Both the position numbers and the translations under genes were made by a program. 64,000 nucleotides of DNA, taken from contig NZ_NKTX01000008.1 of NCBI RefSeq assembly GCF_003207815.1, positions 1-64,000 of the forward strand, read 5' to 3'. This document shows positions 1-64,000 of this stretch, one piece after another. How positions within the stretch are numbered: the stretch's first letter is position 1; each line of letters opens with the position of its first letter. The notes below the pieces were generated by a model. That model worked only from the letters and a program-made list of their open reading frames with translations. It was not told the origin of the DNA and ran no database searches. This DNA is from Komagataeibacter oboediens. GTDB taxonomy: Bacteria > Pseudomonadota > Alphaproteobacteria > Acetobacterales > Acetobacteraceae.

Positions 1-160
1 TGACCACCTCGCGCATATCCGTCGTGCGAGGGCGACCGCCCCGTTTCGCAGGGGGCACAAATGGCACGATCAAAGCCCATTCCCCGTCCATCATATCCGA
101 TGGATATCGCAGTCCTTCCCGGCTATGTTCACGTCGGGCAATACCAGTCCATGTCATCAT
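1..160 (-). CDS. IS5-family transposase, N-terminal part (runs off the left edge)
   Basis: The minus strand reads MMTWTGIARR, then a DUF4096-type segment containing SDMMDGEWALIVPFVPP, then GGRPRTTDMREVV before the edge. This is the usual start of IS1031/IS5-group transposases, whose N-terminal domain lies ahead of the DDE nuclease domain. Only 53 codons are visible; the catalytic DDE residues are outside. An in-frame TGA just upstream of the double ATG fixes the start at 158-160 or the next codon. The rest of the gene would be needed to know whether the element is intact. Confidence 0.75.
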   Translation of the reverse strand, partial: MMTWTGIARREHSREGLRYPSDMMDGEWALIVPFVPPAKRGGRPRTTDMREVV

Positions 161-233
161 TCACTCCATCTCTTCGTAAAGACGGATGAATCACAACAGA
201 CTGGTATTGTTCAAAAACTTTCGGATCGGGCTC
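1..233 (-). mobile_element. Left-edge fragment of an IS5-family (IS1031-like) insertion sequence
   Basis: The window opens inside an insertion sequence. A transposase N-terminus reads leftwards off the edge. Read outward, the element appears to end at 233, where the outermost bases on the minus strand are GAGCCCGATCCGAAAG, as expected of an IS5-group terminal repeat. The next three bases (234-236, TCA) fit the TNA target duplication of IS1031-type elements. The other end lies outside the window, so the inverted repeat and the duplication cannot be confirmed here. Confidence 0.7.
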
Positions 234-395
234 TCAGGCTTCATCCGGCATGAAACCCTCATCAGCGCGGATGGGCGATGTTTCATGCGTGCGGACGTAG
301 CCGCGACGGTTTTTCCATGCATGGATCAGGGCTTCGCGCCATTCTTCATGCGGCTCTTTACGGGTTTTTTGGGGGGAAACGGCTTGCGTATTCAT
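234..395 (-). CDS. Small hypothetical protein abutting the IS end
   Basis: A 53-residue polar protein (starts MNTQAVSPQK, contains HEEWREALIHAWKNRRG) with no family I recognise. An AAGAGG ribosome-binding sequence lies about 8 nt upstream of the ATG, which supports this start over an upstream ATG at 497. The TGA stop is made of the same three bases (234-236) that look like the target duplication of the adjacent IS. The visible C-terminus may therefore be native or may be an insertion artefact that truncates a longer protein. Confidence 0.45.
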   Translation of the reverse strand: MNTQAVSPQKTRKEPHEEWREALIHAWKNRRGYVRTHETSPIRADEGFMPDEA

Positions 396-587
396 GATCC
401 GGAAACCTCTTAAAAAGCCAGCACAAGCGCGGGCAGGAACAGAGTAACAAAAACAGCGGACTGTAAATGTGATAATTCTGTGAATCCGTCCGACCATGCC
501 GAATTCGGGGCGACGGGAACATGTGTTATGGTTCTGTTAAGATATTAAGACGGTCTCTGGGCTAATATTCACGAAATATCACGAATG

Positions 588-605
588 ACAGGAACTTATT
601 CCTGT
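588..605. promoter_or_regulatory. Inverted repeat upstream of the Gly-rich protein
   Basis: ACAGGAA-ctta-TTCCTGT is a perfect 7-bp inverted repeat about 125 bp upstream of the start at 730. It is preceded by two near-direct copies of ATATTCACGAA / ATATCACGAA at about 574-586. It could be an operator or a small hairpin; no promoter is obvious beside it. Confidence 0.3.
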
Positions 606-729
606 TCTGCGAATGCTTTCCGGAAACGGGTCCGAAGTAAGACAGGCCGAATCTGTTTGTAACAATATTGGCCCTATCAATCGCCGCTTCGCTTCCCGAT
701 ATCTTGGGTGTCAATCCATAGGAGACATC

Positions 730-1197
730 ATGAAACGTACAATCCTGCTGGCGCTTGCCCTTGGCGCGTCCCTTCCGCTTGCAGCGCAGGCACAGTCCTT
801 CGACCAGAACCAGGGTGGCGAGCACCGTGGTGGCCGTGGCGGCGAAGGCGGCGGATGGGGACAGCGTGGTGGCGAAAGCCGCGAGGGCCAGAACGGCGGT
901 GGCTGGGGCAACCGTGGCGGCCAGAACGGTGACAGCCAGAATAACGGTGGCCAGAACGGCGGCGGCTGGGGACAGCGCGGTGGCGAAGGCCGCGAAGGTC
1001 GTAACGGCGGTGGCTGGGGCAACCATGGCGGCCAGAACGGTGACAGCCAGAATAACGGTGGCCAGAACGGTGGCGGCTGGGGACAGCGCGGCGGTGAAGG
1101 CCGTGGTGAAGGTCATAACGGCGGTGGTAACGGCGGCGGCTGGGGCGGTCGTGGCCATGGTGGCCACAACGACAGCGACAGCAGCAGTTCCAACTAA
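730..1197 (+). CDS. Secreted glycine-rich tandem-repeat protein
   Basis: A 155-residue protein starting MKRTILLALALGASLPLAAQAQ, a clear Sec signal peptide with cleavage near residue 22. The mature part is almost wholly Gly, Gln, Asn, Arg and Trp, built from 37-residue units with the core GGGWGQRGGE...GGGWGNRGGQNGDSQNN, and ends in a Ser/Asn tail. An AGGAG site at 720-724 fixes the start at 730 rather than an upstream in-frame ATG at 613. Proteins of this composition are exported and disordered; an envelope, matrix or RNA/DNA-binding role is possible but not shown. No enzyme motif is present. Confidence 0.8.
   Translation: MKRTILLALALGASLPLAAQAQSFDQNQGGEHRGGRGGEGGGWGQRGGESREGQNGGGWGNRGGQNGDSQNNGGQNGGGWGQRGGEGREGRNGGGWGNHGGQNGDSQNNGGQNGGGWGQRGGEGRGEGHNGGGNGGGWGGRGHGGHNDSDSSSSN
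850..1130 (+). repeat. 111-bp in-frame tandem repeat, about 2.5 copies
   Basis: Units start at 850, 961 and 1072, each with GGCGG(A/C)TGGGGACAG. The period is exactly 111 bp (37 codons). The first two units are full length and differ at few positions; the third is partial. The even spacing and near identity suggest recent unit duplication, so copy number may vary between strains. Confidence 0.8.
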
Positions 1198-1558
1198 CGC
1201 AGCGCGCGGGGACCGGTCCGGCCGGGCCATCCCCGTCTGCCTGCCCGTCGCAGCATGAATTCATGCCCGAGCGGGTAGCCGCAATGAAAAAGGCGTATCC
1301 TGCCCACCCGCCCCATCATATGGGACGGCGCGGGACAGGGTGCGCCTTTCGTGCATGAATGGATGCGGGCCGCCGGGAACAGGGTGGGCTACGCCCCGCC
1401 ATGATGGGGAATGGCGATCCGGGCCGGACTGCCGCATGCCATGGCCCGGATGCACCAGCCTTGTCCGGCTGCTGTCATTATGCCAGCAGGGACAGTGTGC
1501 CGCGCGGGTTTACGCGCAACGTGCGACCGGGGCCATCCACCCGCCGGCGCGTTCCGGT
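1198..1558. other. Intergenic stretch between convergent small exported genes
   Basis: No convincing gene. It contains a perfect 14-bp palindrome GCATGAATTCATGC (1253-1266) and several GC-rich imperfect dyads. Short ORFs on both strands have no start signal and unnatural composition. It probably carries the 3' ends and terminators of both flanking genes. Confidence 0.5.
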
Positions 1559-1858
1559 TCATTCATCCATATTACCCGTGGGCGGCGTGGACGAGGATGA
1601 CGGAGCGGCCCCGCCACCACGCGTGCCGGGAATGTCCGGGTTGCTGGGGTCCTTGCGCGGGCAGGGGTGGGAATGGCCATGCGCGGTGTCCTGCGTCCTG
1701 CATGCGCTGTCCGGTGTGTGGGAGGTGGAGGTGCCCCCGTCCCGGGGCATGGTCTCGACGGGCATTCTGGGCGGCGTGTTGCCCTGCGCGTGGGCCGCTG
1801 TTCCCATACATAGCCCAAGGGCCAGAAGTGACGCGATATGAAGGGGTCGTGCGATCAT
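1559..1858 (-). CDS. Small exported hypothetical protein
   Basis: A 99-residue protein starting MIARPLHIASLLALGLCMGTAAHAQ, a typical Sec signal peptide with an AHA-type cleavage site. The mature region is short, Pro/Thr/Ser/His-rich and low in hydrophobic residues, so it is probably disordered in the periplasm. An AAGGATCAGGA stretch precedes the ATG at 1858 and favours it over the ATG at 2074. I recognise no family. Its 5' side faces the oxidoreductase at 2058, so the two are divergently transcribed. Confidence 0.55.
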   Translation of the reverse strand: MIARPLHIASLLALGLCMGTAAHAQGNTPPRMPVETMPRDGGTSTSHTPDSACRTQDTAHGHSHPCPRKDPSNPDIPGTRGGGAAPSSSSTPPTGNMDE

Positions 1859-2057
1859 TGTCCTGATCCTTGTCCGGTCACGTCGCGGCATGCGGCGTTT
1901 CTTTGTAACGCCCGTCATTATTTCCGGTTTTATTTTATATTCATTCCCCGCCGCACGAAAACGGCCCGGTCCGTCCATCCATGCCGCCATATCCGTCGCA
2001 ACCCATGCAGGGGGGCGACGTTCACCCGGCAGTGCGACAACCGACCGGAGGCACGAC

Positions 2058-3179
2058 ATGACACCGGATATCAACGCCAGGAAAATTCGTTACGCCGTGA
2101 TCGGCGGCGGCCAGATTTCCCAGCAGGCCTTCATGCCCGGCATGGCGCGGGCAGGCAATTCCGTGCTGTCCGCGCTGGTGACGGGCGACCCGGAAAAGGC
2201 CCGCAGGCTGGCAGCACGGTACGATATTCCCGCCTGCCATTATGATGACCTGCCGACCCTGCTGCATTCGGGGCATATCGACGCGGTCTATCTGGCAACC
2301 CCCAACGCGCTGCACCGGCAGTACGCCGTGCCCGTGCTGGAGGCGGGGCTGCACCTGCTGGTGGAAAAACCCATGGCGACCAGCGTTGAGGACTGCGAAG
2401 CCATTCTGGATGCACAGAAACGTGGCGGCGGCAAGCTTATGGTCGCCTACCGCCTGCATTGCGAACCGGGCACGGTTGACCTGATTTCACGCTGTCGCAA
2501 TGGGGATTTCGGGCACCTGATCGCCTTTGATTCCATGTTCGGACAGAACTTTGCCGAAGCCAACCATCGCGGCCATAGCGGTTACTGGTCCGGCCCGGTG
2601 CCCGACATGGGCACCTATCCGCTGAACGCGGTGCGCAACCTGTTTGCCCGCGAACCGCTGGAGGTCCACGCCGTGGGCACCAAAACGCCGGGGCGGGGGT
2701 TCAATTTTGATGATACGGTATCCGTCACCCTGCGCTTTGCCGAAGGGCGGATGGCCCATTTCCTTGTCAGTTACGCCTGCGCGCCGGTCGAGAATTTCTC
2801 GCTGGTGGGTGACAGGGGCAGCGTCACCGCCGGGCCGTGCTATATGTTCGGCCCCGATGTCGGCATCACCTACACCACCACCATAGATGGCCGGAAGGAA
2901 ACGCACCGCCATGACCCGGTGGAACAGTTTGGCGGGGAAATCGCCTATTTTTCCGACTGTATCCTGCATGACCGCGACCCTGAACCGGATGGGGAGGAAG
3001 GATTGCGCGACGTCCGCGTGCTGGCGGCAGTGGAACGCGCACTGCTGACCGGACAGCCACAGAAACTGGACCCCATGCCGCCCGCCCGCGTCGCCCTTCC
3101 CGATCAGGTCATGACCCTGCCGCCGGTGCGTGAACCGGATGTGGCGGACATGATCAGCATCGTCCCGCAATCGGCCTGA
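2058..3179 (+). CDS. Gfo/Idh/MocA-family NAD(P)-dependent oxidoreductase
   Basis: A 373-residue enzyme of the glucose-fructose oxidoreductase / inositol dehydrogenase family, expected to oxidise or reduce a sugar or cyclitol with NAD(P)(H). The Rossmann glycine motif (VIGGGQIS) is at about residues 14-21 and the diagnostic VEKPMA at 102-107. The DMGTYPLN segment at about 183-190 holds the family's conserved substrate-pocket residues. GGAGG at 2047-2051 supports the ATG at 2058; the longer upstream frame lacks such a site. No signal peptide is seen, so it is cytosolic, unlike the periplasmic Zymomonas GFOR. No sugar gene lies beside it and the substrate is unknown. Confidence 0.85.
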   Translation: MTPDINARKIRYAVIGGGQISQQAFMPGMARAGNSVLSALVTGDPEKARRLAARYDIPACHYDDLPTLLHSGHIDAVYLATPNALHRQYAVPVLEAGLHLLVEKPMATSVEDCEAILDAQKRGGGKLMVAYRLHCEPGTVDLISRCRNGDFGHLIAFDSMFGQNFAEANHRGHSGYWSGPVPDMGTYPLNAVRNLFAREPLEVHAVGTKTPGRGFNFDDTVSVTLRFAEGRMAHFLVSYACAPVENFSLVGDRGSVTAGPCYMFGPDVGITYTTTIDGRKETHRHDPVEQFGGEIAYFSDCILHDRDPEPDGEEGLRDVRVLAAVERALLTGQPQKLDPMPPARVALPDQVMTLPPVREPDVADMISIVPQSA

Positions 3180-3207
3180 CCCGATCCGCCTTCGGCCCGG
3201 CAGGTGC

Positions 3208-3298
3208 GTGAGGACTGTCTGAAAACGGCAGGCGGATCAGGGCGGGAGACAGGATTGCGGGTATCGCCGTCTGCAATAAAGACGATATTCCCGAATCC
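3208..3298 (-). repeat. Degenerate copy of the dispersed hairpin repeat
   Basis: Between convergent genes. GACTGTCTGAAAACGGC (from 3215) is followed by GCGGGTATCGCCGTCTGCAA and TAAAGACGATATTCCCG (3256-3292), which can fold into an imperfect hairpin. Both parts resemble modules of the repeat seen near 53.8 and 61.3 kb, in reverse orientation. It probably acts as a terminator for both flanking genes. Confidence 0.4.
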
Positions 3299-3346
3299 TG
3301 CCCCTGACCGGCTGATATGGTCCGGCCGGTTGGTTCAGGTAATCCG

Positions 3347-4204
3347 TTACAGCATGGAGCGACCGCCGGTTACGGGAATGATGGCGGCGGTGATGTAACT
3401 GCTTTCATCCGATGCCAGAAAGACATAGGCGGGGGCGACTTCCGCCGGTTGTCCCGCGCGGCCCATGGGCGTGTTGCGGCCGAATTCCATTATGTGTTCC
3501 GGCGGCATGGTCGCCGGGATCAGCGGTGTCCAGATCGGGCCGGGGGCCACGGCATTGACCCGGATCCCGCGCGCGGCCAGCATGTCACCCAGCCCCACGG
3601 TGAAATTGGCGATCGCCCCCTTGGTCGTGGCATAGGCCAGCAGGTGCGGCGAGGGCGATGTCGCGTTGATCGACGTTGTATTGATGATCGCGGCCCCCGC
3701 CGCCATATGCACCACGGCGGCCTGCGACAGGAAGAACATGCTGTAGATGTTGGTGCGGAACGTCCGGTCCCACTCCTCCTCCTCAATATCTTCCAGCCGG
3801 TCGATGCTTTTCTGGTGCCCTGCGTTATTGACCAGGATGTCAATCCCGCCCAGCGTTTTGACCGTACGCGCGATCAGGTCCGTGCAATGCGCCCTGTCGG
3901 CTACGTCACCGGGCAGCAGCAACGTCTTCCGGCCTGCCTTTTCCACCCATGTTGCGGTCTGCCGCGCATCGTCATGTTCATTGTAATAGGCAATGGCGAC
4001 ATCGGCCCCCTCGCGTGCGAAGGCTATGGCCACCGCGCGCCCGATGCCGGAATCCCCACCTGTAACCAGCGCCCTGCGCCCCGCAAGCCGGCCGGACCCG
4101 CGATAGCTGGTCTCGCCATGGTCGGGGCGGGGATGCATGTCCCGGGTTTGCCCCGGTGGGGCCTGCTGCTGCGGCGGAAAGCCGCCGTCATGTCCGTCCA
4201 TCAT
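3347..4204 (-). CDS. SDR oxidoreductase of the general-stress type
   Basis: A 285-residue short-chain dehydrogenase with an N-terminal extension of about 40 polar residues rich in Gln, Pro and His. This layout is typical of the YhdF/YdaD (GSP39-like) subgroup linked to stress responses. The NAD(P)-binding TGGDSGIG is at residues 48-55, NNAG about 90 residues later, and the catalytic YATTK follows NTTSI. It ends with the usual VTGG. Its neighbours (PRC-barrel, KGG-repeat and DUF2934 proteins, all on the minus strand) suggest a shared stress regulon. The substrate cannot be told from sequence. Confidence 0.85.
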   Translation of the reverse strand: MMDGHDGGFPPQQQAPPGQTRDMHPRPDHGETSYRGSGRLAGRRALVTGGDSGIGRAVAIAFAREGADVAIAYYNEHDDARQTATWVEKAGRKTLLLPGDVADRAHCTDLIARTVKTLGGIDILVNNAGHQKSIDRLEDIEEEEWDRTFRTNIYSMFFLSQAAVVHMAAGAAIINTTSINATSPSPHLLAYATTKGAIANFTVGLGDMLAARGIRVNAVAPGPIWTPLIPATMPPEHIMEFGRNTPMGRAGQPAEVAPAYVFLASDESSYITAAIIPVTGGRSML

Positions 4205-4314
4205 GCCGGGCTCCCGGTTGTCTTTTCCAGTTCATGCCAAAAGCGGAAAAACGCAGACTGCAGGCCGGGCCGGGCCCATACCTGCAGTTGCGTCCCGTCC
4301 GGCCTGCGGCCGGC

Positions 4315-4725
4315 CTACATGCCGGGCAGGCCGCCGTAATAGGTATCGACCTGACTGCCGTAACGGCTGTTGGTCCAGTCGGGGGACATGTCCTCGGCAT
4401 AGGCGGGGGCGGCTTCAAGCTGTTCACGCGTCAGGGACACGATATACCCGCCGCGTTCCCTGTCGTAATGCAGCGCCTTCCACGGCAGCGGGTGGTAACT
4501 GTTGCCCATGCCCAGAAAGCCGCCAAAGCTCATGACGACATAGGCGACATCGCCCGAATTCTTGTCGACCATGAAATACTTGACCGTGCCCAGTTTTTCC
4601 CCCGACGGGGAGTACACGGACGTGCCCTCCACCTGGTCCGAGGAAATCAGGTCATGCCTGCCGGTCATTTCAGGGGATATGGTTGTATTATTCGTCGTGG
4701 AATCGTTTGTCATGGATGCTGACAT
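4315..4725 (-). CDS. PRC-barrel domain protein
   Basis: A 136-residue soluble protein. Residues about 28-105 match the PRC-barrel fold: a start like LISSDQVEGTSVYSPSGEKLG, then VDKNSGDVAYVVMSFGGFLG, then HPLPWKALHYD. In alphaproteobacteria stand-alone PRC-barrel proteins are often stress- or envelope-associated and of unknown biochemistry. It lies between the SDR and the KGG-repeat gene on the same strand, with a strong hairpin (4793-4818) separating it from the latter, so it probably has its own promoter. Confidence 0.8.
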   Translation of the reverse strand: MSASMTNDSTTNNTTISPEMTGRHDLISSDQVEGTSVYSPSGEKLGTVKYFMVDKNSGDVAYVVMSFGGFLGMGNSYHPLPWKALHYDRERGGYIVSLTREQLEAAPAYAEDMSPDWTNSRYGSQVDTYYGGLPGM

Positions 4726-4792
4726 GGAACTTCTCCATACGTGTCATGGACATCGCCCGACGATGGCGACATCCGATGGTATCGGCAGGTCA

Positions 4793-4818
4793 GGCGGAAC
4801 CCGGCTGCAGGTTCCGCC
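4793..4818. terminator. Strong hairpin between the KGG and PRC-barrel genes
   Basis: GGCGGAACC-cggctgca-GGTTCCGCC, a perfect 9-bp stem 13 nt past the stop of the minus-strand KGG gene. There is no T-run, so it may stop or attenuate transcription or stabilise the 3' end. Confidence 0.45.
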
Positions 4819-4830
4819 CACCCGTTCTAC

Positions 4831-5202
4831 TTACGACTTGCCATGACTGTGCAGGCCGCCCTTGCGTCCGGCTTCCGCCGCACGTTCGGGATTGTCGGCA
4901 AAATTGCCCGCGCCATGCTGCGTGCCCTTCTGGGTGCCGGACGCCGCCGTTTTTTCCGACGTGTGCCCGGTGCCGCCATGGCTGTGCTGTCCGCCCTTGC
5001 GCCCGGCTTCCGCCGCGCGGGCCGGGTCATTGGCGAAATTGCCGGAACTGTGCTGCCCGCCCTTGTGGCCGGCTTCGGCCGCGCGGGCGGGGTCGTTGGC
5101 GAAGTTGCCGGGGTTGTGGGCCGCACCGCCGCCGCCACGGCTGTCGGCCGGGGCCAGAGTGGGCAGGCTTGTGCGTGTGTGCAGGGAGATATGATAACTC
5201 AT
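4831..5202 (-). CDS. KGG-repeat stress-induced protein (GsiB/ConB-like)
   Basis: A 123-residue very hydrophilic protein with four KGG-type repeats. Three carry the core GNFA(N/D)(D/N)P.RAAEA(G)(H/R)KGGQHS and one is shorter (TQKGTQHGAGN). This stress_induced_KGG motif occurs in Bacillus GsiB and fungal con-10 and is linked to desiccation, heat and ethanol stress through hydrophilin behaviour. The ATG at 5202 has AAGGTGAGG just upstream, so I prefer it to an in-frame GTG three codons earlier. The first 30 residues lack repeats and are poorly conserved in type. Confidence 0.85.
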   Translation of the reverse strand: MSYHISLHTRTSLPTLAPADSRGGGGAAHNPGNFANDPARAAEAGHKGGQHSSGNFANDPARAAEAGRKGGQHSHGGTGHTSEKTAASGTQKGTQHGAGNFADNPERAAEAGRKGGLHSHGKS

Positions 5203-6086
5203 GATCCTCACCTTTTCATATCACAGCGGCTACGCGGGGTCCTTGTTTTTCCATGGTTCCATGACGGATGTGCCAGTGGAAGCGACCCCGGAACTGCGCG
5301 CTGTGGGAAGATCAACGGCACATCGCGTCCACGGTTGCGTATCGAACAAACAAAATAATAAGAGATGGATCATACTTCATGATTATTAAAAAACCCGTCG
5401 GTTCCATAATATAATTACGACCTTATACTTTATAATTCCCGATCACATGGCGCACGTCCCGTGCCATGTGGCGGTAAATGTGCTGTCGTGCCCGCTGCAG
5501 TCATGGCAGGCGGGCGGAAATACACGGCGCGCCGTTATTGCACTGCATCATTACTTTTGTTCCGACCGGAAAACATCATGAACGGAGATGGGCGCGCACT
5601 GCGGCCGCACCATCATCTGGCGCGCATGCCCTCCGGCGTGTGACAGCCTTATCCGGCACCGCGCCACACGCGGGCCGACCAGCATGACCGGACATTACAT
5701 GATCTGAAATAATAAACACCTTCAGGCGCTGCCTTCTGTCAATAAAGGCGATGATACCTGACGCTTTTCGAAAAGAATTTTCACCATATACTTCGTACGG
5801 TCGACCGCTATTACCCGGGCGGGCTTTTCAGGCCGAGCGTGGCCCCGTCCCGGTTGCGTGCGGGATGAACCGCATGGCGTGTCCGATATGCTGCCGCGCG
5901 GGAACCGGCAACGTACGCCGGCCTTCACGCCGCCCGCATCGTATCCACCACATTCATGCGAAACATGTGGCCCGGCAATGGCGACTGTCCCGCGGCATTG
6001 CAGGGGGACGCCGCCGCCCCGACTGAAACAGGCGGCGCCCCGGAACCGGCGGTACCGGCGTGAATACGCGACGTCAGAACAGGCCG
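5203..6086. other. Long intergenic region, no gene recognised
   Basis: The first 250 bases hold the KGG promoter region and an AT-rich block (5352-5450). GCGCTGCC...AATAAAGGCGATGATACC (5729-5758) and the following TTTTCGAAAAGAATTTTC resemble a decayed copy of the element at 19805-19855. ORFs here lack start signals and have skewed composition. I see no tRNA and no credible protein. Confidence 0.4.
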
Positions 6087-6419
6087 TTACTGGTTTTTCA
6101 GCGCGTCTTCTTCTTCCTGCCGCGTGGCGAAGGGTACTTCCTGCCTGTCATCAAGTTCGTTCATGCTGCCGCCGGAATTGCCAAGGTTTTCCTCAAGGAA
6201 GGCTTCCTCGACCGGCTGGCCGTTTTCATCAAGCGGCACGGGAGAGTCCACGGGAATCTGCCCCGCGTCGGGGTTGCTTTCCATCCCGATCAGCTCCGAC
6301 GCCGCTTCCTTGTACGCATCCGGCCCGCAGCCCGGCCTGCCATCGGCTTCCCACATTTCCTTTGCCTTGGCGGCGATGCGCGCCTGTGTCTCGGGGGTGG
6401 TCTGCAGCGGGTTGTCCAT
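6087..6419 (-). CDS. DUF2934-containing protein
   Basis: A 110-residue acidic protein. The N-terminal 45 residues carry the DUF2934 pattern (RIAAKAKEMWEADGRPGCGP then YKEAASEL). The C-terminal half is Glu/Asp/Asn-rich and probably disordered. AAGG lies 9 nt before the ATG at 6419, whereas it abuts the ATG at 6428, so the shorter start is favoured. DUF2934 proteins are common in alphaproteobacteria, often near stress genes, with no known activity. It continues the stress-protein group at 3.3-5.2 kb. Confidence 0.7.
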   Translation of the reverse strand: MDNPLQTTPETQARIAAKAKEMWEADGRPGCGPDAYKEAASELIGMESNPDAGQIPVDSPVPLDENGQPVEEAFLEENLGNSGGSMNELDDRQEVPFATRQEEEDALKNQ

Positions 6420-6588
6420 TGTCATCATCCTTGCACAGTGACCTGAAAGGGGCATCAGGCCCGATCTTGCATACCCATCCATAGCGTAATCGGGCACGCC
6501 CCGTTACCCGCAACGCGGATACCAGCCTTTCGTCCACAGGCCATGGCGGGAACGGGCACGCGAAAACCGGGACAGGCCACGCCGCGGG

Positions 6589-7200
6589 TCAGTCCAGACC
6601 TTCCTCGCTACGGGCCTTCTGCGCTGCCGGGCGGGCGAACACCGCATCACGCAGGGCGCAGGCGCGGGGATAGGCCGACAGGTCCACCTGCAGCGGGGCA
6701 GCCCAGCTCAGGATCACGGCCATCAGCGCATCCGCCTGCGTGAAGCCTTCGGGCAGCAGGTGCCCGTTGCCGCAGGCCGCCAGCATGGCCTCAACCTGTC
6801 CCAGGCGGCGCGGGATCAGCGTATTCAGCAGATGGTCGCGCGTCACATCCGGCAGGCCGGGGGCGAACAGCGCGCCGAATGCGCCGTGCACGTCCTCGCA
6901 GAATCCGATGGCTTCGAGCAGGCGAAAAAACGCCACCGAGTCCGGGGACGGGTGCATGGCGACATTACCGGCCTGCAACCCGATATAGGTCAGCACCGCG
7001 ACATTCTGCGTCAGTACCTCGCCCGGCGCGATTTCCAGCGCAGGCACCGCGCCACGCGGGTTGATCTTCAGGTAATCCGCGCCGCTGGCGGTTGTCTTGG
7101 CCTTCAGGTCCACCCGTTCAAGCGTGTGGGGCAGCCCGGTTTCATTCAGGATGATGTGGGCTGCCAGCGAACAGGCGCCCGGCGTATAATACAGCTTCAT
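6589..7200 (-). CDS. gstA: Glutathione S-transferase
   Basis: A 203-residue cytosolic GST of the bacterial beta type. The thioredoxin-like N-domain starts MKLYYTPGACSLA with the conserved Cys10 of beta GSTs, and NPRGAVPAL carries the cis-proline that binds glutathione. The helical C-domain follows from about residue 88. Length fits the family (about 200). GGAAGG upstream of the ATG at 7200 fixes the start; longer in-frame extensions are artefacts. It is divergent from the acyl-CoA dehydrogenase-like gene at 7441, sharing a 240-bp GC-rich promoter region. The symbol follows beta-class usage and does not imply a tested function. Confidence 0.85.
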   Translation of the reverse strand: MKLYYTPGACSLAAHIILNETGLPHTLERVDLKAKTTASGADYLKINPRGAVPALEIAPGEVLTQNVAVLTYIGLQAGNVAMHPSPDSVAFFRLLEAIGFCEDVHGAFGALFAPGLPDVTRDHLLNTLIPRRLGQVEAMLAACGNGHLLPEGFTQADALMAVILSWAAPLQVDLSAYPRACALRDAVFARPAAQKARSEEGLD

Positions 7201-7440
7201 TGCAATGGCCTTCCATGATGGCGCGCCGGGCGAACGACGCCCGCCCGGCCGGGCAGGAGCCTGACATACACACGCGGCCCTGAAAAGCGCATGGCTGCAC
7301 GCCGCAGCCCCCGCCCGGAACCTGACAGGGCATGACCGGCGGCATGGGCAGGGAACCAACCCGACACCGGCGCTGTTTGTGCCAGCAGGGGCAGGGCGCG
7401 GTCTGCGCGCGCCTGCCGTACGTAAAGGGGCCCAGCCGCC

Positions 7441-8550
7441 ATGACCTTTCCCTTCGAAGCACTGGCCGCCTGCCGCGCGGAACTGGAAGCGGAAGCCAGC
7501 GCGGGCGACGCGCAGGCAACCTTTCCGGCCGCGGGGCTGCAACGCCTGCGGCAGCTGGGGGTGCTGGCGGCGGCGCTGCCGCGCGTGCATGGCGGGCTGG
7601 GCCTTGGCACGGAACCGCACGGGGCGGCGGGCCTGCTGCACATGCTGCGGCTGGTGGGCCAGGGCAGCATGGCGCTTGGCCGCGTGGTGGACGGGCATGT
7701 CAACGCCATCCGCCTGGTCTGCCTGTACGGCACGTCCGCGCAGGTGGCCCGCATTGCGCAGGATGTGCATGACGACGCGCTGTACGGCCTGTGGGTAACC
7801 GATGGCGCGACCCCGCTGCGTATGGAACAGGCCGCGGGCGGGCTGATGCTGCATGGGGGGAAGGCCTTTGCCTCGGCCGCGCGGCAGGCGACCCATGCGC
7901 TTGTCACCGCACGGGCGGAACGGGATACGACCCGGATGCTGCTGGTGGCGCTGGATGAAGGCCGCACCGTGCAGGCCGGGGGCGCGGGCCTTGCGGGCAT
8001 GCGTGGGGCGGGCACGGGACAGTGCGACCTGACCGGCATGGCCGTGCTGCCGGCCGCCATGGTGGGGCAGCCGGGGGATTACCTGCGCCAGCCCGAATTC
8101 TCGGCCGGGGCATGGCGGGGCATGGCCGTGGCGCTGGGCGGTATCGAACGGCTGAGCGCGCTTCTGCGCAGCCAGCTTGCCACGCGTGGCCGGGCGGCGG
8201 CCCCCGCGCAGCAGGCCCGTATTGGCCGGGCCCTGATCGCGGCGGAAACCGCCCTGCTATGGACCCGCCGCGCCGCCCGGATGGCCAGCGGGCAGGACCA
8301 GGTGGATGCAGGCGACATTGCCGCCACCGTCAACCTTGGGCGTCTGGCGGTGGAACGCGCGGGACTGGAGGTGATCGAACTGGTCGAACGTGGGCTGGGG
8401 CTGTCCGCCTTCGTGCGTGGCAACGTGGTCGAGCGGCTGGTGCGCGATCTTGCCACCTACCTGCGCCAGCCCGCCCCGGACGAGACATTGTGCGAAGCCG
8501 CCGCCTGGTTCACCCACCGCGACCTGCCCCAGCCGGACGTCCGGCCATGA
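7441..8550 (+). CDS. Acyl-CoA dehydrogenase-like flavoprotein
   Basis: A 369-residue protein with weak but recognisable acyl-CoA dehydrogenase architecture. It has an N-terminal helical domain with LAAALPRVHGGLGLG, a middle domain with YGLWVTDG and a C-terminal four-helix domain ending in VRGNVVERLVRDL. It is shorter than classical ACADs and lacks an obvious catalytic glutamate, like DszC-type or biosynthetic ACAD-like enzymes. Its stop overlaps the next start (ATGA), so it is the first gene of a three-gene transcript with a deacetylase and a methyltransferase. This context suggests modification of a carrier- or sugar-linked intermediate rather than fatty-acid oxidation. Confidence 0.75.
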   Translation: MTFPFEALAACRAELEAEASAGDAQATFPAAGLQRLRQLGVLAAALPRVHGGLGLGTEPHGAAGLLHMLRLVGQGSMALGRVVDGHVNAIRLVCLYGTSAQVARIAQDVHDDALYGLWVTDGATPLRMEQAAGGLMLHGGKAFASAARQATHALVTARAERDTTRMLLVALDEGRTVQAGGAGLAGMRGAGTGQCDLTGMAVLPAAMVGQPGDYLRQPEFSAGAWRGMAVALGGIERLSALLRSQLATRGRAAAPAQQARIGRALIAAETALLWTRRAARMASGQDQVDAGDIAATVNLGRLAVERAGLEVIELVERGLGLSAFVRGNVVERLVRDLATYLRQPAPDETLCEAAAWFTHRDLPQPDVRP

Positions 8551-9275
8551 AGGCCGCCACCATGCATGCCGCCCTGCGCGAGCTGCCGCTTGCCCCGCTT
8601 TCGGCCATTGCGCCGGGCACCGTAATGGTCCTTGCCCCGCACCCCGATGATGAAAGCCTGGGCTGCGGGGGGCTGATCGCCGCCTGCTGTGCCGCGGGCA
8701 TGCCGCCCGTTGTCGTCATCATGACCGATGGAGCAGCATCCCACCCCAATTCGCGCCAGTGGCCCGCCCCCCGGTTGCGGGCAAAGCGCCAGCAGGAAGC
8801 CCGCAATGCGGTGGCCTGCCTTGGCCTGCCGCCCGACCGGCTGGTTTTCCTTGGCCTGCCCGATGCCGCCGCCCCGCATGACGGGCCGGTGTTTGCGGAT
8901 ATGGCGACGCGACTGGCCCATCTGGCCACGGCACGGGGCTGCACCACGCTGCTTGTGCCATGGCGGGCGGACCCGCATTGCGATCATGAAGCGGCATGGA
9001 AAATGGGTGTGGCGGTGCAGCGCCTGTGTGGCGCAACGCTGCTGGCCTATCCCGTATGGGGATGGCTGCTGCCTGATGAGATGGATCTGGACCACGCCCC
9101 GCCACGGGGCCTGCGGCTGGACATTACCGCCCACCGCGCGACCAAGGCCCGGGCGATCGGCATGCATGAAAGCCAGTACGGCGGCCTGATTACCGATGAC
9201 CCGGACGGGTTCCACCTGCCTGACCGCCTGCTGGACGCGCTGGTGACGGATTACGAGGTCTTTGTCCAGCCATGA
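8547..9275 (+). CDS. PIG-L family deacetylase
   Basis: A 242-residue protein of the LmbE/PIG-L family of zinc-dependent N-acetylglucosaminyl deacetylases. The metal-binding APHPDDESLGCGG motif starts at about residue 29, and the second motif PWRADPHCDHEAAW supplies the third metal ligand. The ATG overlaps the upstream stop and its own TGA overlaps the next ATG, so translation is probably coupled across all three genes. In the family such enzymes remove N-acetyl groups from amino-sugar conjugates; with a methyltransferase and a glycosyltransferase adjacent, it probably works on a glycoconjugate. No export signal is seen. Confidence 0.85.
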   Translation: MKAATMHAALRELPLAPLSAIAPGTVMVLAPHPDDESLGCGGLIAACCAAGMPPVVVIMTDGAASHPNSRQWPAPRLRAKRQQEARNAVACLGLPPDRLVFLGLPDAAAPHDGPVFADMATRLAHLATARGCTTLLVPWRADPHCDHEAAWKMGVAVQRLCGATLLAYPVWGWLLPDEMDLDHAPPRGLRLDITAHRATKARAIGMHESQYGGLITDDPDGFHLPDRLLDALVTDYEVFVQP

Positions 9276-9892
9276 GCCCCCCAAGCTGGTCACGGACAGT
9301 TTTCGAACGCCTGCACAGACGTCGCCCCGACCCGTGGGGCGTGGGAACACGGGCGTATGAACATGACAAATACCGCCAGACGCTGGCGGTGCTGTCGGGC
9401 AGGCATTTCAGCTTCGCGCTGGAACTGGGGTGTTCGATCGGCATGATGACGGCGCGACTGGCGCGGCGGTGTGAACGGGTGCTGGCGGTGGACGTGGCCG
9501 AGGCCGCGCTGGAACGCGCGCGCCGCCGCTGCGCGGGGCTGAATGGGGTATCGTTTTACCGGGGGCAGGTGCCGGACGGGTTCCCGCCGCTGCCCGCGCG
9601 GGCGTGCGACCTGATCGTGGTATCGGAAATGCTGTATTTCCTTTCCCGCCGTGACATCCGCCGCCTTGCCGCCCACTGCCTGCGGGTGCGGCAGGCAGGC
9701 GCCCCGATCGTACTGGTCAACTGGACCGGGCCAACCGATACGCCCTGCACCGGGGATGAGGCCGCCCGCCATTTCATAAACGCCTGCCGCGCCGGCGGGC
9801 TGCATGTGACCCATGCACGGCGGTACCCGCGCTACCGGCTGGATGTCGTCAACGGACCGGATAGCGCGCCCCCGGTAACGGACCCGACGTAA
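9272..9892 (+). CDS. NodS-like SAM-dependent methyltransferase
   Basis: A 206-residue class I methyltransferase. Motif I is FALELGCSIGMMTARLA at about residues 48-64, followed by VLAVDVAEAAL (motif II acid) and DLIVVSEMLYFL (motif IV). The overall pattern, including WGVGTRAYEHDKYRQTL at the start, resembles NodS, which N-methylates the deacetylated amino sugar of Nod factors. Following a PIG-L deacetylase this suggests sequential N-deacetylation and N-methylation. The last 61 bp overlap the 3' end of the convergent glycosyltransferase gene. Confidence 0.8.
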   Translation: MSPPSWSRTVFERLHRRRPDPWGVGTRAYEHDKYRQTLAVLSGRHFSFALELGCSIGMMTARLARRCERVLAVDVAEAALERARRRCAGLNGVSFYRGQVPDGFPPLPARACDLIVVSEMLYFLSRRDIRRLAAHCLRVRQAGAPIVLVNWTGPTDTPCTGDEAARHFINACRAGGLHVTHARRYPRYRLDVVNGPDSAPPVTDPT

Positions 9893-10983
9893 GGCAATGC
9901 GCACGACGGCGTGGCCAGCAGGCCGCGCACGATCCGCCGCGCCTCATCAATGTACATGGGCAGGTCAGCCCGCCGGACGGGCATGCGCCGCAGTTCCGGG
10001 CTGAGCGTCTCCAGCCTGTCCCATGCCATGCCCATGAACCGGCCACGCGCCATATGCGCCACGGTGGCGACCGGCAGGCGCAGCAGGGCCGCAAGCCCGT
10101 CCGCCGCGTCATGCCACGCATCGCCCCCCGGTGGCAGGCCCCGCAACCCGCGCAGTGCCGCCCGCGCCCGCGCGCGCCGCAGGCAGGTGCGTGGGGGTTC
10201 AAGGCTGTCATCCAGCATCTCGTCCTGCCGCACCATGCGCCGCGCCATGGTATCGGCCATGCCGCCACGCGCCCGCCCGTCAATGCGGCCCGAAACGCTG
10301 ACCATGACATCGGGCGCATGGCGGATCGTGGCATCCACCTGCCGCAGGGCGCGGATGAACCCGCGATCTTCACCCAGCGGCAGGGCAGGGATACCCCCGG
10401 CGCGCCGCCATGCGGCCACGCGCACGGCAATGCTGGCGCCGGAATGTTCCGTATGGCGTGGCCATGGATCATGCGGGTCGGGATCGCTCAGGTCATGGAT
10501 ACGGTCCAGCATGGTGGCATAGGCGGTTTCCATCCGGTCATCATCATGCAGGTGCGCGGGAATGATCCGTGCGTCTGCCGGGTCGATCAGGGCGCGGCCA
10601 CAGACCGCATCGGCACCCGCGTCAAACGCCGCAAGGGTATTGGCCAGCCAGTCGGGCGCGACGCGGCCATCGGCATCGGTTGTCAGCACGATGCCGTCCG
10701 GTTCGGCCAGGGCCGCGGCAATCTGCATGGCCGCACGCCGGGCCGTACCCGCATGGGCCACGGGCGGGGCATAGCTGCGTTCGGCCACGATCACGCCGAA
10801 GGGCAGGGACGTGGCAAGGGCGCGGACCGCGCCACGCGTATCATCGGTACAGTTGTTGAGCAGCAGGACCACATGGCCCGGACAGGCCCCCTGCTGCGCG
10901 GCAAGGGCACGCAGGCAGGGACCAATACGCTGTGCTTCGTTTCGCACCGGGATCGCCACGACGGGGGGGCGGGCAGGCGGCAT
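9832..10983 (-). CDS. Family 2 glycosyltransferase
   Basis: A 383-residue GT-A glycosyltransferase. It opens with VVAIPVRNEAQRIGPCL, typical of GT2, has the nucleotide-metal DxD-like TTDADG at about residue 105, and a central acceptor region with the LGEDRGF motif. The C-terminal 150 residues are Arg-rich and helical. I chose the ATG at 10983 (AGGTG upstream, fold starts at once) rather than 11154. It is convergent with, and overlaps, the methyltransferase. With ACAD-like, PIG-L and NodS-like genes it forms a four-gene set that I infer modifies one glycoconjugate; the product is unknown. Confidence 0.8.
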   Translation of the reverse strand: MPPARPPVVAIPVRNEAQRIGPCLRALAAQQGACPGHVVLLLNNCTDDTRGAVRALATSLPFGVIVAERSYAPPVAHAGTARRAAMQIAAALAEPDGIVLTTDADGRVAPDWLANTLAAFDAGADAVCGRALIDPADARIIPAHLHDDDRMETAYATMLDRIHDLSDPDPHDPWPRHTEHSGASIAVRVAAWRRAGGIPALPLGEDRGFIRALRQVDATIRHAPDVMVSVSGRIDGRARGGMADTMARRMVRQDEMLDDSLEPPRTCLRRARARAALRGLRGLPPGGDAWHDAADGLAALLRLPVATVAHMARGRFMGMAWDRLETLSPELRRMPVRRADLPMYIDEARRIVRGLLATPSCALPYVGSVTGGALSGPLTTSSR

Positions 10984-11819
10984 GGGGCACCTGTTGGAAA
11001 GGGAAACGGTAAACGCCACGCAGGCCGGAACAGTTGCAGGCAATATGACAGAGTGTTGCCCACGGCCACAGGCACCGTTTTGGGGCCGGATCACGCGTGG
11101 GCGTGCTGTCGCGGCTGTCGCGACCCGTCCGGGCCACGCGGTTGCCCTTGCCATGCATGTGTCATGCGCGCACAGGCAGGCCGGTTATGCAACACCGTGC
11201 AGATCCCGCAACTGATGGCGGAAAGCCACGGCAGGTGCCCGGAAACATGTACTGCGCTTCAGGAATGACATGAAACAACTCATTGATAAAAATTGTTTTT
11301 TGTGTCGCCACTTCTCCGGACAGGCGGCGCTTCGGGACGGTTTTTGAAACATGACTGCCCGATGCCGTCCGGGCGTCCCTTCCAGACGGCAGTTTTCCGG
11401 TCCCGGACAGTGGGGCATGCCTGCGCGGCAGGTGTCGGCTGACATGTGGAAAGGTTCCCTGTTAACGTATTTTTTATTTATCCGGTTCCGAAGTTTATAA
11501 ACTATACTTCATAAAATATTGGAAATAATAACGAATACTCCATGTCATGAATATTATTTTAAGTCTTATCTGTTCATAGTTTGTAAAAAAACACTGTATC
11601 TGTCGTTTCAGGCAGATGCCGCATGACCCCATGCCGGCCCGCCCGTTACCGATCCCGCCGGAGTGCTGCCCCATGCCCGTCACGCCCAACATGACCCGCA
11701 GGCCCTAGTTCCGTCCCACGCGCGCGTGGGACCGTAAAAACCGATCAATGCAATAAAAACCGCATGCCAATACTGTGGGGCATTCCCGTAGTGCTGCGCG
11801 GTTATTCGTAATACAGGGA
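10984..11819. other. Long intergenic region ahead of the RND operon
   Basis: No credible gene. The first 480 bases are GC-rich; 11460-11620 is strongly AT-rich and contains a perfect 12-bp palindrome AGTTTATAAACT (11492-11503) and several TATAAT-like hexamers. A 20-bp palindrome follows at 11713. This could be a promoter region or host a small RNA, but I see no defined RNA fold. Confidence 0.4.
11713..11732. promoter_or_regulatory. Perfect 20-bp palindrome upstream of the RND operon
   Basis: GTCCCACGCGCGCGTGGGAC is self-complementary over all 20 bases and lies 100 bp upstream of the pump start. It could be the operator of a dimeric regulator controlling the efflux operon, or a hairpin terminating an upstream transcript. 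No T-run follows; no regulator gene is adjacent on this side. Confidence 0.45.
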
Positions 11820-11831
11820 ATGATCCACCCC

Positions 11832-14800
11832 ATGAACGCCATCGTAGTGACCGCACTACGTCGGCCCTATACCTTCGTGGTGCTGTCGATCCTTATTGTG
11901 GTCTTTGGCATCATGTCGGTATTGCGCACGCCGACGGATGTGTTCCCCAACATAAAAATTCCGGTCGTATCCGTTGTCTGGACCTATGGCGGCATGCTGC
12001 CGGAGGAATTCGCGGGACGTATCATATACAATTACGAACTGATGGTGACCTCGACCGTCGAGGGCATCGAACATATGGAAAGCAGTTCGTATTACGGGCG
12101 CGGCATCGTCAACATATACTTCCAGCCCGGCACCGATATTGGCAAGGCGGAAGCGGAAGTGACCGCCATTTCACAGACGGTCATCAAACAGCTGCCCGAA
12201 AACATCCCGTCACCCATGGTGATGAGCCTCGACGCCTCCTCCGTGCCGGTGCTCACACTTCAGGTTACGTCCGACAAGCAGACGCCATCGGACCTGTTCA
12301 AGCTGGCGATGATCCGCGTGCGCCCGTTGCTGGTGACCGTTCCGGGCGCGGTGGTGCCGCAGGCCTATGGCGGCATGGACAGTTTTGTCATGGTGGCGCT
12401 GAACCAGCAGCAGCTTCAGGCGCACCACCTGTCGGCCATGGACGTGCAGAACGCCCTGCGCGGGCAGAATATCGTGCTGCCCGCGGGCGACCAGAAAATC
12501 TCGGCCACCGACTGGATGGTGCAGACCAACGCCACCCCGCGTTCCATGAAGGAACTGGGTGATATTCCCGTCAAGCGCGTGGGCAATGCCGTGATCTATG
12601 TCCATGACGTGGCGGAGGTCTATCGCGGCGGCCACCCGCAGACCAACCTCGTGCTGGTAAAGGGCAAGCAGGGGGTGGAAATCGTCGTGATGAAAAGCGG
12701 CGACGCCTCGACGCTGGATGTCGTGGCCGGGGCCAAGGCGCTGCTGCCGCGCATACAGAGACTGCTGCCGCCGGATGTGAAGGTCAGCATACTGGGCGAT
12801 GCCTCTGTCTTCGTTAAGGATTCCATTTTCGACGTCGTGCGCGAAATGCTGACGGCGGCCGCCCTGACCGGCATGGTGGTACTGCTGTTCCTGGGGTCGT
12901 GGCGGCCGACGGTCATCATCGCCACCTCCATCCCGCTGGCGATCCTGTGCGCGATCACCGGCCTGCACTGGGCGGGGCAGACGATCAACGTCATGACGCT
13001 GGGCGGTCTGGCGCTGGCGGTAGGCATACTGGTGGATGACGCCACGGTGATGATCGAGAACATCGACGCGCATCTGGAAATGGGCAAGACGCTGGAACCC
13101 GCGATCATTGACGCGGCGAACCAGATCGTCATTCCCACCTTTGTCGCCACCACCTGCATCTGCATTGTCTGGCTGCCGCTGTTTGGCCTGAGCGGGGTTG
13201 CAGGCTGGCTGTTCATGCCCATGGCCGAAGCCATCATCTTCGCCATGATCGCGTCCTTCATCCTGTCGCGCACGCTGGTGCCGACCATGGCCAAATACCT
13301 GCTGGCCGGTCACAGCGTGGCGGGGCATGGGGATTCCCACCACTGCCAGCCGCAGGTCCATAACCTGCAATACCCCCGGCGCCTGCCCGAACGCTTCCAG
13401 CAGGCGTTCGAACGCGGGTTCAACAATTTCCGTGAAGGGTACGCGGGCGTGCTGGAACGCGCGATTGCAGGGCGCAGGCGCTTTGTTGCCGTGTTCCTTG
13501 GCGTCTCGGTCTGCTCGCTGGGGCTGTACCTCGTCGCGGGGCGCGATTTCTTCCCTGAAACCAAATCCGGCACCATCCAGATGCACATGCGCGCCCCGCT
13601 GGGCACCCGCATTGAAGTGGCAGGGCGCGAGGCGTCACTGGTGGAAGACCGGATCAACCAGCTGTTCCCCGGCAAGGTGGAAAGCATGATCGAAAACTGC
13701 GGCCTGCCCGAAGGGGCGCATAACCAGGCCTTCATTCCCACCCCCACCATCGGCACGCAGGACTGTGACATCACCATTGCGCTGAAGGATGAGGAAACAC
13801 CCGTATGGAATGACCGCACCATCCTGCGTCATGACCTGTCGGCACGGTTTCCCGGCACGGTGTTCACCTTCCAGCCTGCGGACCTTACGGCAAAGATCCT
13901 GAATTTCGGGTCGCCTTCACCCATCGACATCCAGATTTCCGGGCCGGACCTGCGTGACAATTACGATTATGCCCGCCTGCTGGTAAACCGCCTGCGCGCA
14001 GTCCCCGGTGCCGCCGATGTGGTGATCCAGCAGACCATGAAAACGCCGACACTGTTCGTGCAGGGCAACCGCACCTTCGGGCAGGCCACCGGCATGACGG
14101 AAGCCGACCTGGCCAATAACGAACTCATGACCCTGTCGGGCAGCCAGACGGTGGACCCGCAATACTGGCTGGATCCGGCCACGGGCATTACCTTCCCGCT
14201 GAATGTGTATGTGTCACAGGATCAGCTGACGCATTTCAACAACCTCATGACCATTCCGGTGGACAAGGGCGATGGCGACCCGCAGGGACGGCATATGCAG
14301 CTGCTGGGTGGTATCAGCAATGTCAGCGCCACCGGCACGCCGGGGCAGGTCTCGCACTTCAATTCCATGCCGGAAGTGGACATCTATGTCTCGGCCGAGG
14401 GCGCGGATCTGGGGCAGGTCACGACCGGCGTGCAGCACGTTCTGGACCAGACACATGACAGGGTGCCCTCCACCGCCGCCGTGGTGGTGCGCGGCCAGAC
14501 CGAAACCATGCGCCATGCCTATGTCGAACTGGTGTTCGGGCTGGTGGTGTCGGTGCTGCTGATCTACCTGCTGATCGTGGTCAATTTCCAGTCGTGGCTG
14601 GACCCGTTCATCATCATCACCGCATTGCCTGGCGCACTGGCGGGGATCGCGTGGGCGCTGTTCCTGACGCATACGCGGCTGTCGGTGCCGGCGCTGACCG
14701 GGGCGATCATGTGCATGGGCACGGCCACGGCCAATTCCATCCTTGTGGTGTCCTTTGCCCGTGAACGGATCGAGGAACATGGTGATGCCCTGCGCGCCGC

Positions 14801-15023
14801 GCTGGAGGCAGGCTACGGCCGCATCCGCCCGGTGCTGATGACCGCGCTGGCCATGGTGATCGGCATGGTGCCCATGGCCATGAGCAATTCCCAGAACGCG
14901 CCCTTGGGCCGCGCCGTCATTGGCGGGCTGCTGGTGGCCACCGTGTCCACGCTTCTGTTCGTGCCGTGTGTTTACGCAATCCTGCACAACCGTCCATCCC
15001 GCATCCGGGAGGAAATGAACTGA
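11832..15023 (+). CDS. RND-family efflux pump, inner-membrane permease
   Basis: A 1063-residue RND transporter that drives proton-coupled export through a tripartite pump. It has the expected order: TM1 (residues about 13-31), first periplasmic loop, TM2-6, a long cytoplasmic loop near 500, TM7, second periplasmic loop, TM8-12. TM4 carries the proton-relay pair in GGLALAVGILVDDATVMIEN (about 394-413). The ATG at 11832 gives the standard N-terminus; another at 11820 is possible since the only AGGGA lies at 11814. The sequence is closer to uncharacterised AcrB/MdtB-like pumps than to CusA (no Met relay). MFP and OMF genes follow with overlapping starts. Confidence 0.9.
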   Translation: MNAIVVTALRRPYTFVVLSILIVVFGIMSVLRTPTDVFPNIKIPVVSVVWTYGGMLPEEFAGRIIYNYELMVTSTVEGIEHMESSSYYGRGIVNIYFQPGTDIGKAEAEVTAISQTVIKQLPENIPSPMVMSLDASSVPVLTLQVTSDKQTPSDLFKLAMIRVRPLLVTVPGAVVPQAYGGMDSFVMVALNQQQLQAHHLSAMDVQNALRGQNIVLPAGDQKISATDWMVQTNATPRSMKELGDIPVKRVGNAVIYVHDVAEVYRGGHPQTNLVLVKGKQGVEIVVMKSGDASTLDVVAGAKALLPRIQRLLPPDVKVSILGDASVFVKDSIFDVVREMLTAAALTGMVVLLFLGSWRPTVIIATSIPLAILCAITGLHWAGQTINVMTLGGLALAVGILVDDATVMIENIDAHLEMGKTLEPAIIDAANQIVIPTFVATTCICIVWLPLFGLSGVAGWLFMPMAEAIIFAMIASFILSRTLVPTMAKYLLAGHSVAGHGDSHHCQPQVHNLQYPRRLPERFQQAFERGFNNFREGYAGVLERAIAGRRRFVAVFLGVSVCSLGLYLVAGRDFFPETKSGTIQMHMRAPLGTRIEVAGREASLVEDRINQLFPGKVESMIENCGLPEGAHNQAFIPTPTIGTQDCDITIALKDEETPVWNDRTILRHDLSARFPGTVFTFQPADLTAKILNFGSPSPIDIQISGPDLRDNYDYARLLVNRLRAVPGAADVVIQQTMKTPTLFVQGNRTFGQATGMTEADLANNELMTLSGSQTVDPQYWLDPATGITFPLNVYVSQDQLTHFNNLMTIPVDKGDGDPQGRHMQLLGGISNVSATGTPGQVSHFNSMPEVDIYVSAEGADLGQVTTGVQHVLDQTHDRVPSTAAVVVRGQTETMRHAYVELVFGLVVSVLLIYLLIVVNFQSWLDPFIIITALPGALAGIAWALFLTHTRLSVPALTGAIMCMGTATANSILVVSFARERIEEHGDALRAALEAGYGRIRPVLMTALAMVIGMVPMAMSNSQNAPLGRAVIGGLLVATVSTLLFVPCVYAILHNRPSRIREEMN

Positions 15024-16210
15024 TGTCCACCCAGAAAAACCGAAAAGTCGTCATGCTGGCCGGTGCCGCCGTTGTCGTGGGGTGGTGCGGTTACCTGCTG
15101 GTCGGGCGCGTGCAGCATGCAGCCGCCCTGCGGCGGGAGGCCGCTGTCGCCTCCGTACCCGATGTCATGGTCATCTCGCCCCGGCGCGAGGCACGTCATG
15201 TCAGCCTCGACCTGCCTGGCACGATCGATGCGTGGTACCAGGCCCCCATCTACCCGCAGGCGTCCGGTTACGTGCGCATGTGGTACAAGGATTACGGCGC
15301 ACGGGTGGCCGCGGGCGACGTGCTGGCCGAAATCAACACCCCCGGCCTTGATGCGCAGTTCGCGCAGGCGCAGGCCGACCTTCAGTCGTCACAGGCGAAA
15401 TACGACCTTGCGGTGGTGACGGCCCAGCGCTGGCGGCTGATGGGCAAGTCGCAGGCGGTGTCGGGGCAGTCCGTATCCGTGCAGGACGCGAACGAGAAAT
15501 CCGCCGCTGCCGACCTGGAGGCCGCGCGGCATAACCTTGACCGTTATGCCGCCCTTGAACGTTTCAAGATCATTGTCGCCCCGTTTGACGGCGTGGTGAC
15601 GCAGCGCGACATCAACGTGGGCGACTACGTGCACGAAGGCGGCGGCAACCTGAACGCCACGGGGGCGGCCAGTGAACTGTTCAGCGTGGCGGATACGCAC
15701 CAGATGCGGCTGTTCGTCTCGATCCCTGAAAACATGTCCTACATCCTGCAGCCCGGGCTGCAGGCCAGCGTGCAGGTGCCGCAGTTCCCCGACCGCCGGT
15801 TCGAGGCGAAGTTCCTGACCGTATCGGGCGGCTACGACCCCGACACCCGCACCAGCGTGAGCGAGTTCGTGATCGACAACACCGACCATGCCCTGTGGCC
15901 CGGCACCTTTGCCGCCGTCACCCTGACCGCGCCTGAACAGGCCGCCCACCAGACCATTCCCACCGGCGCGCTGGTATTTCAGGAACACGGCATGCAGGTG
16001 GCCGTGGTGGATGGGCAGAACCATGCACATTTCCACGATATTACCGTGGGCCGCATGGGCGACGGGGCGACGCAGGTGCTGTCGGGCATATCCCCCGATG
16101 ACCGGATCATCGACAACCCGCCTGCCGACCTGCTGGATGGCGAGAGCGTGCGCGTGGTCCAGCCCGTGGCCGGCTACAGCAGCGATACCGATGAAAAGGA
16201 CGATGAATGA
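15023..16210 (+). CDS. RND efflux membrane fusion (adaptor) protein
   Basis: A 395-residue HlyD/AcrA-type adaptor linking the RND permease to the outer-membrane channel. A single N-terminal membrane anchor (about residues 10-27) is followed by a biotinyl-lipoyl half (PQASGYVRMWYKDYGARVAAGDVLAEI), a Gln/Ala-rich hairpin coiled coil (about 110-180) and the second lipoyl half (APFDGVVTQRDINVGDYV). The beta-barrel domain carries the LWPGTFAAVTL signature. Its ATG overlaps the permease stop (TGATG) with GGAGG 11-15 nt upstream, so it is translated from the same message. Confidence 0.9.
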   Translation: MSTQKNRKVVMLAGAAVVVGWCGYLLVGRVQHAAALRREAAVASVPDVMVISPRREARHVSLDLPGTIDAWYQAPIYPQASGYVRMWYKDYGARVAAGDVLAEINTPGLDAQFAQAQADLQSSQAKYDLAVVTAQRWRLMGKSQAVSGQSVSVQDANEKSAAADLEAARHNLDRYAALERFKIIVAPFDGVVTQRDINVGDYVHEGGGNLNATGAASELFSVADTHQMRLFVSIPENMSYILQPGLQASVQVPQFPDRRFEAKFLTVSGGYDPDTRTSVSEFVIDNTDHALWPGTFAAVTLTAPEQAAHQTIPTGALVFQEHGMQVAVVDGQNHAHFHDITVGRMGDGATQVLSGISPDDRIIDNPPADLLDGESVRVVQPVAGYSSDTDEKDDE

Positions 16211-17793
16211 TGGCACACACCATCCGCCGCGCCGCCGGCATGGGGGGCGCATGCGCCATGTCGCTGCTGTCACTGGCGGGATGCGACCTGGCCCCGGCCT
16301 ATCATGCGCCGAACTACATCATTCCCGCCACATGGCAGGGGCAGGCCCCGTTTGGCGTGGCCCGTCCCATGGATGACGCCATTTCCGCGCAGTGGTGGGA
16401 AAGCTTTGCCGACCCGCAGCTTGACATGCTGGAAACCACCGCCATGGCCCATAACGGCGACCTGCAGGCCGCCAGCGAACGCTTCCTGCAGGCACGCGCG
16501 ATCGTAAGCGAGGCACGGGCCGACCTGCTGCCGCATTTTGGCGTGGCCTTTGGCGGCAGCAACAACAAAAGTTCGGCCGAGCGGCTGTTCCGCTACAAGG
16601 GGCCGATTACGGATTCCGACGAATTCTATGGCGGCATGGCATCGTGGGAACCGGATTTCTGGTCCGCCATCCGCAACCGGGTGCGGTTGCAGAAAGACTA
16701 TGCGCAGGAACAGGCGGCGGAATACGCCGCGGCACGGCTGAGCCTGCAGGCCGAACTGGCCAGTGACTATTTCACCCTGCGCGGGCTGGATGCTCAGGCG
16801 GCGATCTATACGCAGTCGATCCGGTATTACCAGGACTCCCTGCGCGTGACCCAGACACGGCTGGTGGACCAGGCGGCGTCACGGCTGGATGTGGCGCGCG
16901 CGCAGAACCAGCTGTACACCACGCAGGCCCGCCTGCTGGACATCCAGGCCCAGCGCGAGGTGATGGAACATGCGGTGGCCGTTCTGGTCAACGTCGCCCC
17001 GTCGTCGTTCCACATCGCGGCGGACCCGCACCTCAACGCCACCCGTTTCGCGCTGCACGCGCCCCTGCCGTCGGCCCTGCTGCAGCGCAGGCCCGACATT
17101 GCCATTGCCGAACGCCAGATGGCGCAGGCCAACCGGGCCATCGGCATAGCGCGCGCCGCGTTCTACCCGCATGTGTCGTTCCAGATGAACGGGGGGTTTG
17201 ATGACAATGGCTTCAACCTCGCCAACCTTGCCAATTCCATGTGGTCGTATGGCGCGACCGTGACCATGCCGGTGTTTGAAGGCGGGCTGCGCCGCGCGCA
17301 GCTGCAGCAAAGCTGGTCCGCCTACCGTGAAACCCGCGACCATTACCGTGTCACCATTCTCAACGCCTTTCGCGATGTGGAGGACGGGCTGTCGCGCACC
17401 AACCGGCTGGATGGGGAAAATGGCCGCCTGCGCGCCGCCGTCGGCGCCGCAAGCGAGACACAGGACATTACCATGAACCTGTACAAGGGCGGGCTTGCCA
17501 CGTACCTTGACGTCCTGATCGCGCAGGTCAGCACGCTGGACGCCCGCATACAGCAGGCCGAAATCCAGACCCGTTACCTGCAGGCGCAGATCGGCCTGAT
17601 CCGTGGATGTGGCGGGGGATGGGACGCTGCCAGCCTGCCCGCGCCCAATCAGGTCTTCGGGGTTGATCCGCTCCAGTATTCCGGTCTGCACAACGCCCCG
17701 CCCGTGGGCGGCGTGCCCGCCCCGCACAGCCACGGGCCCGACCCCGACGACAACCTGACGCAGCCGGTGTTGTCCCCCGCCATGGGGCAGTAA
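16207..17793 (+). CDS. NodT-family outer-membrane efflux lipoprotein
   Basis: A 528-residue TolC-like channel of the NodT subfamily, completing the tripartite pump. It starts with a lipoprotein signal ending LLSLAGC (Cys26). Two outer-membrane efflux repeats follow, with typical helical stretches and the LLQRRPDIAIAERQM motif near residue 297. The tail after about 465 is Pro/His/Asp-rich, longer than in most family members and probably disordered. The start ATGATG overlaps the adaptor's stop by 4 nt. A perfect hairpin at 17823 closes the operon. Confidence 0.9.
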   Translation: MMAHTIRRAAGMGGACAMSLLSLAGCDLAPAYHAPNYIIPATWQGQAPFGVARPMDDAISAQWWESFADPQLDMLETTAMAHNGDLQAASERFLQARAIVSEARADLLPHFGVAFGGSNNKSSAERLFRYKGPITDSDEFYGGMASWEPDFWSAIRNRVRLQKDYAQEQAAEYAAARLSLQAELASDYFTLRGLDAQAAIYTQSIRYYQDSLRVTQTRLVDQAASRLDVARAQNQLYTTQARLLDIQAQREVMEHAVAVLVNVAPSSFHIAADPHLNATRFALHAPLPSALLQRRPDIAIAERQMAQANRAIGIARAAFYPHVSFQMNGGFDDNGFNLANLANSMWSYGATVTMPVFEGGLRRAQLQQSWSAYRETRDHYRVTILNAFRDVEDGLSRTNRLDGENGRLRAAVGAASETQDITMNLYKGGLATYLDVLIAQVSTLDARIQQAEIQTRYLQAQIGLIRGCGGGWDAASLPAPNQVFGVDPLQYSGLHNAPPVGGVPAPHSHGPDPDDNLTQPVLSPAMGQ

Positions 17794-17822
17794 GGGGCCG
17801 CATCAGGGCAGCCTGCCGTGCG

Positions 17823-17848
17823 TGCCGCCCATGCTCACATGGGCGGCA
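17823..17848. terminator. Hairpin between the RND operon and the convergent HxlR gene
   Basis: TGCCGCCCATG-ctca-CATGGGCGGCA, a perfect 11-bp GC-rich stem with a 4-base loop, 30 nt past the RND operon stop. TTCCCC follows on the plus strand. It probably serves both convergent transcripts. Confidence 0.6.
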
Positions 17849-17878
17849 TTCCCCTGAAGCGTTCGGGACAGCGCGCCA

Positions 17879-18283
17879 TCATGACGCGTCGCGCGCGGAT
17901 GCGGCGGCGATGTTGCGGTCAACCTGATCCAGCAGCGCCGCATGCTGCGCGCCCCAGCGGTAGAGCATTTCCAGCGGTTCGACAAAGCGCTGTCCCAGCG
18001 CCGTCAGCCGGTATTCGACCACGGGCGGCATGACCTGCATGATCTTGCGGTCCACCAGTCCCATCCGTTCCAGGTCGCGCAGGGTCTGGGTCATCATCTT
18101 TTTCGACAGGCCGGGCAGGGCGCGCTGAAGCTGGCCGGGGCGCGAGGCACCGCCACACAGGTGCAGCGTATGCACGATCATGGTGGTCCATTTGCCCGAA
18201 AACAGCCGCAGCAGGCGGCGCGGGGCACAGTCCTGCGCGAATGGCGCATGGCGGTAGGCGTCGGGCAGGGGGGCGATATCCAT
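17879..18283 (-). CDS. HxlR-family transcriptional regulator
   Basis: A 134-residue winged-helix regulator. The HxlR core is clear: CAPRRLLRLFSGKWTTMIVHTL, then RPGQLQRALPGLSKKMMTQTLRDLERMGLV (recognition helix) and VVEYRLTALGQRF (wing). GTGAGG lies 6-7 nt before the ATG at 18283, so I start there rather than at 18295. The gene is divergent from the PRISE-like reductase with about 110 bp between them; HxlR proteins commonly sense electrophiles or aldehydes and control an adjacent reductase. The inducer is unknown. Confidence 0.85.
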   Translation of the reverse strand: MDIAPLPDAYRHAPFAQDCAPRRLLRLFSGKWTTMIVHTLHLCGGASRPGQLQRALPGLSKKMMTQTLRDLERMGLVDRKIMQVMPPVVEYRLTALGQRFVEPLEMLYRWGAQHAALLDQVDRNIAAASARDAS

Positions 18284-18393
18284 GGGCGGCCTCACGGGAA
18301 CGTTCAGGTAACCAGGGCACGAAAAGGTGCCGGATTGTCTTTTATGGCGTTACCCGACAGCGTGTGAAACCCACGTCATTCATGGAGGAAAAG

Positions 18394-19458
18394 ATGTCCC
18401 ACAGGGCGCTTGTCATCGGTGCGACAGGTATTGTCGGCCAGAACCTTGCCAACCGGCTGGTCGCGGAGGGCTGGGGCGTTTACGGCCTGGCGCGGCGGAC
18501 CGAAAACCTGCCCGGCACAATAATACCCGTCGCGGCCGACGCGCTGGACCCGGAATCCCTGCGCACGGCGCTGGCCGGTATCGTGCCGACGCATGTATTT
18601 TTCACCACATGGACACGCCGAGATAGCGAACGTGAAAACTGCATTGCCAACAGTGCGATGCTGCGCAACGTGTTTGCCGCCCTGCCACGCCCGCACGCGC
18701 TGGTGCATGCCAGTCTGGTGACCGGGCTGAAACACTACCTTGGCCCGTTCGAGGCCTATGCGCAGGGTGCGCCGCCACAGACGCCGTTCCGTGAGAGCAT
18801 GCCGCGGCTGGCGGTGGAAAATTTCTATTACAGTCAGGAAGATGTCCTGTTCGAGGTTGCAGACCGGCTGGGTATTCCATGGACGGTTCATCGCCCGCAC
18901 ACGGTCATCGGGTATGCGATCGGCAACCTCATGAACATGGGTACGACACTGGCGGCCTATGCCACGCTGTGCCGCGAGACGGGGCTGCCCTTCGTTTTCC
19001 CCGGATCGCCCGTGCAGTGGAACGGCCTGACGGACGTGACCGACGCCCGGCAGCTTGCCAGCCAGATCCTGTGGGCGGCCAGCGGCCCCGCCGGGCACAA
19101 CCGGGCGTTCAATGTGGTCAATGGCGACGTGTTCCGCTGGAAATGGCTGTGGGGCGAACTGGCCGCCTGGTTCGGCATTGACGCCGCCCCCTATCCCGGT
19201 CACGCGACGTCACTGGAACACATGCTGGCGGACAGGGGCGGACAATGGGCGGACATCGCCCGCCGGCACGGCCTGCGGGAAGAAGTGCTGCACCGTCTGG
19301 CATCGCCATGGCACACGGATGCCGACCTGGGCCGCCCCGTCGAATGCGTGACCGACATGAGTCTGAGCCGCAAACTCGGCTTCACCGGCTACCGCTACAC
19401 GCCTGATTCCTTCTTCGACCTGTTCGACCGCCTGCGCGCCGAACGCTATATTCCCTGA
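18394..19458 (+). CDS. PRISE-like NAD-dependent epimerase/reductase (extended SDR)
   Basis: A 354-residue extended SDR. GATGIVGQNLANRL at about residues 9-22 binds the nucleotide. Later features (HASLVTGLKHYLGPF and NFYYSQEDVLF) match the progesterone 5-beta-reductase/iridoid-synthase-like group, in which Lys and Tyr of these motifs are catalytic and reduce enones. In bacteria such enzymes reduce activated C=C bonds of diverse small molecules. GGAGG precedes the ATG at 18394. It is divergent from the HxlR gene, whose regulon it probably belongs to. Confidence 0.8.
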   Translation: MSHRALVIGATGIVGQNLANRLVAEGWGVYGLARRTENLPGTIIPVAADALDPESLRTALAGIVPTHVFFTTWTRRDSERENCIANSAMLRNVFAALPRPHALVHASLVTGLKHYLGPFEAYAQGAPPQTPFRESMPRLAVENFYYSQEDVLFEVADRLGIPWTVHRPHTVIGYAIGNLMNMGTTLAAYATLCRETGLPFVFPGSPVQWNGLTDVTDARQLASQILWAASGPAGHNRAFNVVNGDVFRWKWLWGELAAWFGIDAAPYPGHATSLEHMLADRGGQWADIARRHGLREEVLHRLASPWHTDADLGRPVECVTDMSLSRKLGFTGYRYTPDSFFDLFDRLRAERYIP

Positions 19459-19649
19459 CCGCGCGGACTGTAACCGCTGCTACCGCAGCACAGTCCGCCT
19501 GCCGTGTCCGGATGCGCCCGCCCGCCTCAGTGACGGGCGCATCTGGCTCATGCGGTCCGTGGCCATGAACGGCATCAGGGAAACGCTGTCTTTTCGCAAA
19601 AGACAGCGTGCGGAAACTGTTCCTGTATCTTTCTTAAAAATGCTGTCTG

Positions 19650-19720
19650 GCAAAGCTTTTTTCGGGAAGCTTTGAAAGACATCGCCTGTTTGAAAAAAGG
19701 CGACACCCAAAAACCTTTTT
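19650..19720 (-). repeat. Dispersed hairpin repeat, copy A
   Basis: Reads CAAAGCTTTTTTCGGGAAGC, then TTTGAAAGACATCGCC, then a TTTGAAAAAAGGCGACACCC tract. It is the reverse orientation of the copy at 61301-61375, with the AAGCTT dyad first and the GGCGACACC dyad second. Both dyads can form short A/T-looped hairpins followed by T or A runs, so it can terminate transcription from either side. Confidence 0.6.
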
Positions 19721-19804
19721 TCTGTTCTTCATGAATGGTGTCTTCAAAAAAATCTTCAGTGATCATTCTGAAATGAATCAGTTACGGAAATAAAATTTCA
19801 TGGG

Positions 19805-19831
19805 CGCTGCCTATTTTAAATAAAGGCAGCG
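19805..19831. terminator. Hairpin downstream of the recombinase gene
   Basis: CGCTGCCT-attttaaataa-AGGCAGCG, a perfect 8-bp stem with an 11-base AT loop, about 70 nt past the stop of the minus-strand recombinase. A decayed relative occurs at 5729-5758. Confidence 0.45.
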
Positions 19832-19901
19832 TTACCGAAATATGTTTTCATAAAAACCATCACCAGAAACGTCTGGTTACACGCAGTATATGACGACAGG
19901 C

Positions 19902-20471
19902 TCAGCCATTTTCACTACGGAACTTTGAAATGATGCGGTAGATGGTCGCCTTGTGTACGCTGAACTGTTCGGCAATGTCCGCAATCGGCAGGCCGTCCTG
20001 CGTTGCCATTTTGTATATTTCCGCATTATCCGCCGGGCTCAGCTTGGACGGGCGGCCCATATGGATGCCACGCTGGCGGGCCTGCATGCGGCCTGCCGTC
20101 GTGCGTTCGCGGATCAGCGCGCGTTCAAAATCGGCGATGCCTGCAAATACCGTCATGACAATACGGCCTTCGGGTGATGTCGTATCCGCCCATGGTTCAC
20201 GGATGGAGCGTAGGCCCGCACCCTTCTGCCGCAGGCTTTCCGCGATCTCCAGCAGGTGCTGTGTCGAACGGGCAAGACGGTCAAGGCGATAGACGATAAC
20301 GATGTCGCCCGTACGGGCGACCTGCAGAAGGCGTGTCAGCCCGGGGCGTTCCTTTTCTTCCTCCGGCAGGGGGTCTTCATAAATGGTTTCGCAGCCTTCG
20401 TCATGCAAATGCCACACTTGCTCCTCAAGTGTGCACTCGTCCGTACCTGCACGCGCATAACCGATCAGCAT
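19902..20471 (-). CDS. Resolvase/invertase-family serine recombinase lacking the catalytic serine
   Basis: A 189-residue small serine recombinase. The catalytic domain (1-about 130) has YARAGTDE at 5-12, YRLDRLARS at 61-69 and DFERALIRERTTAGR near 112-126. A C-terminal Hin-type helix-turn-helix (ADIAEQFSVHKATIYRII) binds DNA. Family members read YARVST at the start; here the nucleophilic Ser at position 9 is Gly (codon GGT), while the active-site arginines remain. It should not form the usual phosphoserine link unless Thr10 substitutes. It may be a decayed recombinase or a DNA-binding regulator. No recombination sites or transposon ends were identified nearby. Confidence 0.85.
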   Translation of the reverse strand: MLIGYARAGTDECTLEEQVWHLHDEGCETIYEDPLPEEEKERPGLTRLLQVARTGDIVIVYRLDRLARSTQHLLEIAESLRQKGAGLRSIREPWADTTSPEGRIVMTVFAGIADFERALIRERTTAGRMQARQRGIHMGRPSKLSPADNAEIYKMATQDGLPIADIAEQFSVHKATIYRIISKFRSENG

Positions 20472-20652
20472 CTTATCTTCAGATCACAATTAAATTTCAA
20501 TTACATATGTAGTCAAGAATCGAACAACTGAACAGACATCGCGGCGATGTCACAAGACGTTCGCATTTTCTTCTCATGGCAGGATGCAGAGCTAAGGAAT
20601 AAATTCCCAGTATTCAATTAAAAAAGCATTTATTCCCGAGGGTCAAAATAAG

Positions 20653-20681
20653 TTGCATTATTGTTGCAATATATGTATAAG
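20653..20681 (+). promoter_or_regulatory. Possible sigma-70 promoter for the c-di-GMP operon
   Basis: TTGCAT (20653-20658), a 17-base spacer, then TATAAG (20676-20681), in an AT-rich stretch upstream of the gene at 20734. The -35 element overlaps a TTGCA-ttattgt-TGCAA dyad that could bind a regulator. The -35 match is weak. Confidence 0.35.
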
Positions 20682-20733
20682 CCCAAAATTATCGAAACAT
20701 TAAGACTTTTGAGAAATCAGGATAACATAATTG

Positions 20734-21390
20734 ATGGGACGCCGAACGGACGATGAACGTCGAGTCCTGACCAGTCGGGATACGGATCAGGGAATTCGCG
20801 GTGGTTTTTTTGTCTTGCGGCATGCCCTGGTGGAGGTCGCACGGAATGCGTCGGCGTTTCACACCCATCACCATGCATCCGAACGCCCGATGGTCGGGGC
20901 GGATACATGGCTGCGTGCATCACTGAGCGATATCGCCAGCAGCTGCCAGCGCGACTATGTGCTGCGTGGCGGCACGATGGAATTTGAAAGTTCCGGCACG
21001 CTTCATATCCTGTGGGTGCGCATTGCGGTCACGGCAGGCGGGGGCCATCTGATTTTTGGCCCGAAATTACCGGATTCCGGCCTGCTGCTGGTTGATGTCA
21101 CGCTGGAGGAGGACGCCCCGGGCGCCGTCTCCATCACGTTTCGCGATGTCGCCAGCCTGAGCGTCACCTATGACGCCGAAACGGATATCACCCTGATCGG
21201 GCTGCTCAGTGGTGCCTCGAACGAACTGGACTGCAATGCATGGGCCGTAGTCCGGTTTCTGGGAAATGTCTGTGGCCTGCCCGATGAATGCAGCGAGGCC
21301 ATACCCGGACAGCACGGCGGCGCGCCGCTGTACATCCGGCACTATACGGCCGGCGAAACGCACGAAATCTGCATTGTCGTGAAAAAATAG
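20734..21390 (+). CDS. Hypothetical protein heading the c-di-GMP operon
   Basis: A 218-residue soluble protein I cannot assign to a family. Residues 1-55 are charged and His-rich. From about 70 onward it looks beta-rich, with hydrophobic alternations such as LHILWVRIAV and GLLLVDVTLEE. It has no signal peptide, membrane segment or obvious metal site. AGGA at 20719-20722 precedes the ATG at 20734 by 11 nt. It ends 19 bp before the PAS-GGDEF-EAL gene, so it is almost certainly co-transcribed. It might bind or modulate the downstream enzymes; that is inference from position only. Confidence 0.6.
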   Translation: MGRRTDDERRVLTSRDTDQGIRGGFFVLRHALVEVARNASAFHTHHHASERPMVGADTWLRASLSDIASSCQRDYVLRGGTMEFESSGTLHILWVRIAVTAGGGHLIFGPKLPDSGLLLVDVTLEEDAPGAVSITFRDVASLSVTYDAETDITLIGLLSGASNELDCNAWAVVRFLGNVCGLPDECSEAIPGQHGGAPLYIRHYTAGETHEICIVVKK

Positions 21391-21409
21391 AAATTCCTGA
21401 ATACTGTTG

Positions 21410-23617
21410 ATGGACATGAACCAGAACACGCCGCTTTTCCTTCGCCCCCATCATTCTTTATCCGGAACAAATGCGCTGCAGGTCATGCATGGCGCGGCGG
21501 ACGCCATTGTGGTGATTGACGAACGCAACAGGATCGTCTTCTTCAACGCCGCGGCCGAAAACCTGTGGGGATATACGCAGTCCGATGTGATCGGGCAGAA
21601 TGTCAGCATGCTGCTGCCTGCGGGCATGCGTGCCGACCATGATGCCTTCATCGATCGCAACCGCAGTACCGGCGTCAACACCATTATCGGCACATCGCGC
21701 GAAATCCGGTTTGAAAACAGGGCAGGGGAGTACGTGGCGGGCGAACTCGCCCTGTCCATGGTCACGCTGCGGCCTGACAACCGGAAATATTACATGGCCA
21801 CCATCAAGGACATGACCGGCGATGGCCGCCGCCGGAACCTGCAGGGCCTGCAGAACACGGTATTCCGCGCCCTTTCAACCGACATGACGATCCAGGATGT
21901 GGCTGACCTGATCTGCCGCGAGACGGAAACATTCGTACCCGACACCGCCGCCGTGCTGATGCTGGTGGACCCGGACGGACGTCTGCGCATCCTGTCGGGT
22001 GCAGGGTTCCCGCGCCGGTATGCCGCCGCCCTTGAAAACGTCACGCTGTCGGACGCCGACCGCGCGATCCTTGTCCGTGACCCGTCCCGTGCGGGGGCGA
22101 TGGTATGGGAAAGCTATTACTCGCTGGCCCTCTCGCTCGGGCTGCATCACTGCCGCGCCACGGCCACCGTGTCACCTGCGGGGAAGGTGACGGGCATCTT
22201 CGCCCTGTTCTTCCGCAATCCCGGCCCGGTATCTGACTGGGCGGAAACGGTTGTCAGCGGGTGCGTGCCGTTCTGCGGCGTGGTGATCGAACAGTACGAA
22301 GCGCGCCAGCATATCGCGCAACTGGCCAGTTACGATCCGCTGACCGGTTTCCTCAACCGTTCCGCAGTGCAGGATGTCCTTGACAAACTGGTGGGACAGC
22401 CGGGGGACCACCAGTTTGCCGTGCTGGTCCTCAATGTTGACCGGTTCCGTGACATCAATGAAGCCCTCGGGCACGCCAACGGCGATGTGCTGCTCAAAAC
22501 ACTGGCCACCCGCATGCGCGCGCTCACGCGCCACGACCATGTCCTGTGCCGTTCCAGCGCCGATGAGTTCATCATCGTCCTGCCCGAAACCCGTCAGGAC
22601 GAAGCGATGCGCCGTGTTCACACCCTGCTGGACGGACTGGCGCAGCCCGTCAACGTCAGCGGCAATCACATCACGCCGTCGCTGAGCGTGGGGATCAGCA
22701 TGTTCCCCGATACCGGGCCGGACAGTGAAACCCTGATCGGGCTGGCGGAAACCGCCATGCGGCAGGCCAAGGAAATCGCGCGCGGCACCTGCCGCATTGC
22801 AACGCCCGCCGGGCATGGCACGGCGCGGGGGCGGCTGCTGGCGGGGCCGGCGCTGCGTGAAACGCTGGCGCGCGGGCTACTGCACCTGCATTACCAGCCA
22901 CAGGTCCGCGCGCGGTCGGGACAGCTTTATGGCGTGGAGGCACTGGCACGGTGGCACCACCCGCTTCTGGGCAATATCTTTCCGTCGCGCTTCATGGCGG
23001 TGGTGGAAGAGACCGGTCAGGCCGAAATCATCGGCACATGGTCGCTGGAGGAAGCCTGCCGCCAGATCGTGGCATGGGAACGCGACGGGGTTCATGTGCC
23101 GACCGTTGCGGTCAACCTGTCCGCCGGGCAGTTCCGTGAACGCAGCCTGCCCGAAACCATTTCCCGGATGCTGGACGCCCACGACCTCGGGCCGCAGCGC
23201 CTGACGCTGGAAATTACCGAAAGCGTCATGATGGATGAAAACGAGGACACAATGGCGGTCCTGCGCGCCATTCGCACGCTTGGGGTCGGCCTGTCCATTG
23301 ATGATTTCGGCACCGGCTTTTCCAGCCTGTCACGGCTGGCGCGCCTGCCGCTAAGCGAAATCAAGATCGACCACAGCTTCATCATGAACCTTGAACACAA
23401 TGCCAATGCACAGGCGCTGACAACGGCGGTGGTTGGCATGGGCTGCATGCTGGGCATGACAGTGGTGACCGAAGGGGTCGAAACCGAAGCCCAGAAGGCG
23501 CTGCTGGAAAACCTGCAGTGCGACGTGATGCAGGGCTACCTGTTTTCCCGGCCACTGGCCGCCGCCGAACTGGCGCGCTGGGTCCGTGACCGGCAGGAAC
23601 AGCAACATAAAATATAA
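21410..23617 (+). CDS. PAS-GAF-GGDEF-EAL protein, probable c-di-GMP phosphodiesterase (PdeA-like)
   Basis: 735 residues with PAS (about 22-140), a GAF-like domain (about 145-295), GGDEF (300-465) and EAL (475-735). The GGDEF motif is degenerate (SSADEF near 382), so cyclase activity is unlikely. The EAL domain keeps EALARW, VNLSA, EITES, DDFGTGFSS, KIDHSF and TEGVETEAQ, so it should hydrolyse c-di-GMP. The PAS has HDAFIDR (His77) and TSREI (Arg97), matching the FixL proximal heme His and distal Arg and consistent with K. xylinus PdeA1, an oxygen-sensing heme protein. It precedes a paralogue with a near-intact GGDEF, the pdeA-dgc order of cdg operons. An ATG at 21416 is also possible. Confidence 0.9.
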   Translation: MDMNQNTPLFLRPHHSLSGTNALQVMHGAADAIVVIDERNRIVFFNAAAENLWGYTQSDVIGQNVSMLLPAGMRADHDAFIDRNRSTGVNTIIGTSREIRFENRAGEYVAGELALSMVTLRPDNRKYYMATIKDMTGDGRRRNLQGLQNTVFRALSTDMTIQDVADLICRETETFVPDTAAVLMLVDPDGRLRILSGAGFPRRYAAALENVTLSDADRAILVRDPSRAGAMVWESYYSLALSLGLHHCRATATVSPAGKVTGIFALFFRNPGPVSDWAETVVSGCVPFCGVVIEQYEARQHIAQLASYDPLTGFLNRSAVQDVLDKLVGQPGDHQFAVLVLNVDRFRDINEALGHANGDVLLKTLATRMRALTRHDHVLCRSSADEFIIVLPETRQDEAMRRVHTLLDGLAQPVNVSGNHITPSLSVGISMFPDTGPDSETLIGLAETAMRQAKEIARGTCRIATPAGHGTARGRLLAGPALRETLARGLLHLHYQPQVRARSGQLYGVEALARWHHPLLGNIFPSRFMAVVEETGQAEIIGTWSLEEACRQIVAWERDGVHVPTVAVNLSAGQFRERSLPETISRMLDAHDLGPQRLTLEITESVMMDENEDTMAVLRAIRTLGVGLSIDDFGTGFSSLSRLARLPLSEIKIDHSFIMNLEHNANAQALTTAVVGMGCMLGMTVVTEGVETEAQKALLENLQCDVMQGYLFSRPLAAAELARWVRDRQEQQHKI

Positions 23618-23659
23618 AAACTGAACAGATTCATACAGTCATAATAAAAAGGTGCGGAG

Positions 23660-25882
23660 ATGGGTAAGGAAGTTTTCCCCGTAACAGAAGAGAATGTCAA
23701 TTCCGGCATCTGTATGGACATGCTGGAACAGGCGCGTGATGGCGTCATCATCATTGATGACAGGAACTGCATCGTCTTTTTCAACCACGCGGCGGAAAAA
23801 CTGTGGGAATATACGGCAGACGAGGTCATGGGCCGCAATGTCAAATGCCTGGTGCCGACGGAATACCGCAGCCAGCATGACGGCTTCATCGCGCATAACC
23901 GTGAAACGGGCATCAACCGCATTGTCGGCACATCGCGCGAGATCACGTTCGAAAGCAAAAGCGGCGATTACGTTTCGGCCGAGATGTCCATTTCAACCGC
24001 GCTGATCGGGCCGGACAAGAAACGCTACTACATGGCCTTCATGAAGGGGGTCACGGAAGAAAGCCACCGCCGGAAACTGCTGGACCTGCAGAACACGGTC
24101 TTCCGATCCCTTTCGGGTGACATGCTGATACAGGACGTTGCCGACCTGGTGTGCCAGGGAGTGGAGGAGTTCGTGCCCAATTCGGTGGCCGTGCTCATGC
24201 TGCTGACATCGGACCATACGCTGCAGATCCTGTCCGGGTCGGGGCTGCCGCGCCGGTTTGCAACGGCGCTGGAACACATGACGCTGACGGAAGCCGACAT
24301 CACAGCACTTGCCAATGATCTGGATGAAGCCAGTTCGGTGGTATGGGAAAGCTATCGCTCGCTGGGGATCTCGCTCGGGCTGCATGACTGCTGGGCTTCG
24401 GCCATCAGGGCGCCGAACGGAAAGATATCGGGTATTCTGGCACTGTATTCGCGCAACCAGCACAAGGTCGCGGAATGGCCACGGAAAATCGTGTCGGGCG
24501 CCGTGCCGTTCTGCGGTGTCGTGATCGAACAGTACGAGGCCCGGCAGCATATTTCGCAACTGGCGAATTACGATCCGCTGACCGGCTTCCTCAACCGCAC
24601 TTCGCTGCACAAGGTGCTGCGGAACATGATCAGCCAGCCGGGCGACAACCACTTCGCCGTGCTGCTGCTGGACCTTGACCGCTTCCGCGACATCAACGAC
24701 GCGCTGGGACATGTGCAGGGGGACACGTTCCTGAAGGTCATTGCCGAACGGCTGAAAAAGCTGTGTCGCAGCAACTATGTCCTCAGCCGCTCGGGCGGGG
24801 ATGACTTTGTCATTGTCATTCCCAACGCCACGGCGGACATGGCGGTCGATTTCACCAAGACGATCATCAACGCCATGCAGCGCCCGCTGGATGTCGCGGG
24901 CAACCAGCTTTCCGCATCCTTCAGCACGGGCATCGCAACCTTTCCCGAAAACGGGCCGGATGGTGAATCCCTGATCAGCCATGCCGAAGTGGCCATGCGC
25001 CAGGCCAAGAAGGAGGCGCGTGGCAGCTACCGGCTGGTCAGCACGATCGACAGCAAGGATGCACAGGACCGGCTGGTTCTGGGCAGCGCGTTGCGGGATT
25101 CCCTGTCCAAGGGGCTGCTGAACCTGCATTACCAGCCCCAGATCGAAGCCCGGACGGGGCAGATATATGGCGTGGAGGCCCTGGCGCGGTGGAACCATCC
25201 CACGCTGGGCAACATCTTTCCCTCCCGCTTCATTGCCGTGGCGGAGGAGACGGGACAGATCGAGGCGATCGGCCGGTGGTCGCTGGAGGAAGCCTGCCGT
25301 CAGATCGTGGCATGGGAACGCGATGGCGTGCACATACCCGTTGTATCGGTCAACCTGTCGGCGGCGCATTTCCACAACCGCGGCCTTGTGCCCATGATTG
25401 CCGCGCTGCTGGACAAATACGGGCTGGCGCCTGAACGACTGACGGTTGAAATTACCGAAAGCGTGATGATGGAGGAAAGCGAGGAGACGATGAATGTCCT
25501 CGCCGCCATCCGCAAGCTGGGGGTGGGCCTGTCCATGGATGACTTCGGCACCGGATTTTCCAGCCTGTCGCGCCTGACCCGCCTGCCGCTGACGGAAATC
25601 AAGATCGACCGCAGCTTCATCATGAACCTTGAACACGACGCGAATGCGCAGGCCGTCACCACCGCCGTCATCGGGATCGGCAACCGGCTGGGCATGACGG
25701 TCGTGACCGAAGGGGTGGAAACGGAAGCGCAGTACGACCTGCTGGAAAGCCTGCACTGCGATGTGCTGCAGGGCTATCTGTTTGCCCGCCCCATGTCGGC
25801 CACCGACCTGGAAGCATGGGCCCGGCAGCCCCGCCTGCTCATGCCCGCCATGACCAGAAAGCCCGATCAGGGCCAGTCCTGA
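23660..25882 (+). CDS. PAS-GAF-GGDEF-EAL protein, probable diguanylate cyclase (Dgc-like)
   Basis: 740 residues, paralogous over its whole length to the upstream protein. PAS (about 15-130) has HDGFIAH (His73) and TSREI (Arg93). GGDEF reads GGDDF (about 379-383), a conservative change that could keep cyclase activity. The EAL domain also keeps all catalytic motifs (EALARW, VNLSA, EITES, MDDFGTGFSS, KIDRSF, TEGVETEAQ), so bifunctionality is possible. In K. xylinus the second gene of each cdg operon encodes the main cyclase feeding cellulose synthase, and one such cyclase (Dgc2) has a flavin-binding PAS. Whether heme or flavin binds here is undecided. AAGGTG precedes the ATG; 42 bp separate the two genes. 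Confidence 0.9.
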   Translation: MGKEVFPVTEENVNSGICMDMLEQARDGVIIIDDRNCIVFFNHAAEKLWEYTADEVMGRNVKCLVPTEYRSQHDGFIAHNRETGINRIVGTSREITFESKSGDYVSAEMSISTALIGPDKKRYYMAFMKGVTEESHRRKLLDLQNTVFRSLSGDMLIQDVADLVCQGVEEFVPNSVAVLMLLTSDHTLQILSGSGLPRRFATALEHMTLTEADITALANDLDEASSVVWESYRSLGISLGLHDCWASAIRAPNGKISGILALYSRNQHKVAEWPRKIVSGAVPFCGVVIEQYEARQHISQLANYDPLTGFLNRTSLHKVLRNMISQPGDNHFAVLLLDLDRFRDINDALGHVQGDTFLKVIAERLKKLCRSNYVLSRSGGDDFVIVIPNATADMAVDFTKTIINAMQRPLDVAGNQLSASFSTGIATFPENGPDGESLISHAEVAMRQAKKEARGSYRLVSTIDSKDAQDRLVLGSALRDSLSKGLLNLHYQPQIEARTGQIYGVEALARWNHPTLGNIFPSRFIAVAEETGQIEAIGRWSLEEACRQIVAWERDGVHIPVVSVNLSAAHFHNRGLVPMIAALLDKYGLAPERLTVEITESVMMEESEETMNVLAAIRKLGVGLSMDDFGTGFSSLSRLTRLPLTEIKIDRSFIMNLEHDANAQAVTTAVIGIGNRLGMTVVTEGVETEAQYDLLESLHCDVLQGYLFARPMSATDLEAWARQPRLLMPAMTRKPDQGQS

Positions 25883-25901
25883 CCACCCGCAACACGACTG
25901 C

Positions 25902-25928
25902 CTGCCGGGGAAATATATCCCCCGGCAG
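25902..25928 (+). terminator. Hairpin ending the c-di-GMP operon
   Basis: CTGCCGGGG-aaatatatc-CCCCGGCAG, a perfect 9-bp stem 20 nt past the stop at 25882. There is no T-run. No gene intervenes before 26161, and the rest of this 278-bp gap shows nothing further. Confidence 0.55.
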
Positions 25929-26160
25929 CCGGCCCGCAGCATGCGGTCCTGCCACGACGCACCCGGCGGGGCAGGAGACCGCGGGACTGCTCACCCGGAA
26001 ATTCCGTTTTTTATCAAACTATCCGCGCCATGGATCATTACCCTTCATGAACACGCCATCGCGGCCCACGTCGCCACCAGGCGGGGACACGGCCTGCCGG
26101 ACAGGCAGGACGGGCCGCCATGGCGCCCCCCGGACCCATGCATGAAGCGGAGACACCACC

Positions 26161-27012
26161 ATGAACAGGACAGTCCTCATTACCGGCGCCGGATCGGGTT
26201 TTGGCCGGGAAATTGCCCTGCGGCTGGCGGCACGCCAGTGGACGGTCATTGCAGGCGTGCAGATCCCCTCGCAGATATTCGCCCTGCATGCCGAAGCCGA
26301 ACGGCGCGGCGTGCACCTGCAGGTTGAAAAACTGGATGTGACCAATGCGGCGGACCGTGACCGCTTCAGCGAAGTGGATGTTGACGTTCTGCTCAATAAC
26401 GCGGGCATTGGCGAAGGCGGGTCCATGGTGGACATACCCGAAGCGGCGTTACGCCGGCAGTTCGAGGTCAACGTGACCGGCCCGGTAATGCTGACACAGG
26501 CCATCGCCAGACGCATGGTAGCGCGCCGGGCGGGGAAAATCGTTTTCATGTCCTCCTGCGCGGGACTGACCTCGGACCCGTTTACCGGGGCCTATTCCGC
26601 ATCCAAACACGCCATCGAGGCCATTGCCGAAGCACTGGGCAAGGAACTGCAGGAATTCAGCGTGGCGGTGGCCACCATCAACCCCGGCCCGTTCCTGACG
26701 GGGTTCAATGACCGGATTTTCGATTCATGGAAAAACTGGCCCACCGAACGGGAGGATACGCTGTTTGATTATGAACGGATCGCCTATCCATACAAACAGT
26801 TCGATATCGAACCCGTGGTCGAGACGACGATTGGCGTGATCGAAGGCACGATCGACAGCTACCGCAATGTTGAACCGAAACAGAATGCCGCCATGCAGCG
26901 CCAGCAGATGGATGCTGCATGGACCAGAAAATCCAGCGAGAACCTGGGCAGGCGCTTCGCAATGGTCCAGACCGCCTACGACATGCAGCCTGCCACGCCG
27001 GCGGATGAATAG
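26161..27012 (+). CDS. SDR-family oxidoreductase
   Basis: A 283-residue classical SDR. TGAGSGFG at residues 8-15 binds NAD(P), NNAG lies near 80, and the active site is S-(x)n-YSASK (SSCAG then AYSASKHA, near 138-152). FTG replaces the more usual XTG after the NPGP motif. The C-terminal 80 residues are long, polar and Gln-rich, as in the 17-beta-HSD-like SDR group. It stands alone, with 148 bp before it clear of genes after the upstream hairpin. The substrate is unknown. Confidence 0.85.
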   Translation: MNRTVLITGAGSGFGREIALRLAARQWTVIAGVQIPSQIFALHAEAERRGVHLQVEKLDVTNAADRDRFSEVDVDVLLNNAGIGEGGSMVDIPEAALRRQFEVNVTGPVMLTQAIARRMVARRAGKIVFMSSCAGLTSDPFTGAYSASKHAIEAIAEALGKELQEFSVAVATINPGPFLTGFNDRIFDSWKNWPTEREDTLFDYERIAYPYKQFDIEPVVETTIGVIEGTIDSYRNVEPKQNAAMQRQQMDAAWTRKSSENLGRRFAMVQTAYDMQPATPADE

Positions 27013-27232
27013 CGGACAGCCCGCCGGACAGCCGTGCAGGCGCGCCCGGTGCAGGAAACCGCCACCCCGCAACCCGTCAGGGACCGGTTTGCCCCCGGCC
27101 GCCCGCAGGCAGGTGACGGGGGCCACATATCCCCGCCGGGACGACCGGGGCAGAGCGCTGGTGCCATCTTCCCCGGAACATGGGCTGGATACATACGTCA
27201 CCTGCCCTGCGCGGGCATGGCCGCTGTCCGGT

Positions 27233-28984
27233 TCAGGCCAGCTGGTAGATCACGCTTTCCCACGGGCGCAGCGCTATGATGCCGTCCGTTACCGGGGCCG
27301 GGGGCGTCATGTTGCCGATCAGGCACCGCGTGGCACGCAGCCCCGCGGGCAGGGTGAAGGATGCCGCGCTGTCGGAAAAATTCAGCACGACCACCGCTGC
27401 CGTCCCGCCATCACGGCGGGTATAGGCATAGACCTGACTGCCAGGGGGCGAGACATCCCCATACCGCCCGGCTGACAGGCAACGCCATGCCCGGCGCAGG
27501 CGGATCATGGCGCGGTAGAAGGACAGGACGGAATCCGGGTCCGCACGTTCCGTCCGGACATTGACCTGCCGGTAATTCGGGTTGACCGCAAACCACGGCC
27601 TGTCTGCCGTGGTAAAGCCCGCATTGGGTGTGTCATCCCACTGCATGGGCGTGCGGGCGTTGTCGCGGCTGACCTGGGCCAGGTTGCGCAGGAATTCCGC
27701 AGCCGGGACGTGGCCCGACAGCACCTCGTTGCGCCAGCCATTATGGGCCTGCACGTCGTTATAGTCCTCGATCCGCCTGAAGGGAAAATTGGTCATGCCG
27801 ATTTCCTGCCCCTGATAGATATAGGGCGTGCCCTTGAGCGACAGCATCATCGTGGCCAGCAGCTTGGCCGACCGCGCGCCATATTCCGGCACACCGGAGC
27901 CATAGCGCGAGGCGGCACGGGGAAAGTCGTGGTCCTCCAGATAGACCAGCGGCCAGACATGCGGGTTGTCGTTGAAGGCGTTGTCCGCATTGAAGGCGCG
28001 CATGTCATCCAGCCTGCATGGCAGCTTGCGCCAGCCATCCGCATCCTTCAGTTGCAGGTCAAAGCGGAAGGCGGAGGTGATTTCCCCCCGCCGGTCATCG
28101 GTCATGTTGATGATCGCATCATGCGACGCCCCCCATGCCTCGCCCACGGTATACAGGTCGGTCCCGGCAAAGACATGGGTGTACATGTCATGCAGGTAGC
28201 CATCCAGCCGTGGACCCACTTCGGCAAAGGATGCCTGTCCTGCATGCTGTCCGGGCGTAAAATCCCCCATGGCCTGCGGCTTCGCCAGACTGGTGATCGC
28301 ATCGAAACGGAAACCGCTGACCCCCCTGGCGGCCCAGAAGCGCAGGATGTCATACAGTTCGGCACGGACCTTCGGGTTTTCCCAGTTCAGGTCAGGCTGC
28401 TTGCTGACAAAGGTATGCAGGTAGTACTGCCCCGTCGCCGCATCGAACTGCCATGCCGATCCCGCGCCAAAGGCCGCCTTCCAGTTATTGGGCGGCCCGC
28501 CATCCCGTCCGTCGCGCCAGATATAGTAATCCCGGTACGGACTGGTGCGTGAACTGCGGCTTTTGACAAACCATTCATGCTCGTCGCTGGTATGGTTGAA
28601 CACCATGTCCAGTATGACATGAATGCCGCGCGCCTTTGCCCGCGCCATGAAGCGGTCGAAATCCGCCATGGTGCCGAAATCTGGCATGATCCGGCGGTAA
28701 TCGCGCACGTCGTAGCCGTTATCGGCATTGGGGGAGTCAAAGCAGGCAGCAACCCAGACCGCCCCGATGCCCAGATCGGCCAGATGGTCCACCCGTTCGG
28801 CCATGCCCACGAAATCCCCGATCCCGTCGCCATTGCCATCGCAGAAGGAGCGGGGATAGATCTCGTATGCCACGACATCCTTCCACCATGCCGTGGTCGT
28901 GCCGGCACGCGCCCGTGCTGCGGCGGGTGTCAGGAAAAATGCGGTTCCAAGCAGGCGGGTCATATCCCGGCGGGTCAGGTCCAT
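27233..28984 (-). CDS. Tat-exported GH13 alpha-glucosidase (oligo-1,6-glucosidase type)
   Basis: A 583-residue family-13 glycoside hydrolase. The N-terminus (TRRDMTRLLG plus hydrophobic stretch and ARARAG) looks like a twin-arginine signal, placing it in the periplasm. The four conserved regions are present: DMVFNH (126-131), GFRFDAI with nucleophile Asp228, YTVGEAWG with acid/base Glu282, and YLEDHD with Asp352. Region I and the overall length fit the oligo-1,6-glucosidase/alpha-glucosidase/sucrose isomerase group; the RLDRD motif of isomaltulose synthases is not seen (RRIEDYND instead). It follows the deoxyribosyltransferase gene by 21 bp on the same strand, an odd pairing. Confidence 0.9.
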   Translation of the reverse strand: MDLTRRDMTRLLGTAFFLTPAAARARAGTTTAWWKDVVAYEIYPRSFCDGNGDGIGDFVGMAERVDHLADLGIGAVWVAACFDSPNADNGYDVRDYRRIMPDFGTMADFDRFMARAKARGIHVILDMVFNHTSDEHEWFVKSRSSRTSPYRDYYIWRDGRDGGPPNNWKAAFGAGSAWQFDAATGQYYLHTFVSKQPDLNWENPKVRAELYDILRFWAARGVSGFRFDAITSLAKPQAMGDFTPGQHAGQASFAEVGPRLDGYLHDMYTHVFAGTDLYTVGEAWGASHDAIINMTDDRRGEITSAFRFDLQLKDADGWRKLPCRLDDMRAFNADNAFNDNPHVWPLVYLEDHDFPRAASRYGSGVPEYGARSAKLLATMMLSLKGTPYIYQGQEIGMTNFPFRRIEDYNDVQAHNGWRNEVLSGHVPAAEFLRNLAQVSRDNARTPMQWDDTPNAGFTTADRPWFAVNPNYRQVNVRTERADPDSVLSFYRAMIRLRRAWRCLSAGRYGDVSPPGSQVYAYTRRDGGTAAVVVLNFSDSAASFTLPAGLRATRCLIGNMTPPAPVTDGIIALRPWESVIYQLA

Positions 28985-29005
28985 GTCGTGCGTTTCCTGT
29001 CCTGA

Positions 29006-29635
29006 TCAGTTATTGTGTGGTGCAGCCGAGCCCGGCAGGCGCTGGCGCAGGCTGTCGATCGCCATGGCAAAGGCGGTCAGCAGGTCCGCATCAACACAGA
29101 CCGTCCCGCCCGACAGGCGGATGAAGCCTTCGGTCATGGCGTTCTGCACCATGCCTTCGGAATGCACGATCAGGCCATCGGCATCTTCCATGCCGCCGCT
29201 GCCGCCTGTTCCCTGCCGTTCACGCAGCGCATCGCCCCATGCCCGGCTGCGGTATTCCGCCACCTTGCGCGGATAGGGCCGCCCGTCCACGGTGTACCCC
29301 GCCAGCATCTTGCCCTGTGCCGCCATGTACCCGATCTCGACCGCGGTGCCGGGGTCCATGTCGGCTGCACGACGGAAGGGGTCCAGACAGAACACGCCCG
29401 CGTCGCACCCGTCCATCAGGTCACGGTCAAGGCGTGCGATCAGCAGGCTGGTTTCCGCACCGGGGGCCAGCGCGTCCACCTCGGCCTGCCCGTCAAAGGG
29501 GCAGACACCTTCCAGCCCGGCGGCGGTGCAGATATCCTTCATCGCGCGGAACAGTTCGGCGGCTGCGGGTCGGAAAACCGTATCGCCCGCCAGATAGATA
29601 CGCGGCGCGCGGGTCGTCTTGGGCTGAGTGGTCAT
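29006..29635 (-). CDS. Nucleoside 2-deoxyribosyltransferase
   Basis: A 209-residue enzyme that swaps the base of 2'-deoxyribonucleosides (or hydrolyses deoxyribonucleoside phosphates, in the DNPH1-like branch). YLAGDTVF at about 14-21 binds the base/sugar side, DGCDAGVFCLDPFR at 75-88 is the family core, and Glu100 in GTAVEIGYM is the expected nucleophile. I start at the ATG at 29635, preceded by AGGAT; the longer frame is unlikely. It is divergent from the nucleoside hydrolase (134 bp apart), fitting the nucleoside-catabolism theme. Confidence 0.85.
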   Translation of the reverse strand: MTTQPKTTRAPRIYLAGDTVFRPAAAELFRAMKDICTAAGLEGVCPFDGQAEVDALAPGAETSLLIARLDRDLMDGCDAGVFCLDPFRRAADMDPGTAVEIGYMAAQGKMLAGYTVDGRPYPRKVAEYRSRAWGDALRERQGTGGSGGMEDADGLIVHSEGMVQNAMTEGFIRLSGGTVCVDADLLTAFAMAIDSLRQRLPGSAAPHNN

Positions 29636-29769
29636 GTAGGATCCTGCCTGTTCGTTATGGATGAATAATAATAAATCCGTTCCTGCCTGTATCGCCTTTT
29701 CCGCCGGGCCGTGGTCCCATTGGCCGGAATGCCACATGCAGGGACGCGTATTTTTTCCATGGAGCCATC

Positions 29770-30699
29770 ATGAAAATCATTATCGACACCGACCCGGGGC
29801 AGGACGATGCCCTGACCATCCTGCTCGCGCTGGCCAGTCCCGAGATCGAACTGCTGGGCGTCACCACGGTCGCGGGTAACGTGCCGCTGGCCCAGACCAC
29901 CGAAAACGCGCTCAAGACCCTCGACCTTGCAGGCCGCCCCGACATTCCGGTGCATGCCGGCGCCGACCGCCCGCTGCTGCGCCCGGGCGTGACCGCAACC
30001 CACGTGCATGGCCGCACCGGGTTTGAAGGTGTCGACCTGCCGCCACCCGGGCGGCCTGCAACGCCGGGACATGCGGTGGATTTCATTATCCGCACGGTCA
30101 TGGACAACCCGCCGGGCGCCATCACGCTGTGCACCATTGGCCCGCTGACCAATATCGCCCTTGCACTGGCGCGTGAGCCACGCCTGCGTGAACGGATCGG
30201 CCGGATCGTGATGATGGGCTGCGCCTTTTCCGAAGTGGGGAACATTACCCCGGCCGCCGAATTCAATGTCTATGTCGATCCCCATGCAGCGGAAATGGTG
30301 TTCGCCTCCGGTGTGCCGATTGTGGTGTTCCCGCTGGATGTGACGCATCAGCTGCATACCAGCGCGGCCCGGCTGGAACGCATTGCGGCCATTCCCAACC
30401 GGATCGGCCCGGTCGTCGCGGCATGGCTGCGGTTTGAAAAACGCTTCGAGGCCACGAAATACGGCACGGATGGCGGCCCCCTGCATGATCCCAACACGGT
30501 TATCTGGCTGCTGAAGCCCGAACTGTATCGCGGGCGGCAGGTCAACGTACAGATTGAAACGGGCAGCCCCCTGACCATGGGCATGAGCGTGGTTGACTGG
30601 TGGGGCGTCGGTACCGCCCCCCCCAATGCCGTGTTCATGCGCGAGGTGGATGTGGAGGGCGTATACGACCTGGTGGTGGAACGCCTGTCGCGGTTCTAG
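29770..30699 (+). CDS. Inosine-uridine-preferring nucleoside hydrolase
   Basis: A 309-residue calcium-dependent ribonucleoside hydrolase. The DTDPGQDDA motif (6-14) binds the metal and ribose. The FNVYVDPHAAEMVF segment (about 158-171) and the C-terminal GMSVVDWW are also typical of the RihA/RihB/IunH group. It splits nucleosides into base and ribose, so uridine would yield uracil for the reductive pathway encoded from 30.7 to 38.7 kb. No signal peptide, so cytosolic. GGAG lies just upstream of the ATG. It is convergent with the dihydropyrimidinase gene. Confidence 0.9.
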   Translation: MKIIIDTDPGQDDALTILLALASPEIELLGVTTVAGNVPLAQTTENALKTLDLAGRPDIPVHAGADRPLLRPGVTATHVHGRTGFEGVDLPPPGRPATPGHAVDFIIRTVMDNPPGAITLCTIGPLTNIALALAREPRLRERIGRIVMMGCAFSEVGNITPAAEFNVYVDPHAAEMVFASGVPIVVFPLDVTHQLHTSAARLERIAAIPNRIGPVVAAWLRFEKRFEATKYGTDGGPLHDPNTVIWLLKPELYRGRQVNVQIETGSPLTMGMSVVDWWGVGTAPPNAVFMREVDVEGVYDLVVERLSRF

Positions 30700-30709
30700 C
30701 GCCGGGTAC

Positions 30710-30734
30710 GGGCGGCGGGATGTCCCTGCCGCCC
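30710..30734. terminator. Hairpin between convergent nucleoside hydrolase and dihydropyrimidinase
   Basis: GGGCGGC-gggatgtccct-GCCGCCC with an inner GGGA/TCCC pairing gives an 11-bp stem around a short loop. It lies in the 46-bp gap of two convergent genes and can serve both. Confidence 0.6.
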
Positions 30735-30745
30735 GGCCTGGTTGA

Positions 30746-32222
<1,477 letters not shown>

Positions 32223-32260
32223 GATTATATCTTCCCGCGACGGACCAAAAAGGAATCCCC

Positions 32261-33691
32261 ATGCCGGACAGTATCGATCGCATGGACAGCCACCTGGTGA
32301 ACGAGGATCTTGCCCCCGTGCGGGCCCGAAGCTGGGGATGGTTCGACTACGTCTCGTTATGGATGTCCAACGTGCACAGCGTGGGCGGATACGTGACGGC
32401 GGGCAGCCTGTTCGCTGTCGGGCTGCCGGCGGGCGACGTGTTCATCGCCCTTGTCGCCGGTATCATGATCGTGCAGGTGATCTGTAACCTGGCGGGACGG
32501 CCCAGCTTTGAATCCGGTGCGCCCTATCCGGTCATGGCGCGCATGGCCTTTGGCGTGCGCGGCGCCGTGGTGCCTGCGCTGGTACGCGGCGTCATTGCGG
32601 TGGGGTGGTACGGTATCCAGACATGGCTTGCGTCAAACGCGGTGCTGATCCTGCTGCTGCGGCAATGGCCCGCGCTGGCGCCATGGGCGGACGTGCGGCT
32701 GCATGGCCTGCTGGGCCTGTCCACGCTGGGGTGGGGGGCATTCCTGCTGCTGTGGGGCATTCAGGCGGCGGTTTTCTGGCGCGGCATGGAAACGATCCGC
32801 CGGTTCATCGACTGGGCCGGGCCGGTGATCTATGTCGTCATGATCGCGCTGGACGGCTGGCTGCTGTGGAAGGCGGGTGGCCACATATCGCTGGATGTAT
32901 TTGACGCGCCGCCCCACGGCATGGGGTGGCGGCTGCTGGGCATTGTCAACGCCATGGCGCTGATCGTGGCCTATTTTTCGCCCATTGCGCTGAATTTCGG
33001 GGATTTTGCGCGGTACGGCGTCAGCATGCGTGACATCCGGCGCGGCAATTTCTGGGGGCTGCCGGTCAATTTCTTCGGTTTTTCCGTACTGACGCTGGTG
33101 ACGATCGTGCTGACGCGCCCGGTCTTTGGCCGCGTGATCCTGGACCCGGTGGAAACCGTGGCCCAGATCGACAGCCCGACCGCCGTGGCCATAGGGGTGC
33201 TGACCTTCGTCACCGCCACGGCGGGGATCAATATCGTGGCCAATTTCGTCTCGGCCGCGTTTGATTTCTCCAATCTCGCACCGCACGCCATAAGCTGGCG
33301 CAGGGGGGGACTGATCGCGGCCGTGGGCGCGCTGGTGGTCACGCCATGGAACCTGTATGCTAGGCCCGAACTGATTCACCTGACGCTGGACATACTGGGC
33401 ACGTTCATCGGGCCGCTGACGGGCGTGCTGCTGGCGGATTACTATGGCGTGCACAGGGCGCGCACGGATACCGCCGCCCTGTATACCGCCAGCCCGCAGG
33501 CGCCATACTGGTACCGCAACGGCGTCAACCTCACGGCCATGGCCAGCCTGCTGTTTTCGGTCCTGTGCGGGCTGGGGCTGGTGTTTGTTCCCGTATTCGC
33601 ACCGGTGCGCAACCTGTCGTGGTTCGTGGGCTTCGGCTGCGCGGTCGCAAGCCACCTGGCCCTGTCACGCCCTGGCGCACGCGGGCACTGA
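32261..33691 (+). CDS. NCS1-family nucleobase permease
   Basis: A 476-residue transporter of the NCS1 (cytosine-purine-uracil-allantoin-hydantoin) family with about 12 membrane helices. The N-terminus NEDLAPVRARSWGWFDYVSLW and the SFESGAPYPVMARMAFGVRG region are typical of the uracil/allantoin/hydantoin branch. The Asn and Trp of TM1 and TM3 that bind the base are in place. AAGGA precedes the ATG at 32261; the longer frame upstream runs through the promoter. It presumably imports uracil, thymine or a hydantoin as substrate for the adjacent enzymes and is probably under the RutR-like repressor. Confidence 0.85.
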   Translation: MPDSIDRMDSHLVNEDLAPVRARSWGWFDYVSLWMSNVHSVGGYVTAGSLFAVGLPAGDVFIALVAGIMIVQVICNLAGRPSFESGAPYPVMARMAFGVRGAVVPALVRGVIAVGWYGIQTWLASNAVLILLLRQWPALAPWADVRLHGLLGLSTLGWGAFLLLWGIQAAVFWRGMETIRRFIDWAGPVIYVVMIALDGWLLWKAGGHISLDVFDAPPHGMGWRLLGIVNAMALIVAYFSPIALNFGDFARYGVSMRDIRRGNFWGLPVNFFGFSVLTLVTIVLTRPVFGRVILDPVETVAQIDSPTAVAIGVLTFVTATAGINIVANFVSAAFDFSNLAPHAISWRRGGLIAAVGALVVTPWNLYARPELIHLTLDILGTFIGPLTGVLLADYYGVHRARTDTAALYTASPQAPYWYRNGVNLTAMASLLFSVLCGLGLVFVPVFAPVRNLSWFVGFGCAVASHLALSRPGARGH

Positions 33692-33737
33692 CCGTCCGGC
33701 CATGCGTGCCGCCCGTCGCGGAAGCGGGACAGAAATG

Positions 33738-34481
33738 TCAGGTGGCGGCGCGCCGGGACCGGGCGGAGCGCACCGTGGTACGGCGGCGTCCGGGTCGGGT
33801 CTTGATTGTGTCCTGCACGGGCGGCGGGGCGACGGGATCGGGCAGGATGGACGTGGCCAGTTGTATGATGGTCCGGCAGCCTGCTTCAAAATCCACCGCC
33901 GTCAGGCGGGGCTTGTCCAGCACGGCAGCCATCTGCACCCCCATATCGGCATAGGCCTGCGTCATCGCCCACAGGCAGAACAGGAAATGCGTCGGGTCCA
34001 CCGTCCCGATCAGGCCCGCCGCATGCCATTTTTCAAAGACCTCGCGCCGGTGTTCGACATGCCGGCGCAGGGTATCGACCAGAAAGCCGTGAACATACCG
34101 GCCACCTGACAGGATTTCGTGGGCGAACAGGCGCGACCCCTCGGGGCGCTGGCGTGAAAACGCCATCTTGGAGCGGATGAAGCCTTCCAGCCCCTCCCGC
34201 GGGGATCTGTCGGCAGACAGCCATTTGCTGGCATCGCCCAGCCAGTCTTCCAGCAACTGCTGCAACGTGGCGCGGTACAGGTCTTCCTTGGTACGGAAAT
34301 AATAGTGGATATTGGCCTTGGGCAGGTTGCTGGCCTCGGCAATATCGCTGACCCGCGTGCCCGACAGCCCGTGGGCCGCGAATACCTTTTCCGCCGCGTC
34401 CAGGATCTGGCGCGTATTGTTCTGGCGGGGCACGCTGGCGCGCGTTTTGCGGGGGGAACGTGATGTCTTGGACAGGGGCAT
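33738..34481 (-). CDS. RutR-like TetR-family regulator
   Basis: A 247-residue TetR regulator. After a basic N-terminal tail comes the HTH (RQILDAAEKVFAAHGLSGTR then SNLPKANIHYYFRTKEDLY). The C-terminal domain resembles E. coli RutR, which senses uracil and thymine: FIRSKMAFSRQRPEGSRLFAHEIL, DPTHFLFCLWAMTQAYADM. Start choice is uncertain; I took the ATG at 34481, as the next one (34550) adds a tail without TetR features, and neither has a good ribosome site. The Arg/Thr-rich C-terminal extension is unusual. It lies between the permease and preT and is divergent from preT, so it probably represses the pyrimidine genes. Confidence 0.85.
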   Translation of the reverse strand: MPLSKTSRSPRKTRASVPRQNNTRQILDAAEKVFAAHGLSGTRVSDIAEASNLPKANIHYYFRTKEDLYRATLQQLLEDWLGDASKWLSADRSPREGLEGFIRSKMAFSRQRPEGSRLFAHEILSGGRYVHGFLVDTLRRHVEHRREVFEKWHAAGLIGTVDPTHFLFCLWAMTQAYADMGVQMAAVLDKPRLTAVDFEAGCRTIIQLATSILPDPVAPPPVQDTIKTRPGRRRTTVRSARSRRAAT

Positions 34482-34711
34482 GGGCAGGACAGGATTACCG
34501 TAAAAGGAAAAAATGGTTGATGGTGCCCCCCAACTTCTCAAGCCGGGCATTTCGCGTCAATCCATTCCATGACGGGATTCCCGCGCGCGGGACCGCAATG
34601 GGCAGGACAGGCGTGCGTGGGCACCATTTCATACTTATACAAATAAATGCACCGCCATATATCATTCTTTATACGAGATAATCGCGACCAGGACACGATT
34701 GCGGAAAAAAC

Positions 34712-34727
34712 CTGATCATATGGTCAG
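34712..34727. promoter_or_regulatory. RutR-like operator, site 2
   Basis: CTGATCATATGGTCAG is a near-perfect palindrome matching 11 of 14 fixed positions of TTGACCANNTGGTCAA. It lies 68 bp upstream of preT, in the gap facing the RutR-like regulator gene. An AT-rich stretch (34621-34690) precedes it. Confidence 0.55.
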
Positions 34728-34795
34728 AAAAAACATTGCGGAGCGCTACCGAACGCCCCTAAGGTTGATCCCAACACACAGATGCTGGAGCGATC

Positions 34796-36145
34796 ATGCC
34801 GCAAGGTCCCGATATAGCGCCCGGACGTCTTACCGATGTCGAACTTGCGCTTAATTTTTCCGATGCCCATCCCCCGCTGACGCACGCACAGGCCGTTGTC
34901 GAGGCCGACCGCTGCTTCTACTGTTACGACGCACCGTGTATCGAGGCCTGTCCCACAGGCATCGACATCCCGCGCTTCATCCGCGCCATTGCGACGGACA
35001 ACATGGCGGGTTCGGCCAGAATCATCCTTGAATCCAACATCCTTGGCGGATCCTGCGCGCGCGTCTGCCCGACCGAGATCCTGTGCGAACAGAAATGCGT
35101 GCACAACACGCGTGAGGAAGGCCAGCCCATCCGCATCGGCCTGCTGCAGCGCCACGCAACCGACTGGCAGATGGATCATGGCGGCCAGCCTTTCACCCGC
35201 GCGGCCCCGACGGGCCAGCGCATCGCCGTTGTCGGCGCGGGGCCTGCGGGTCTTGCCTGCGCACACCGGCTGGCCATGCATGGGCACGACGTGGTGATCC
35301 ATGACCGCCACGCGCTGGCGGGCGGGCTGAACGAATATGGCGTCGCCGCCTACAAGCTGGCCGATGACTTCGCCCAGCGCGAGGTGGATTTCCTGCTGTC
35401 CATCGGCGGGATCACGTTTGAGGGCGGAAAGGTGCTGGGCCGCGACATGACGGTGGCCAGCCTGCGCCGCGAATATGACGCGGTGTTCCTGGCTGTCGGC
35501 CTTGCGGGCGTGCGTTCGCTGGGGATCGAGGGGGAAGACCTTGACGGCGTGATGAACGCGGTGGACTTCATCGAGGGCCTGCGTTCGGCCAACCGCCAGA
35601 CCGTGCCGGTCGGCCGCCGGGTGGTGGTGATCGGCGGTGGCAACACCGCGGTCGATGCCTCCGTCCAGGCCCGCAGGCTGGGTGCCGAGGATGTGACCCT
35701 TGTCTACCGCCGGGGCGCGGAAAACATGTCCGCCACGCCGGTGGAACGCGAATGGGCGCAGACCAACGGCGTCACGGTCCGGCTGTGGGCCGCCCCGGTC
35801 CGTCTGGTGGCGCGCGATGGCGTGCTGGACGGGATCGAGTTCGCACGCGGCCGCATCGGCCCGGACGGGCGGCCTGTATATGACCCGGATGATACGTTCG
35901 TGGTGGCGGCGGACATGGTGCTCAAGGCCGTGGGCCAGACCTTCATGCCCGACCCGCTGAACGGGGAAAGCATTGCCATTTCCGGCGGGCGCATCATGGT
36001 GGATGCAACGGGCCAGACCACCATGCAGGGCGTCTATGCGGGCGGCGACTGCACGCCGGGCGAGGACCTGACGGTCGCCGCCGTGCGCGACGGGCGCGAC
36101 GCGGCAGAGGCAATTCACGCGGCCTACATGGCGGCAGGCAGGTAA
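34796..36145 (+). CDS. preT: Dihydropyrimidine dehydrogenase subunit PreT
   Basis: 449 residues, the electron-transferring flavoprotein half of NAD-dependent dihydropyrimidine dehydrogenase. The N-terminal iron-sulfur region has CFYCYDAPCIEACPTGIDIPR and GGSCARVCPTEILCEQKCV. The FAD site is VVGAGPAGLACAHRL (about 144-158) and the NAD(P) site VVVIGGGNTAVDA (about 276-288). It passes electrons from NADH to PreA, which reduces uracil and thymine. A GGAG site precedes the ATG. preA starts 11 bp after its stop, so the two are co-expressed, as in E. coli. A RutR-like box lies in the promoter. Confidence 0.93.
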   Translation: MPQGPDIAPGRLTDVELALNFSDAHPPLTHAQAVVEADRCFYCYDAPCIEACPTGIDIPRFIRAIATDNMAGSARIILESNILGGSCARVCPTEILCEQKCVHNTREEGQPIRIGLLQRHATDWQMDHGGQPFTRAAPTGQRIAVVGAGPAGLACAHRLAMHGHDVVIHDRHALAGGLNEYGVAAYKLADDFAQREVDFLLSIGGITFEGGKVLGRDMTVASLRREYDAVFLAVGLAGVRSLGIEGEDLDGVMNAVDFIEGLRSANRQTVPVGRRVVVIGGGNTAVDASVQARRLGAEDVTLVYRRGAENMSATPVEREWAQTNGVTVRLWAAPVRLVARDGVLDGIEFARGRIGPDGRPVYDPDDTFVVAADMVLKAVGQTFMPDPLNGESIAISGGRIMVDATGQTTMQGVYAGGDCTPGEDLTVAAVRDGRDAAEAIHAAYMAAGR

Positions 36146-36156
36146 GGAAACCGGAT

Positions 36157-37431
36157 ATGGCTGATCTACGCACGAATTTTGTTGGCATCCGCTCGCCCAA
36201 TCCGTTCTGGCTTGCCTCCGCGCCGCCTACGGACAAGGAATACAATGTCCGCCGCGCGTTTGAGGCGGGCTGGGGCGGCGTGGTCTGGAAAACGCTGGGG
36301 GAAGACCCGCCGGTGGTCAATGTCAGCTCGCGTTATGGTTCGCTGGACTATAACGGCACCCGCATGATCGGGCTGAACAACATCGAACTGATTTCCGACC
36401 GGCCGCTGGCCACGAACATTGCCGAAATCAAGTCCGTCAAGCGCGACTATCCCGACCGCGCGGTCGTGGTCAGCCTGATGGTGCCCTGTGTGGAGGAAAG
36501 CTGGAAGGCGATCCTGCCCATCGTGGAGGAAACGGGCGCTGACGGGATCGAACTCAATTTCGGCTGCCCGCACGGCATGTCCGAACGCAACATGGGTGCT
36601 GCGGTCGGGCAAGTGCCCGAATACGTGGAAATGGTCACGCGGTGGTGCAAGCAGAACACCCGCATGCCCGTGATCGTCAAGCTGACGCCCAACATCACCA
36701 ACATCCTCATGCCTGCGCGCGCGGCCCTGCGGGGCGGGGCGGATGCGGTATCGCTGATCAATACCGTCCAGTCGGTCATTGGTGTTGACCTCGACCTCAT
36801 GGCCCCCATGCCGGTGGTGGATGGCCAGGGCACGCATGGCGGCTATTGCGGCCCGGCGGTCAAGCCCATCGCGCTGCGCATGATTGGCGACATCGCCCGT
36901 GACCCGGAACTGGCGCGCCTGCCCATTTCAGGTATCGGCGGGATCGGGTCGTGGCGGGATGCCGCCGAATTCCTGGCCATGGGGGCGACCACGCTGCAGG
37001 TCTGCACGGCGGCCATGCATTACGGCTTCCGCATTGTCGAGGACATGACCGACGGCCTGTCCGCATGGATGGACCAGAAGGGATACGCCACCATTGCCGA
37101 CGTGACCGGGCGCGCGGTCGAACGCTTCGTGCCGTGGAACCGGCTGAACATGAAGTTCAAGACCATTGCGAAGATTGACCAGGACGCCTGCATCAAATGC
37201 GGCCTGTGCCATATCGCGTGCGAAGATACCTCCCACCAGGCCATCGCCCGCAGCAAGGTGGACGGGGAACGGCATTACGAAGTGATTGATGAGGAATGCG
37301 TGGGCTGTAACCTGTGCGCGCATGTCTGCCCCGTTGATGAGTGCATCACCATGCAGCCGCAGCCGGTGGATGGCGTGCTGACATGGCCCGAACACCCCAG
37401 CAACCCCGCCCGCGTAACCGTAGGGTCGTAA
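36157..37431 (+). CDS. preA: NAD-dependent dihydropyrimidine dehydrogenase subunit PreA
   Basis: 424 residues. The N-terminal FMN-binding TIM barrel (1-about 310) is of the dihydroorotate dehydrogenase type: FWLASAPPTDKEYNVRRAF, LNFGCPHGMSERNMGAAVGQ with the active-site loop, and GIGGIGSW for the FMN phosphate. The C-terminal domain has two [4Fe-4S] motifs, CIKCGLCHIAC and CVGCNLCAHVCP. This matches the C-terminal half of mammalian DPD and E. coli PreA. It catalyses the first, reductive step of uracil/thymine catabolism with PreT. The amidase gene follows 40 bp later. Confidence 0.93.
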   Translation: MADLRTNFVGIRSPNPFWLASAPPTDKEYNVRRAFEAGWGGVVWKTLGEDPPVVNVSSRYGSLDYNGTRMIGLNNIELISDRPLATNIAEIKSVKRDYPDRAVVVSLMVPCVEESWKAILPIVEETGADGIELNFGCPHGMSERNMGAAVGQVPEYVEMVTRWCKQNTRMPVIVKLTPNITNILMPARAALRGGADAVSLINTVQSVIGVDLDLMAPMPVVDGQGTHGGYCGPAVKPIALRMIGDIARDPELARLPISGIGGIGSWRDAAEFLAMGATTLQVCTAAMHYGFRIVEDMTDGLSAWMDQKGYATIADVTGRAVERFVPWNRLNMKFKTIAKIDQDACIKCGLCHIACEDTSHQAIARSKVDGERHYEVIDEECVGCNLCAHVCPVDECITMQPQPVDGVLTWPEHPSNPARVTVGS

Positions 37432-37471
37432 CAGGCCAGCAAAGGGTGCAGCCCGGCATGGAAGGAAGCTT

Positions 37472-38743
37472 ATGACACAGCATACAACCGCGACACATGG
37501 CAGCAATCTTGGCATTGACGGGCAGGCCCTGTGGTCTGACCTTATGGAAACCGCCCGGTTTGGCGGCACGCCAAAGGGCGGGATCCGCCGCCTGACACTG
37601 ACGGCGGAAGACAGGCAGGTGCGCGACTGGTTCGTGCGCACGTGCGAGGCACTGGGCTGCACGGTCACGCATGATTCCATGGGCAACCAGTTCGCCCGCC
37701 GACCGGGGCAGGATGACAGCCTGCCGCCCATCACCATTGGCAGCCACCTTGATACGCAGCCCACGGGCGGCAAGTATGACGGTATCCTTGGCGTTCTGGG
37801 TGGCCTTGCCGTCCTGCGCGCGCTGCACCGGTCCGGTTACGTGACCCGCCACCCGATCGAACTGATCAACTGGACGAACGAGGAGGGGTCGCGCTTTACC
37901 CCGCCCATGATGTGTTCGGGCGTCTTTGCCGGCGTGTTTACCGAACAGGAAGTGCTGGACAAGCGCGACCGGGCGGGAAAGCGCTTTGGTGATGAACTGG
38001 AGGCCATCGGCTATCGCGGCAGCGAACCGTGCGGGCAGCATCCGGTCACCGCGTATTTCGAACTGCATATCGAACAGGGTCCGATCCTGGAAGCCGAGGA
38101 AAAGACCATTGGCATTGTCACCGGCGTGCAGGGCGCGCGGTGGTACGAGGCCACGGTCACGGGCAAGGACGCCCATGCCGGTTCCACCCCCATGCCCATG
38201 CGCCACGACGCGCTGCTGGCCGCCGCCCGCATGATCGAGACGGTCAGCGAAGTGGCCCTGTCCCATGCGCCCACTGCGGTCGGCACCGTAGGGCTGATTG
38301 AAAACCGACCCAACAGCAACAACGTGGTCCCCGGCGAGGTGTTTTTCACCATCGACATGCGCGACCCCGATGATGCGGTCGTGCGCAGAATGGAAGAGCA
38401 GCTGTACAGCCAGTTGCCTGAAATCGCGCAGCGCAGTGGCGTGACACTGGATATCGTGCGGATCTGGGACGCACCAGCCGTGCATTTCAACCCCGCCTGC
38501 ATCGACATGGTCGAGGCCGCGGCGATGGAAAGCGGCTACAGCGCCCGGCGTATCGTATCCGGCCCCGGCCATGACGCGGCCTACATGGCGCGCATTGCGC
38601 CAACGGCCATGATCTTCGTCCCCTGTGCCGATGGCCTGAGCCATAACGAGGCGGAAAGCATTACCGAACAGGATGCGACGGCCGGGGCGGATGTCCTTCT
38701 CCGGGCGGTGCTCAAGGCGGACGCAGCCTTCAACAGCAGATAA
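37472..38743 (+). CDS. pydC: Zn-dependent carbamoyl amidase (beta-ureidopropionase type, M20 family)
   Basis: A 423-residue enzyme of the allantoate/N-carbamoyl-amino-acid amidohydrolase family. Metal and substrate motifs are present: GSHLDTQPTGGKYDG, NEEGSRF, HIEQGPILE, a dimerisation lobe with MPMRHDAL, and GHDAAYMAR...CADGLSHNEAE. In this operon, after preTA and near the dihydropyrimidinase, the expected reaction is hydrolysis of N-carbamoyl-beta-alanine to beta-alanine, CO2 and ammonia. Family members also act on N-carbamoyl-L-amino acids or allantoate, so specificity is inferred from context. AAGGAAGC precedes the ATG. No beta-alanine transaminase gene is in the window. Confidence 0.88.
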   Translation: MTQHTTATHGSNLGIDGQALWSDLMETARFGGTPKGGIRRLTLTAEDRQVRDWFVRTCEALGCTVTHDSMGNQFARRPGQDDSLPPITIGSHLDTQPTGGKYDGILGVLGGLAVLRALHRSGYVTRHPIELINWTNEEGSRFTPPMMCSGVFAGVFTEQEVLDKRDRAGKRFGDELEAIGYRGSEPCGQHPVTAYFELHIEQGPILEAEEKTIGIVTGVQGARWYEATVTGKDAHAGSTPMPMRHDALLAAARMIETVSEVALSHAPTAVGTVGLIENRPNSNNVVPGEVFFTIDMRDPDDAVVRRMEEQLYSQLPEIAQRSGVTLDIVRIWDAPAVHFNPACIDMVEAAAMESGYSARRIVSGPGHDAAYMARIAPTAMIFVPCADGLSHNEAESITEQDATAGADVLLRAVLKADAAFNSR

Positions 38744-38801
38744 TCGCGCCATGCCTGTTCTCATCCTGCATGGGCGGGGCAGACATGATACGCACGATGA
38801 T

Positions 38802-38835
38802 CAGGCCGGTCCGCCCTTATGGGTTGACCGGCCTG
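38802..38835 (+). terminator. Hairpin after the preTA-pydC operon
   Basis: CAGGCCGGTC-cgcccttatgggtt-GACCGGCCTG, a perfect 10-bp stem whose loop can pair further (CCC/GGG), 58 nt past the operon's last stop. The rest of the 327-bp gap is dispersed repeat copy B with its module-2-like part near 38890-38930. Confidence 0.55.
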
Positions 38836-38959
38836 AATGCGTTTGCGGGGTAAAATCCGGGTATGGGCTTTTCCCGCAACACGGCCGCGGGGAATACAGT
38901 CCGTCAGAACGGGCGGTTTTCAGAAACGCCCCGCGGAAAACATGGTGCGGGCAGAAGAT

Positions 38960-39036
38960 GTTTTTTGGTGACGCGTTGTTCAGGACGCTTCAGGAAACGC
39001 CGCCTTTTTGAAAAAGGCGGCACCCAAAAAACTTCT
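38960..39036 (-). repeat. Dispersed hairpin repeat, copy B
   Basis: GTTTTTTGGTGACGCG then CGCCGCCTTTTTGAAAAAGG, ending GCGGCACCCAAAAAAC. The second dyad (CGCCTTTTT/AAAAAGGCG) is intact; the first is degraded (CGTTGTTCAGGACG). Reverse orientation relative to copy F. It lies between the convergent carbamoyl amidase and CNT transporter genes, where it can terminate both. Confidence 0.6.
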
Positions 39037-39070
39037 GTTGTTTTGCAAGAATCAACTGCCGCGCGGCGGA

Positions 39071-40306
39071 TCAGGGCATGATGATGCCGGCTATGGCCGC
39101 ACTCATCAGGTTGGACAGCATGCCACCCAGCACGGCACGCGCGCTTTTATGGGCAATTTCCTCACGCCGGTCCGGGCACTGGCTGCCAAAGGCCGCCACG
39201 GCAAGCCCCAGCGAACTGAGATTGGCGAACCCGCACAGGGCGAACGACGCAATGGCCGCCGCCCGGGCTGACAGACGGCCTGCCTGTATGTCCGGCCCCA
39301 GCCGCAGGTAGGCGACGAATTCGTTCAGCACGACCTTCAGCCCCAACACCGATCCCACCGCGTCGCATTCACCCGCAGGCACGCCCAGCATCCATGCCAG
39401 CGGCGCCAGCAGCAGGCCCATGATGTATTCCAGCGACAGTGCGGGCAGGCCGACATGCCCCCCGATACCCTGCAGCATGCCATTGACCAGCGCGATCAGG
39501 CCAATACACGCAACCAGCATGGCCGCCACCGCCACGGCGGTCTGGGCGCCCTTCATCGCGCCTTCCATCACGGCTTCGAAAAAGGCGCGATGATAGGCGG
39601 CACGCCCGGCGTCTATCGGGCTGACCGGGCTGTCCGGTGCGCGGGGTTCCAGCATCTTGGCGAACATCAGGCCGCCAGGAATGGCCATGAAGGACGCCGC
39701 CACCAGATAGTCCGCCGGAATACCCAGACCGAAATACCCGACCAGCGTCGCGCCGGAAACGGACGCCGTGCCGCTGCACATCACGCTGGCCAGTTCGCTT
39801 GTGCTCATGGATGCAAGATAGGGACCAAGGGCGACCGGCAGTTCGCTCTGGCCCACGAAAATGGTGATGATGGCGCCAAAGGATTCAACCGGCGACGTGC
39901 CCAGCAGCCACTGCAGCCCACGCCCCAGCAGACGGGCAAAGGCCTGCATGATGCCGAAATGATAGAGAACGGCAATCAGCGCGCTGACATAGACCAGCGA
40001 AGGCAGCACCTGAAACGCAAAGACATAGGATCCGTCGGGAAACAGGTCATGCATGCGGGGACCGACCAGTCCCCCGAACAGGAAGCGCGCGCCCTCGCTG
40101 CCATAGGACAGGACCTGCGTCACCATGTCCGATATGGCCCGCAGCGCGGCCTGCCCCGACGGCACACGCAGCACCAGCAGGCCAATCCCCGCCTGCAGCA
40201 GCAGACAGGCGCCGATAATGCGCAGGTTGATGCGTTTCCGGTCCGTGGAAAACACCATGGCAACACATATCAGGAATATAATGCCGATAAAGCCACGGAT
40301 ATGCAT
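39071..40306 (-). CDS. nupC: Concentrative nucleoside transporter (CNT/NupC family)
   Basis: A 411-residue inner-membrane nucleoside symporter with the CNT order: three N-terminal helices (gate and nucleoside transporter N regions), core domain with FVGQSELPVALGPYL and STSELASVMCSGTASVSG, and C-terminal NEFVAYLRLG...FALCGFANLSSLG. These hold the Gln-Glu, Glu, Asn-Glu and Ser-Leu-Gly residues that bind nucleoside and cation. Length is typical of bacterial NupC. It would supply nucleosides to the hydrolase at 29770. No good ribosome site precedes the ATG, so the start could be slightly off. Base specificity cannot be read from sequence alone. Confidence 0.9.
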   Translation of the reverse strand: MHIRGFIGIIFLICVAMVFSTDRKRINLRIIGACLLLQAGIGLLVLRVPSGQAALRAISDMVTQVLSYGSEGARFLFGGLVGPRMHDLFPDGSYVFAFQVLPSLVYVSALIAVLYHFGIMQAFARLLGRGLQWLLGTSPVESFGAIITIFVGQSELPVALGPYLASMSTSELASVMCSGTASVSGATLVGYFGLGIPADYLVAASFMAIPGGLMFAKMLEPRAPDSPVSPIDAGRAAYHRAFFEAVMEGAMKGAQTAVAVAAMLVACIGLIALVNGMLQGIGGHVGLPALSLEYIMGLLLAPLAWMLGVPAGECDAVGSVLGLKVVLNEFVAYLRLGPDIQAGRLSARAAAIASFALCGFANLSSLGLAVAAFGSQCPDRREEIAHKSARAVLGGMLSNLMSAAIAGIIMP

Positions 40307-40795
40307 GAGGAAACTTTCAGGCCGCAGAAACGCAAAATGGAATTTTCTGACTATTTAGTTAGGTTAGCGTAACATCATGCCGCCCATCGTCAAGCATCTG
40401 TCTTGTCCCGCACGCATATTCCACGCACCGGGCGAAGGGGTGAACAGGACCGTATCCACCGCGGGGCACATCTGCCCGTAAGCGCATGATGCGCCGTGCC
40501 CTGCCAGCGTAATGGGAATCACGGCGGCATCGGACAGGCAGCATGGCAATACTGCAGGCTTTCCCTTCAGCCTCATGCCACCGGCGAACACCCGCATAGA
40601 TAGAACGGCATGATCTCCCCAATGGCACATACCGGTCAGCCAGTCCTGCGCAGGCAGGATCGACAATGTCCGGCCCGGACCGCCGGACGGGACATGGTGG
40701 ACAGTACGCCGCAACCGGGCCAGATTACGGGTAACCTCTGATTTTCAGTCCATAATAAAAATAACAAACATTCGTAATAAAAGGAGAAGCCAGGC
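40307..40795. other. Divergent intergenic region between CNT transporter and MDR oxidoreductase
   Basis: No credible gene. Next to the CNT start is TTAGTTAGGTTAGCGTAAC (40354-40372), a TTAG-rich direct repeat that could be regulatory. GTCCGGC-ccggacc-GCCGGAC (40668-40688) is a 7-bp hairpin about 110 bp upstream of the oxidoreductase. The last 50 bases are A-rich and end in an AAGGAG ribosome site. Confidence 0.45.
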
Positions 40796-41806
40796 ATGAA
40801 CCGGACAATCGTGGTGCAGCCCCCAGGCGGGTTCGCGAATGTGGTCATGACGGATCAGCCCGTGCGCGCGCCCGCCGCAGGTGAAATCAGGGTGCGCCTG
40901 CATGCCTCGTCGCTGAATTATCATGATTACGCCGTTGTGAGCGGCATGTGGGGACCGGCCGTGCCGCGCATTCCCATGGCGGACGGGGCGGGCGAGGTAG
41001 TGGAAACCGGGGCAGGGGTCACGGAATTCGCGCCCGGCGACAGGGTGGTCAGCACGTTTTTCCCCACCTGGCTTTCCGGTGCGCCACAGGTCATCGGGTT
41101 TACGACCGTACCGGGCGACGGGGTGGACGGATATGCGCGCGAATACGTCACCGCCCCTGCAACATCATTTACCCATGCGCCCCGCGGATGGACGCACGCG
41201 CAGGCCGCGACACTCACCACCGCAGGCCTGACCGCGTGGCGCTCCCTGTTTGTTGATGACCGGATCAGCCCGGGCAACACCGTTGTGGTTCAGGGCACGG
41301 GCGGGGTGTCCATATTCGCCCTGCAGTTCGCCAAGATGGCGGGCGCAACGGTGATCGCAACGTCCTCCAGCGGTGCCAAGCTAGACCGCCTGCGTGAACT
41401 GGGCGCGGATCACGTGATCAATTACCGCGAAAACCCGCAATGGGGGAAAACCGCATGGGACCTGACCGACGGCAGGGGTGTGGACCATGTCATTGAAGTG
41501 GGCGGCCCGGCAACCCTGGCGCAGTCAATGGAGGCGATCAGGGTCGGGGGGCATATTTCCACCATCGGCATCCTGAGCGGCGTTTCGGGCCATCTGGAAA
41601 TCGTGCCCATGCTGCTGAAGCAGTTCCGCCTGCAGGGGGTTCTGGTCGGTAGCCGGGCAGACCAGCAGGCCATGGTGCGGGCCTTTGACGCGCACGCCAT
41701 CCGCCCGGTCATTGATCGCGCCTTTCCGCTGGAAAACATTGTGGACGCGTTCCGCTATCAGGAAAGCAACCGGCATTTCGGCAAGATCTGCCTGGAAATC
41801 CAGTAA
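40796..41806 (+). CDS. Zinc-independent MDR oxidoreductase (quinone reductase/alcohol dehydrogenase-like)
   Basis: A 336-residue medium-chain dehydrogenase/reductase. The GroES-like N-domain reads SLNYHDYAVVSGMWG where zinc alcohol dehydrogenases have the catalytic Cys, so no catalytic zinc is expected. The Rossmann domain has VVQGTGGVSIFALQFAKMAGA at about residues 162-182. The protein ends FGKICLEI, typical of the family. It probably uses NADPH to reduce quinones or enones. A strong AAGGAG precedes the ATG. A perfect hairpin follows, so it is monocistronic; the TetR gene 300 bp downstream may regulate it. Confidence 0.85.
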   Translation: MNRTIVVQPPGGFANVVMTDQPVRAPAAGEIRVRLHASSLNYHDYAVVSGMWGPAVPRIPMADGAGEVVETGAGVTEFAPGDRVVSTFFPTWLSGAPQVIGFTTVPGDGVDGYAREYVTAPATSFTHAPRGWTHAQAATLTTAGLTAWRSLFVDDRISPGNTVVVQGTGGVSIFALQFAKMAGATVIATSSSGAKLDRLRELGADHVINYRENPQWGKTAWDLTDGRGVDHVIEVGGPATLAQSMEAIRVGGHISTIGILSGVSGHLEIVPMLLKQFRLQGVLVGSRADQQAMVRAFDAHAIRPVIDRAFPLENIVDAFRYQESNRHFGKICLEIQ

Positions 41807-41815
41807 TACGGAAAA

Positions 41816-41841
41816 ACTGCCCCTGCATGGTCAGGGGCAGT
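41816..41841 (+). terminator. Terminator hairpin after the MDR oxidoreductase
   Basis: ACTGCCCCTG-catggt-CAGGGGCAGT, a perfect 10-bp stem 10 nt after the stop, preceded by AAAAA on the plus strand (so T-rich on the opposite strand). Nothing else is seen in the gap to 42105. Confidence 0.6.
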
Positions 41842-42104
41842 CACCGGCCCGCCTTCTGGCGGCATGAAAAGCCCGGGCCACGGGCGTGACCTGTTCTCGC
41901 TGGGGATCAAGCGTTTCATCAACAGAAAGCCGGTTCATGCACCAGCATGACACCGCCGGTAGAGGCGCCCGGGCCTGTACCGCGCGAAGGCATACCCGCC
42001 ATGGGCGCATGTCATGTCGCGGGGCGGGGCGATGGCACCTGAAAGGGGTTGTGTGGTATGGATCGCCTGTTTCTTTCGGAACAGATGCAACCAGAGGACC
42101 GGAC

Positions 42105-42764
42105 ATGCCTGACGTATCCCCAAGGCCCCAGCACACAGGCGGACGCCCGACACCTGAAGTGTCGGCGCAGCTTGACCGGCAGGTCCTTGAGGTCGCGACC
42201 GCCCTTTTTGTCGAACAGGGATATGCCGCCACTTCGCTGGAAAAGATTGCCCGCGTCATAGGATGCAGCAAGGCCACGCTGTACCGTCGCTATTCCTCGA
42301 AAGAGGACCTGTTCAAGGCCGTGGTGGCCGAACGGGGCCGGTTGCTGCTGCACGAAGCGGGGGCCATGGAGGCATCGTCCAAAGACCCGCTGGTAGCAAC
42401 ACGTGAAATTGCCCGGTTCTTTCTGGACTTCATGCTGCGGCCGGAAACGCGCGAAGCCTACCGGATTGTCATTAGCGACGGGCACCGCATTCCATTCGTT
42501 GCCGATGAAATGATGGTCACCATCGTGGAACCCTTCGTAGCAACCATAAGCCGCCTGCTGCGTGTAGCAGCGGACGCGGGACGTATTGAATCCCACGACC
42601 ATGAGGAAATGACGCGCGTCCTCATGAGCCTGGTGATCGGATGGCCGTTGCAGAACACCATGCTGGGCCAGAACCGGATGCAGGATGCCGCCGCACGAAA
42701 AAAGTTTTTTGACAGGGCATGGGGGATTTTCCTGTCCGGCATATGCACAAACGCCAGCGCCTGA
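42105..42764 (+). CDS. TetR-family transcriptional regulator
   Basis: A 219-residue TetR regulator. A short basic/Pro tail is followed by the HTH: LDRQVLEVATALFVEQGYAATSLEKIA then IGCSKATLYRRYSSKEDLF. The C-terminal ligand domain resembles the AefR/TetR_C_7-like group (FFLDFMLRPETREAYRIVISDG). GAGGA at 42094-42098 fixes the ATG at 42105; a 73-residue upstream extension is an artefact. Its target is unknown. It lies after a terminator and convergent to the isochorismatase operon, so the MDR oxidoreductase gene or its own promoter are the nearest candidates. Confidence 0.85.
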   Translation: MPDVSPRPQHTGGRPTPEVSAQLDRQVLEVATALFVEQGYAATSLEKIARVIGCSKATLYRRYSSKEDLFKAVVAERGRLLLHEAGAMEASSKDPLVATREIARFFLDFMLRPETREAYRIVISDGHRIPFVADEMMVTIVEPFVATISRLLRVAADAGRIESHDHEEMTRVLMSLVIGWPLQNTMLGQNRMQDAAARKKFFDRAWGIFLSGICTNASA

Positions 42765-43065
42765 CCTACCTGCCGCATCAATCCCCTGTTGGGGCATTCG
42801 TATGTAAATCAGGCCGATCAGACCCGCCCGCCAGGTTCATGGCATGAATGACTATGGTCCCGTATCCATGCACCAGACATGCTGACCCACAGGTTGCGGG
42901 CCATCCAGCCGGCAGAATGTCTGCCCGATGCACGTCTTGGCGCGCCAGCCTTGATTCATCTGTCAGATAGACAGGGCGACCGGTGGCGGGGTCAGCGCCC
43001 CCGCAAACGGGGTGCCGGAATGATCCGGCAGCCCGCACCTGATATGGAACTTTCAGGCTGCCGCG
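42765..43065. other. Intergenic stretch between convergent genes
   Basis: Only a small hairpin CCCC-tgtt-GGGG (42783-42794) stands out, 20 nt past the TetR stop. The minus-strand frame across this region lacks a start site and natural composition and I do not call it. Confidence 0.4.
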
Positions 43066-43839
43066 TCATGCCGCGCCATCGTGCATCGCACGCAGGCATT
43101 CGTCGCCGCTGGTGACGAAACCGAAGCACTGCCGCACGTTATAGACCGTCGCCTGCGCGCAGAAATCGGGCGATGTCGTGGCGGCGCAGTCCTCCAGCAG
43201 AATGCAGTCATACCCAAGACAGCTTGCATCCTGCAACGTGGCCATGACGCACTGGTCCATATTGACCCCCGCGAACAGCAGCGTGTCCACCCGCAGGTTA
43301 CGCAGCACGCTGTCCAGCACCGTGTCCCAGAAGCCGCTCATGCGGTATTTGTCCACGTGGAGGTCACGCGACGCATCAGCCGCCAGTTCATCCACGATGC
43401 CGGCACTCCAGCTGCCATGTTCCAGCACGTGGGCATCATGCACCGGGAGCGCCCCGCCAAGACCCACGCCGTGTCCCTCGGGGTCATAGACATGCAGCAG
43501 GGAAGGGGGAATGTTGGCCAGATCCTTCCGGTTGCCCCAGTTCACCCATATCACCGGCACGCCTGCGCCGCGCAGGGCGGGCAGCAGGCGCGACAGTGGC
43601 GCGATTGGCGCGCGCGCGGGCGTGATGTCCACCCCGATCCCGGCCAGCCAGCCCTCGGGGTGACAGAAATCATTCTGCATGTCGATCACGATCATGGCCG
43701 TCCGCGCCAGGTCAAGCGTGACCTGCTTGGGCGGCGCGCTGAGCGTGACTAGACGCGGCGTGACGGAGGGGCGCACAAGGTTGGCGGTGGTGTCGGACAC
43801 CTGCCAGCGGTTACGGGTGTTGCAGCCCAGCGGGTTCAT
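43066..43839 (-). CDS. Isochorismatase-family cysteine hydrolase (amidase)
   Basis: 257 residues with the family triad: Asp53 in VIDMQNDFCHP, Lys164 in HVDKYRMSGF and Cys197 in GVNMDQCVMAT, preceded by the usual cis-peptide region. Relatives include RutB, N-carbamoylsarcosine amidase, biuret hydrolase and nicotinamidase; residues around the active site do not decide between them. A GGAAG site precedes the ATG at 43839. It is the last gene of a seven- or eight-gene minus-strand operon, 11 bp after the cupin gene. A carbamoyl- or amide-bearing intermediate is the likely substrate, since creatininase and deaminase homologues are in the same locus. Confidence 0.85.
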   Translation of the reverse strand: MNPLGCNTRNRWQVSDTTANLVRPSVTPRLVTLSAPPKQVTLDLARTAMIVIDMQNDFCHPEGWLAGIGVDITPARAPIAPLSRLLPALRGAGVPVIWVNWGNRKDLANIPPSLLHVYDPEGHGVGLGGALPVHDAHVLEHGSWSAGIVDELAADASRDLHVDKYRMSGFWDTVLDSVLRNLRVDTLLFAGVNMDQCVMATLQDASCLGYDCILLEDCAATTSPDFCAQATVYNVRQCFGFVTSGDECLRAMHDGAA

Positions 43840-43850
43840 CGGGTCTTCCT

Positions 43851-44270
43851 TCAGCCGCACAGGACCGCACGGTCCTCATCATCCAGTTCGACAGGCGTGC
43901 CGCGACGGATCAGCGCACCGAATTTTTCATCCGGCACCATGACCGTCAGGGTATAGAGCTTTTTATCGCCGGTATTTTCCACGATATGCTCCGACCCCGG
44001 CTTGACCAGCAGTGCATCCCCCTTGCGCAGTTCGGTGGCCTGCCCGTTGCACAGCGCGCGGCCCTGTCCACTCAGCACGAAAAACAGTTCATCTGCCGCC
44101 CGGTGCGTGTTGGGCGGTGTCTTGCCGCCGACCGTGAAGATTTCCACAACGGCGACGCAGATCGTCCCGCCATCCTTTTCATCAAACAGCAGCACGAAAT
44201 AGTTGCTGTCATTGGGTGAAATGCGACGGGCCTCGATCTGGCCGACCGATCTCTTGTAAAAGGCGTTCAT
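43851..44270 (-). CDS. Small cupin-domain protein
   Basis: 139 residues with one cupin barrel. Motif 1 reads GGKTPPNTHRAADELFFVLSG and motif 2 is GDALLVKPGSEHIVEN. The metal ligands His (THR), Glu (DE) and His (EH) are present, so it may bind Fe, Mn or Zn. Such proteins act as dioxygenases, isomerases or binding proteins. GGAGA lies 5-6 nt before the ATG at 44270, which is 1 nt past the upstream stop, so the gene is tightly coupled in the operon. Function within the pathway is unknown. Confidence 0.8.
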   Translation of the reverse strand: MNAFYKRSVGQIEARRISPNDSNYFVLLFDEKDGGTICVAVVEIFTVGGKTPPNTHRAADELFFVLSGQGRALCNGQATELRKGDALLVKPGSEHIVENTGDKKLYTLTVMVPDEKFGALIRRGTPVELDDEDRAVLCG

Positions 44271-44271
44271 G

Positions 44272-45921
44272 TCATTCTCCGGCTGGTGAAAGGGGAAGAT
44301 GCAAGCATGTGCCGCCATCCCCGGTCACGATGTGTACGGTGGTCACGGTCATGTCCGGCAGGGCGGCGTCACATGGCGCGACACCCGTACCGGGATTGAG
44401 GGGAAAGGCCGGAAAGCATGACAGGGAAACCGAAAGCCGCAGGGCTTCGCCCGCTTCCACCCGCGCACAGGTGGCGCGCATGGGCACGGTGGTCTCTCCC
44501 GGTCCGGCCCTGGCATAACCTTCCGCAAGGGTATAGGCCTGCCCCGCTGCGCTTATGCGCGACAGAACGGCATGCAGGTCAAAGGACGGATGCGCGCTGC
44601 GCACCACAAACCGGCACATGACCTGACCACACAGCAGGTGCGGCGCGGTCAGTGGCGGGGTGGTGAATGTCGCGATGTCAGACCGGGCATCCGTCCGGCT
44701 GCGGTCAACCGGGCCGACCGGCATGCCAAAACTGCCGCCCTGCGCCGGGGCGGGCCGCCATGGGTCAAGGGTCAGGGACTGCGGCACATCCGCATCCGGC
44801 CGGATCTGGCCTGCGGGCACAAGCCCCCCGTCGCGCGTATCAATGGCGGCACGCCCGGTTCCGGACAGGTGGAACATGGCCTGAGGTTCCGGCAGGTCGG
44901 CGCCATCGCGCCAGACATGCGCCCCCATATCAAACAGGCGCACGGGCGCGTCAGGCGTGGCGGGGGGACGGTCTTTCAGCCACTGGTCGAACCAGCGGAC
45001 CTGCTGCTGGTCAATATCGGTTATGGCGTCATTGCCAAAATCCAGATCCCCGGTGCGCCGGTCCCACGGGAAATGCCCCCATGGTCCCACCAGCAGCCGC
45101 GCCGGAACATGGCCCGACAGCGCCCGCCATGCCGCCAGCGTGCCGGGCAGGTGGCTGTCGTACCACCCACCAATCAGGAAAACCGCCGGTTTGCTGGCAA
45201 TGATCGCATCCACATGCGCGGCGGGCGAGATTGATGCCCAGTACGGGTCATCCGCCGGGGTATCCAGCCATGTGGTATAATGGCTGTACCGGCGCAGCAG
45301 GTCGAGAATGGGCGGCCTGACAGGTGTCGACCCGGAAAAGGACATGCCGCGCGATGCCGCGAACAGGGTCGCCTGTGCTGCGTGGTCCCCGGCAAGACGC
45401 GCGGTCTCGGCCGCAAGCTGTATCGCCCACCCCAGGTTGGCGCGCAGGGGAAAGGCGTCATTTTCATAGGCCCAGTCACGGCGCAGGTCCCAGCCGATCA
45501 TGGCTGGTGCCAGCGCGCGCAGGGCAGGGCAGTCCTGGGTCGCGGCCAGTAGCTGGTTGGTTCCCTGAAAGGAAAACCCGAACATCCCGACCCGCCCCGA
45601 GCTGCCTGGCAATCCGGCAGCCCAGTTGACCGTATCCACCCCGTCCTGCGCTTCATACCGGAACAGGTCGAACGTGCCGCCGGATTCACCACGTCCGCGT
45701 GCGTCCTGCATGACCACGATATACCCACGTGCCGCGTACCATTCCGGCGGCGCATAGCACAGCGATGTGCCGATACGCCGGCCATAGGCCTGCCGCATCA
45801 GCAGGACGGGAAACGGCCCGTCCCCTTCGGGCTGCCATATGTCGGCCACCAGCACCGTCCCGTCGCGCGCGCACATGCGTTCGGTGCGCGGCGCGGCCAC
45901 GGCGTACAGCCTGTCCGTCAT
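44272..45921 (-). CDS. CocE/NonD-family serine hydrolase
   Basis: A 549-residue alpha/beta hydrolase of the X-Pro dipeptidyl-peptidase/cocaine-esterase type. The nucleophile is Ser117 in GFSFQGTN, the His candidate is in VGPWGHFPW and the acid in VRLFDMGAHVW. The C-terminal jelly-roll domain (from about 330) is characteristic. Relatives cleave esters, amides or acyl-peptide bonds, including beta-lactam side-chain esters and amides. No signal peptide, so cytosolic. Its ATG overlaps the stop of the FAD oxidase gene (ATGA). In this operon it may release an acyl group from an imported substrate. Confidence 0.85.
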   Translation of the reverse strand: MTDRLYAVAAPRTERMCARDGTVLVADIWQPEGDGPFPVLLMRQAYGRRIGTSLCYAPPEWYAARGYIVVMQDARGRGESGGTFDLFRYEAQDGVDTVNWAAGLPGSSGRVGMFGFSFQGTNQLLAATQDCPALRALAPAMIGWDLRRDWAYENDAFPLRANLGWAIQLAAETARLAGDHAAQATLFAASRGMSFSGSTPVRPPILDLLRRYSHYTTWLDTPADDPYWASISPAAHVDAIIASKPAVFLIGGWYDSHLPGTLAAWRALSGHVPARLLVGPWGHFPWDRRTGDLDFGNDAITDIDQQQVRWFDQWLKDRPPATPDAPVRLFDMGAHVWRDGADLPEPQAMFHLSGTGRAAIDTRDGGLVPAGQIRPDADVPQSLTLDPWRPAPAQGGSFGMPVGPVDRSRTDARSDIATFTTPPLTAPHLLCGQVMCRFVVRSAHPSFDLHAVLSRISAAGQAYTLAEGYARAGPGETTVPMRATCARVEAGEALRLSVSLSCFPAFPLNPGTGVAPCDAALPDMTVTTVHIVTGDGGTCLHLPLSPAGE

Positions 45922-47279
45922 GCCGGGGTTTCCTGCGCCACCGGGGTAAAGCTGCGCATCTTGCCGGGATTGAGCAGGCCCATCGGGTCATTGCGCTGCT
46001 TGGCCGCCAGCAGTTCCGGGGCGATCTGCTGGCGCGGGCTACCGTCCTCCAGCGTATAGACATGGGGGTTGGCCACGCTGACCCCATGCGCGCGGAACAG
46101 GGCGATGATCGCATCCAGCCGGTCCTGCGTGGTGAACCGGAATACCGGCAGGCCCGCGCAGGCGATCTGGCCGCCAACATTCATGAACTCCAGGTGGAAC
46201 ATCACCTCCTCACCCAGCAGCCGCGTCATCGTATCCACGCTTTCAAGCATATCCTGCGCGGGATGGAGACATTGCAGGTAGGTAAAGGAGCGGTCCTTCT
46301 TGAGCACCTGCAGGGTCGTGTGGTTCCACGTCAGTTCATACAGCGGCATCCGCGTGGGGTCGTCCTCGGCCTCATGCATGGCGGCGCGGTAGCATATGCT
46401 GCCATTCTGCTGGCGTGCGAGGTCGTCTACCACCGCCACGGCTGCAGGCGCCACCATGGCAATGACGATCGCATGGCCCGGCGGCACGACATCGGATAGA
46501 TGCGGGAAATAGGGGACAAGCCGCGCGTCGATCACGCTGACCAGTTTCCTGTCGATGCCCGGCTGCATGGCCAGTGAGCGCCCGAACGCGGCGGCCGCGG
46601 CAAAATCCGCAAAGCCAATGGCCAGATCCTGCCATGCGATCACCGGCTCGACCGGTACGTCCACTTCCGTCACGATGCCCGTGGTGCCATAGGCATGCTG
46701 CAGGCAGAACACCTCCCTGCCGCGCAGGTCCTGCACCTCGGGTTCGACTGCGAGGGAGACAAGCCGCGCACCCAGCAGGTTGCCCGGATTGCTCAGCCCG
46801 CCCCACCTGACCGAACCGATGCCGCCGGACCCCCCGCAGTAGAAACCACCAATCGACGCCGTGCGCTTGGTGGAGGGGAACATGCGGATTTCCAGCCCCT
46901 GCCCACGCAGTTCACGGTCAAGGGCAAGGATATTGGCACCCGCCTGCACCCGGGCCACGCCGTGTTCCACCTTCAGCACACGGTTCATTTCGGTCATGTC
47001 CACGATCACGCCCTGCTGCAGCGGTACGGCCTGACCATAATTGCCCGTGCCCCCGCCGCGCACGGTCAGGGGAACATTATGCCGCCGCGCCGCCCGGGCT
47101 ATGTCCAGCACGTCGTCCGTCGTGCGGGGCATGACCACCGCCTGCGCCGCCAGCCCGTGCAACCGCGCCTTCAGTGCCGGGCTGTACCAGTAGAAATCCC
47201 GGCTTTTGCGCTTGACGATGGCAGGCTCGGTCTGGGCCGCGACATGCGGAAGGTCATTAAGGAACGTATCCAGGGTCAT
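45918..47279 (-). CDS. FAD-binding (PCMH-type) oxidoreductase
   Basis: 453 residues of the vanillyl-alcohol-oxidase/GlcD superfamily. The PCMH domain has AVVMPRTTDDVLDIARAAR and VPLTVRGGGTGNYGQ, with Thr where covalent-FAD enzymes often have His, so FAD is probably non-covalent at this position. The central SIGGFYCGGSGGIGSVRWG follows. The C-terminus ends in DPMGLLNPGKMRSF, typical of the family. GGAGAG precedes the ATG at 47279; the longer frame is an artefact. It could oxidise a hydroxy acid, alcohol or amine intermediate. Its stop overlaps the CocE-like start, so the two are translationally coupled. Confidence 0.85.
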   Translation of the reverse strand: MTLDTFLNDLPHVAAQTEPAIVKRKSRDFYWYSPALKARLHGLAAQAVVMPRTTDDVLDIARAARRHNVPLTVRGGGTGNYGQAVPLQQGVIVDMTEMNRVLKVEHGVARVQAGANILALDRELRGQGLEIRMFPSTKRTASIGGFYCGGSGGIGSVRWGGLSNPGNLLGARLVSLAVEPEVQDLRGREVFCLQHAYGTTGIVTEVDVPVEPVIAWQDLAIGFADFAAAAAFGRSLAMQPGIDRKLVSVIDARLVPYFPHLSDVVPPGHAIVIAMVAPAAVAVVDDLARQQNGSICYRAAMHEAEDDPTRMPLYELTWNHTTLQVLKKDRSFTYLQCLHPAQDMLESVDTMTRLLGEEVMFHLEFMNVGGQIACAGLPVFRFTTQDRLDAIIALFRAHGVSVANPHVYTLEDGSPRQQIAPELLAAKQRNDPMGLLNPGKMRSFTPVAQETPA

Positions 47280-47305
47280 ATGCGTCTCTCCTATCCCCGA
47301 TCGGC

Positions 47306-48127
47306 CTAGCGCCCCAGGTCCGGCGTGACCGGGCGTATGCGCTCCAGCGGGTAGCGGGCGACTTCCGCCATCAGTTCCAGAAAGCCCTCGATGTACTTGT
47401 CTGCAACCAGCCTGCCTTTTTCCGCAGTCGCCCCCGATGCATCGCCACATGCACCCGCGGGGTGAAGGTCATGGGCATGCCAGCCGAACCCCACGCGGCC
47501 TTCGGCCTGCAGCCACTTGTATTCCCTGGCCATTTCTTCGGGCCAGGACACGAAGTTTTCCGCCCGCTCCATCCGTACCAGGTCGGGGCGCAGGTAGCAC
47601 ATGAGCGACGTTTCGACATCGCCGCCATGAATGCCGTATTTCAGTTCCTGCGGGGTGAACAGCCCCTCGGGGCAGCCGAAACGCCCCCATGCCACGCACA
47701 CCACAAACAGGTTGTGGGTCCGCCGCAGTTCCCTCGCCACGATGTCGAGTATCTGCGGCTGTCCCCCATGGGAATTGAGCAGCACCAGCCTGCGCACACC
47801 CGCGCGCGCGACGCTGGCCCCAAGGTCCAGCAGCACATGTAGCAGCGTATCAGCCGACAGCGTCAGCGTGCCAGGGTAGGCAATGTGTTCGTCACTCTTG
47901 CCCACGGCCTGCAGCGGCAGCGCCGTGATCGGCAGGTCGACGGGCGCGCGTTCCAGCGCACGTTCCAGCAGCCCCGCATTGATGCAGCTGTCCACGCTGA
48001 CAGGCAGGTGCGGCCCGTGCTGTTCAATCGCGCCCACGGGCAGCACCGCGACCGTATTGTCCGGCAGCTCACGGAACTCACGCGAGATCATGTCCTGCCA
48101 GTAGCGACGGGGAAGGGTATTGGTCAT
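47306..48127 (-). CDS. Creatininase-family amidohydrolase
   Basis: 273 residues of the creatinine amidohydrolase family. Motifs include PVGAIEQHGPHLPVSVD (30-46; Glu35, His37, Asp46 as metal ligands), LLNSHGGQ near 116-123 and HGGDVETSLM near 164-173 with the third ligand Glu. Relatives open cyclic amides (creatinine), deformylate FAPy (ArfB) or act in peptide cofactor maturation (MftE), so the fold fits ring opening but not one substrate. The gene lies between the ABC permease and the FAD oxidase in one operon. Confidence 0.88.
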   Translation of the reverse strand: MTNTLPRRYWQDMISREFRELPDNTVAVLPVGAIEQHGPHLPVSVDSCINAGLLERALERAPVDLPITALPLQAVGKSDEHIAYPGTLTLSADTLLHVLLDLGASVARAGVRRLVLLNSHGGQPQILDIVARELRRTHNLFVVCVAWGRFGCPEGLFTPQELKYGIHGGDVETSLMCYLRPDLVRMERAENFVSWPEEMAREYKWLQAEGRVGFGWHAHDLHPAGACGDASGATAEKGRLVADKYIEGFLELMAEVARYPLERIRPVTPDLGR

Positions 48128-48162
48128 ATCAGGTCAGATTCCGAAAAAAAGGGGAGCAGGCG

Positions 48163-48945
48163 TCATGTGACCGGGCGCATCCAGCGCCCGAGCAGCAGGC
48201 GTTCGATGGTGGTCATGCCACCATGCAGAACCAGCCCCGTGACAGTGATGAGGAAAAGGGCGGCGAACATGCGCGGTATGTCCATCTGGAAACCTGATTG
48301 CAGGATTTCATAGGCCAGCCCCGCGCTGTTGCCCCCCGTACCGGCCACGAATTCCGCCACGACCGCGCCGACAAGGGCCAGCCCACTGGCGATCCTGACA
48401 CCGGCCATGAACATGGGCAGCGCACTGGGAATGCGCAGCCGCAGCAGCATCTGCATGCGCGTGGCCTTGTGCATGCGGAAATAGGCCTCCAGCCCCGGAT
48501 CAACGGAACCAAGGCCGATCAGCGTGTTGGAAATGACGGGGAAAATGGCAATCAGCGTGGCGCACAGCACCAGCGTCATGGACGTTGTCTTGACCAGCAC
48601 GATGATCAGCGGCGCCACCGCCGCGATGGGGGTGACCTGCAGGATGATGACATACGGCATGAAACTGGCCTGCAGCAGCCTGTGCTGCACCAGCACGACC
48701 GCGATGGCCGTGCCCAGCAGGACCGAAACCAGCAGCGACACAAGGGTGACATACAGCGTGCTGCCCAGCGCATGAAGCAGCATGGGCCCGTTGGCATACA
48801 GCGAGGCCACGATATCGGACGGCGCCGGGAATAGGTACGTGGGAATGGCAAACAGCCGGCAGGCCGCCTGCCATATCCCCAGCGTGCACAGCCCCACCAC
48901 CACCGGTGCAAGCAGGCCCAGCCGTGCCGCATTGCGCGCGTTCAT
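48163..48945 (-). CDS. ABC transporter permease, NitT/TauT type
   Basis: 260 residues with about six membrane helices and the SsuC/TauC/ThiX-like EAA loop (AYFRMHKATRMQMLLRLRIPSALPMFMAG at about 171-199). It forms the membrane channel of the importer encoded with the next two upstream genes. The ATG at 48945 overlaps the ATPase stop (ATGA). The downstream creatininase-like gene starts 35 bp after its stop, so uptake and catabolism are one transcription unit. Confidence 0.88.
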   Translation of the reverse strand: MNARNAARLGLLAPVVVGLCTLGIWQAACRLFAIPTYLFPAPSDIVASLYANGPMLLHALGSTLYVTLVSLLVSVLLGTAIAVVLVQHRLLQASFMPYVIILQVTPIAAVAPLIIVLVKTTSMTLVLCATLIAIFPVISNTLIGLGSVDPGLEAYFRMHKATRMQMLLRLRIPSALPMFMAGVRIASGLALVGAVVAEFVAGTGGNSAGLAYEILQSGFQMDIPRMFAALFLITVTGLVLHGGMTTIERLLLGRWMRPVT

Positions 48946-49739
48946 GGATTTACGCCCTCCGCGCCGGCAAAGGTTGCATGGGTTGCCTCCGTCAGCATCT
49001 GGCTCAGGTCGCGGCACATATGGGCGAACCCGTCGCTCAGCCGGAATGCGTCGTCACGGCGGATGGCGGGGTCGATATGGTATTCACCAAATATCCGCCC
49101 CGGATTGGCCGCCATGACAATGACACGCGACGACAGGAAAACCGCCTCGTACAGCGAATGCGTGACAAAAACCGTGGTCAGCCCGTTTTCGTAGCACAGA
49201 CGCGCCATTTCCCCATCCAGCCGGTCGCGGGTGAATTCATCCAGAGCGCCGAACGGCTCATCCATCAGCAGCAGGTCGGGCCGCGTCACCAGTGCGCGCG
49301 CGATGGAGGTGCGCATTTTCATGCCGCCCGACAGCTGCGCAGGGTAATGCCGCAGCACATGGCCCAGCCCGACCTGTTCCAGCGCGGCACGGACCTGCGG
49401 CGCAGCGGTGGAGACGGGCACGCGTTCCAGGTCCAGCGGGAGGCGCACGTTATCTTCCACCCGCGCCCATGGCATGAGTGTCGGGTCCTGGAATACGAAG
49501 GCCATCCTGTGCCCTTCGGACCCCACATGCGTGAAATCGCGTCCCCACCACCGCACCAGCCCGGCCGTGGGCGGGTGGATGGAGGCAATGACCTTGAGCA
49601 GCGTGCTCTTGCCACAGCCGGACGGGCCGATCAGGCTTATGAATTCACCGGGCTGGATTTCCAGGTCAACCGGGGCAAGCGCGCGGACGCCACTGCCAAA
49701 GACCTTTTCGACCCCCCACAGGCCAACGACCGGGCTCAT
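48942..49739 (-). CDS. ABC transporter ATP-binding protein, NitT/TauT type
   Basis: 265 residues. Walker A is GPSGCGKST (about 41-49), the Q-loop is FVFQDPTLMPW, the signature is LSGGMKMR, Walker B LLLMDEPFGALD, and the switch His is in VTHSLYEA. This pattern is that of TauB/SsuB/ThiZ-like ATPases that import sulfonates, nitrate or pyrimidine precursors. Start and stop overlap the neighbouring genes by 4 nt each. It powers uptake through the permease at 48163. Confidence 0.9.
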   Translation of the reverse strand: MSPVVGLWGVEKVFGSGVRALAPVDLEIQPGEFISLIGPSGCGKSTLLKVIASIHPPTAGLVRWWGRDFTHVGSEGHRMAFVFQDPTLMPWARVEDNVRLPLDLERVPVSTAAPQVRAALEQVGLGHVLRHYPAQLSGGMKMRTSIARALVTRPDLLLMDEPFGALDEFTRDRLDGEMARLCYENGLTTVFVTHSLYEAVFLSSRVIVMAANPGRIFGEYHIDPAIRRDDAFRLSDGFAHMCRDLSQMLTEATHATFAGAEGVNP

Positions 49740-50734
49740 GCTACGGTCGTGCTCAGATGCGACACGAATTCGGTCGTATAGGCCCTGCGCCACGCCGGTG
49801 TGTCGGGAAACTGGCCATCAGCCGTGACAAGGTCATGCAGCGCCGCCCACTGGGCATCATCCATCATGCCGATCACGCTTCCTTTTTCCCCCAGCGCACT
49901 GATCCGGCGCAGCGCATCGCGCGAATAGGCAAGCTGGGCCGCCGACATGGACGGATTGTCAACGACGATATCCCTGTCCCCCGCCGTCGCATCGCCGTAC
50001 AGGTACGTGTTCCACCCCACCGCACTGGCGCGCAGGAAGCGGGTCACGTCGTCCCCGCGCCGGGCAATGACATCGCGCGTGGCCAGAAGCACGTTACCGT
50101 ATGTGCGATAGCCGGAATCAGACAGAAGCAGGTAATTGAAGGGGATGTTCTTCTGTGTCGCGGCAAAGGGTTCGGAGGTTACGAAGGTCTGGATCGCCAG
50201 ACGCGGGTTCATGACGAATGGCTGGATGTTGTAAGTATAGACACCGGCCTGCGCGTCCGAAAAACCAAATCGCGCGCGCAGCCACGGCCAGAAGGTGGCC
50301 CGCCCCTCGGTATTGATCAGGATGGGGTGCCCCTTCAGCTGGTCAAGCGCGGTAATGTCCTTGTGCACCATAAGGCCGGTCACGGATTTCTGGAACGACG
50401 TGCCTATGGCCACAACCGGCAGGTCCTTTGCCGCAGCAAGCAGCGCAAGTTCCATGCTGCCGATCATGATGTCGGCCTGACCGCCAAGCAGCAGCTGCAT
50501 GTTGTTGACCTGCGGCCCGCCCATTCTGATGGAGACGGGAACCCCGGCCTGCGCATACAGGCCGTCGGCCCGGGCCTGATAAAAACCACCGTGTTCTGCC
50601 TGGGCATACCAGTTTGTCAGCAGCCGCAGCGTCGGCTGGTCCGCCGCTGCGGGGCGCGGGCGCATGAACATGGTGGCCATCATGGCGCCGCCGGCCGCCA
50701 GCATGCTACGTCTGCCTATGCCCTGATGGTGCAT
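49736..50734 (-). CDS. ABC transporter substrate-binding protein (NMT1/ThiY-like)
   Basis: 332 residues. The N-terminus (GRRSMLAAGGAMMATMF...PAAA) is a twin-arginine-like export signal. The mature protein opens LRLLTNWYAQAEHGGFYQARADGLY, the classic NMT1/THI5-like start with the Trp and His/Gly that line a pyrimidine or aromatic-amine pocket in ThiY-type proteins. GGGGAAG precedes the ATG at 50734; the ATG at 50746 has no site. It is the first gene of the operon. By family it may bind a pyrimidine-like or other small nitrogenous compound; the true ligand is unknown. Confidence 0.87.
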   Translation of the reverse strand: MHHQGIGRRSMLAAGGAMMATMFMRPRPAAADQPTLRLLTNWYAQAEHGGFYQARADGLYAQAGVPVSIRMGGPQVNNMQLLLGGQADIMIGSMELALLAAAKDLPVVAIGTSFQKSVTGLMVHKDITALDQLKGHPILINTEGRATFWPWLRARFGFSDAQAGVYTYNIQPFVMNPRLAIQTFVTSEPFAATQKNIPFNYLLLSDSGYRTYGNVLLATRDVIARRGDDVTRFLRASAVGWNTYLYGDATAGDRDIVVDNPSMSAAQLAYSRDALRRISALGEKGSVIGMMDDAQWAALHDLVTADGQFPDTPAWRRAYTTEFVSHLSTTVA

Positions 50735-50788
50735 CGTCTTCCCCATTAACCCGGACGGCTGAATTTACAACGGCAGCGTAACATTATA

Positions 50789-50892
50789 GAATCGTATTGA
50801 TAAAGCGGTATTTTTAACATGTCGTGTTGCTTAACTGGCATCATGCTGTTCCATTGCAATCGCGGCCGGATGCGGGATTAATGATACGATTC
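50789..50892. promoter_or_regulatory. Pair of inverted 9-bp sites in the divergent promoter
   Basis: GAATCGTAT (50789-50797) and its exact reverse complement ATACGATTC (50884-50892) lie 95 bp apart between the ABC/creatininase operon and the deaminase-like gene. Flanking bases are also similar. The arrangement suits two half-operators of one regulator acting on both promoters, possibly by looping. No regulator gene is adjacent. Confidence 0.4.
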
Positions 50893-50951
50893 CGTTCTGG
50901 ACAGGTCGCGCGCAGGGGCATGGCAGGCAGGCGGCATGGACCCGGGACATA

Positions 50952-52208
50952 ATGATGGATCTTGCACTTTTCCCCGATAATGACGCCTACGTACTGGCCG
51001 ATGCCACACTGCCCGCAGCCGATGGCAGCCTGCTGCGCCGCAATCTGGTCATCGAAGGCGGGCGGATCGCCGCCATATCCGAACGCGCGCCCGATACGGC
51101 CCTCCCGGTGGTGGCGCTGGATGGCGCCATGGTCTGGCCCGCCATGGCGGATATCCACACTCATCTGGACAAGGGGTTCATATGGGACCGGACCCCCAAC
51201 CCCGACGGGACCTTCATGGGGGCGCTGCAGGCCGTCAATCAGGACCGCGAAGCTTACTGGAGCACGGAAGACGTACGCCGCCGCATGACATTCGCGCTGC
51301 GCTGCGCATACGCGCATGGCACGCAGGCGGTGCGTACCCATCTGGACACCATGGGTACGCACGGGCAGCGGGTGTGGCCACTGGTCCGGGACATGCAGGC
51401 GCAGTGGGCGGGCCGGATCGCGCTGCAGGCCGTCTCCCTCGTCATGCCGCAGTCCTACGCAGGGGAAGACGGCGAACGCATCGCGCGCGATGTTGCCAGC
51501 ACGCCGGGCGCGTGTCTTGGCGCGGTGCTCATGCACGACAACGCCACGCCGGAACATCTGGAGCGCCTGTTCGCACTGGCGGAACGCTTTGGCTGCGGGC
51601 TGGACCTGCATGTGGACGAAAACAACGTGCGCGGCGGCACCGCCCTGCAGACCGTGGCCGAGACGGTCATGCGACGGCGCTTCAGGCTGCCGGTGCTGTG
51701 CGGGCACTGCTGCAGCCTGTCGGTGCAGGATGCGCCGCATCAGGCCGAGATCGTGAAAAGCGTGGCCGATGCGGGCATTGGCATCGTCAGCCTGCCCATG
51801 TGCAACATGTACCTGCAGGACCGCACGCCCTGCCGCACCCCGCTGTGGCGCGGCGTGACAATGGTGCACGAACTGCACGCGGCGGGCGTGCCGGTCATGT
51901 TCGCCAGCGACAACACGCGCGACCCGTTCTATGCCTATGGCGACCTTGACATGGCGGAGGTATTTTCGCAGGCCGTGCGCATTGCGCATCTTGACCATCC
52001 GTTCGGCGGGTGGTGGCAGTCCGTGTCCGTCACCCCTGCGCGATGGATGGGGCTGGACACGACGCTGCGGGCCGGCAGCCCCGCCGACCTGGTAATTTTC
52101 GCGGCCCGGGACATGAACCAGCTTGTCACCCGGCCCACGGCGCCACGGGCCGTCATACGCCACGGAAGGGCGATCGATGCACGCGCGCCCTCATACGCCG
52201 AACTGTGA
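50952..52208 (+). CDS. Cytosine deaminase-like amidohydrolase
   Basis: A 418-residue amidohydrolase of the CodA-like branch. Metal ligands and catalytic residues appear in ADIHTHLDKGFIW (about 57-69), LDLHVDENN (about 218-226), LCGHCCSLS (about 253) and MFASDNTRDPFY (about 316-327). In CodA the equivalent residues bind one Fe/Zn and deaminate cytosine or ring-amidine analogues such as creatinine and isoguanine. Divergent from the ABC operon, it shares the promoter region and probably the substrate. The next codon is also ATG, so the start is 50952 or 50955. Confidence 0.85.
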   Translation: MMDLALFPDNDAYVLADATLPAADGSLLRRNLVIEGGRIAAISERAPDTALPVVALDGAMVWPAMADIHTHLDKGFIWDRTPNPDGTFMGALQAVNQDREAYWSTEDVRRRMTFALRCAYAHGTQAVRTHLDTMGTHGQRVWPLVRDMQAQWAGRIALQAVSLVMPQSYAGEDGERIARDVASTPGACLGAVLMHDNATPEHLERLFALAERFGCGLDLHVDENNVRGGTALQTVAETVMRRRFRLPVLCGHCCSLSVQDAPHQAEIVKSVADAGIGIVSLPMCNMYLQDRTPCRTPLWRGVTMVHELHAAGVPVMFASDNTRDPFYAYGDLDMAEVFSQAVRIAHLDHPFGGWWQSVSVTPARWMGLDTTLRAGSPADLVIFAARDMNQLVTRPTAPRAVIRHGRAIDARAPSYAEL

Positions 52209-52278
52209 CAGGTCGCGCAAGCGTCCGGCCACACCCCTTTTTCTTTTGCTACCAGTTCTGAAAAATGGATAGACCATC

Positions 52279-53724
52279 ATGAAGCCAATCGGAAAAAGAA
52301 CCCTGCTGGCAGCCACGATGCTGTGCCTGCTGCCATTTGCCCATGCGGGTGCTGCGGACAGCCAGCCATCGTTTCTTGTAAAGAACGCTTATATATTCTC
52401 CATGTCGGATAAATATAAGAAGCCCTTTACCGGATACATGCTGATCGACGCCAATGGCACGATCATGTCCGTTGCGCCCGGCACACCCGGCGCGGGCATC
52501 CATGCCACGACCACGCTTGACGCGCATGGCCACTGGATCATGCCGGGCTTCATTTCCGCCCACAGCCACCTGTGGCAGGCCGCCTATCGTGGTCTGGCGC
52601 AGGACAAGACGCTGCCGGGATGGATTGACGCGTTGTATGACAAGGCTGCCAGCCGCGCGCAGGCCGAGGATTTTTACTGGTTTACGCTGGATGGCGCGCT
52701 TGACCACCTGCAGCATGGCGTGACGGCAGCCTATAATTTCAATTACGGCAATCACTGGGGCCAGCCGAAAACCGAACGTGACAACGTGGACCACCAGCAG
52801 TTCCGCGCGGAAATGGATTCCGGCCTGCGCTTCGTACACGGCATCAACCCCACGGCGGACGCCGTCGACCATTCGCTGGATGGCGCGCGCCAGCACCTGC
52901 GCGGCTTCATTGACTGGTCAAGGGCGCAGCCTGCCAGCACCACATTCCTGTCCGTCATGCTGAATGGCACCGTCGCCTTTCAGGACAGTCCGGCCCATGC
53001 CCAGTCCGAAGCAATGCTGGAAGCGGCCCTGATGAAGGAATTCGGGGTCAGCAACCAGACCCATTACCTTGAACCGCCCGATACCATCGCGTCCGAACAG
53101 GCGGTCTTTCCCTATTTCGCGCAGAGCGGGATGATGGGGCCGAATCTGATCTTCGGGCACTTCATCCATACCACGCCCGAAATCCTGTCGCAGACAGGCC
53201 ATGCAGGGGCCGCCATGTCATGGAACCCCCTGTCCAACGGGCGGCTGGCCTCGGGCACGGCTGACATTCCCACCTACCTCAAGGACGGCATCCGTGTGGG
53301 CATGGGCGAAGATGGGGAGGCGAGTGCCGATCTGGCCGATCCGTTCGAAAACATGCGCACGGGGCTGTACGCCATCCGCGACAAATACCAGAGCGCCAGC
53401 ATCATGAGCCCCTATGACGTGCTGCGCCTGCATACGGTTGGCAGCGCGTCCGTCCTGCAGGTTTCCGACCGTCTGGGCAGCCTTGAGGCGGGCAAGCTTG
53501 CCGATTTTCTTGTGATCGACCCGACGCATCTCGCACATGTGTTTGATCCGTACGCAACGCTGGTCCTTGCCGCGTCCGAGCGGGATCTGGAACAGGTCTA
53601 TGTTGGCGGAAGGCTGGTGGTGGACCACGGCAGGGTGCTGACGCAGGACATCAGCGCGGTGGAAGCGCAGGCCGACCGGCGCGTGGCGGCATCGCTGCCG
53701 CACCATGCCGGTCGCCATAAATAA
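52279..53724 (+). CDS. Exported amidohydrolase (TRZ/ATZ-like)
   Basis: A 481-residue metal-dependent hydrolase with a Sec signal (MKPIGKRTLLAATMLCLLPFAHAGA). The core matches chlorohydrolase/guanine-deaminase-type enzymes: GFISAHSHLWQ near 91-101, IFGHFIHTTPE near 293, and MGEDGEASADLADP near 340, ending in an LGSLEAGKLADFLVID strand. The metal ligand pattern is modified (AHSH rather than HTH), and MGEDG replaces the usual SDG or TDS. Periplasmic members of this family are rarely characterised. It follows the deaminase-like gene by 70 bp on the same strand and may belong to its transcript. Confidence 0.82.
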   Translation: MKPIGKRTLLAATMLCLLPFAHAGAADSQPSFLVKNAYIFSMSDKYKKPFTGYMLIDANGTIMSVAPGTPGAGIHATTTLDAHGHWIMPGFISAHSHLWQAAYRGLAQDKTLPGWIDALYDKAASRAQAEDFYWFTLDGALDHLQHGVTAAYNFNYGNHWGQPKTERDNVDHQQFRAEMDSGLRFVHGINPTADAVDHSLDGARQHLRGFIDWSRAQPASTTFLSVMLNGTVAFQDSPAHAQSEAMLEAALMKEFGVSNQTHYLEPPDTIASEQAVFPYFAQSGMMGPNLIFGHFIHTTPEILSQTGHAGAAMSWNPLSNGRLASGTADIPTYLKDGIRVGMGEDGEASADLADPFENMRTGLYAIRDKYQSASIMSPYDVLRLHTVGSASVLQVSDRLGSLEAGKLADFLVIDPTHLAHVFDPYATLVLAASERDLEQVYVGGRLVVDHGRVLTQDISAVEAQADRRVAASLPHHAGRHK

Positions 53725-54199
53725 GACGCTACCTGAAATCAGCTTATTGATAAAAAACAGATAAAAGTTTGCGGGTGTCGCCTTTTCCCAAAAAGGCGAC
53801 GTCTCCCGAAGCTTTCCGCAGATTTACCGGACGTTTCGCAAGGCGGCTTTCCAGACAGTCCTCATACTTCCGGGTGCCGTTTTCCAAAAGGCGACGTGCA
53901 CGGCGCCGGACAGCCATGCAGGGCAGGGGAAATACTGCCTCCAGCCCCGGCGGGCCGATACGGGCAGGTGTCAATTAAAATGCAACAGCGTGTGGCCGTC
54001 TTTGTGTCTGGCGCAATCTTGCCGCATCTGTAACGTTTACCGGTCCCTTCACCTGATGTGATGATCCGGCCATGCCGGACGCGTGGCATGATCCATGGGC
54101 AACCGGGAACGATCAGGGGCGGCAGCGCCGTTGTGCCGCTTTCGGATGCATCCGGATTTCATGGCGGGTGTGGTCTGGAAACGAAAGCGAAAGTATTTG
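53725..54199. other. Repeat-bearing gap before the purine nucleoside permease pseudogene
   Basis: It contains repeat copies C and D (listed separately) and then about 300 bases with no recognisable gene. The 70 bp before 54200 hold no clear promoter; a second in-frame ATG at 54149 is possible for the downstream pseudogene. Confidence 0.5.
53764..53898 (+). repeat. Dispersed hairpin repeat, copies C (53764-53816) and D (53866-53898) with module 2 between
   Basis: Copy C reads AAGTTTGCGGGTGTCGCC, TTTTCCCAAAAAGGCGACG and TCTCCCGAAGCTTTCC. Module 2 follows at 53830-53863 (ACGTTTCGCAAGGCGGC, then TTTCCAGACAGTCCT). Copy D repeats only the GGGTGCCGTTTTCCAAAAGGCGACG part. All are in the same orientation as copy F near 61.3 kb. 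They lie just after the stop of the exported amidohydrolase. Confidence 0.6.
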
Positions 54200-55293
54200 A
54201 TGGCTGACCAGAGGCGAAGCAGGTTTCCTGCCGGTATTTTTACATCTGTCATGCTTGCGGGCGCGGCCTGCCTGCCCATGGCCGCGCATGGCGCGACACC
54301 TGCGCAGGAAGTCAGGTTTGTTGTCGTGACCAACTGGGAAAATGGCGCGGATAGCGGCGATGAACCCGGTGAGTACCAGAACTGGGTTGAACGCGAACAT
54401 CTGGATGAAAAAGTGCCCGTCCGCGGTGCGCCCGACGTGGTCCGCCGCAACAGGGCAGGGCTGTATGGCCTGGTGCTGCGGCATGGCGTAACGGACCTTG
54501 CGGCGTTCGTCCTTGATCCGCGTTTCGACTTCCATCACACCTACTGGCTGTTTACGGGCATCTCGGGTGTTGACCCCAATGCGGCCTCGGTCGGGAGCGT
54601 TGCATGGGCGCGCTGGGTCGTGGATGGTGATGCCCTGCGTGAAATTGATGACCGCACCATTCCCAAGGACTGGCCTTACGGGCTGTACGCCATCGGCGCA
54701 TCGCGTCCCAACACCCTGCCCGAAGCGCCGAACCATTATGGATCGGTGACGGATGTGGCGGAACTGACACGGGCATATCCGCTTAACCAGGGGCTGGCGC
54801 GCTGGGCATTCGCACTCAGCCAGCGGGTCAACCTGGCCGATGACCCGGCCATCGCCCTGCGGCGCAAGGCATGGACGGGCTTCGATCAGGCCCGCAAGCC
54901 ACCCTTTGTCCTGATGGGCGAGACACTGGGCGCGGAACGCTACTGGCACGGCGCGCCGCGCAACCGCCGCGCAACCGCTGGGCACAGGACTGGGTCAGGC
55001 TGTGGACACATGGGCAGGGCAAATTCGTCATGACGAATGAGGAAAGCCAGACCTACCAGCGTGAAATGCGCACGCTGGCCACGCTGGGCTTTGTCGATCC
55101 CGACCGGATCATGGTGCTGCGTTCAGGCAGCAATTTCTCGGTCCCGCCGCCGGGCGTGCCCGTGACGCAGTCGATGGGGGATGAAGGACCGGGGCAGTCA
55201 CTGGCGTTTGACAATAATGAACGGGCAGGGGAGCCGGTGATCGAGGAAATCCTGTCGAACTGGAAAAAATACCGCGACAATGTTCCCTCATGA
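54200..55293 (+). pseudogene. Purine nucleoside permease (NUP family), frameshifted
   Basis: Two overlapping frames together make one NUP-family protein. The first (from 54200) has a signal peptide (...MLAGAACLPMAAHG), the opening EVRFVVVTNWENGADSGDEPGEY and the middle up to ERYWHGAPRNR. The second frame continues WAQDWVRLWTHGQGKFVMTNEE to the stop at 55293. The break is an 11-bp tandem duplication (54956-54977). Removing one copy restores HGAPRNRWAQDW, a continuous NUP motif. Without it the protein ends about 18 residues after the break. NUP proteins are linked to nucleoside uptake, fitting the local theme. The lesion is either real inactivation or a sequencing/assembly error. Confidence 0.85.
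54956..54977 (+). repeat. 11-bp tandem duplication causing the NUP frameshift
   Basis: CCGCGCAACCG occurs twice in direct succession (54956-54966 and 54967-54977). An 11-bp gain shifts the frame by +2. Deleting either copy rejoins the two reading frames exactly. Confidence 0.9.
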
Positions 55294-55345
55294 CAAATCT
55301 TCTTAATAAATACACATAAGTGCTGGCGGCAGTGGTTTAACAGGA

Positions 55346-55379
55346 CCTGCCGGATGACCGGGACATTCCATCCGGCAGG
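55346..55379. terminator. Perfect hairpin upstream of the S1/P1 nuclease
   Basis: CCTGCCGGATG-accgggacattc-CATCCGGCAGG, an 11-bp perfect stem. It lies 53 nt past the NUP stop and 26 nt before the nuclease start, just ahead of its GAGGAGG ribosome site. It may terminate the NUP transcript or structure the nuclease leader. Confidence 0.45.
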
Positions 55380-55405
55380 CACACCGATGAGGAGGCAACG
55401 TCACG

Positions 55406-56314
55406 ATGAGCAGCAGGTCTTCCGATACGCGCGCCAACAGGCGCACGCCGGTCTGGTGCATTGGCGCCGCACTCCTCGGCCTGTCCATGTGTCCCGACCG
55501 GGCGCATGCATGGGGTATGGAAGGCCACGAAGCCATTGCGGCACTTGCGTGGAAATACATGACGCCGGATACCCGTGCGAAGGTTGATGCCATTCTCGCC
55601 ACGGATCACGACACGCTGACCGCGCCGGACCTTATGTCACGCGCAACATGGGCCGATAAATGGCGTGCCGCAGGGCACCCGGAAACAGGGCCATGGCATT
55701 TCATCGACCTTGAGATCGACCACCCCGACATGGCCACCGCCTGCCAGACCCCGGCGCAGGGCGGGGGACAGGCCTGCGTCACAAGCCAGCTTGAACGCTT
55801 TGAGCATATCCTGTCCAATCCTGCTTCCACAGACACGGACCGCGTGCTGGCGCTGAAATATGTCATTCATTTCGTGGGGGACATGCACCAGCCCCTGCAC
55901 GCGGCGGACCATGACGACCGGGGCGGCAACTGCGTGCGGATCAGCCTGGGCGGGCCGCGCACGACCAATCTGCACAGCTACTGGGACACGGCGGTGGTCA
56001 CGGAAATAGACCCGGACGCCCGGCATCTGGCCGATCGGCTGTTCGACCAGATTTCCGTCACGCAGAAAGATGCATGGCAGGCCGGCACCCCCACGCAGTG
56101 GGCCATGGAAAGCTTCGGCCTGGCAAAGACATACGTATATGATTTCAATCCCCCGGCCGGGTGTGACGCCAACAGCGCGCCCCTGTCGCTGCCTGCGGGG
56201 TACGACGTAACGGCACGCACGGTCGTGACGGAGCAACTGGAAAAAGCCGGCGTCCGGCTGGCATTCGTCCTGAACCGGGATCTGGCGGATGCAAGCGTTA
56301 GGGCCCCACGGTAA
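55406..56314 (+). CDS. Secreted S1/P1-family nuclease
   Basis: 302 residues. The signal peptide ends AHA and the mature protein begins Trp36-Gly, as required, because the free N-terminal Trp is a zinc ligand in S1/P1 nucleases. Other ligands are in GMEGHEAIA (His41), ATWADKWR, WHFIDLEI, YVIHFVGDMHQPLHAAD and TNLHSYWDT. All three zinc sites can therefore be built. Such enzymes cut single-stranded DNA and RNA to 5'-nucleotides outside the cytoplasm. GAGGAGG precedes the ATG. Neighbouring nucleoside genes suggest a nucleic-acid scavenging role. Confidence 0.92.
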   Translation: MSSRSSDTRANRRTPVWCIGAALLGLSMCPDRAHAWGMEGHEAIAALAWKYMTPDTRAKVDAILATDHDTLTAPDLMSRATWADKWRAAGHPETGPWHFIDLEIDHPDMATACQTPAQGGGQACVTSQLERFEHILSNPASTDTDRVLALKYVIHFVGDMHQPLHAADHDDRGGNCVRISLGGPRTTNLHSYWDTAVVTEIDPDARHLADRLFDQISVTQKDAWQAGTPTQWAMESFGLAKTYVYDFNPPAGCDANSAPLSLPAGYDVTARTVVTEQLEKAGVRLAFVLNRDLADASVRAPR

Positions 56315-56436
56315 CGGGATGGCCTGCATGCCGTGTGCGGCGCATGGACGGCCCGGCGGCATAAACCGGATTTTCCTGCGATCCGCACGGGAAACAGAGC
56401 GGTTTTCATGTTCATTTCAAAGAAGGGCGATACGCC

Positions 56437-57741
56437 GTGATCCTTTTTTCAGACAGCATTCTTTCGCGCAATACATCCCGACACGGCCGCCTGCGCTGGC
56501 TGGCGGGCTGCGCCATGGTCATGGCCGGCCTTGTCGCAAACGGCAACGTGGCCCGTGCGGATGACAGCACGCAGCGGAATTTCCAGATCGTGGAAAGCGT
56601 GCCGGAAAATTCCCTGTACGGCCAGCCCGGCATCGCCCGCACCAAGGATGTCTGGCTGGACATGATCCACCACGCCCAGCATTCCATTGACGCGGCGGTT
56701 TTCTACATTACGGACAAACCCGGCCACAGCATGTCCGACATCCTCGACGCCCTGACGGAACGCGCCAGGGCGGGCGTGCAGGTGCGTATCGTGGTGGAGC
56801 AGTCCTTCCTGAAGGAAACGGGAAGCGTTCTGGAAAAACTGAAGACCATTCCCAATATCTCGACCGCCATCCTGCCCGGCCATATGCTGACGGGTGGCAT
56901 CCTGCATGCCAAATACATGGTTGTTGACAATAACAGCGTATTCGTGGGCAGCCAGAACTGGGACTGGCGCGCGCTTGAACACATTCATGAAATTGGCGCA
57001 CGGATCGACAATGCGCCGATAGCACGCGATTTTGAATCGGACTTCAACATGCTGTGGATGCTGGCGCAGGGCGCGCCGCTGTCCAATGCCTATGCCAAAT
57101 TCGCGGCGACACCGGATATCGCGCCCGTGACGCAGGCCAACCCGGTTATCCTGTCGGACGGGACACAGCCGCTGATTGCCTTTCCCGCCTTCAGCCCGGC
57201 GGTCATGATGCCGTCCTCCCTGACGACCGAGGAAAAGGCGCTGGTGGACATGATCCACGGCGCGCGCAAGACCCTGCGCCTGCAGGTCCTGACCATGAGC
57301 GCATTCAACCATTACGGCGCGCGTGGCTACTGGCCGGTACTGGATACGGCCCTGCGTGATGCGGCCGCGCGGGGGGTGGAAACCCAGATCATCGTGTCCA
57401 ACTGGTCACTGTCCGAACCGATGCAGTCCTATCTCAAGTCATTGTCCGCCCTGCCGCATGTCACCGTCAAATTCAGTACGGTTCCCGACATGCCGGGGGA
57501 AAAGATACCGTTCGCGCGGGTTGAACACTGCAAATACGCGGTTGCGGATGACAATGCGGTCTATATCGGGACCGGCAACTGGGAACCCAGCTACTTCACG
57601 ACAACAGTCAACGCATCCATTTTCGTGCATGGCGCGTCACCCGCCCGGGACCTGAACGCCATTTTCATGCATGACTGGACCGGACCATACGTAACCCAGC
57701 TTGAAGCGGGCAAGACCTACGCCATGCCAAAGCGCGACTGA
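56437..57741 (+). CDS. Exported phospholipase D-like protein with two HKD motifs
   Basis: 434 residues with a Sec signal ending about residue 41 (GNVARA). The two PLD catalytic motifs are His157-x-Lys159-x4-Asp164 (HAKYMVVD) and His364-x-Lys366-x4-Asp371 (HCKYAVAD), each followed by a GS/GTGNW element. Length and arrangement fit the PLD nuclease/cardiolipin-synthase-like group, without the N-terminal membrane helices of Cls enzymes. It starts with GTG at 56437, supported by AAGGG upstream. It could be a periplasmic nuclease or phospholipase; the nuclease beside it favours nucleic acid slightly. Confidence 0.87.
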   Translation: MILFSDSILSRNTSRHGRLRWLAGCAMVMAGLVANGNVARADDSTQRNFQIVESVPENSLYGQPGIARTKDVWLDMIHHAQHSIDAAVFYITDKPGHSMSDILDALTERARAGVQVRIVVEQSFLKETGSVLEKLKTIPNISTAILPGHMLTGGILHAKYMVVDNNSVFVGSQNWDWRALEHIHEIGARIDNAPIARDFESDFNMLWMLAQGAPLSNAYAKFAATPDIAPVTQANPVILSDGTQPLIAFPAFSPAVMMPSSLTTEEKALVDMIHGARKTLRLQVLTMSAFNHYGARGYWPVLDTALRDAAARGVETQIIVSNWSLSEPMQSYLKSLSALPHVTVKFSTVPDMPGEKIPFARVEHCKYAVADDNAVYIGTGNWEPSYFTTTVNASIFVHGASPARDLNAIFMHDWTGPYVTQLEAGKTYAMPKRD

Positions 57742-57894
57742 CCCGGGCACACAGGCATCTTTCATCCACATTACATGGATCTGCCGCATGGCGACACGGG
57801 CAGGCTGCCCTGACGCCATGCGACACCCCAACCGGCTTGGCACGTCCTTTTTGTAATGATAAGGAAATGAAATGAACGACAATCAGGTGGTGAC

Positions 57895-59514
57895 ATGCAG
57901 GAACGGACGTTAGCACGCGGGCTTCTTACGGCTGTTCTTGCCACCGCCACCGGCATGCTGGCGGCACCGGCGGCGCAGGCCGCCACCCCGTCGGTCACGG
58001 CACCTGTTGGCGTGATTTCGGGCATGACGCAGGGGAATGCGGATATTTTCCTTGGCGTTCCGTTCGCCGCCCCGCCCATGGGGCAGGGCAGGTGGCAGCC
58101 ATCCACGCCCCTTGCGTCCTATCCCGCTCCCGTCCGGGCCACGACCGCACGCATGGGCTGCGCCGCCCCGATCAGCGCCGATGTGGGCGAGACGGTGAAT
58201 GAGGACTGTCTGTACCTCAACATCTATCGCCCGGCGGGCGTGGATGCGCATGCCAGCCTGCCGGTAACCGTCTTCATTCATGGTGGTGGCAACCAGACCG
58301 GCACGCCCGCCAGTTATGACGGGACGGAATTCGCCACGCGCACCCATTCCATCGTGGTCATTCCCACCTACCGGCTGGGGGTTTTCGGTTTCCTGGCCCT
58401 TGGGGGGGAACGGGGGCAGCCGCAGGGGGACCTGGCGCTCAGCGATATCATATCGGCGCTGAAGTGGACCCACGACAATATCGCGGCATTTGGTGGCAAT
58501 GCCACGGGCATGAGCGTGGTGGGCGAGTCAGCCGGGGCTGCGAACATATGTGACGTGCTGACGGCACCTGCGGCCCACGGGCTTGTCACGCAGGCAATCA
58601 TGCAGAGCGGCTTCTGCCCCGGCCGCCCCACGCGCGCGGTGATGGAGGCGATCGGCACGGCAACGGCGCAGGCAGCAGGCTGCACGGGGCCTGACCCGCT
58701 GTCCTGCATGAAACGCCTGCCGGTTCCGGCCCTGCTGGCGGCATGGAATACGGTATGGCAGCAGCCAACCGTCCGGCTGAAGGACGGGACATCCGTCTCC
58801 CGCCCCCTGTTTCCGGTCACGCCGTCCGGCAGCACACTGCAGCCCAAGCCGGTGGACGCGGCAATCCGGGCGGGCGCCGTGGGTTCGGTTCCCGTCCTGA
58901 TCGGCTTCAACCGCGACGAATTGCGGACGTTCCTTGCAGGCTATTATCCGCTGTCAACCGACCGGTACCACGCGCTGCTGAAGCAGGATTACAGTGGGTT
59001 CGCAGCCGACCTGCAAAAGGAATATCCCCTTACCCCGGGACAGGACCCGGTCTATACTCTTTCCGCCCTGCGCACGGACCAGATGCTGATCTGTCCCGCG
59101 CTACGGGCCGCGGCGGTGCTGAATGGCCCGACGCATGTTGCCGTCTATGAATTTGCCGACCGCACCGCGCCGCCCTTCCGCTCGCTGGCCATGAAACTGC
59201 CGGATGCGCCGGGATTTGACCGTGGCGCGTCCCATACGGCGGAACTGCTGTACCTGTTCGGTTACAAATCCGTCGCGGGTCCGCTATCCCCAGTGCAGCA
59301 GGCGCTGTCCGCACAGATGATGGATATGTGGGCCACATTTGGACGGTCGGGCACGACCGCGCCATGGCCGGCATGGACCCCGCAGGCCCCCGATGTCACG
59401 GTGCTGGCGCTGCCGGCCGATGGGGGGATCCGGGTCGAGCACGACGTGGCGACCCGTCACCATTGCGGGTTCTGGGGCCGCCACCCCGCCATTCCCAACA
59501 GCCTTTTCCCGTGA
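57895..59514 (+). CDS. Exported type B carboxylesterase
   Basis: 539 residues with a Sec signal (MLAAPAAQAA). A carboxylesterase-B alpha/beta hydrolase follows. The oxyanion hole is VFIHGGGN, the nucleophile is Ser212 in GESAGA, the acid is Glu342 in FNRDE and the base His447 in GASHTAEL. EDCLYLNIYRP and WTHDNIAAFGGN are diagnostic. It hydrolyses esters in the periplasm or outside the cell; the acyl substrate is unknown. AGGTGG precedes the ATG. A 13-codon reading frame with its own AAGGAA site (57872-57913) overlaps the start, possibly by chance. Confidence 0.9.
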   Translation: MQERTLARGLLTAVLATATGMLAAPAAQAATPSVTAPVGVISGMTQGNADIFLGVPFAAPPMGQGRWQPSTPLASYPAPVRATTARMGCAAPISADVGETVNEDCLYLNIYRPAGVDAHASLPVTVFIHGGGNQTGTPASYDGTEFATRTHSIVVIPTYRLGVFGFLALGGERGQPQGDLALSDIISALKWTHDNIAAFGGNATGMSVVGESAGAANICDVLTAPAAHGLVTQAIMQSGFCPGRPTRAVMEAIGTATAQAAGCTGPDPLSCMKRLPVPALLAAWNTVWQQPTVRLKDGTSVSRPLFPVTPSGSTLQPKPVDAAIRAGAVGSVPVLIGFNRDELRTFLAGYYPLSTDRYHALLKQDYSGFAADLQKEYPLTPGQDPVYTLSALRTDQMLICPALRAAAVLNGPTHVAVYEFADRTAPPFRSLAMKLPDAPGFDRGASHTAELLYLFGYKSVAGPLSPVQQALSAQMMDMWATFGRSGTTAPWPAWTPQAPDVTVLALPADGGIRVEHDVATRHHCGFWGRHPAIPNSLFP

Positions 59515-59597
59515 TCGCGCGTCACCCGCGCCGGACACCCGATGGCGGGCATGTGACGCGGGTCCATCATACCCAGACAGGAAAGTCCCCGCCGTTC

Positions 59598-61169
59598 ATG
59601 AATGCTGAACCCTTTATCGTGTCCGATGTCCGCGTGACGGCACGTGCCCGCAGCCGGACATCCGCATTCCTCCGGCAGGCCTGTGGAACCCGGACCCTTC
59701 TTGCCGCCCTCGCCATGCTGACATGGGCCGCTGCCGCCCATGCGGCGACGGGAGCGCGCTGCACTGTCCGGGCGGGTGCGGGGGAAACGGTGATCGACGC
59801 CATTCTCCTTAACGACACGCCCGACCCAAAGCCGGGGCGGGTCATCATCGACGCCCACGGCATCATCCGGTGTGCCGGTGCCACATGCCAGCCGACCGCG
59901 CCACATCCGACCATCATCAGTTGCCCGCAGGACAGCCTTTCACCCGGTTTCATCAACCCGCATGACCATATCGACTTTACAGGTGATGCGCCGCTGCCCG
60001 ATACGGGGGAACGGTTTGAACACCGGCATGAATGGCGCAAGGGCCTGGACGGTCATACCGAACTGAAAGGTGCCGATCCCGACACCAGTCCGGAACTGAT
60101 CGCATGGGGCGAACTGCGTTTCCTGATCAGTGGCATCACGGCCATGGTCGGGGGCAACATGGCGCCTGGCCTTGTGCGGAACATGGATTTCGCCACGGGC
60201 CTGGAAGGGCTGCCACAGCACGCCGTAACCTATCAGGTCTTTCCGCTTGATGACGGACCGGGGATCATGCGCACGCATGACTGCAATTACGGGAACCACC
60301 CATCCACCCCCGCCGATGTCGCGGCCACGCCCGCCTTCCTTGCCCATGTGGCGGAAGGCACGAACGGGGCGGCCCGTAATGAATTCCGCTGCCTCAGTTC
60401 CAATACCTATGATCGCACGCCACAGCAGGGCGGTGGCGGCATCAGTCAGGACATGATGCAGCCGGGCATGACCATCCTGCATGGGGTAGGGCTGGGCGCG
60501 AATGATTTTGACCTGCTGCACAACCGGGGGATCAGCCTTGTCTGGTCACCACGCAGCAATCTTGCGCTGTACGGGCGGACCGTGGACATTCCCGCCGCCC
60601 GCGCCCATGGCGTAACCATTGCCCTTGGCACGGACTGGCTGCCCTCGGGGTCCATGAACATGAGCCGGGAATTCGCCTGCGCCGTGCATTACAGCCACGA
60701 CCATCTTGCCAGCGCCCTGTCATCACGCGACCTGTGGCGCATGGCGACGCAGGGTGGGGCCGCAGCCGTACATGGCGACAGCGTAATGGGCGCAATCGCG
60801 CCGGGCCACGTGGCAGATCTTGTCCTGTTCCGTCCGCAGGGACAGACACCGTACGACGCGGCGGTCCAGTCCACACCCGGTACCATCGACATGGTCATGC
60901 GGGGCGGGCATGTCCTTTATGGCGATCGCAAGATTATCCGCCGCCTGCATCAGCCCGGCTGTGAAAAGGTGGGTATTGACGGGCAGGCCAAGGCGCTGTG
61001 TATCCGCACGGACCAACGTTTTTCCTTCGCGACCCTGAAACGTGACATGACGCGGCGACATATCTATCCGCTTGTCACCACCGGCACGCCCCCAAATGAG
61101 CCCCCCTGTGAAACACTGGAAGAAACCCGCGCACGCCTGCCCAATGCGCGCCTGACAGGCCCGGAATAA
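59598..61169 (+). CDS. Exported amidohydrolase-family protein
   Basis: 523 residues. An unusually long N-region (about 35 residues) precedes the hydrophobic signal LLAALAMLTWAAAAHAA, with cleavage near 54. The amidohydrolase core has SPGFINPHDHIDF (metal HxH) and then ILHGVGLGANDF, SLVWSPRSNLALYG and LGTDWLPSGSMNMS (Asp ligand). These features match the chlorohydrolase/AHS2-like group. The Cys-rich C-terminus is atypical. The substrate is unknown. The ATG at 59598 is the first reasonable start; AGGAAAG lies 14 nt further up. It follows the esterase by 83 bp and is probably co-transcribed. Confidence 0.82.
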   Translation: MNAEPFIVSDVRVTARARSRTSAFLRQACGTRTLLAALAMLTWAAAAHAATGARCTVRAGAGETVIDAILLNDTPDPKPGRVIIDAHGIIRCAGATCQPTAPHPTIISCPQDSLSPGFINPHDHIDFTGDAPLPDTGERFEHRHEWRKGLDGHTELKGADPDTSPELIAWGELRFLISGITAMVGGNMAPGLVRNMDFATGLEGLPQHAVTYQVFPLDDGPGIMRTHDCNYGNHPSTPADVAATPAFLAHVAEGTNGAARNEFRCLSSNTYDRTPQQGGGGISQDMMQPGMTILHGVGLGANDFDLLHNRGISLVWSPRSNLALYGRTVDIPAARAHGVTIALGTDWLPSGSMNMSREFACAVHYSHDHLASALSSRDLWRMATQGGAAAVHGDSVMGAIAPGHVADLVLFRPQGQTPYDAAVQSTPGTIDMVMRGGHVLYGDRKIIRRLHQPGCEKVGIDGQAKALCIRTDQRFSFATLKRDMTRRHIYPLVTTGTPPNEPPCETLEETRARLPNARLTGPE

Positions 61170-61232
61170 AAAAGTTCCGGGTGCTGCGCCTTCTTAAAAA
61201 AAGGTGACATCTCATGAAAAGATGGCACCCGG
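61167..61232 (+). repeat. Dispersed hairpin repeat, copy E (degenerate)
   Basis: AAAAAAGTTCCGGGTGCTGC, then GCCTTCTTAAAAAAAGG, then AAAAGATGGCACCCGG. The outer CCGGGTGC...GCACCCGG arms can pair. It overlaps the TAA of the amidohydrolase gene and is likely its terminator. Confidence 0.5.
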
Positions 61233-61300
61233 ACACTTGTAACTCCGTCATATATTGTAAGACATCGCCAGCCACGCCGTCTTACCGGTTAACAAAATAA

Positions 61301-61375
61301 AAGTTTTTGGGTGTCGCCTTTTTTCAAAAAGGCGGCGTCTTCCAAAGCTTTTTGAAAAAAGCTTCACCAAAAACG
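61301..61375 (+). repeat. Dispersed hairpin repeat, copy F (best preserved)
   Basis: AAGTTTTTGGGTGTCGCC, then TTTTTTCAAAAAGGCGGCG, then TCTTCCAAAGCTTTTTGAA and AAAAGCTTCACCAAAAAC. Two hairpins, CGCCTTTTT/AAAAAGGCG and AAGCTTTTT/AAAAAGCTT, each with a 2-3 base loop. Module 2 (GTTTTGTAAGCCGGG, TTTTTCAGAC) follows at 61394-61421. It lies between the convergent amidohydrolase and phospholipase C genes. Confidence 0.7.
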
Positions 61376-61430
61376 TTCAATCTGTTTACGGAATGTTTTG
61401 TAAGCCGGGTTTTTCAGACAAAACAGTCTT

Positions 61431-63530
61431 TCATGCTTTCAGGGGACGCAGTACGGGCGACGTGGCGGCCGGATCGGTAATGCCGGGTGCCCCCGTCGGG
61501 ACCAGTCCGGCCAGTTGTGTCAGCGTATGGCGTTCATGGCGGACAGACACGCTGAAATCATACCAGCCACTGCTGGCCGCAAGCCCCATTTCATGCCGGA
61601 TCGTTGCACCGGCGGGTACGGTCAGGTGAATGGCATGCTGATGGTAGGCATTATCATGGATCCGCACATGCCGCGCATGGTCGCTGTGATTGGTCAGTTC
61701 CAGCACAAGTGACTGGCGATCCCCCACGTGACGGGCGGCAACCCTGATGGAGGATGGACCGGCACGGTGGAAACGGCGCAGGAACCCGTTGGGGCCTGTC
61801 ACGCTCCAGACATCCACGCCATGCGTCGACAGCGCCAGCGTGTCAGTAAGGCTGTCGCCCGCACCCACCGTATGGCGGCGCGGCACATCGTCAGTATGTT
61901 CATGATAGACATAGAAACACGCACCCAGCGCACCGTGGCTGGAAAATTCCAGCACCAGTGCGCCTGCGTCCGTGCCCATGGTTTCGTTTACCGCCAGATC
62001 GTAAGACGTGGGGCGCAGCGGACGGGTGCCACTTTCCTGTATGCCCATATCCCCGGCCGCGCTGCGGGCCGGAGGGGCCGGATCGACACGGTGGCGGGCC
62101 TGTTCCACCTTCTCACGGTAGTCGCGCGTGTCAGGCAGTCCGCCCAGGCGCGTCTGTCCCGGGGCCGAGAAATCAAATGCCGTGGTCAGGTCGCCACAGA
62201 CGGAGCGCCGCCATGGCGTGATGTTTGGCTCATCCACCCCGAAACGGGCGGCGATAAAACGGATGACCGATGTGTGGTCGAATACATCCGAACAGACAAA
62301 TCCGCCCGTGCTCCATGGTGAAATCGCCAGCATCGGCACACGCGGCCCAAGGCCGTAGGGCAGGTTATCAACCGTATAGGCCTGAGGGGAGAAATCCATG
62401 AGCCGGTTGTGGATTTCACCCCGGGTGCTGACCGTGCTGCGTCCCGGCAGTACCGGGGTCGGCGGCTGCGGCGGGGGCATGTGATCGAAATAACCATCAT
62501 TTTCGTCATACATCAGCAAAAGGACGGTCTTTGACCATACGTCCGGGTCCGCTGTCAGGGCATCAAGAATGCGGGCGATGTAGGCCGCGCCATAATCCGG
62601 CGTCCAGCGCGGATGTTCGGAATAGGCCGCAGGCGGCAGCAGCCACGATACCTGTGGCAGCCGGTGCGCCAGCACATCCGCGCGCAGGTCATCCAGCGTA
62701 CGGCGCGTCATCGCACGTGCGTGTAGGGACGACCCTTCGGGCGCATGAACGAAATTGCGGAAATTCATCAGGATATTGGTCCCGAAATTCCCGTTTTCCA
62801 GATCACGCCCTTCCAGTCCCTGCTGGTAAACCTGCCATGACACGCCGGCCTTTTCCAGCCGTTCGGGGTAGGTTGTCCATGTAAAAGGCGGCGGCACGTG
62901 ACCATATGCCGCCCGGTCCACCCAGTCGATGTTGTCAAGGATCGGGCCACCACCCGTCCCCTCGGCATCGACCATGCCGGTCATCAGGTAAAAACGGTTG
63001 GGATGGGTCTGGGTGGGGGTGGAGCAGAAATAATGATCACATACCGTAAAGGCATCGGCCAGCGCATAATGGAATGGAATGTCATCCCGCGTGTAATAGC
63101 CCATGGTCATGTCGGTCTTGTTCGGCGGCCAGCGGTCATTGCGCCCCGCGTTGATGGCCGCATGGGTCGGCTTCCAGCTATGATCCAGGTCCACCACGCA
63201 CTGCGCACTGGTCGAACGCGTATCCAGATGGAACGGCAGGATATCCCCATGCCCCGCCTTCAGCCGGGGCTGGAACCAGACGGGCCTGCCATCGGGCCGC
63301 AGCACCGGATGCCGGTCATTGATGCCACGCACGCCATTCAGGTGGCCATAGTAATGGTCAAACGACCGGTTTTCCTGCATGAAGACGACAACATGCTCGA
63401 CATCTTCGATTGTCCCGGTCCGGCGGCTGGCGGGAATGGCCAGCGCACGGTTGATGGAAGACATCAGCATGGCGGACATCGCGGAACCGGCGCCTCCCTT
63501 AAGGAAAGACCGGCGGGAGATGCGTGGCAT
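61431..63530 (-). CDS. plcN: Tat-exported phospholipase C (phosphocholine-specific type)
   Basis: 699 residues of the PlcH/PlcN family. The twin-arginine signal is MPRISRRSFLKGG (Arg6-Arg7). The phosphoesterase domain (about 35-430) starts VEHVVVFMQENRSFDHYYG, whose Asn/Glu and Thr-region residues make the active site, and includes DENDGYFDHMPPP. Two C-terminal DUF756 domains (about 500-595 and 600-690) are typical of phosphocholine-specific enzymes. GGAAG precedes the ATG at 63530; the upstream extension is an artefact. It would hydrolyse phosphatidylcholine or sphingomyelin outside the cell, supplying phosphate and choline. The symbol rests on similarity of architecture. Confidence 0.92.
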   Translation of the reverse strand: MPRISRRSFLKGGAGSAMSAMLMSSINRALAIPASRRTGTIEDVEHVVVFMQENRSFDHYYGHLNGVRGINDRHPVLRPDGRPVWFQPRLKAGHGDILPFHLDTRSTSAQCVVDLDHSWKPTHAAINAGRNDRWPPNKTDMTMGYYTRDDIPFHYALADAFTVCDHYFCSTPTQTHPNRFYLMTGMVDAEGTGGGPILDNIDWVDRAAYGHVPPPFTWTTYPERLEKAGVSWQVYQQGLEGRDLENGNFGTNILMNFRNFVHAPEGSSLHARAMTRRTLDDLRADVLAHRLPQVSWLLPPAAYSEHPRWTPDYGAAYIARILDALTADPDVWSKTVLLLMYDENDGYFDHMPPPQPPTPVLPGRSTVSTRGEIHNRLMDFSPQAYTVDNLPYGLGPRVPMLAISPWSTGGFVCSDVFDHTSVIRFIAARFGVDEPNITPWRRSVCGDLTTAFDFSAPGQTRLGGLPDTRDYREKVEQARHRVDPAPPARSAAGDMGIQESGTRPLRPTSYDLAVNETMGTDAGALVLEFSSHGALGACFYVYHEHTDDVPRRHTVGAGDSLTDTLALSTHGVDVWSVTGPNGFLRRFHRAGPSSIRVAARHVGDRQSLVLELTNHSDHARHVRIHDNAYHQHAIHLTVPAGATIRHEMGLAASSGWYDFSVSVRHERHTLTQLAGLVPTGAPGITDPAATSPVLRPLKA

Positions 63531-63716
63531 GAACTTTCTTCCTTCTGCTATGGCTGTATCCGTACCGCATCCCGGCGCGGCGGCGCCGCATGAACAGGAC
63601 ATGCCCTTCCGCCCCGCCGCGCTGACGTGAAACCACCACCCGTCATCCGCCGGGGCAGGGCACCGCAGCACCCTGTCGCGCGGAACGTTTCAGCCTGAAA
63701 ATCCCGCTCCATCGCC

Positions 63717-63735
63717 TAGCCTGACAGCCAGGCTA
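63717..63735. terminator. Hairpin after the right-edge gene
   Basis: TAGCCTG-acagc-CAGGCTA, a perfect 7-bp stem 35 nt past the stop of the minus-strand gene at 63770. There is no T-run. The remaining bases to 63531 form the phospholipase promoter region. Confidence 0.4.
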
Positions 63736-63769
63736 CGGCGCATGTCATGTCCCCACCAGCAGGCCGATA

Positions 63770-64000
63770 TTACCCGGCCTGCGCCGTGACCGGCCATGTG
63801 GGAACATGGAAACGGGCAGGGCAGTTGTCCTGCACATCCGGTGATGGCAGAAAGCCCGAAGCGGCGGGAAAGCGTCCGAGCCCCCTGGGGTCCAGCGTGA
63901 ACCACAACTGCGCCAGGATCGGCTGGCCCTGTGCGTCCGTGTTGCAGCGGAACTGCAGTCCCCGCTCGGGCAGGGTGCCGTATGTCCTTTCGAACGATCC
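63770..64000 (-). CDS. C-terminal part of an unidentified protein (runs off the right edge)
   Basis: The last 76 codons of a minus-strand gene with natural composition: it starts GSFERTYGTLPERGLQFRC at the edge, then ILAQLWFTLDPRGLGRFP, and ends TWPVTAQAG before TAA (63770-63772). Third-position GC is high as in neighbouring genes. I recognise no family. The PDGVQ-type loops and low helix content suggest a beta-rich, possibly exported domain. It is upstream of the phospholipase C gene on the same strand, with a hairpin and about 240 bp between, so separate transcription is likely. Confidence 0.6.
   Translation of the reverse strand, partial: GSFERTYGTLPERGLQFRCNTDAQGQPILAQLWFTLDPRGLGRFPAASGFLPSPDVQDNCPARFHVPTWPVTAQAG

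Follow-up and report, generated by a model that had tools for sequence, protein, structure and literature searches.

A conserved gene cassette of Komagataeibacter oboediens with a proposed role in the import and catabolism of pterins

Pterins form the ring portion of folate (vitamin B9); enzymes that deaminate them are already known. One of these enzymes, the isoxanthopterin deaminase that we take to be PDB entry 2paj, was reportedly described by Hall et al. in 2010. RidA, a further protein relevant to this context, was formerly named endoribonuclease L-PSP. Sargasso Sea enzymes of the 2paj-type family deaminate isoxanthopterin and pterin-6-carboxylate, according to a review (PMC5270733). Moreover, a report on Variovorax (PMC9513972) describes a 399-residue pterin deaminase of Variovorax sp. 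F1 with folic and pteroic acids as substrates, as well as conserved "endoribonuclease" genes downstream of the pterin deaminase gene of V. paradoxus, which we read as genes encoding RidA. PDB entry 6v42 (with 6v43) is assigned by its title to folate catabolism, as a flavin oxygenase, and this function is taken here from the title. The pathway joining such components has so far been described in fragments only, and much of its gene set is common to many proteobacteria. Among the papers listed in searches of an open-licence library, none gave an account of the full set of genes or of 6v42. The term "undescribed", applied to the present locus in the first-pass annotation, is correct only in part, given the titled PDB homologue of its FAD enzyme and the known pterin deaminases.

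The DNA analysed here, referred to as the window, is a stretch of 64,000 nucleotides from Komagataeibacter oboediens, whose assembly comprises 278 contigs totalling 3.8 Mb. Nine intact ORFs occupy positions 43066-52208, with no internal stops, and their content and positions are those of the first-pass annotation. Eight of the genes lie on the minus strand, in the order NMT1/THI5-type substrate-binding protein (49736..50746), ABC transporter ATPase (48942..49739), ABC transporter permease (48163..48945), creatininase-family metal amidohydrolase (47306..48127), FAD enzyme (45918..47279), CocE/NonD-family alpha/beta hydrolase (44272..45921), small cupin (43851..44270), and isochorismatase-fold amidohydrolase (43066..43839). 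The ninth gene, which encodes a CodA-like metal-dependent deaminase (50952..52208), is located on the plus strand and diverges from the other eight, the two transcription units being separated by an intergenic space at 50747..50951. The Pfam domains found across the cassette are NMT1, ABC_tran, BPD_transp_1, creatininase (236 bits), FAD_binding_4, peptidase S15/PepX_C, Cupin_2, isochorismatase (124 bits), and amidohydrolase. Overlaps of 4 bp (ATGA) chain the binding protein gene to the ATPase gene and the latter to the permease gene, bearing out the translational coupling claimed for these three genes. An overlap of equal length joins the CocE gene, from its ATG at 45921, to the FAD gene. The ATPase, which contains Walker A, LSGG, and DEPF motifs, has its preferred start at ATG 49739 (the first ORF call began at GTG 49793), and the preferred starts of further genes are ATG 48945 for the permease, where the codon overlaps the ATPase stop, ATG 47279 for the FAD enzyme, ATG 44270 for the cupin, and ATG 43839 for the isochorismatase-fold enzyme.

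The probable function of these nine genes is to take up and degrade pterins (2-amino-4-oxopteridines, among them products of folate breakdown), perhaps of folate origin. In the proposed route, the exported binding protein would capture the pterin and the ABC transporter would bring it into the cell, where the CodA-like enzyme, a putative pterin deaminase, would strip the 2-amino group as ammonia and leave a lumazine. Oxygenation of the deaminated pteridine by the FAD enzyme would be followed by hydrolysis of a cyclic amide by the creatininase-family enzyme, a step that would open the ring. In turn, the isochorismatase-fold enzyme, a predicted ureido or amide hydrolase, would split off an amide or carbamoyl group; the remainder of the lower branch would fall to CocE and the cupin. 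The substrate, the order of the steps, and every reaction past deamination and oxygenation are predictions from sequence.

The FAD enzyme matches 6v42 over its whole length (E 4.1e-192, the next PDB sequence being at 6.8e-20), and both proteins share the same fold, although their identity is only 42%, which counts against the pterin reading. Moreover, the closest relative of 6v42 in the collected set, a Hoeflea protein with 86% identity, is a member of such a cassette and keeps the same gene company. The enzyme of the window belongs to the 6v42 family and would oxygenate a deaminated, perhaps folate-derived pteridine, and the larger, oxidizable substrate anticipated at first pass fits a bicyclic pterin. 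Nevertheless, the Hoeflea-type locus differs from the window in containing flavin reductases and RidA, whereas the window has isochorismatase, cupin, and CocE instead. A tblastn search (at least 55 bits) detected no gene for flavin reductase, RidA, Rieske oxygenase, LysR, or 2paj-type deaminase within 38001-58000, a lack that counts against the pterin reading if the FAD oxygenase needs a reductant. Among the matches listed, relatives of the FAD enzyme with 55-62% identity occur in Endobacter, Acetobacter, and Gluconobacter. Two adjacent FAD-enzyme copies are present in 7 of the 20 regions from the taxonomic family of the window (L042, L043, L045, L047, L048, L049, and L050), perhaps forming a two-subunit or two-step enzyme.

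The deaminase exceeds the cut-off of the NCBIfam family NF005759, named "cytosine deaminase", with 543 bits against 403, and its residues H69, H71, Q159, H220, E223, H252, and D320, whose catalytic roles we assume from CodA, are invariant in all 13 aligned sequences. This family name would suit cytosine or pyrimidine catabolism, in which a true cytosine deaminase would feed a new oxidative uracil route, the more so as the best NCBIfam match of the isochorismatase-fold enzyme is RutB (TIGR03614) and as the RidA and flavin reductase of other loci recall RutC and RutF of the Rut uracil pathway. However, these likenesses to the Rut pathway are resemblances only, the RutB cut-off is missed widely (131 against 378 bits), and the oxygenase-like enzyme of the cassette is of the FAD_binding_4 type. 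Moreover, a second, conventional cytosine deaminase is encoded elsewhere in the genome, only 5 of the 10 cassette deaminases examined pass the NF005759 cut-off, and all 13 aligned cassette deaminases contain N321 where CodA has its second aspartate, presumably D314. Together with the replacement of the deaminase by a 2paj relative in some loci, this makes a pyrimidine route very unlikely, and the "cytosine deaminase" label of NF005759 may be wrong for many member proteins.

This replacement provides a second pointer to pterins. The CodA-like deaminase gave no tblastn match in the Bradyrhizobium loci L069 and L088 or in locus L184, where a different amidohydrolase adjoins the transporter genes; that of L069 matches 2paj with 412 bits and also NCBIfam NF009059. 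Both kinds of deaminase are found nearby in Gluconobacter L067 and Klebsiella L191, and neither in 12 of the 61 loci longer than 18 kb, which counts against the pterin reading. A third pointer to pterins arises from the chemistry of the Variovorax F1 enzyme in combination with the adjacency of RidA, whose gene directly follows the deaminase gene in seven distinct places of beta-/gammaproteobacterial type (L177 with L196, L178, L180, L191, L192, L195, and L200), but not in L190, L179, and L197, a point against this link. In sum, the cassette has in common with the pterin deaminases (Arad3529, isoxanthopterin deaminase, and the Variovorax F1 enzyme of PMC9513972) a deaminase of the amidohydrolase superfamily, whereas the window enzyme itself is CodA-like and is likened to Arad3529 and the Variovorax enzyme by description. 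A deaminase search of a Variovorax plasmid record returned no match, an empty answer that carries no weight for that record.

With regard to ring opening, the first-pass annotation had drawn a parallel with the creatinine, N-methylhydantoin, and carbamoylsarcosine pathway, to which a creatininase Pfam domain and an isochorismatase-fold amidase would indeed be suited. This parallel is not supported. The creatininase relative reaches 93.9 bits in the NCBIfam creatininase model TIGR04448, far from its cut-off of 235, and is not a true creatininase as judged from its motifs, since HGG follows the NGH motif in all 15 aligned relatives in place of the HYE of solved creatininases (HYQ in one chain). 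At the same time, E35, H37, D46, H120, and E172 are invariant in these 15 sequences, consistent with a metal amidohydrolase of an HGG subgroup that may act as a ring-opening hydrolase. The isochorismatase-fold enzyme, in which D53, K164, and C197 are present, also falls under the cut-off of the biuret amidohydrolase NF050097 (120.5 against 370 bits), as it does for RutB. As the FAD enzyme and the deaminase point to other substrates as well, a pathway of the creatinine type is extremely improbable, and the true substrate probably does not resemble creatinine.

The lower branch appears in two forms. CocE of the window, which contains a GFSFQG motif, passes the CocE/NonD model TIGR00976 (354.5 bits, cut-off 66.3), and among the 61 loci longer than 18 kb, isochorismatase and cupin co-occur in all eight loci having either. 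Within the same 61 loci, CocE is found in 8 and RidA in 31, never together (Fisher p 0.002, the kinship of loci being ignored). The window is of the form with isochorismatase, cupin, and CocE, whereas many other loci contain RidA and flavin reductase. On a plasmid of Roseomonas mucosa (L034, 7800-16930), isochorismatase, cupin, creatininase, and CocE are accompanied by HpxZ, an amidase, and a different transporter, with no match to the FAD enzyme or the deaminase across 18.8 kb, so the lower module can occur separately from the pterin steps. This separate occurrence is the best hint for the speculation that the lower module acts on a less complex product, perhaps an oxalyl-ureide.

HpxZ, as a gene of a purine pathway, also speaks for the reading in which the substrate is another fused or oxidized heterocycle, e.g., an oxidized purine of the 8-oxoguanine type, which would likewise be deaminated, oxygenated, and opened at a ring. 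This reading would accommodate the fact that 2paj relatives fall in the 8-oxoguanine deaminase family, in whose profile the L069 enzyme scores 403 bits, under the cut-off of 532. It would also suit the surroundings of the cassette, since the neighbouring nucleoside transporter, purine nucleoside permease, and S1/P1 nuclease are compatible with nucleic-acid scavenging, a point against pterins. However, these nucleoside genes are not among the families recurring in other loci, and the title of 6v42 refers to folate catabolism; therefore, an oxidized purine is considered quite unlikely. Since 6v42 is known by its title, NCBIfam names the deaminase a cytosine deaminase, and nucleoside-scavenging genes lie nearby, pterins are held to be the probable substrate and no more than that, other heterocycles as a whole being unlikely though far from negligible.

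The nucleoside transporter, of the Na+-dependent CNT family, is encoded upstream of the cassette at 39071-40306. Downstream of the deaminase, the region 52279-59514 encodes a TRZ/ATZ-type amidohydrolase, a purine nucleoside permease (NUP), an S1/P1 nuclease, a PLD-like protein, and a carboxylesterase, an order that is conserved in both cassette-carrying congeners, and looks like a set for nucleic-acid scavenging. The NUP gene (54095-55293) is split by a frameshift, real or from assembly, into 54095-55033 (profile positions 2-210) and 54871-55293 (positions 207-312). The TRZ/ATZ-type gene (52279..53724, plus strand), with a signal-peptide-like start, begins 70 bp after the deaminase gene, and its membership in the cassette is uncertain, as it accompanies the cassette in each of the two congeners that have it but is not orthologous across the wider set (at most 28% identity). 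The cassette creatininase itself is found in only 3 of 19 genomes of the genus, with identities of 100, 99, and 95%; the remaining 16 contain distant paralogues only. In one of these three genomes, G605, 43084-59514 is recovered at 80-85% DNA identity on a contig that lacks the neighbouring gene at 40796-41806, which sits on another contig (80%). A plasmid search at the DNA level for the whole locus returned four weak partial records, none of which spans it.

Concerning import, the binding protein has a twin-arginine stretch, GRRSML, read by eye at its N-terminus, which we assume to match the Tat motif, together with an NMT1 domain and a ThiY/THI5-like fold. Its closest solved relatives are a thiamin-bound protein, a formyl-aminopyrimidine binder, and Thi5, a kinship that would be expected from the salvage or breakdown of thiamin or its pyrimidine. 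Nevertheless, the structural alignments show 15-18% identity only, no thiamin salvage enzyme is among the identified cassette genes, and the homologue of the FAD enzyme is titled for folate catabolism, which makes a thiamin substrate highly improbable. The protein shares fold and family with ThiY/THI5-type binding proteins and their ABC transporters but differs in its low identity to them and in its tie to a catabolic cassette, and it is a candidate pterin-binding protein.

The company of these genes is kept in other genomes, where they are syntenic, and the import-and-degradation set for a nitrogen compound that the first-pass annotation had proposed is supported in this respect. Among the best 80 of at least 585 loci found by the FAD enzyme, a sample that describes close relatives and not all carriers, and with presence scored from tblastn matches of at least 55 bits (so that genes that have diverged or lie in short loci count as absent), the ATPase is found in 63, the permease in 58, the binding protein in 55, creatininase in 57, the deaminase in 55, isochorismatase in 9, and CocE and cupin in 8 each. 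Additional genes in these 80 loci are flavin reductase (52), RidA (34), LysR (17), Rieske oxygenase (12), and the 2paj-type deaminase (9, six of them weak at 28-37%). Creatininase, either type of deaminase, and all three transporter genes occur together in 40 of the 61 loci longer than 18 kb. In the taxonomic family of the window, the 20 regions with a 6v42-type enzyme contain creatininase in 18, deaminase in 11, and binding protein in 10, whereas 12 control regions with weak GlcD-like relatives, hand-picked from the weak end of the match list of the FAD enzyme and two of them shorter than 15 kb, contain a single creatininase (26% identity) and neither deaminase nor binding protein. The association of the genes thus exceeds chance. 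All nine recur in Endobacter L065, Acetobacter L066, Gluconobacter L067, and Parvibaculum L108, and also in L040 and L052 (L037 and L038 appear to duplicate L065 and L066). Conservation of the set is partial throughout and complete in a few loci. Gene set, conservation, intact catalytic residues, and family relations are matters of observation.

A 6v42-type enzyme (E at most 1e-60) is encoded in 34 of 200 genomes of the family of the window and in 32 of 398 from a phylum-wide draw, the own genome being included in both; 28 of the latter belong to the same class and 4 lie outside it. Nine of the 80 best-matching loci are cyanobacterial and none has the full set: creatininase is found in two, deaminase in two, a transporter in one, isochorismatase with cupin and CocE in one, and the FAD enzyme alone in four, two of these being short loci. 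The FAD enzyme also occurs without creatininase or deaminase nearby in L068, L074, L128, and further loci. Genes of a set that serves guanidine or urea use, encoding UAAP1/UAAP2, urea carboxylase, allophanate hydrolase, and an ABC transporter for urea, adjoin the cassette of Rhizobium bangladeshense and that of R. etli CIAT 652 (L060 and L061), and the pathway may release a guanidine- or urea-like product. In R. johnstonii 3841 (L062, 3872-7668), genes for aldehyde/xanthine-type molybdenum hydroxylases (paoABC and XdhC), enzymes that can hydroxylate pteridines, adjoin the creatininase gene.

Considered as a whole, the loci would tentatively describe a system that couples a pterin ABC importer to the dismantling of the pteridine ring, occurring mainly in Alphaproteobacteria, also in other proteobacteria, and as fragments in cyanobacteria. 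Its CodA-like and 2paj-like deaminases would be interchangeable, and its lower branches would be alternatives, consisting of either RidA and flavin reductase or isochorismatase, cupin, and CocE, the second of which is that of the window. If the pterin reading is right, the ABC system would be a candidate pterin importer, pterin import being listed as an open question in a 2026 review. Likewise, the fates of pteroate and deaminopteroate are posed as open questions in the Variovorax report (PMC9513972). The cassette would thus offer named genes for both questions, e.g., RL_RS34440-RL_RS34480 of Rhizobium johnstonii 3841.
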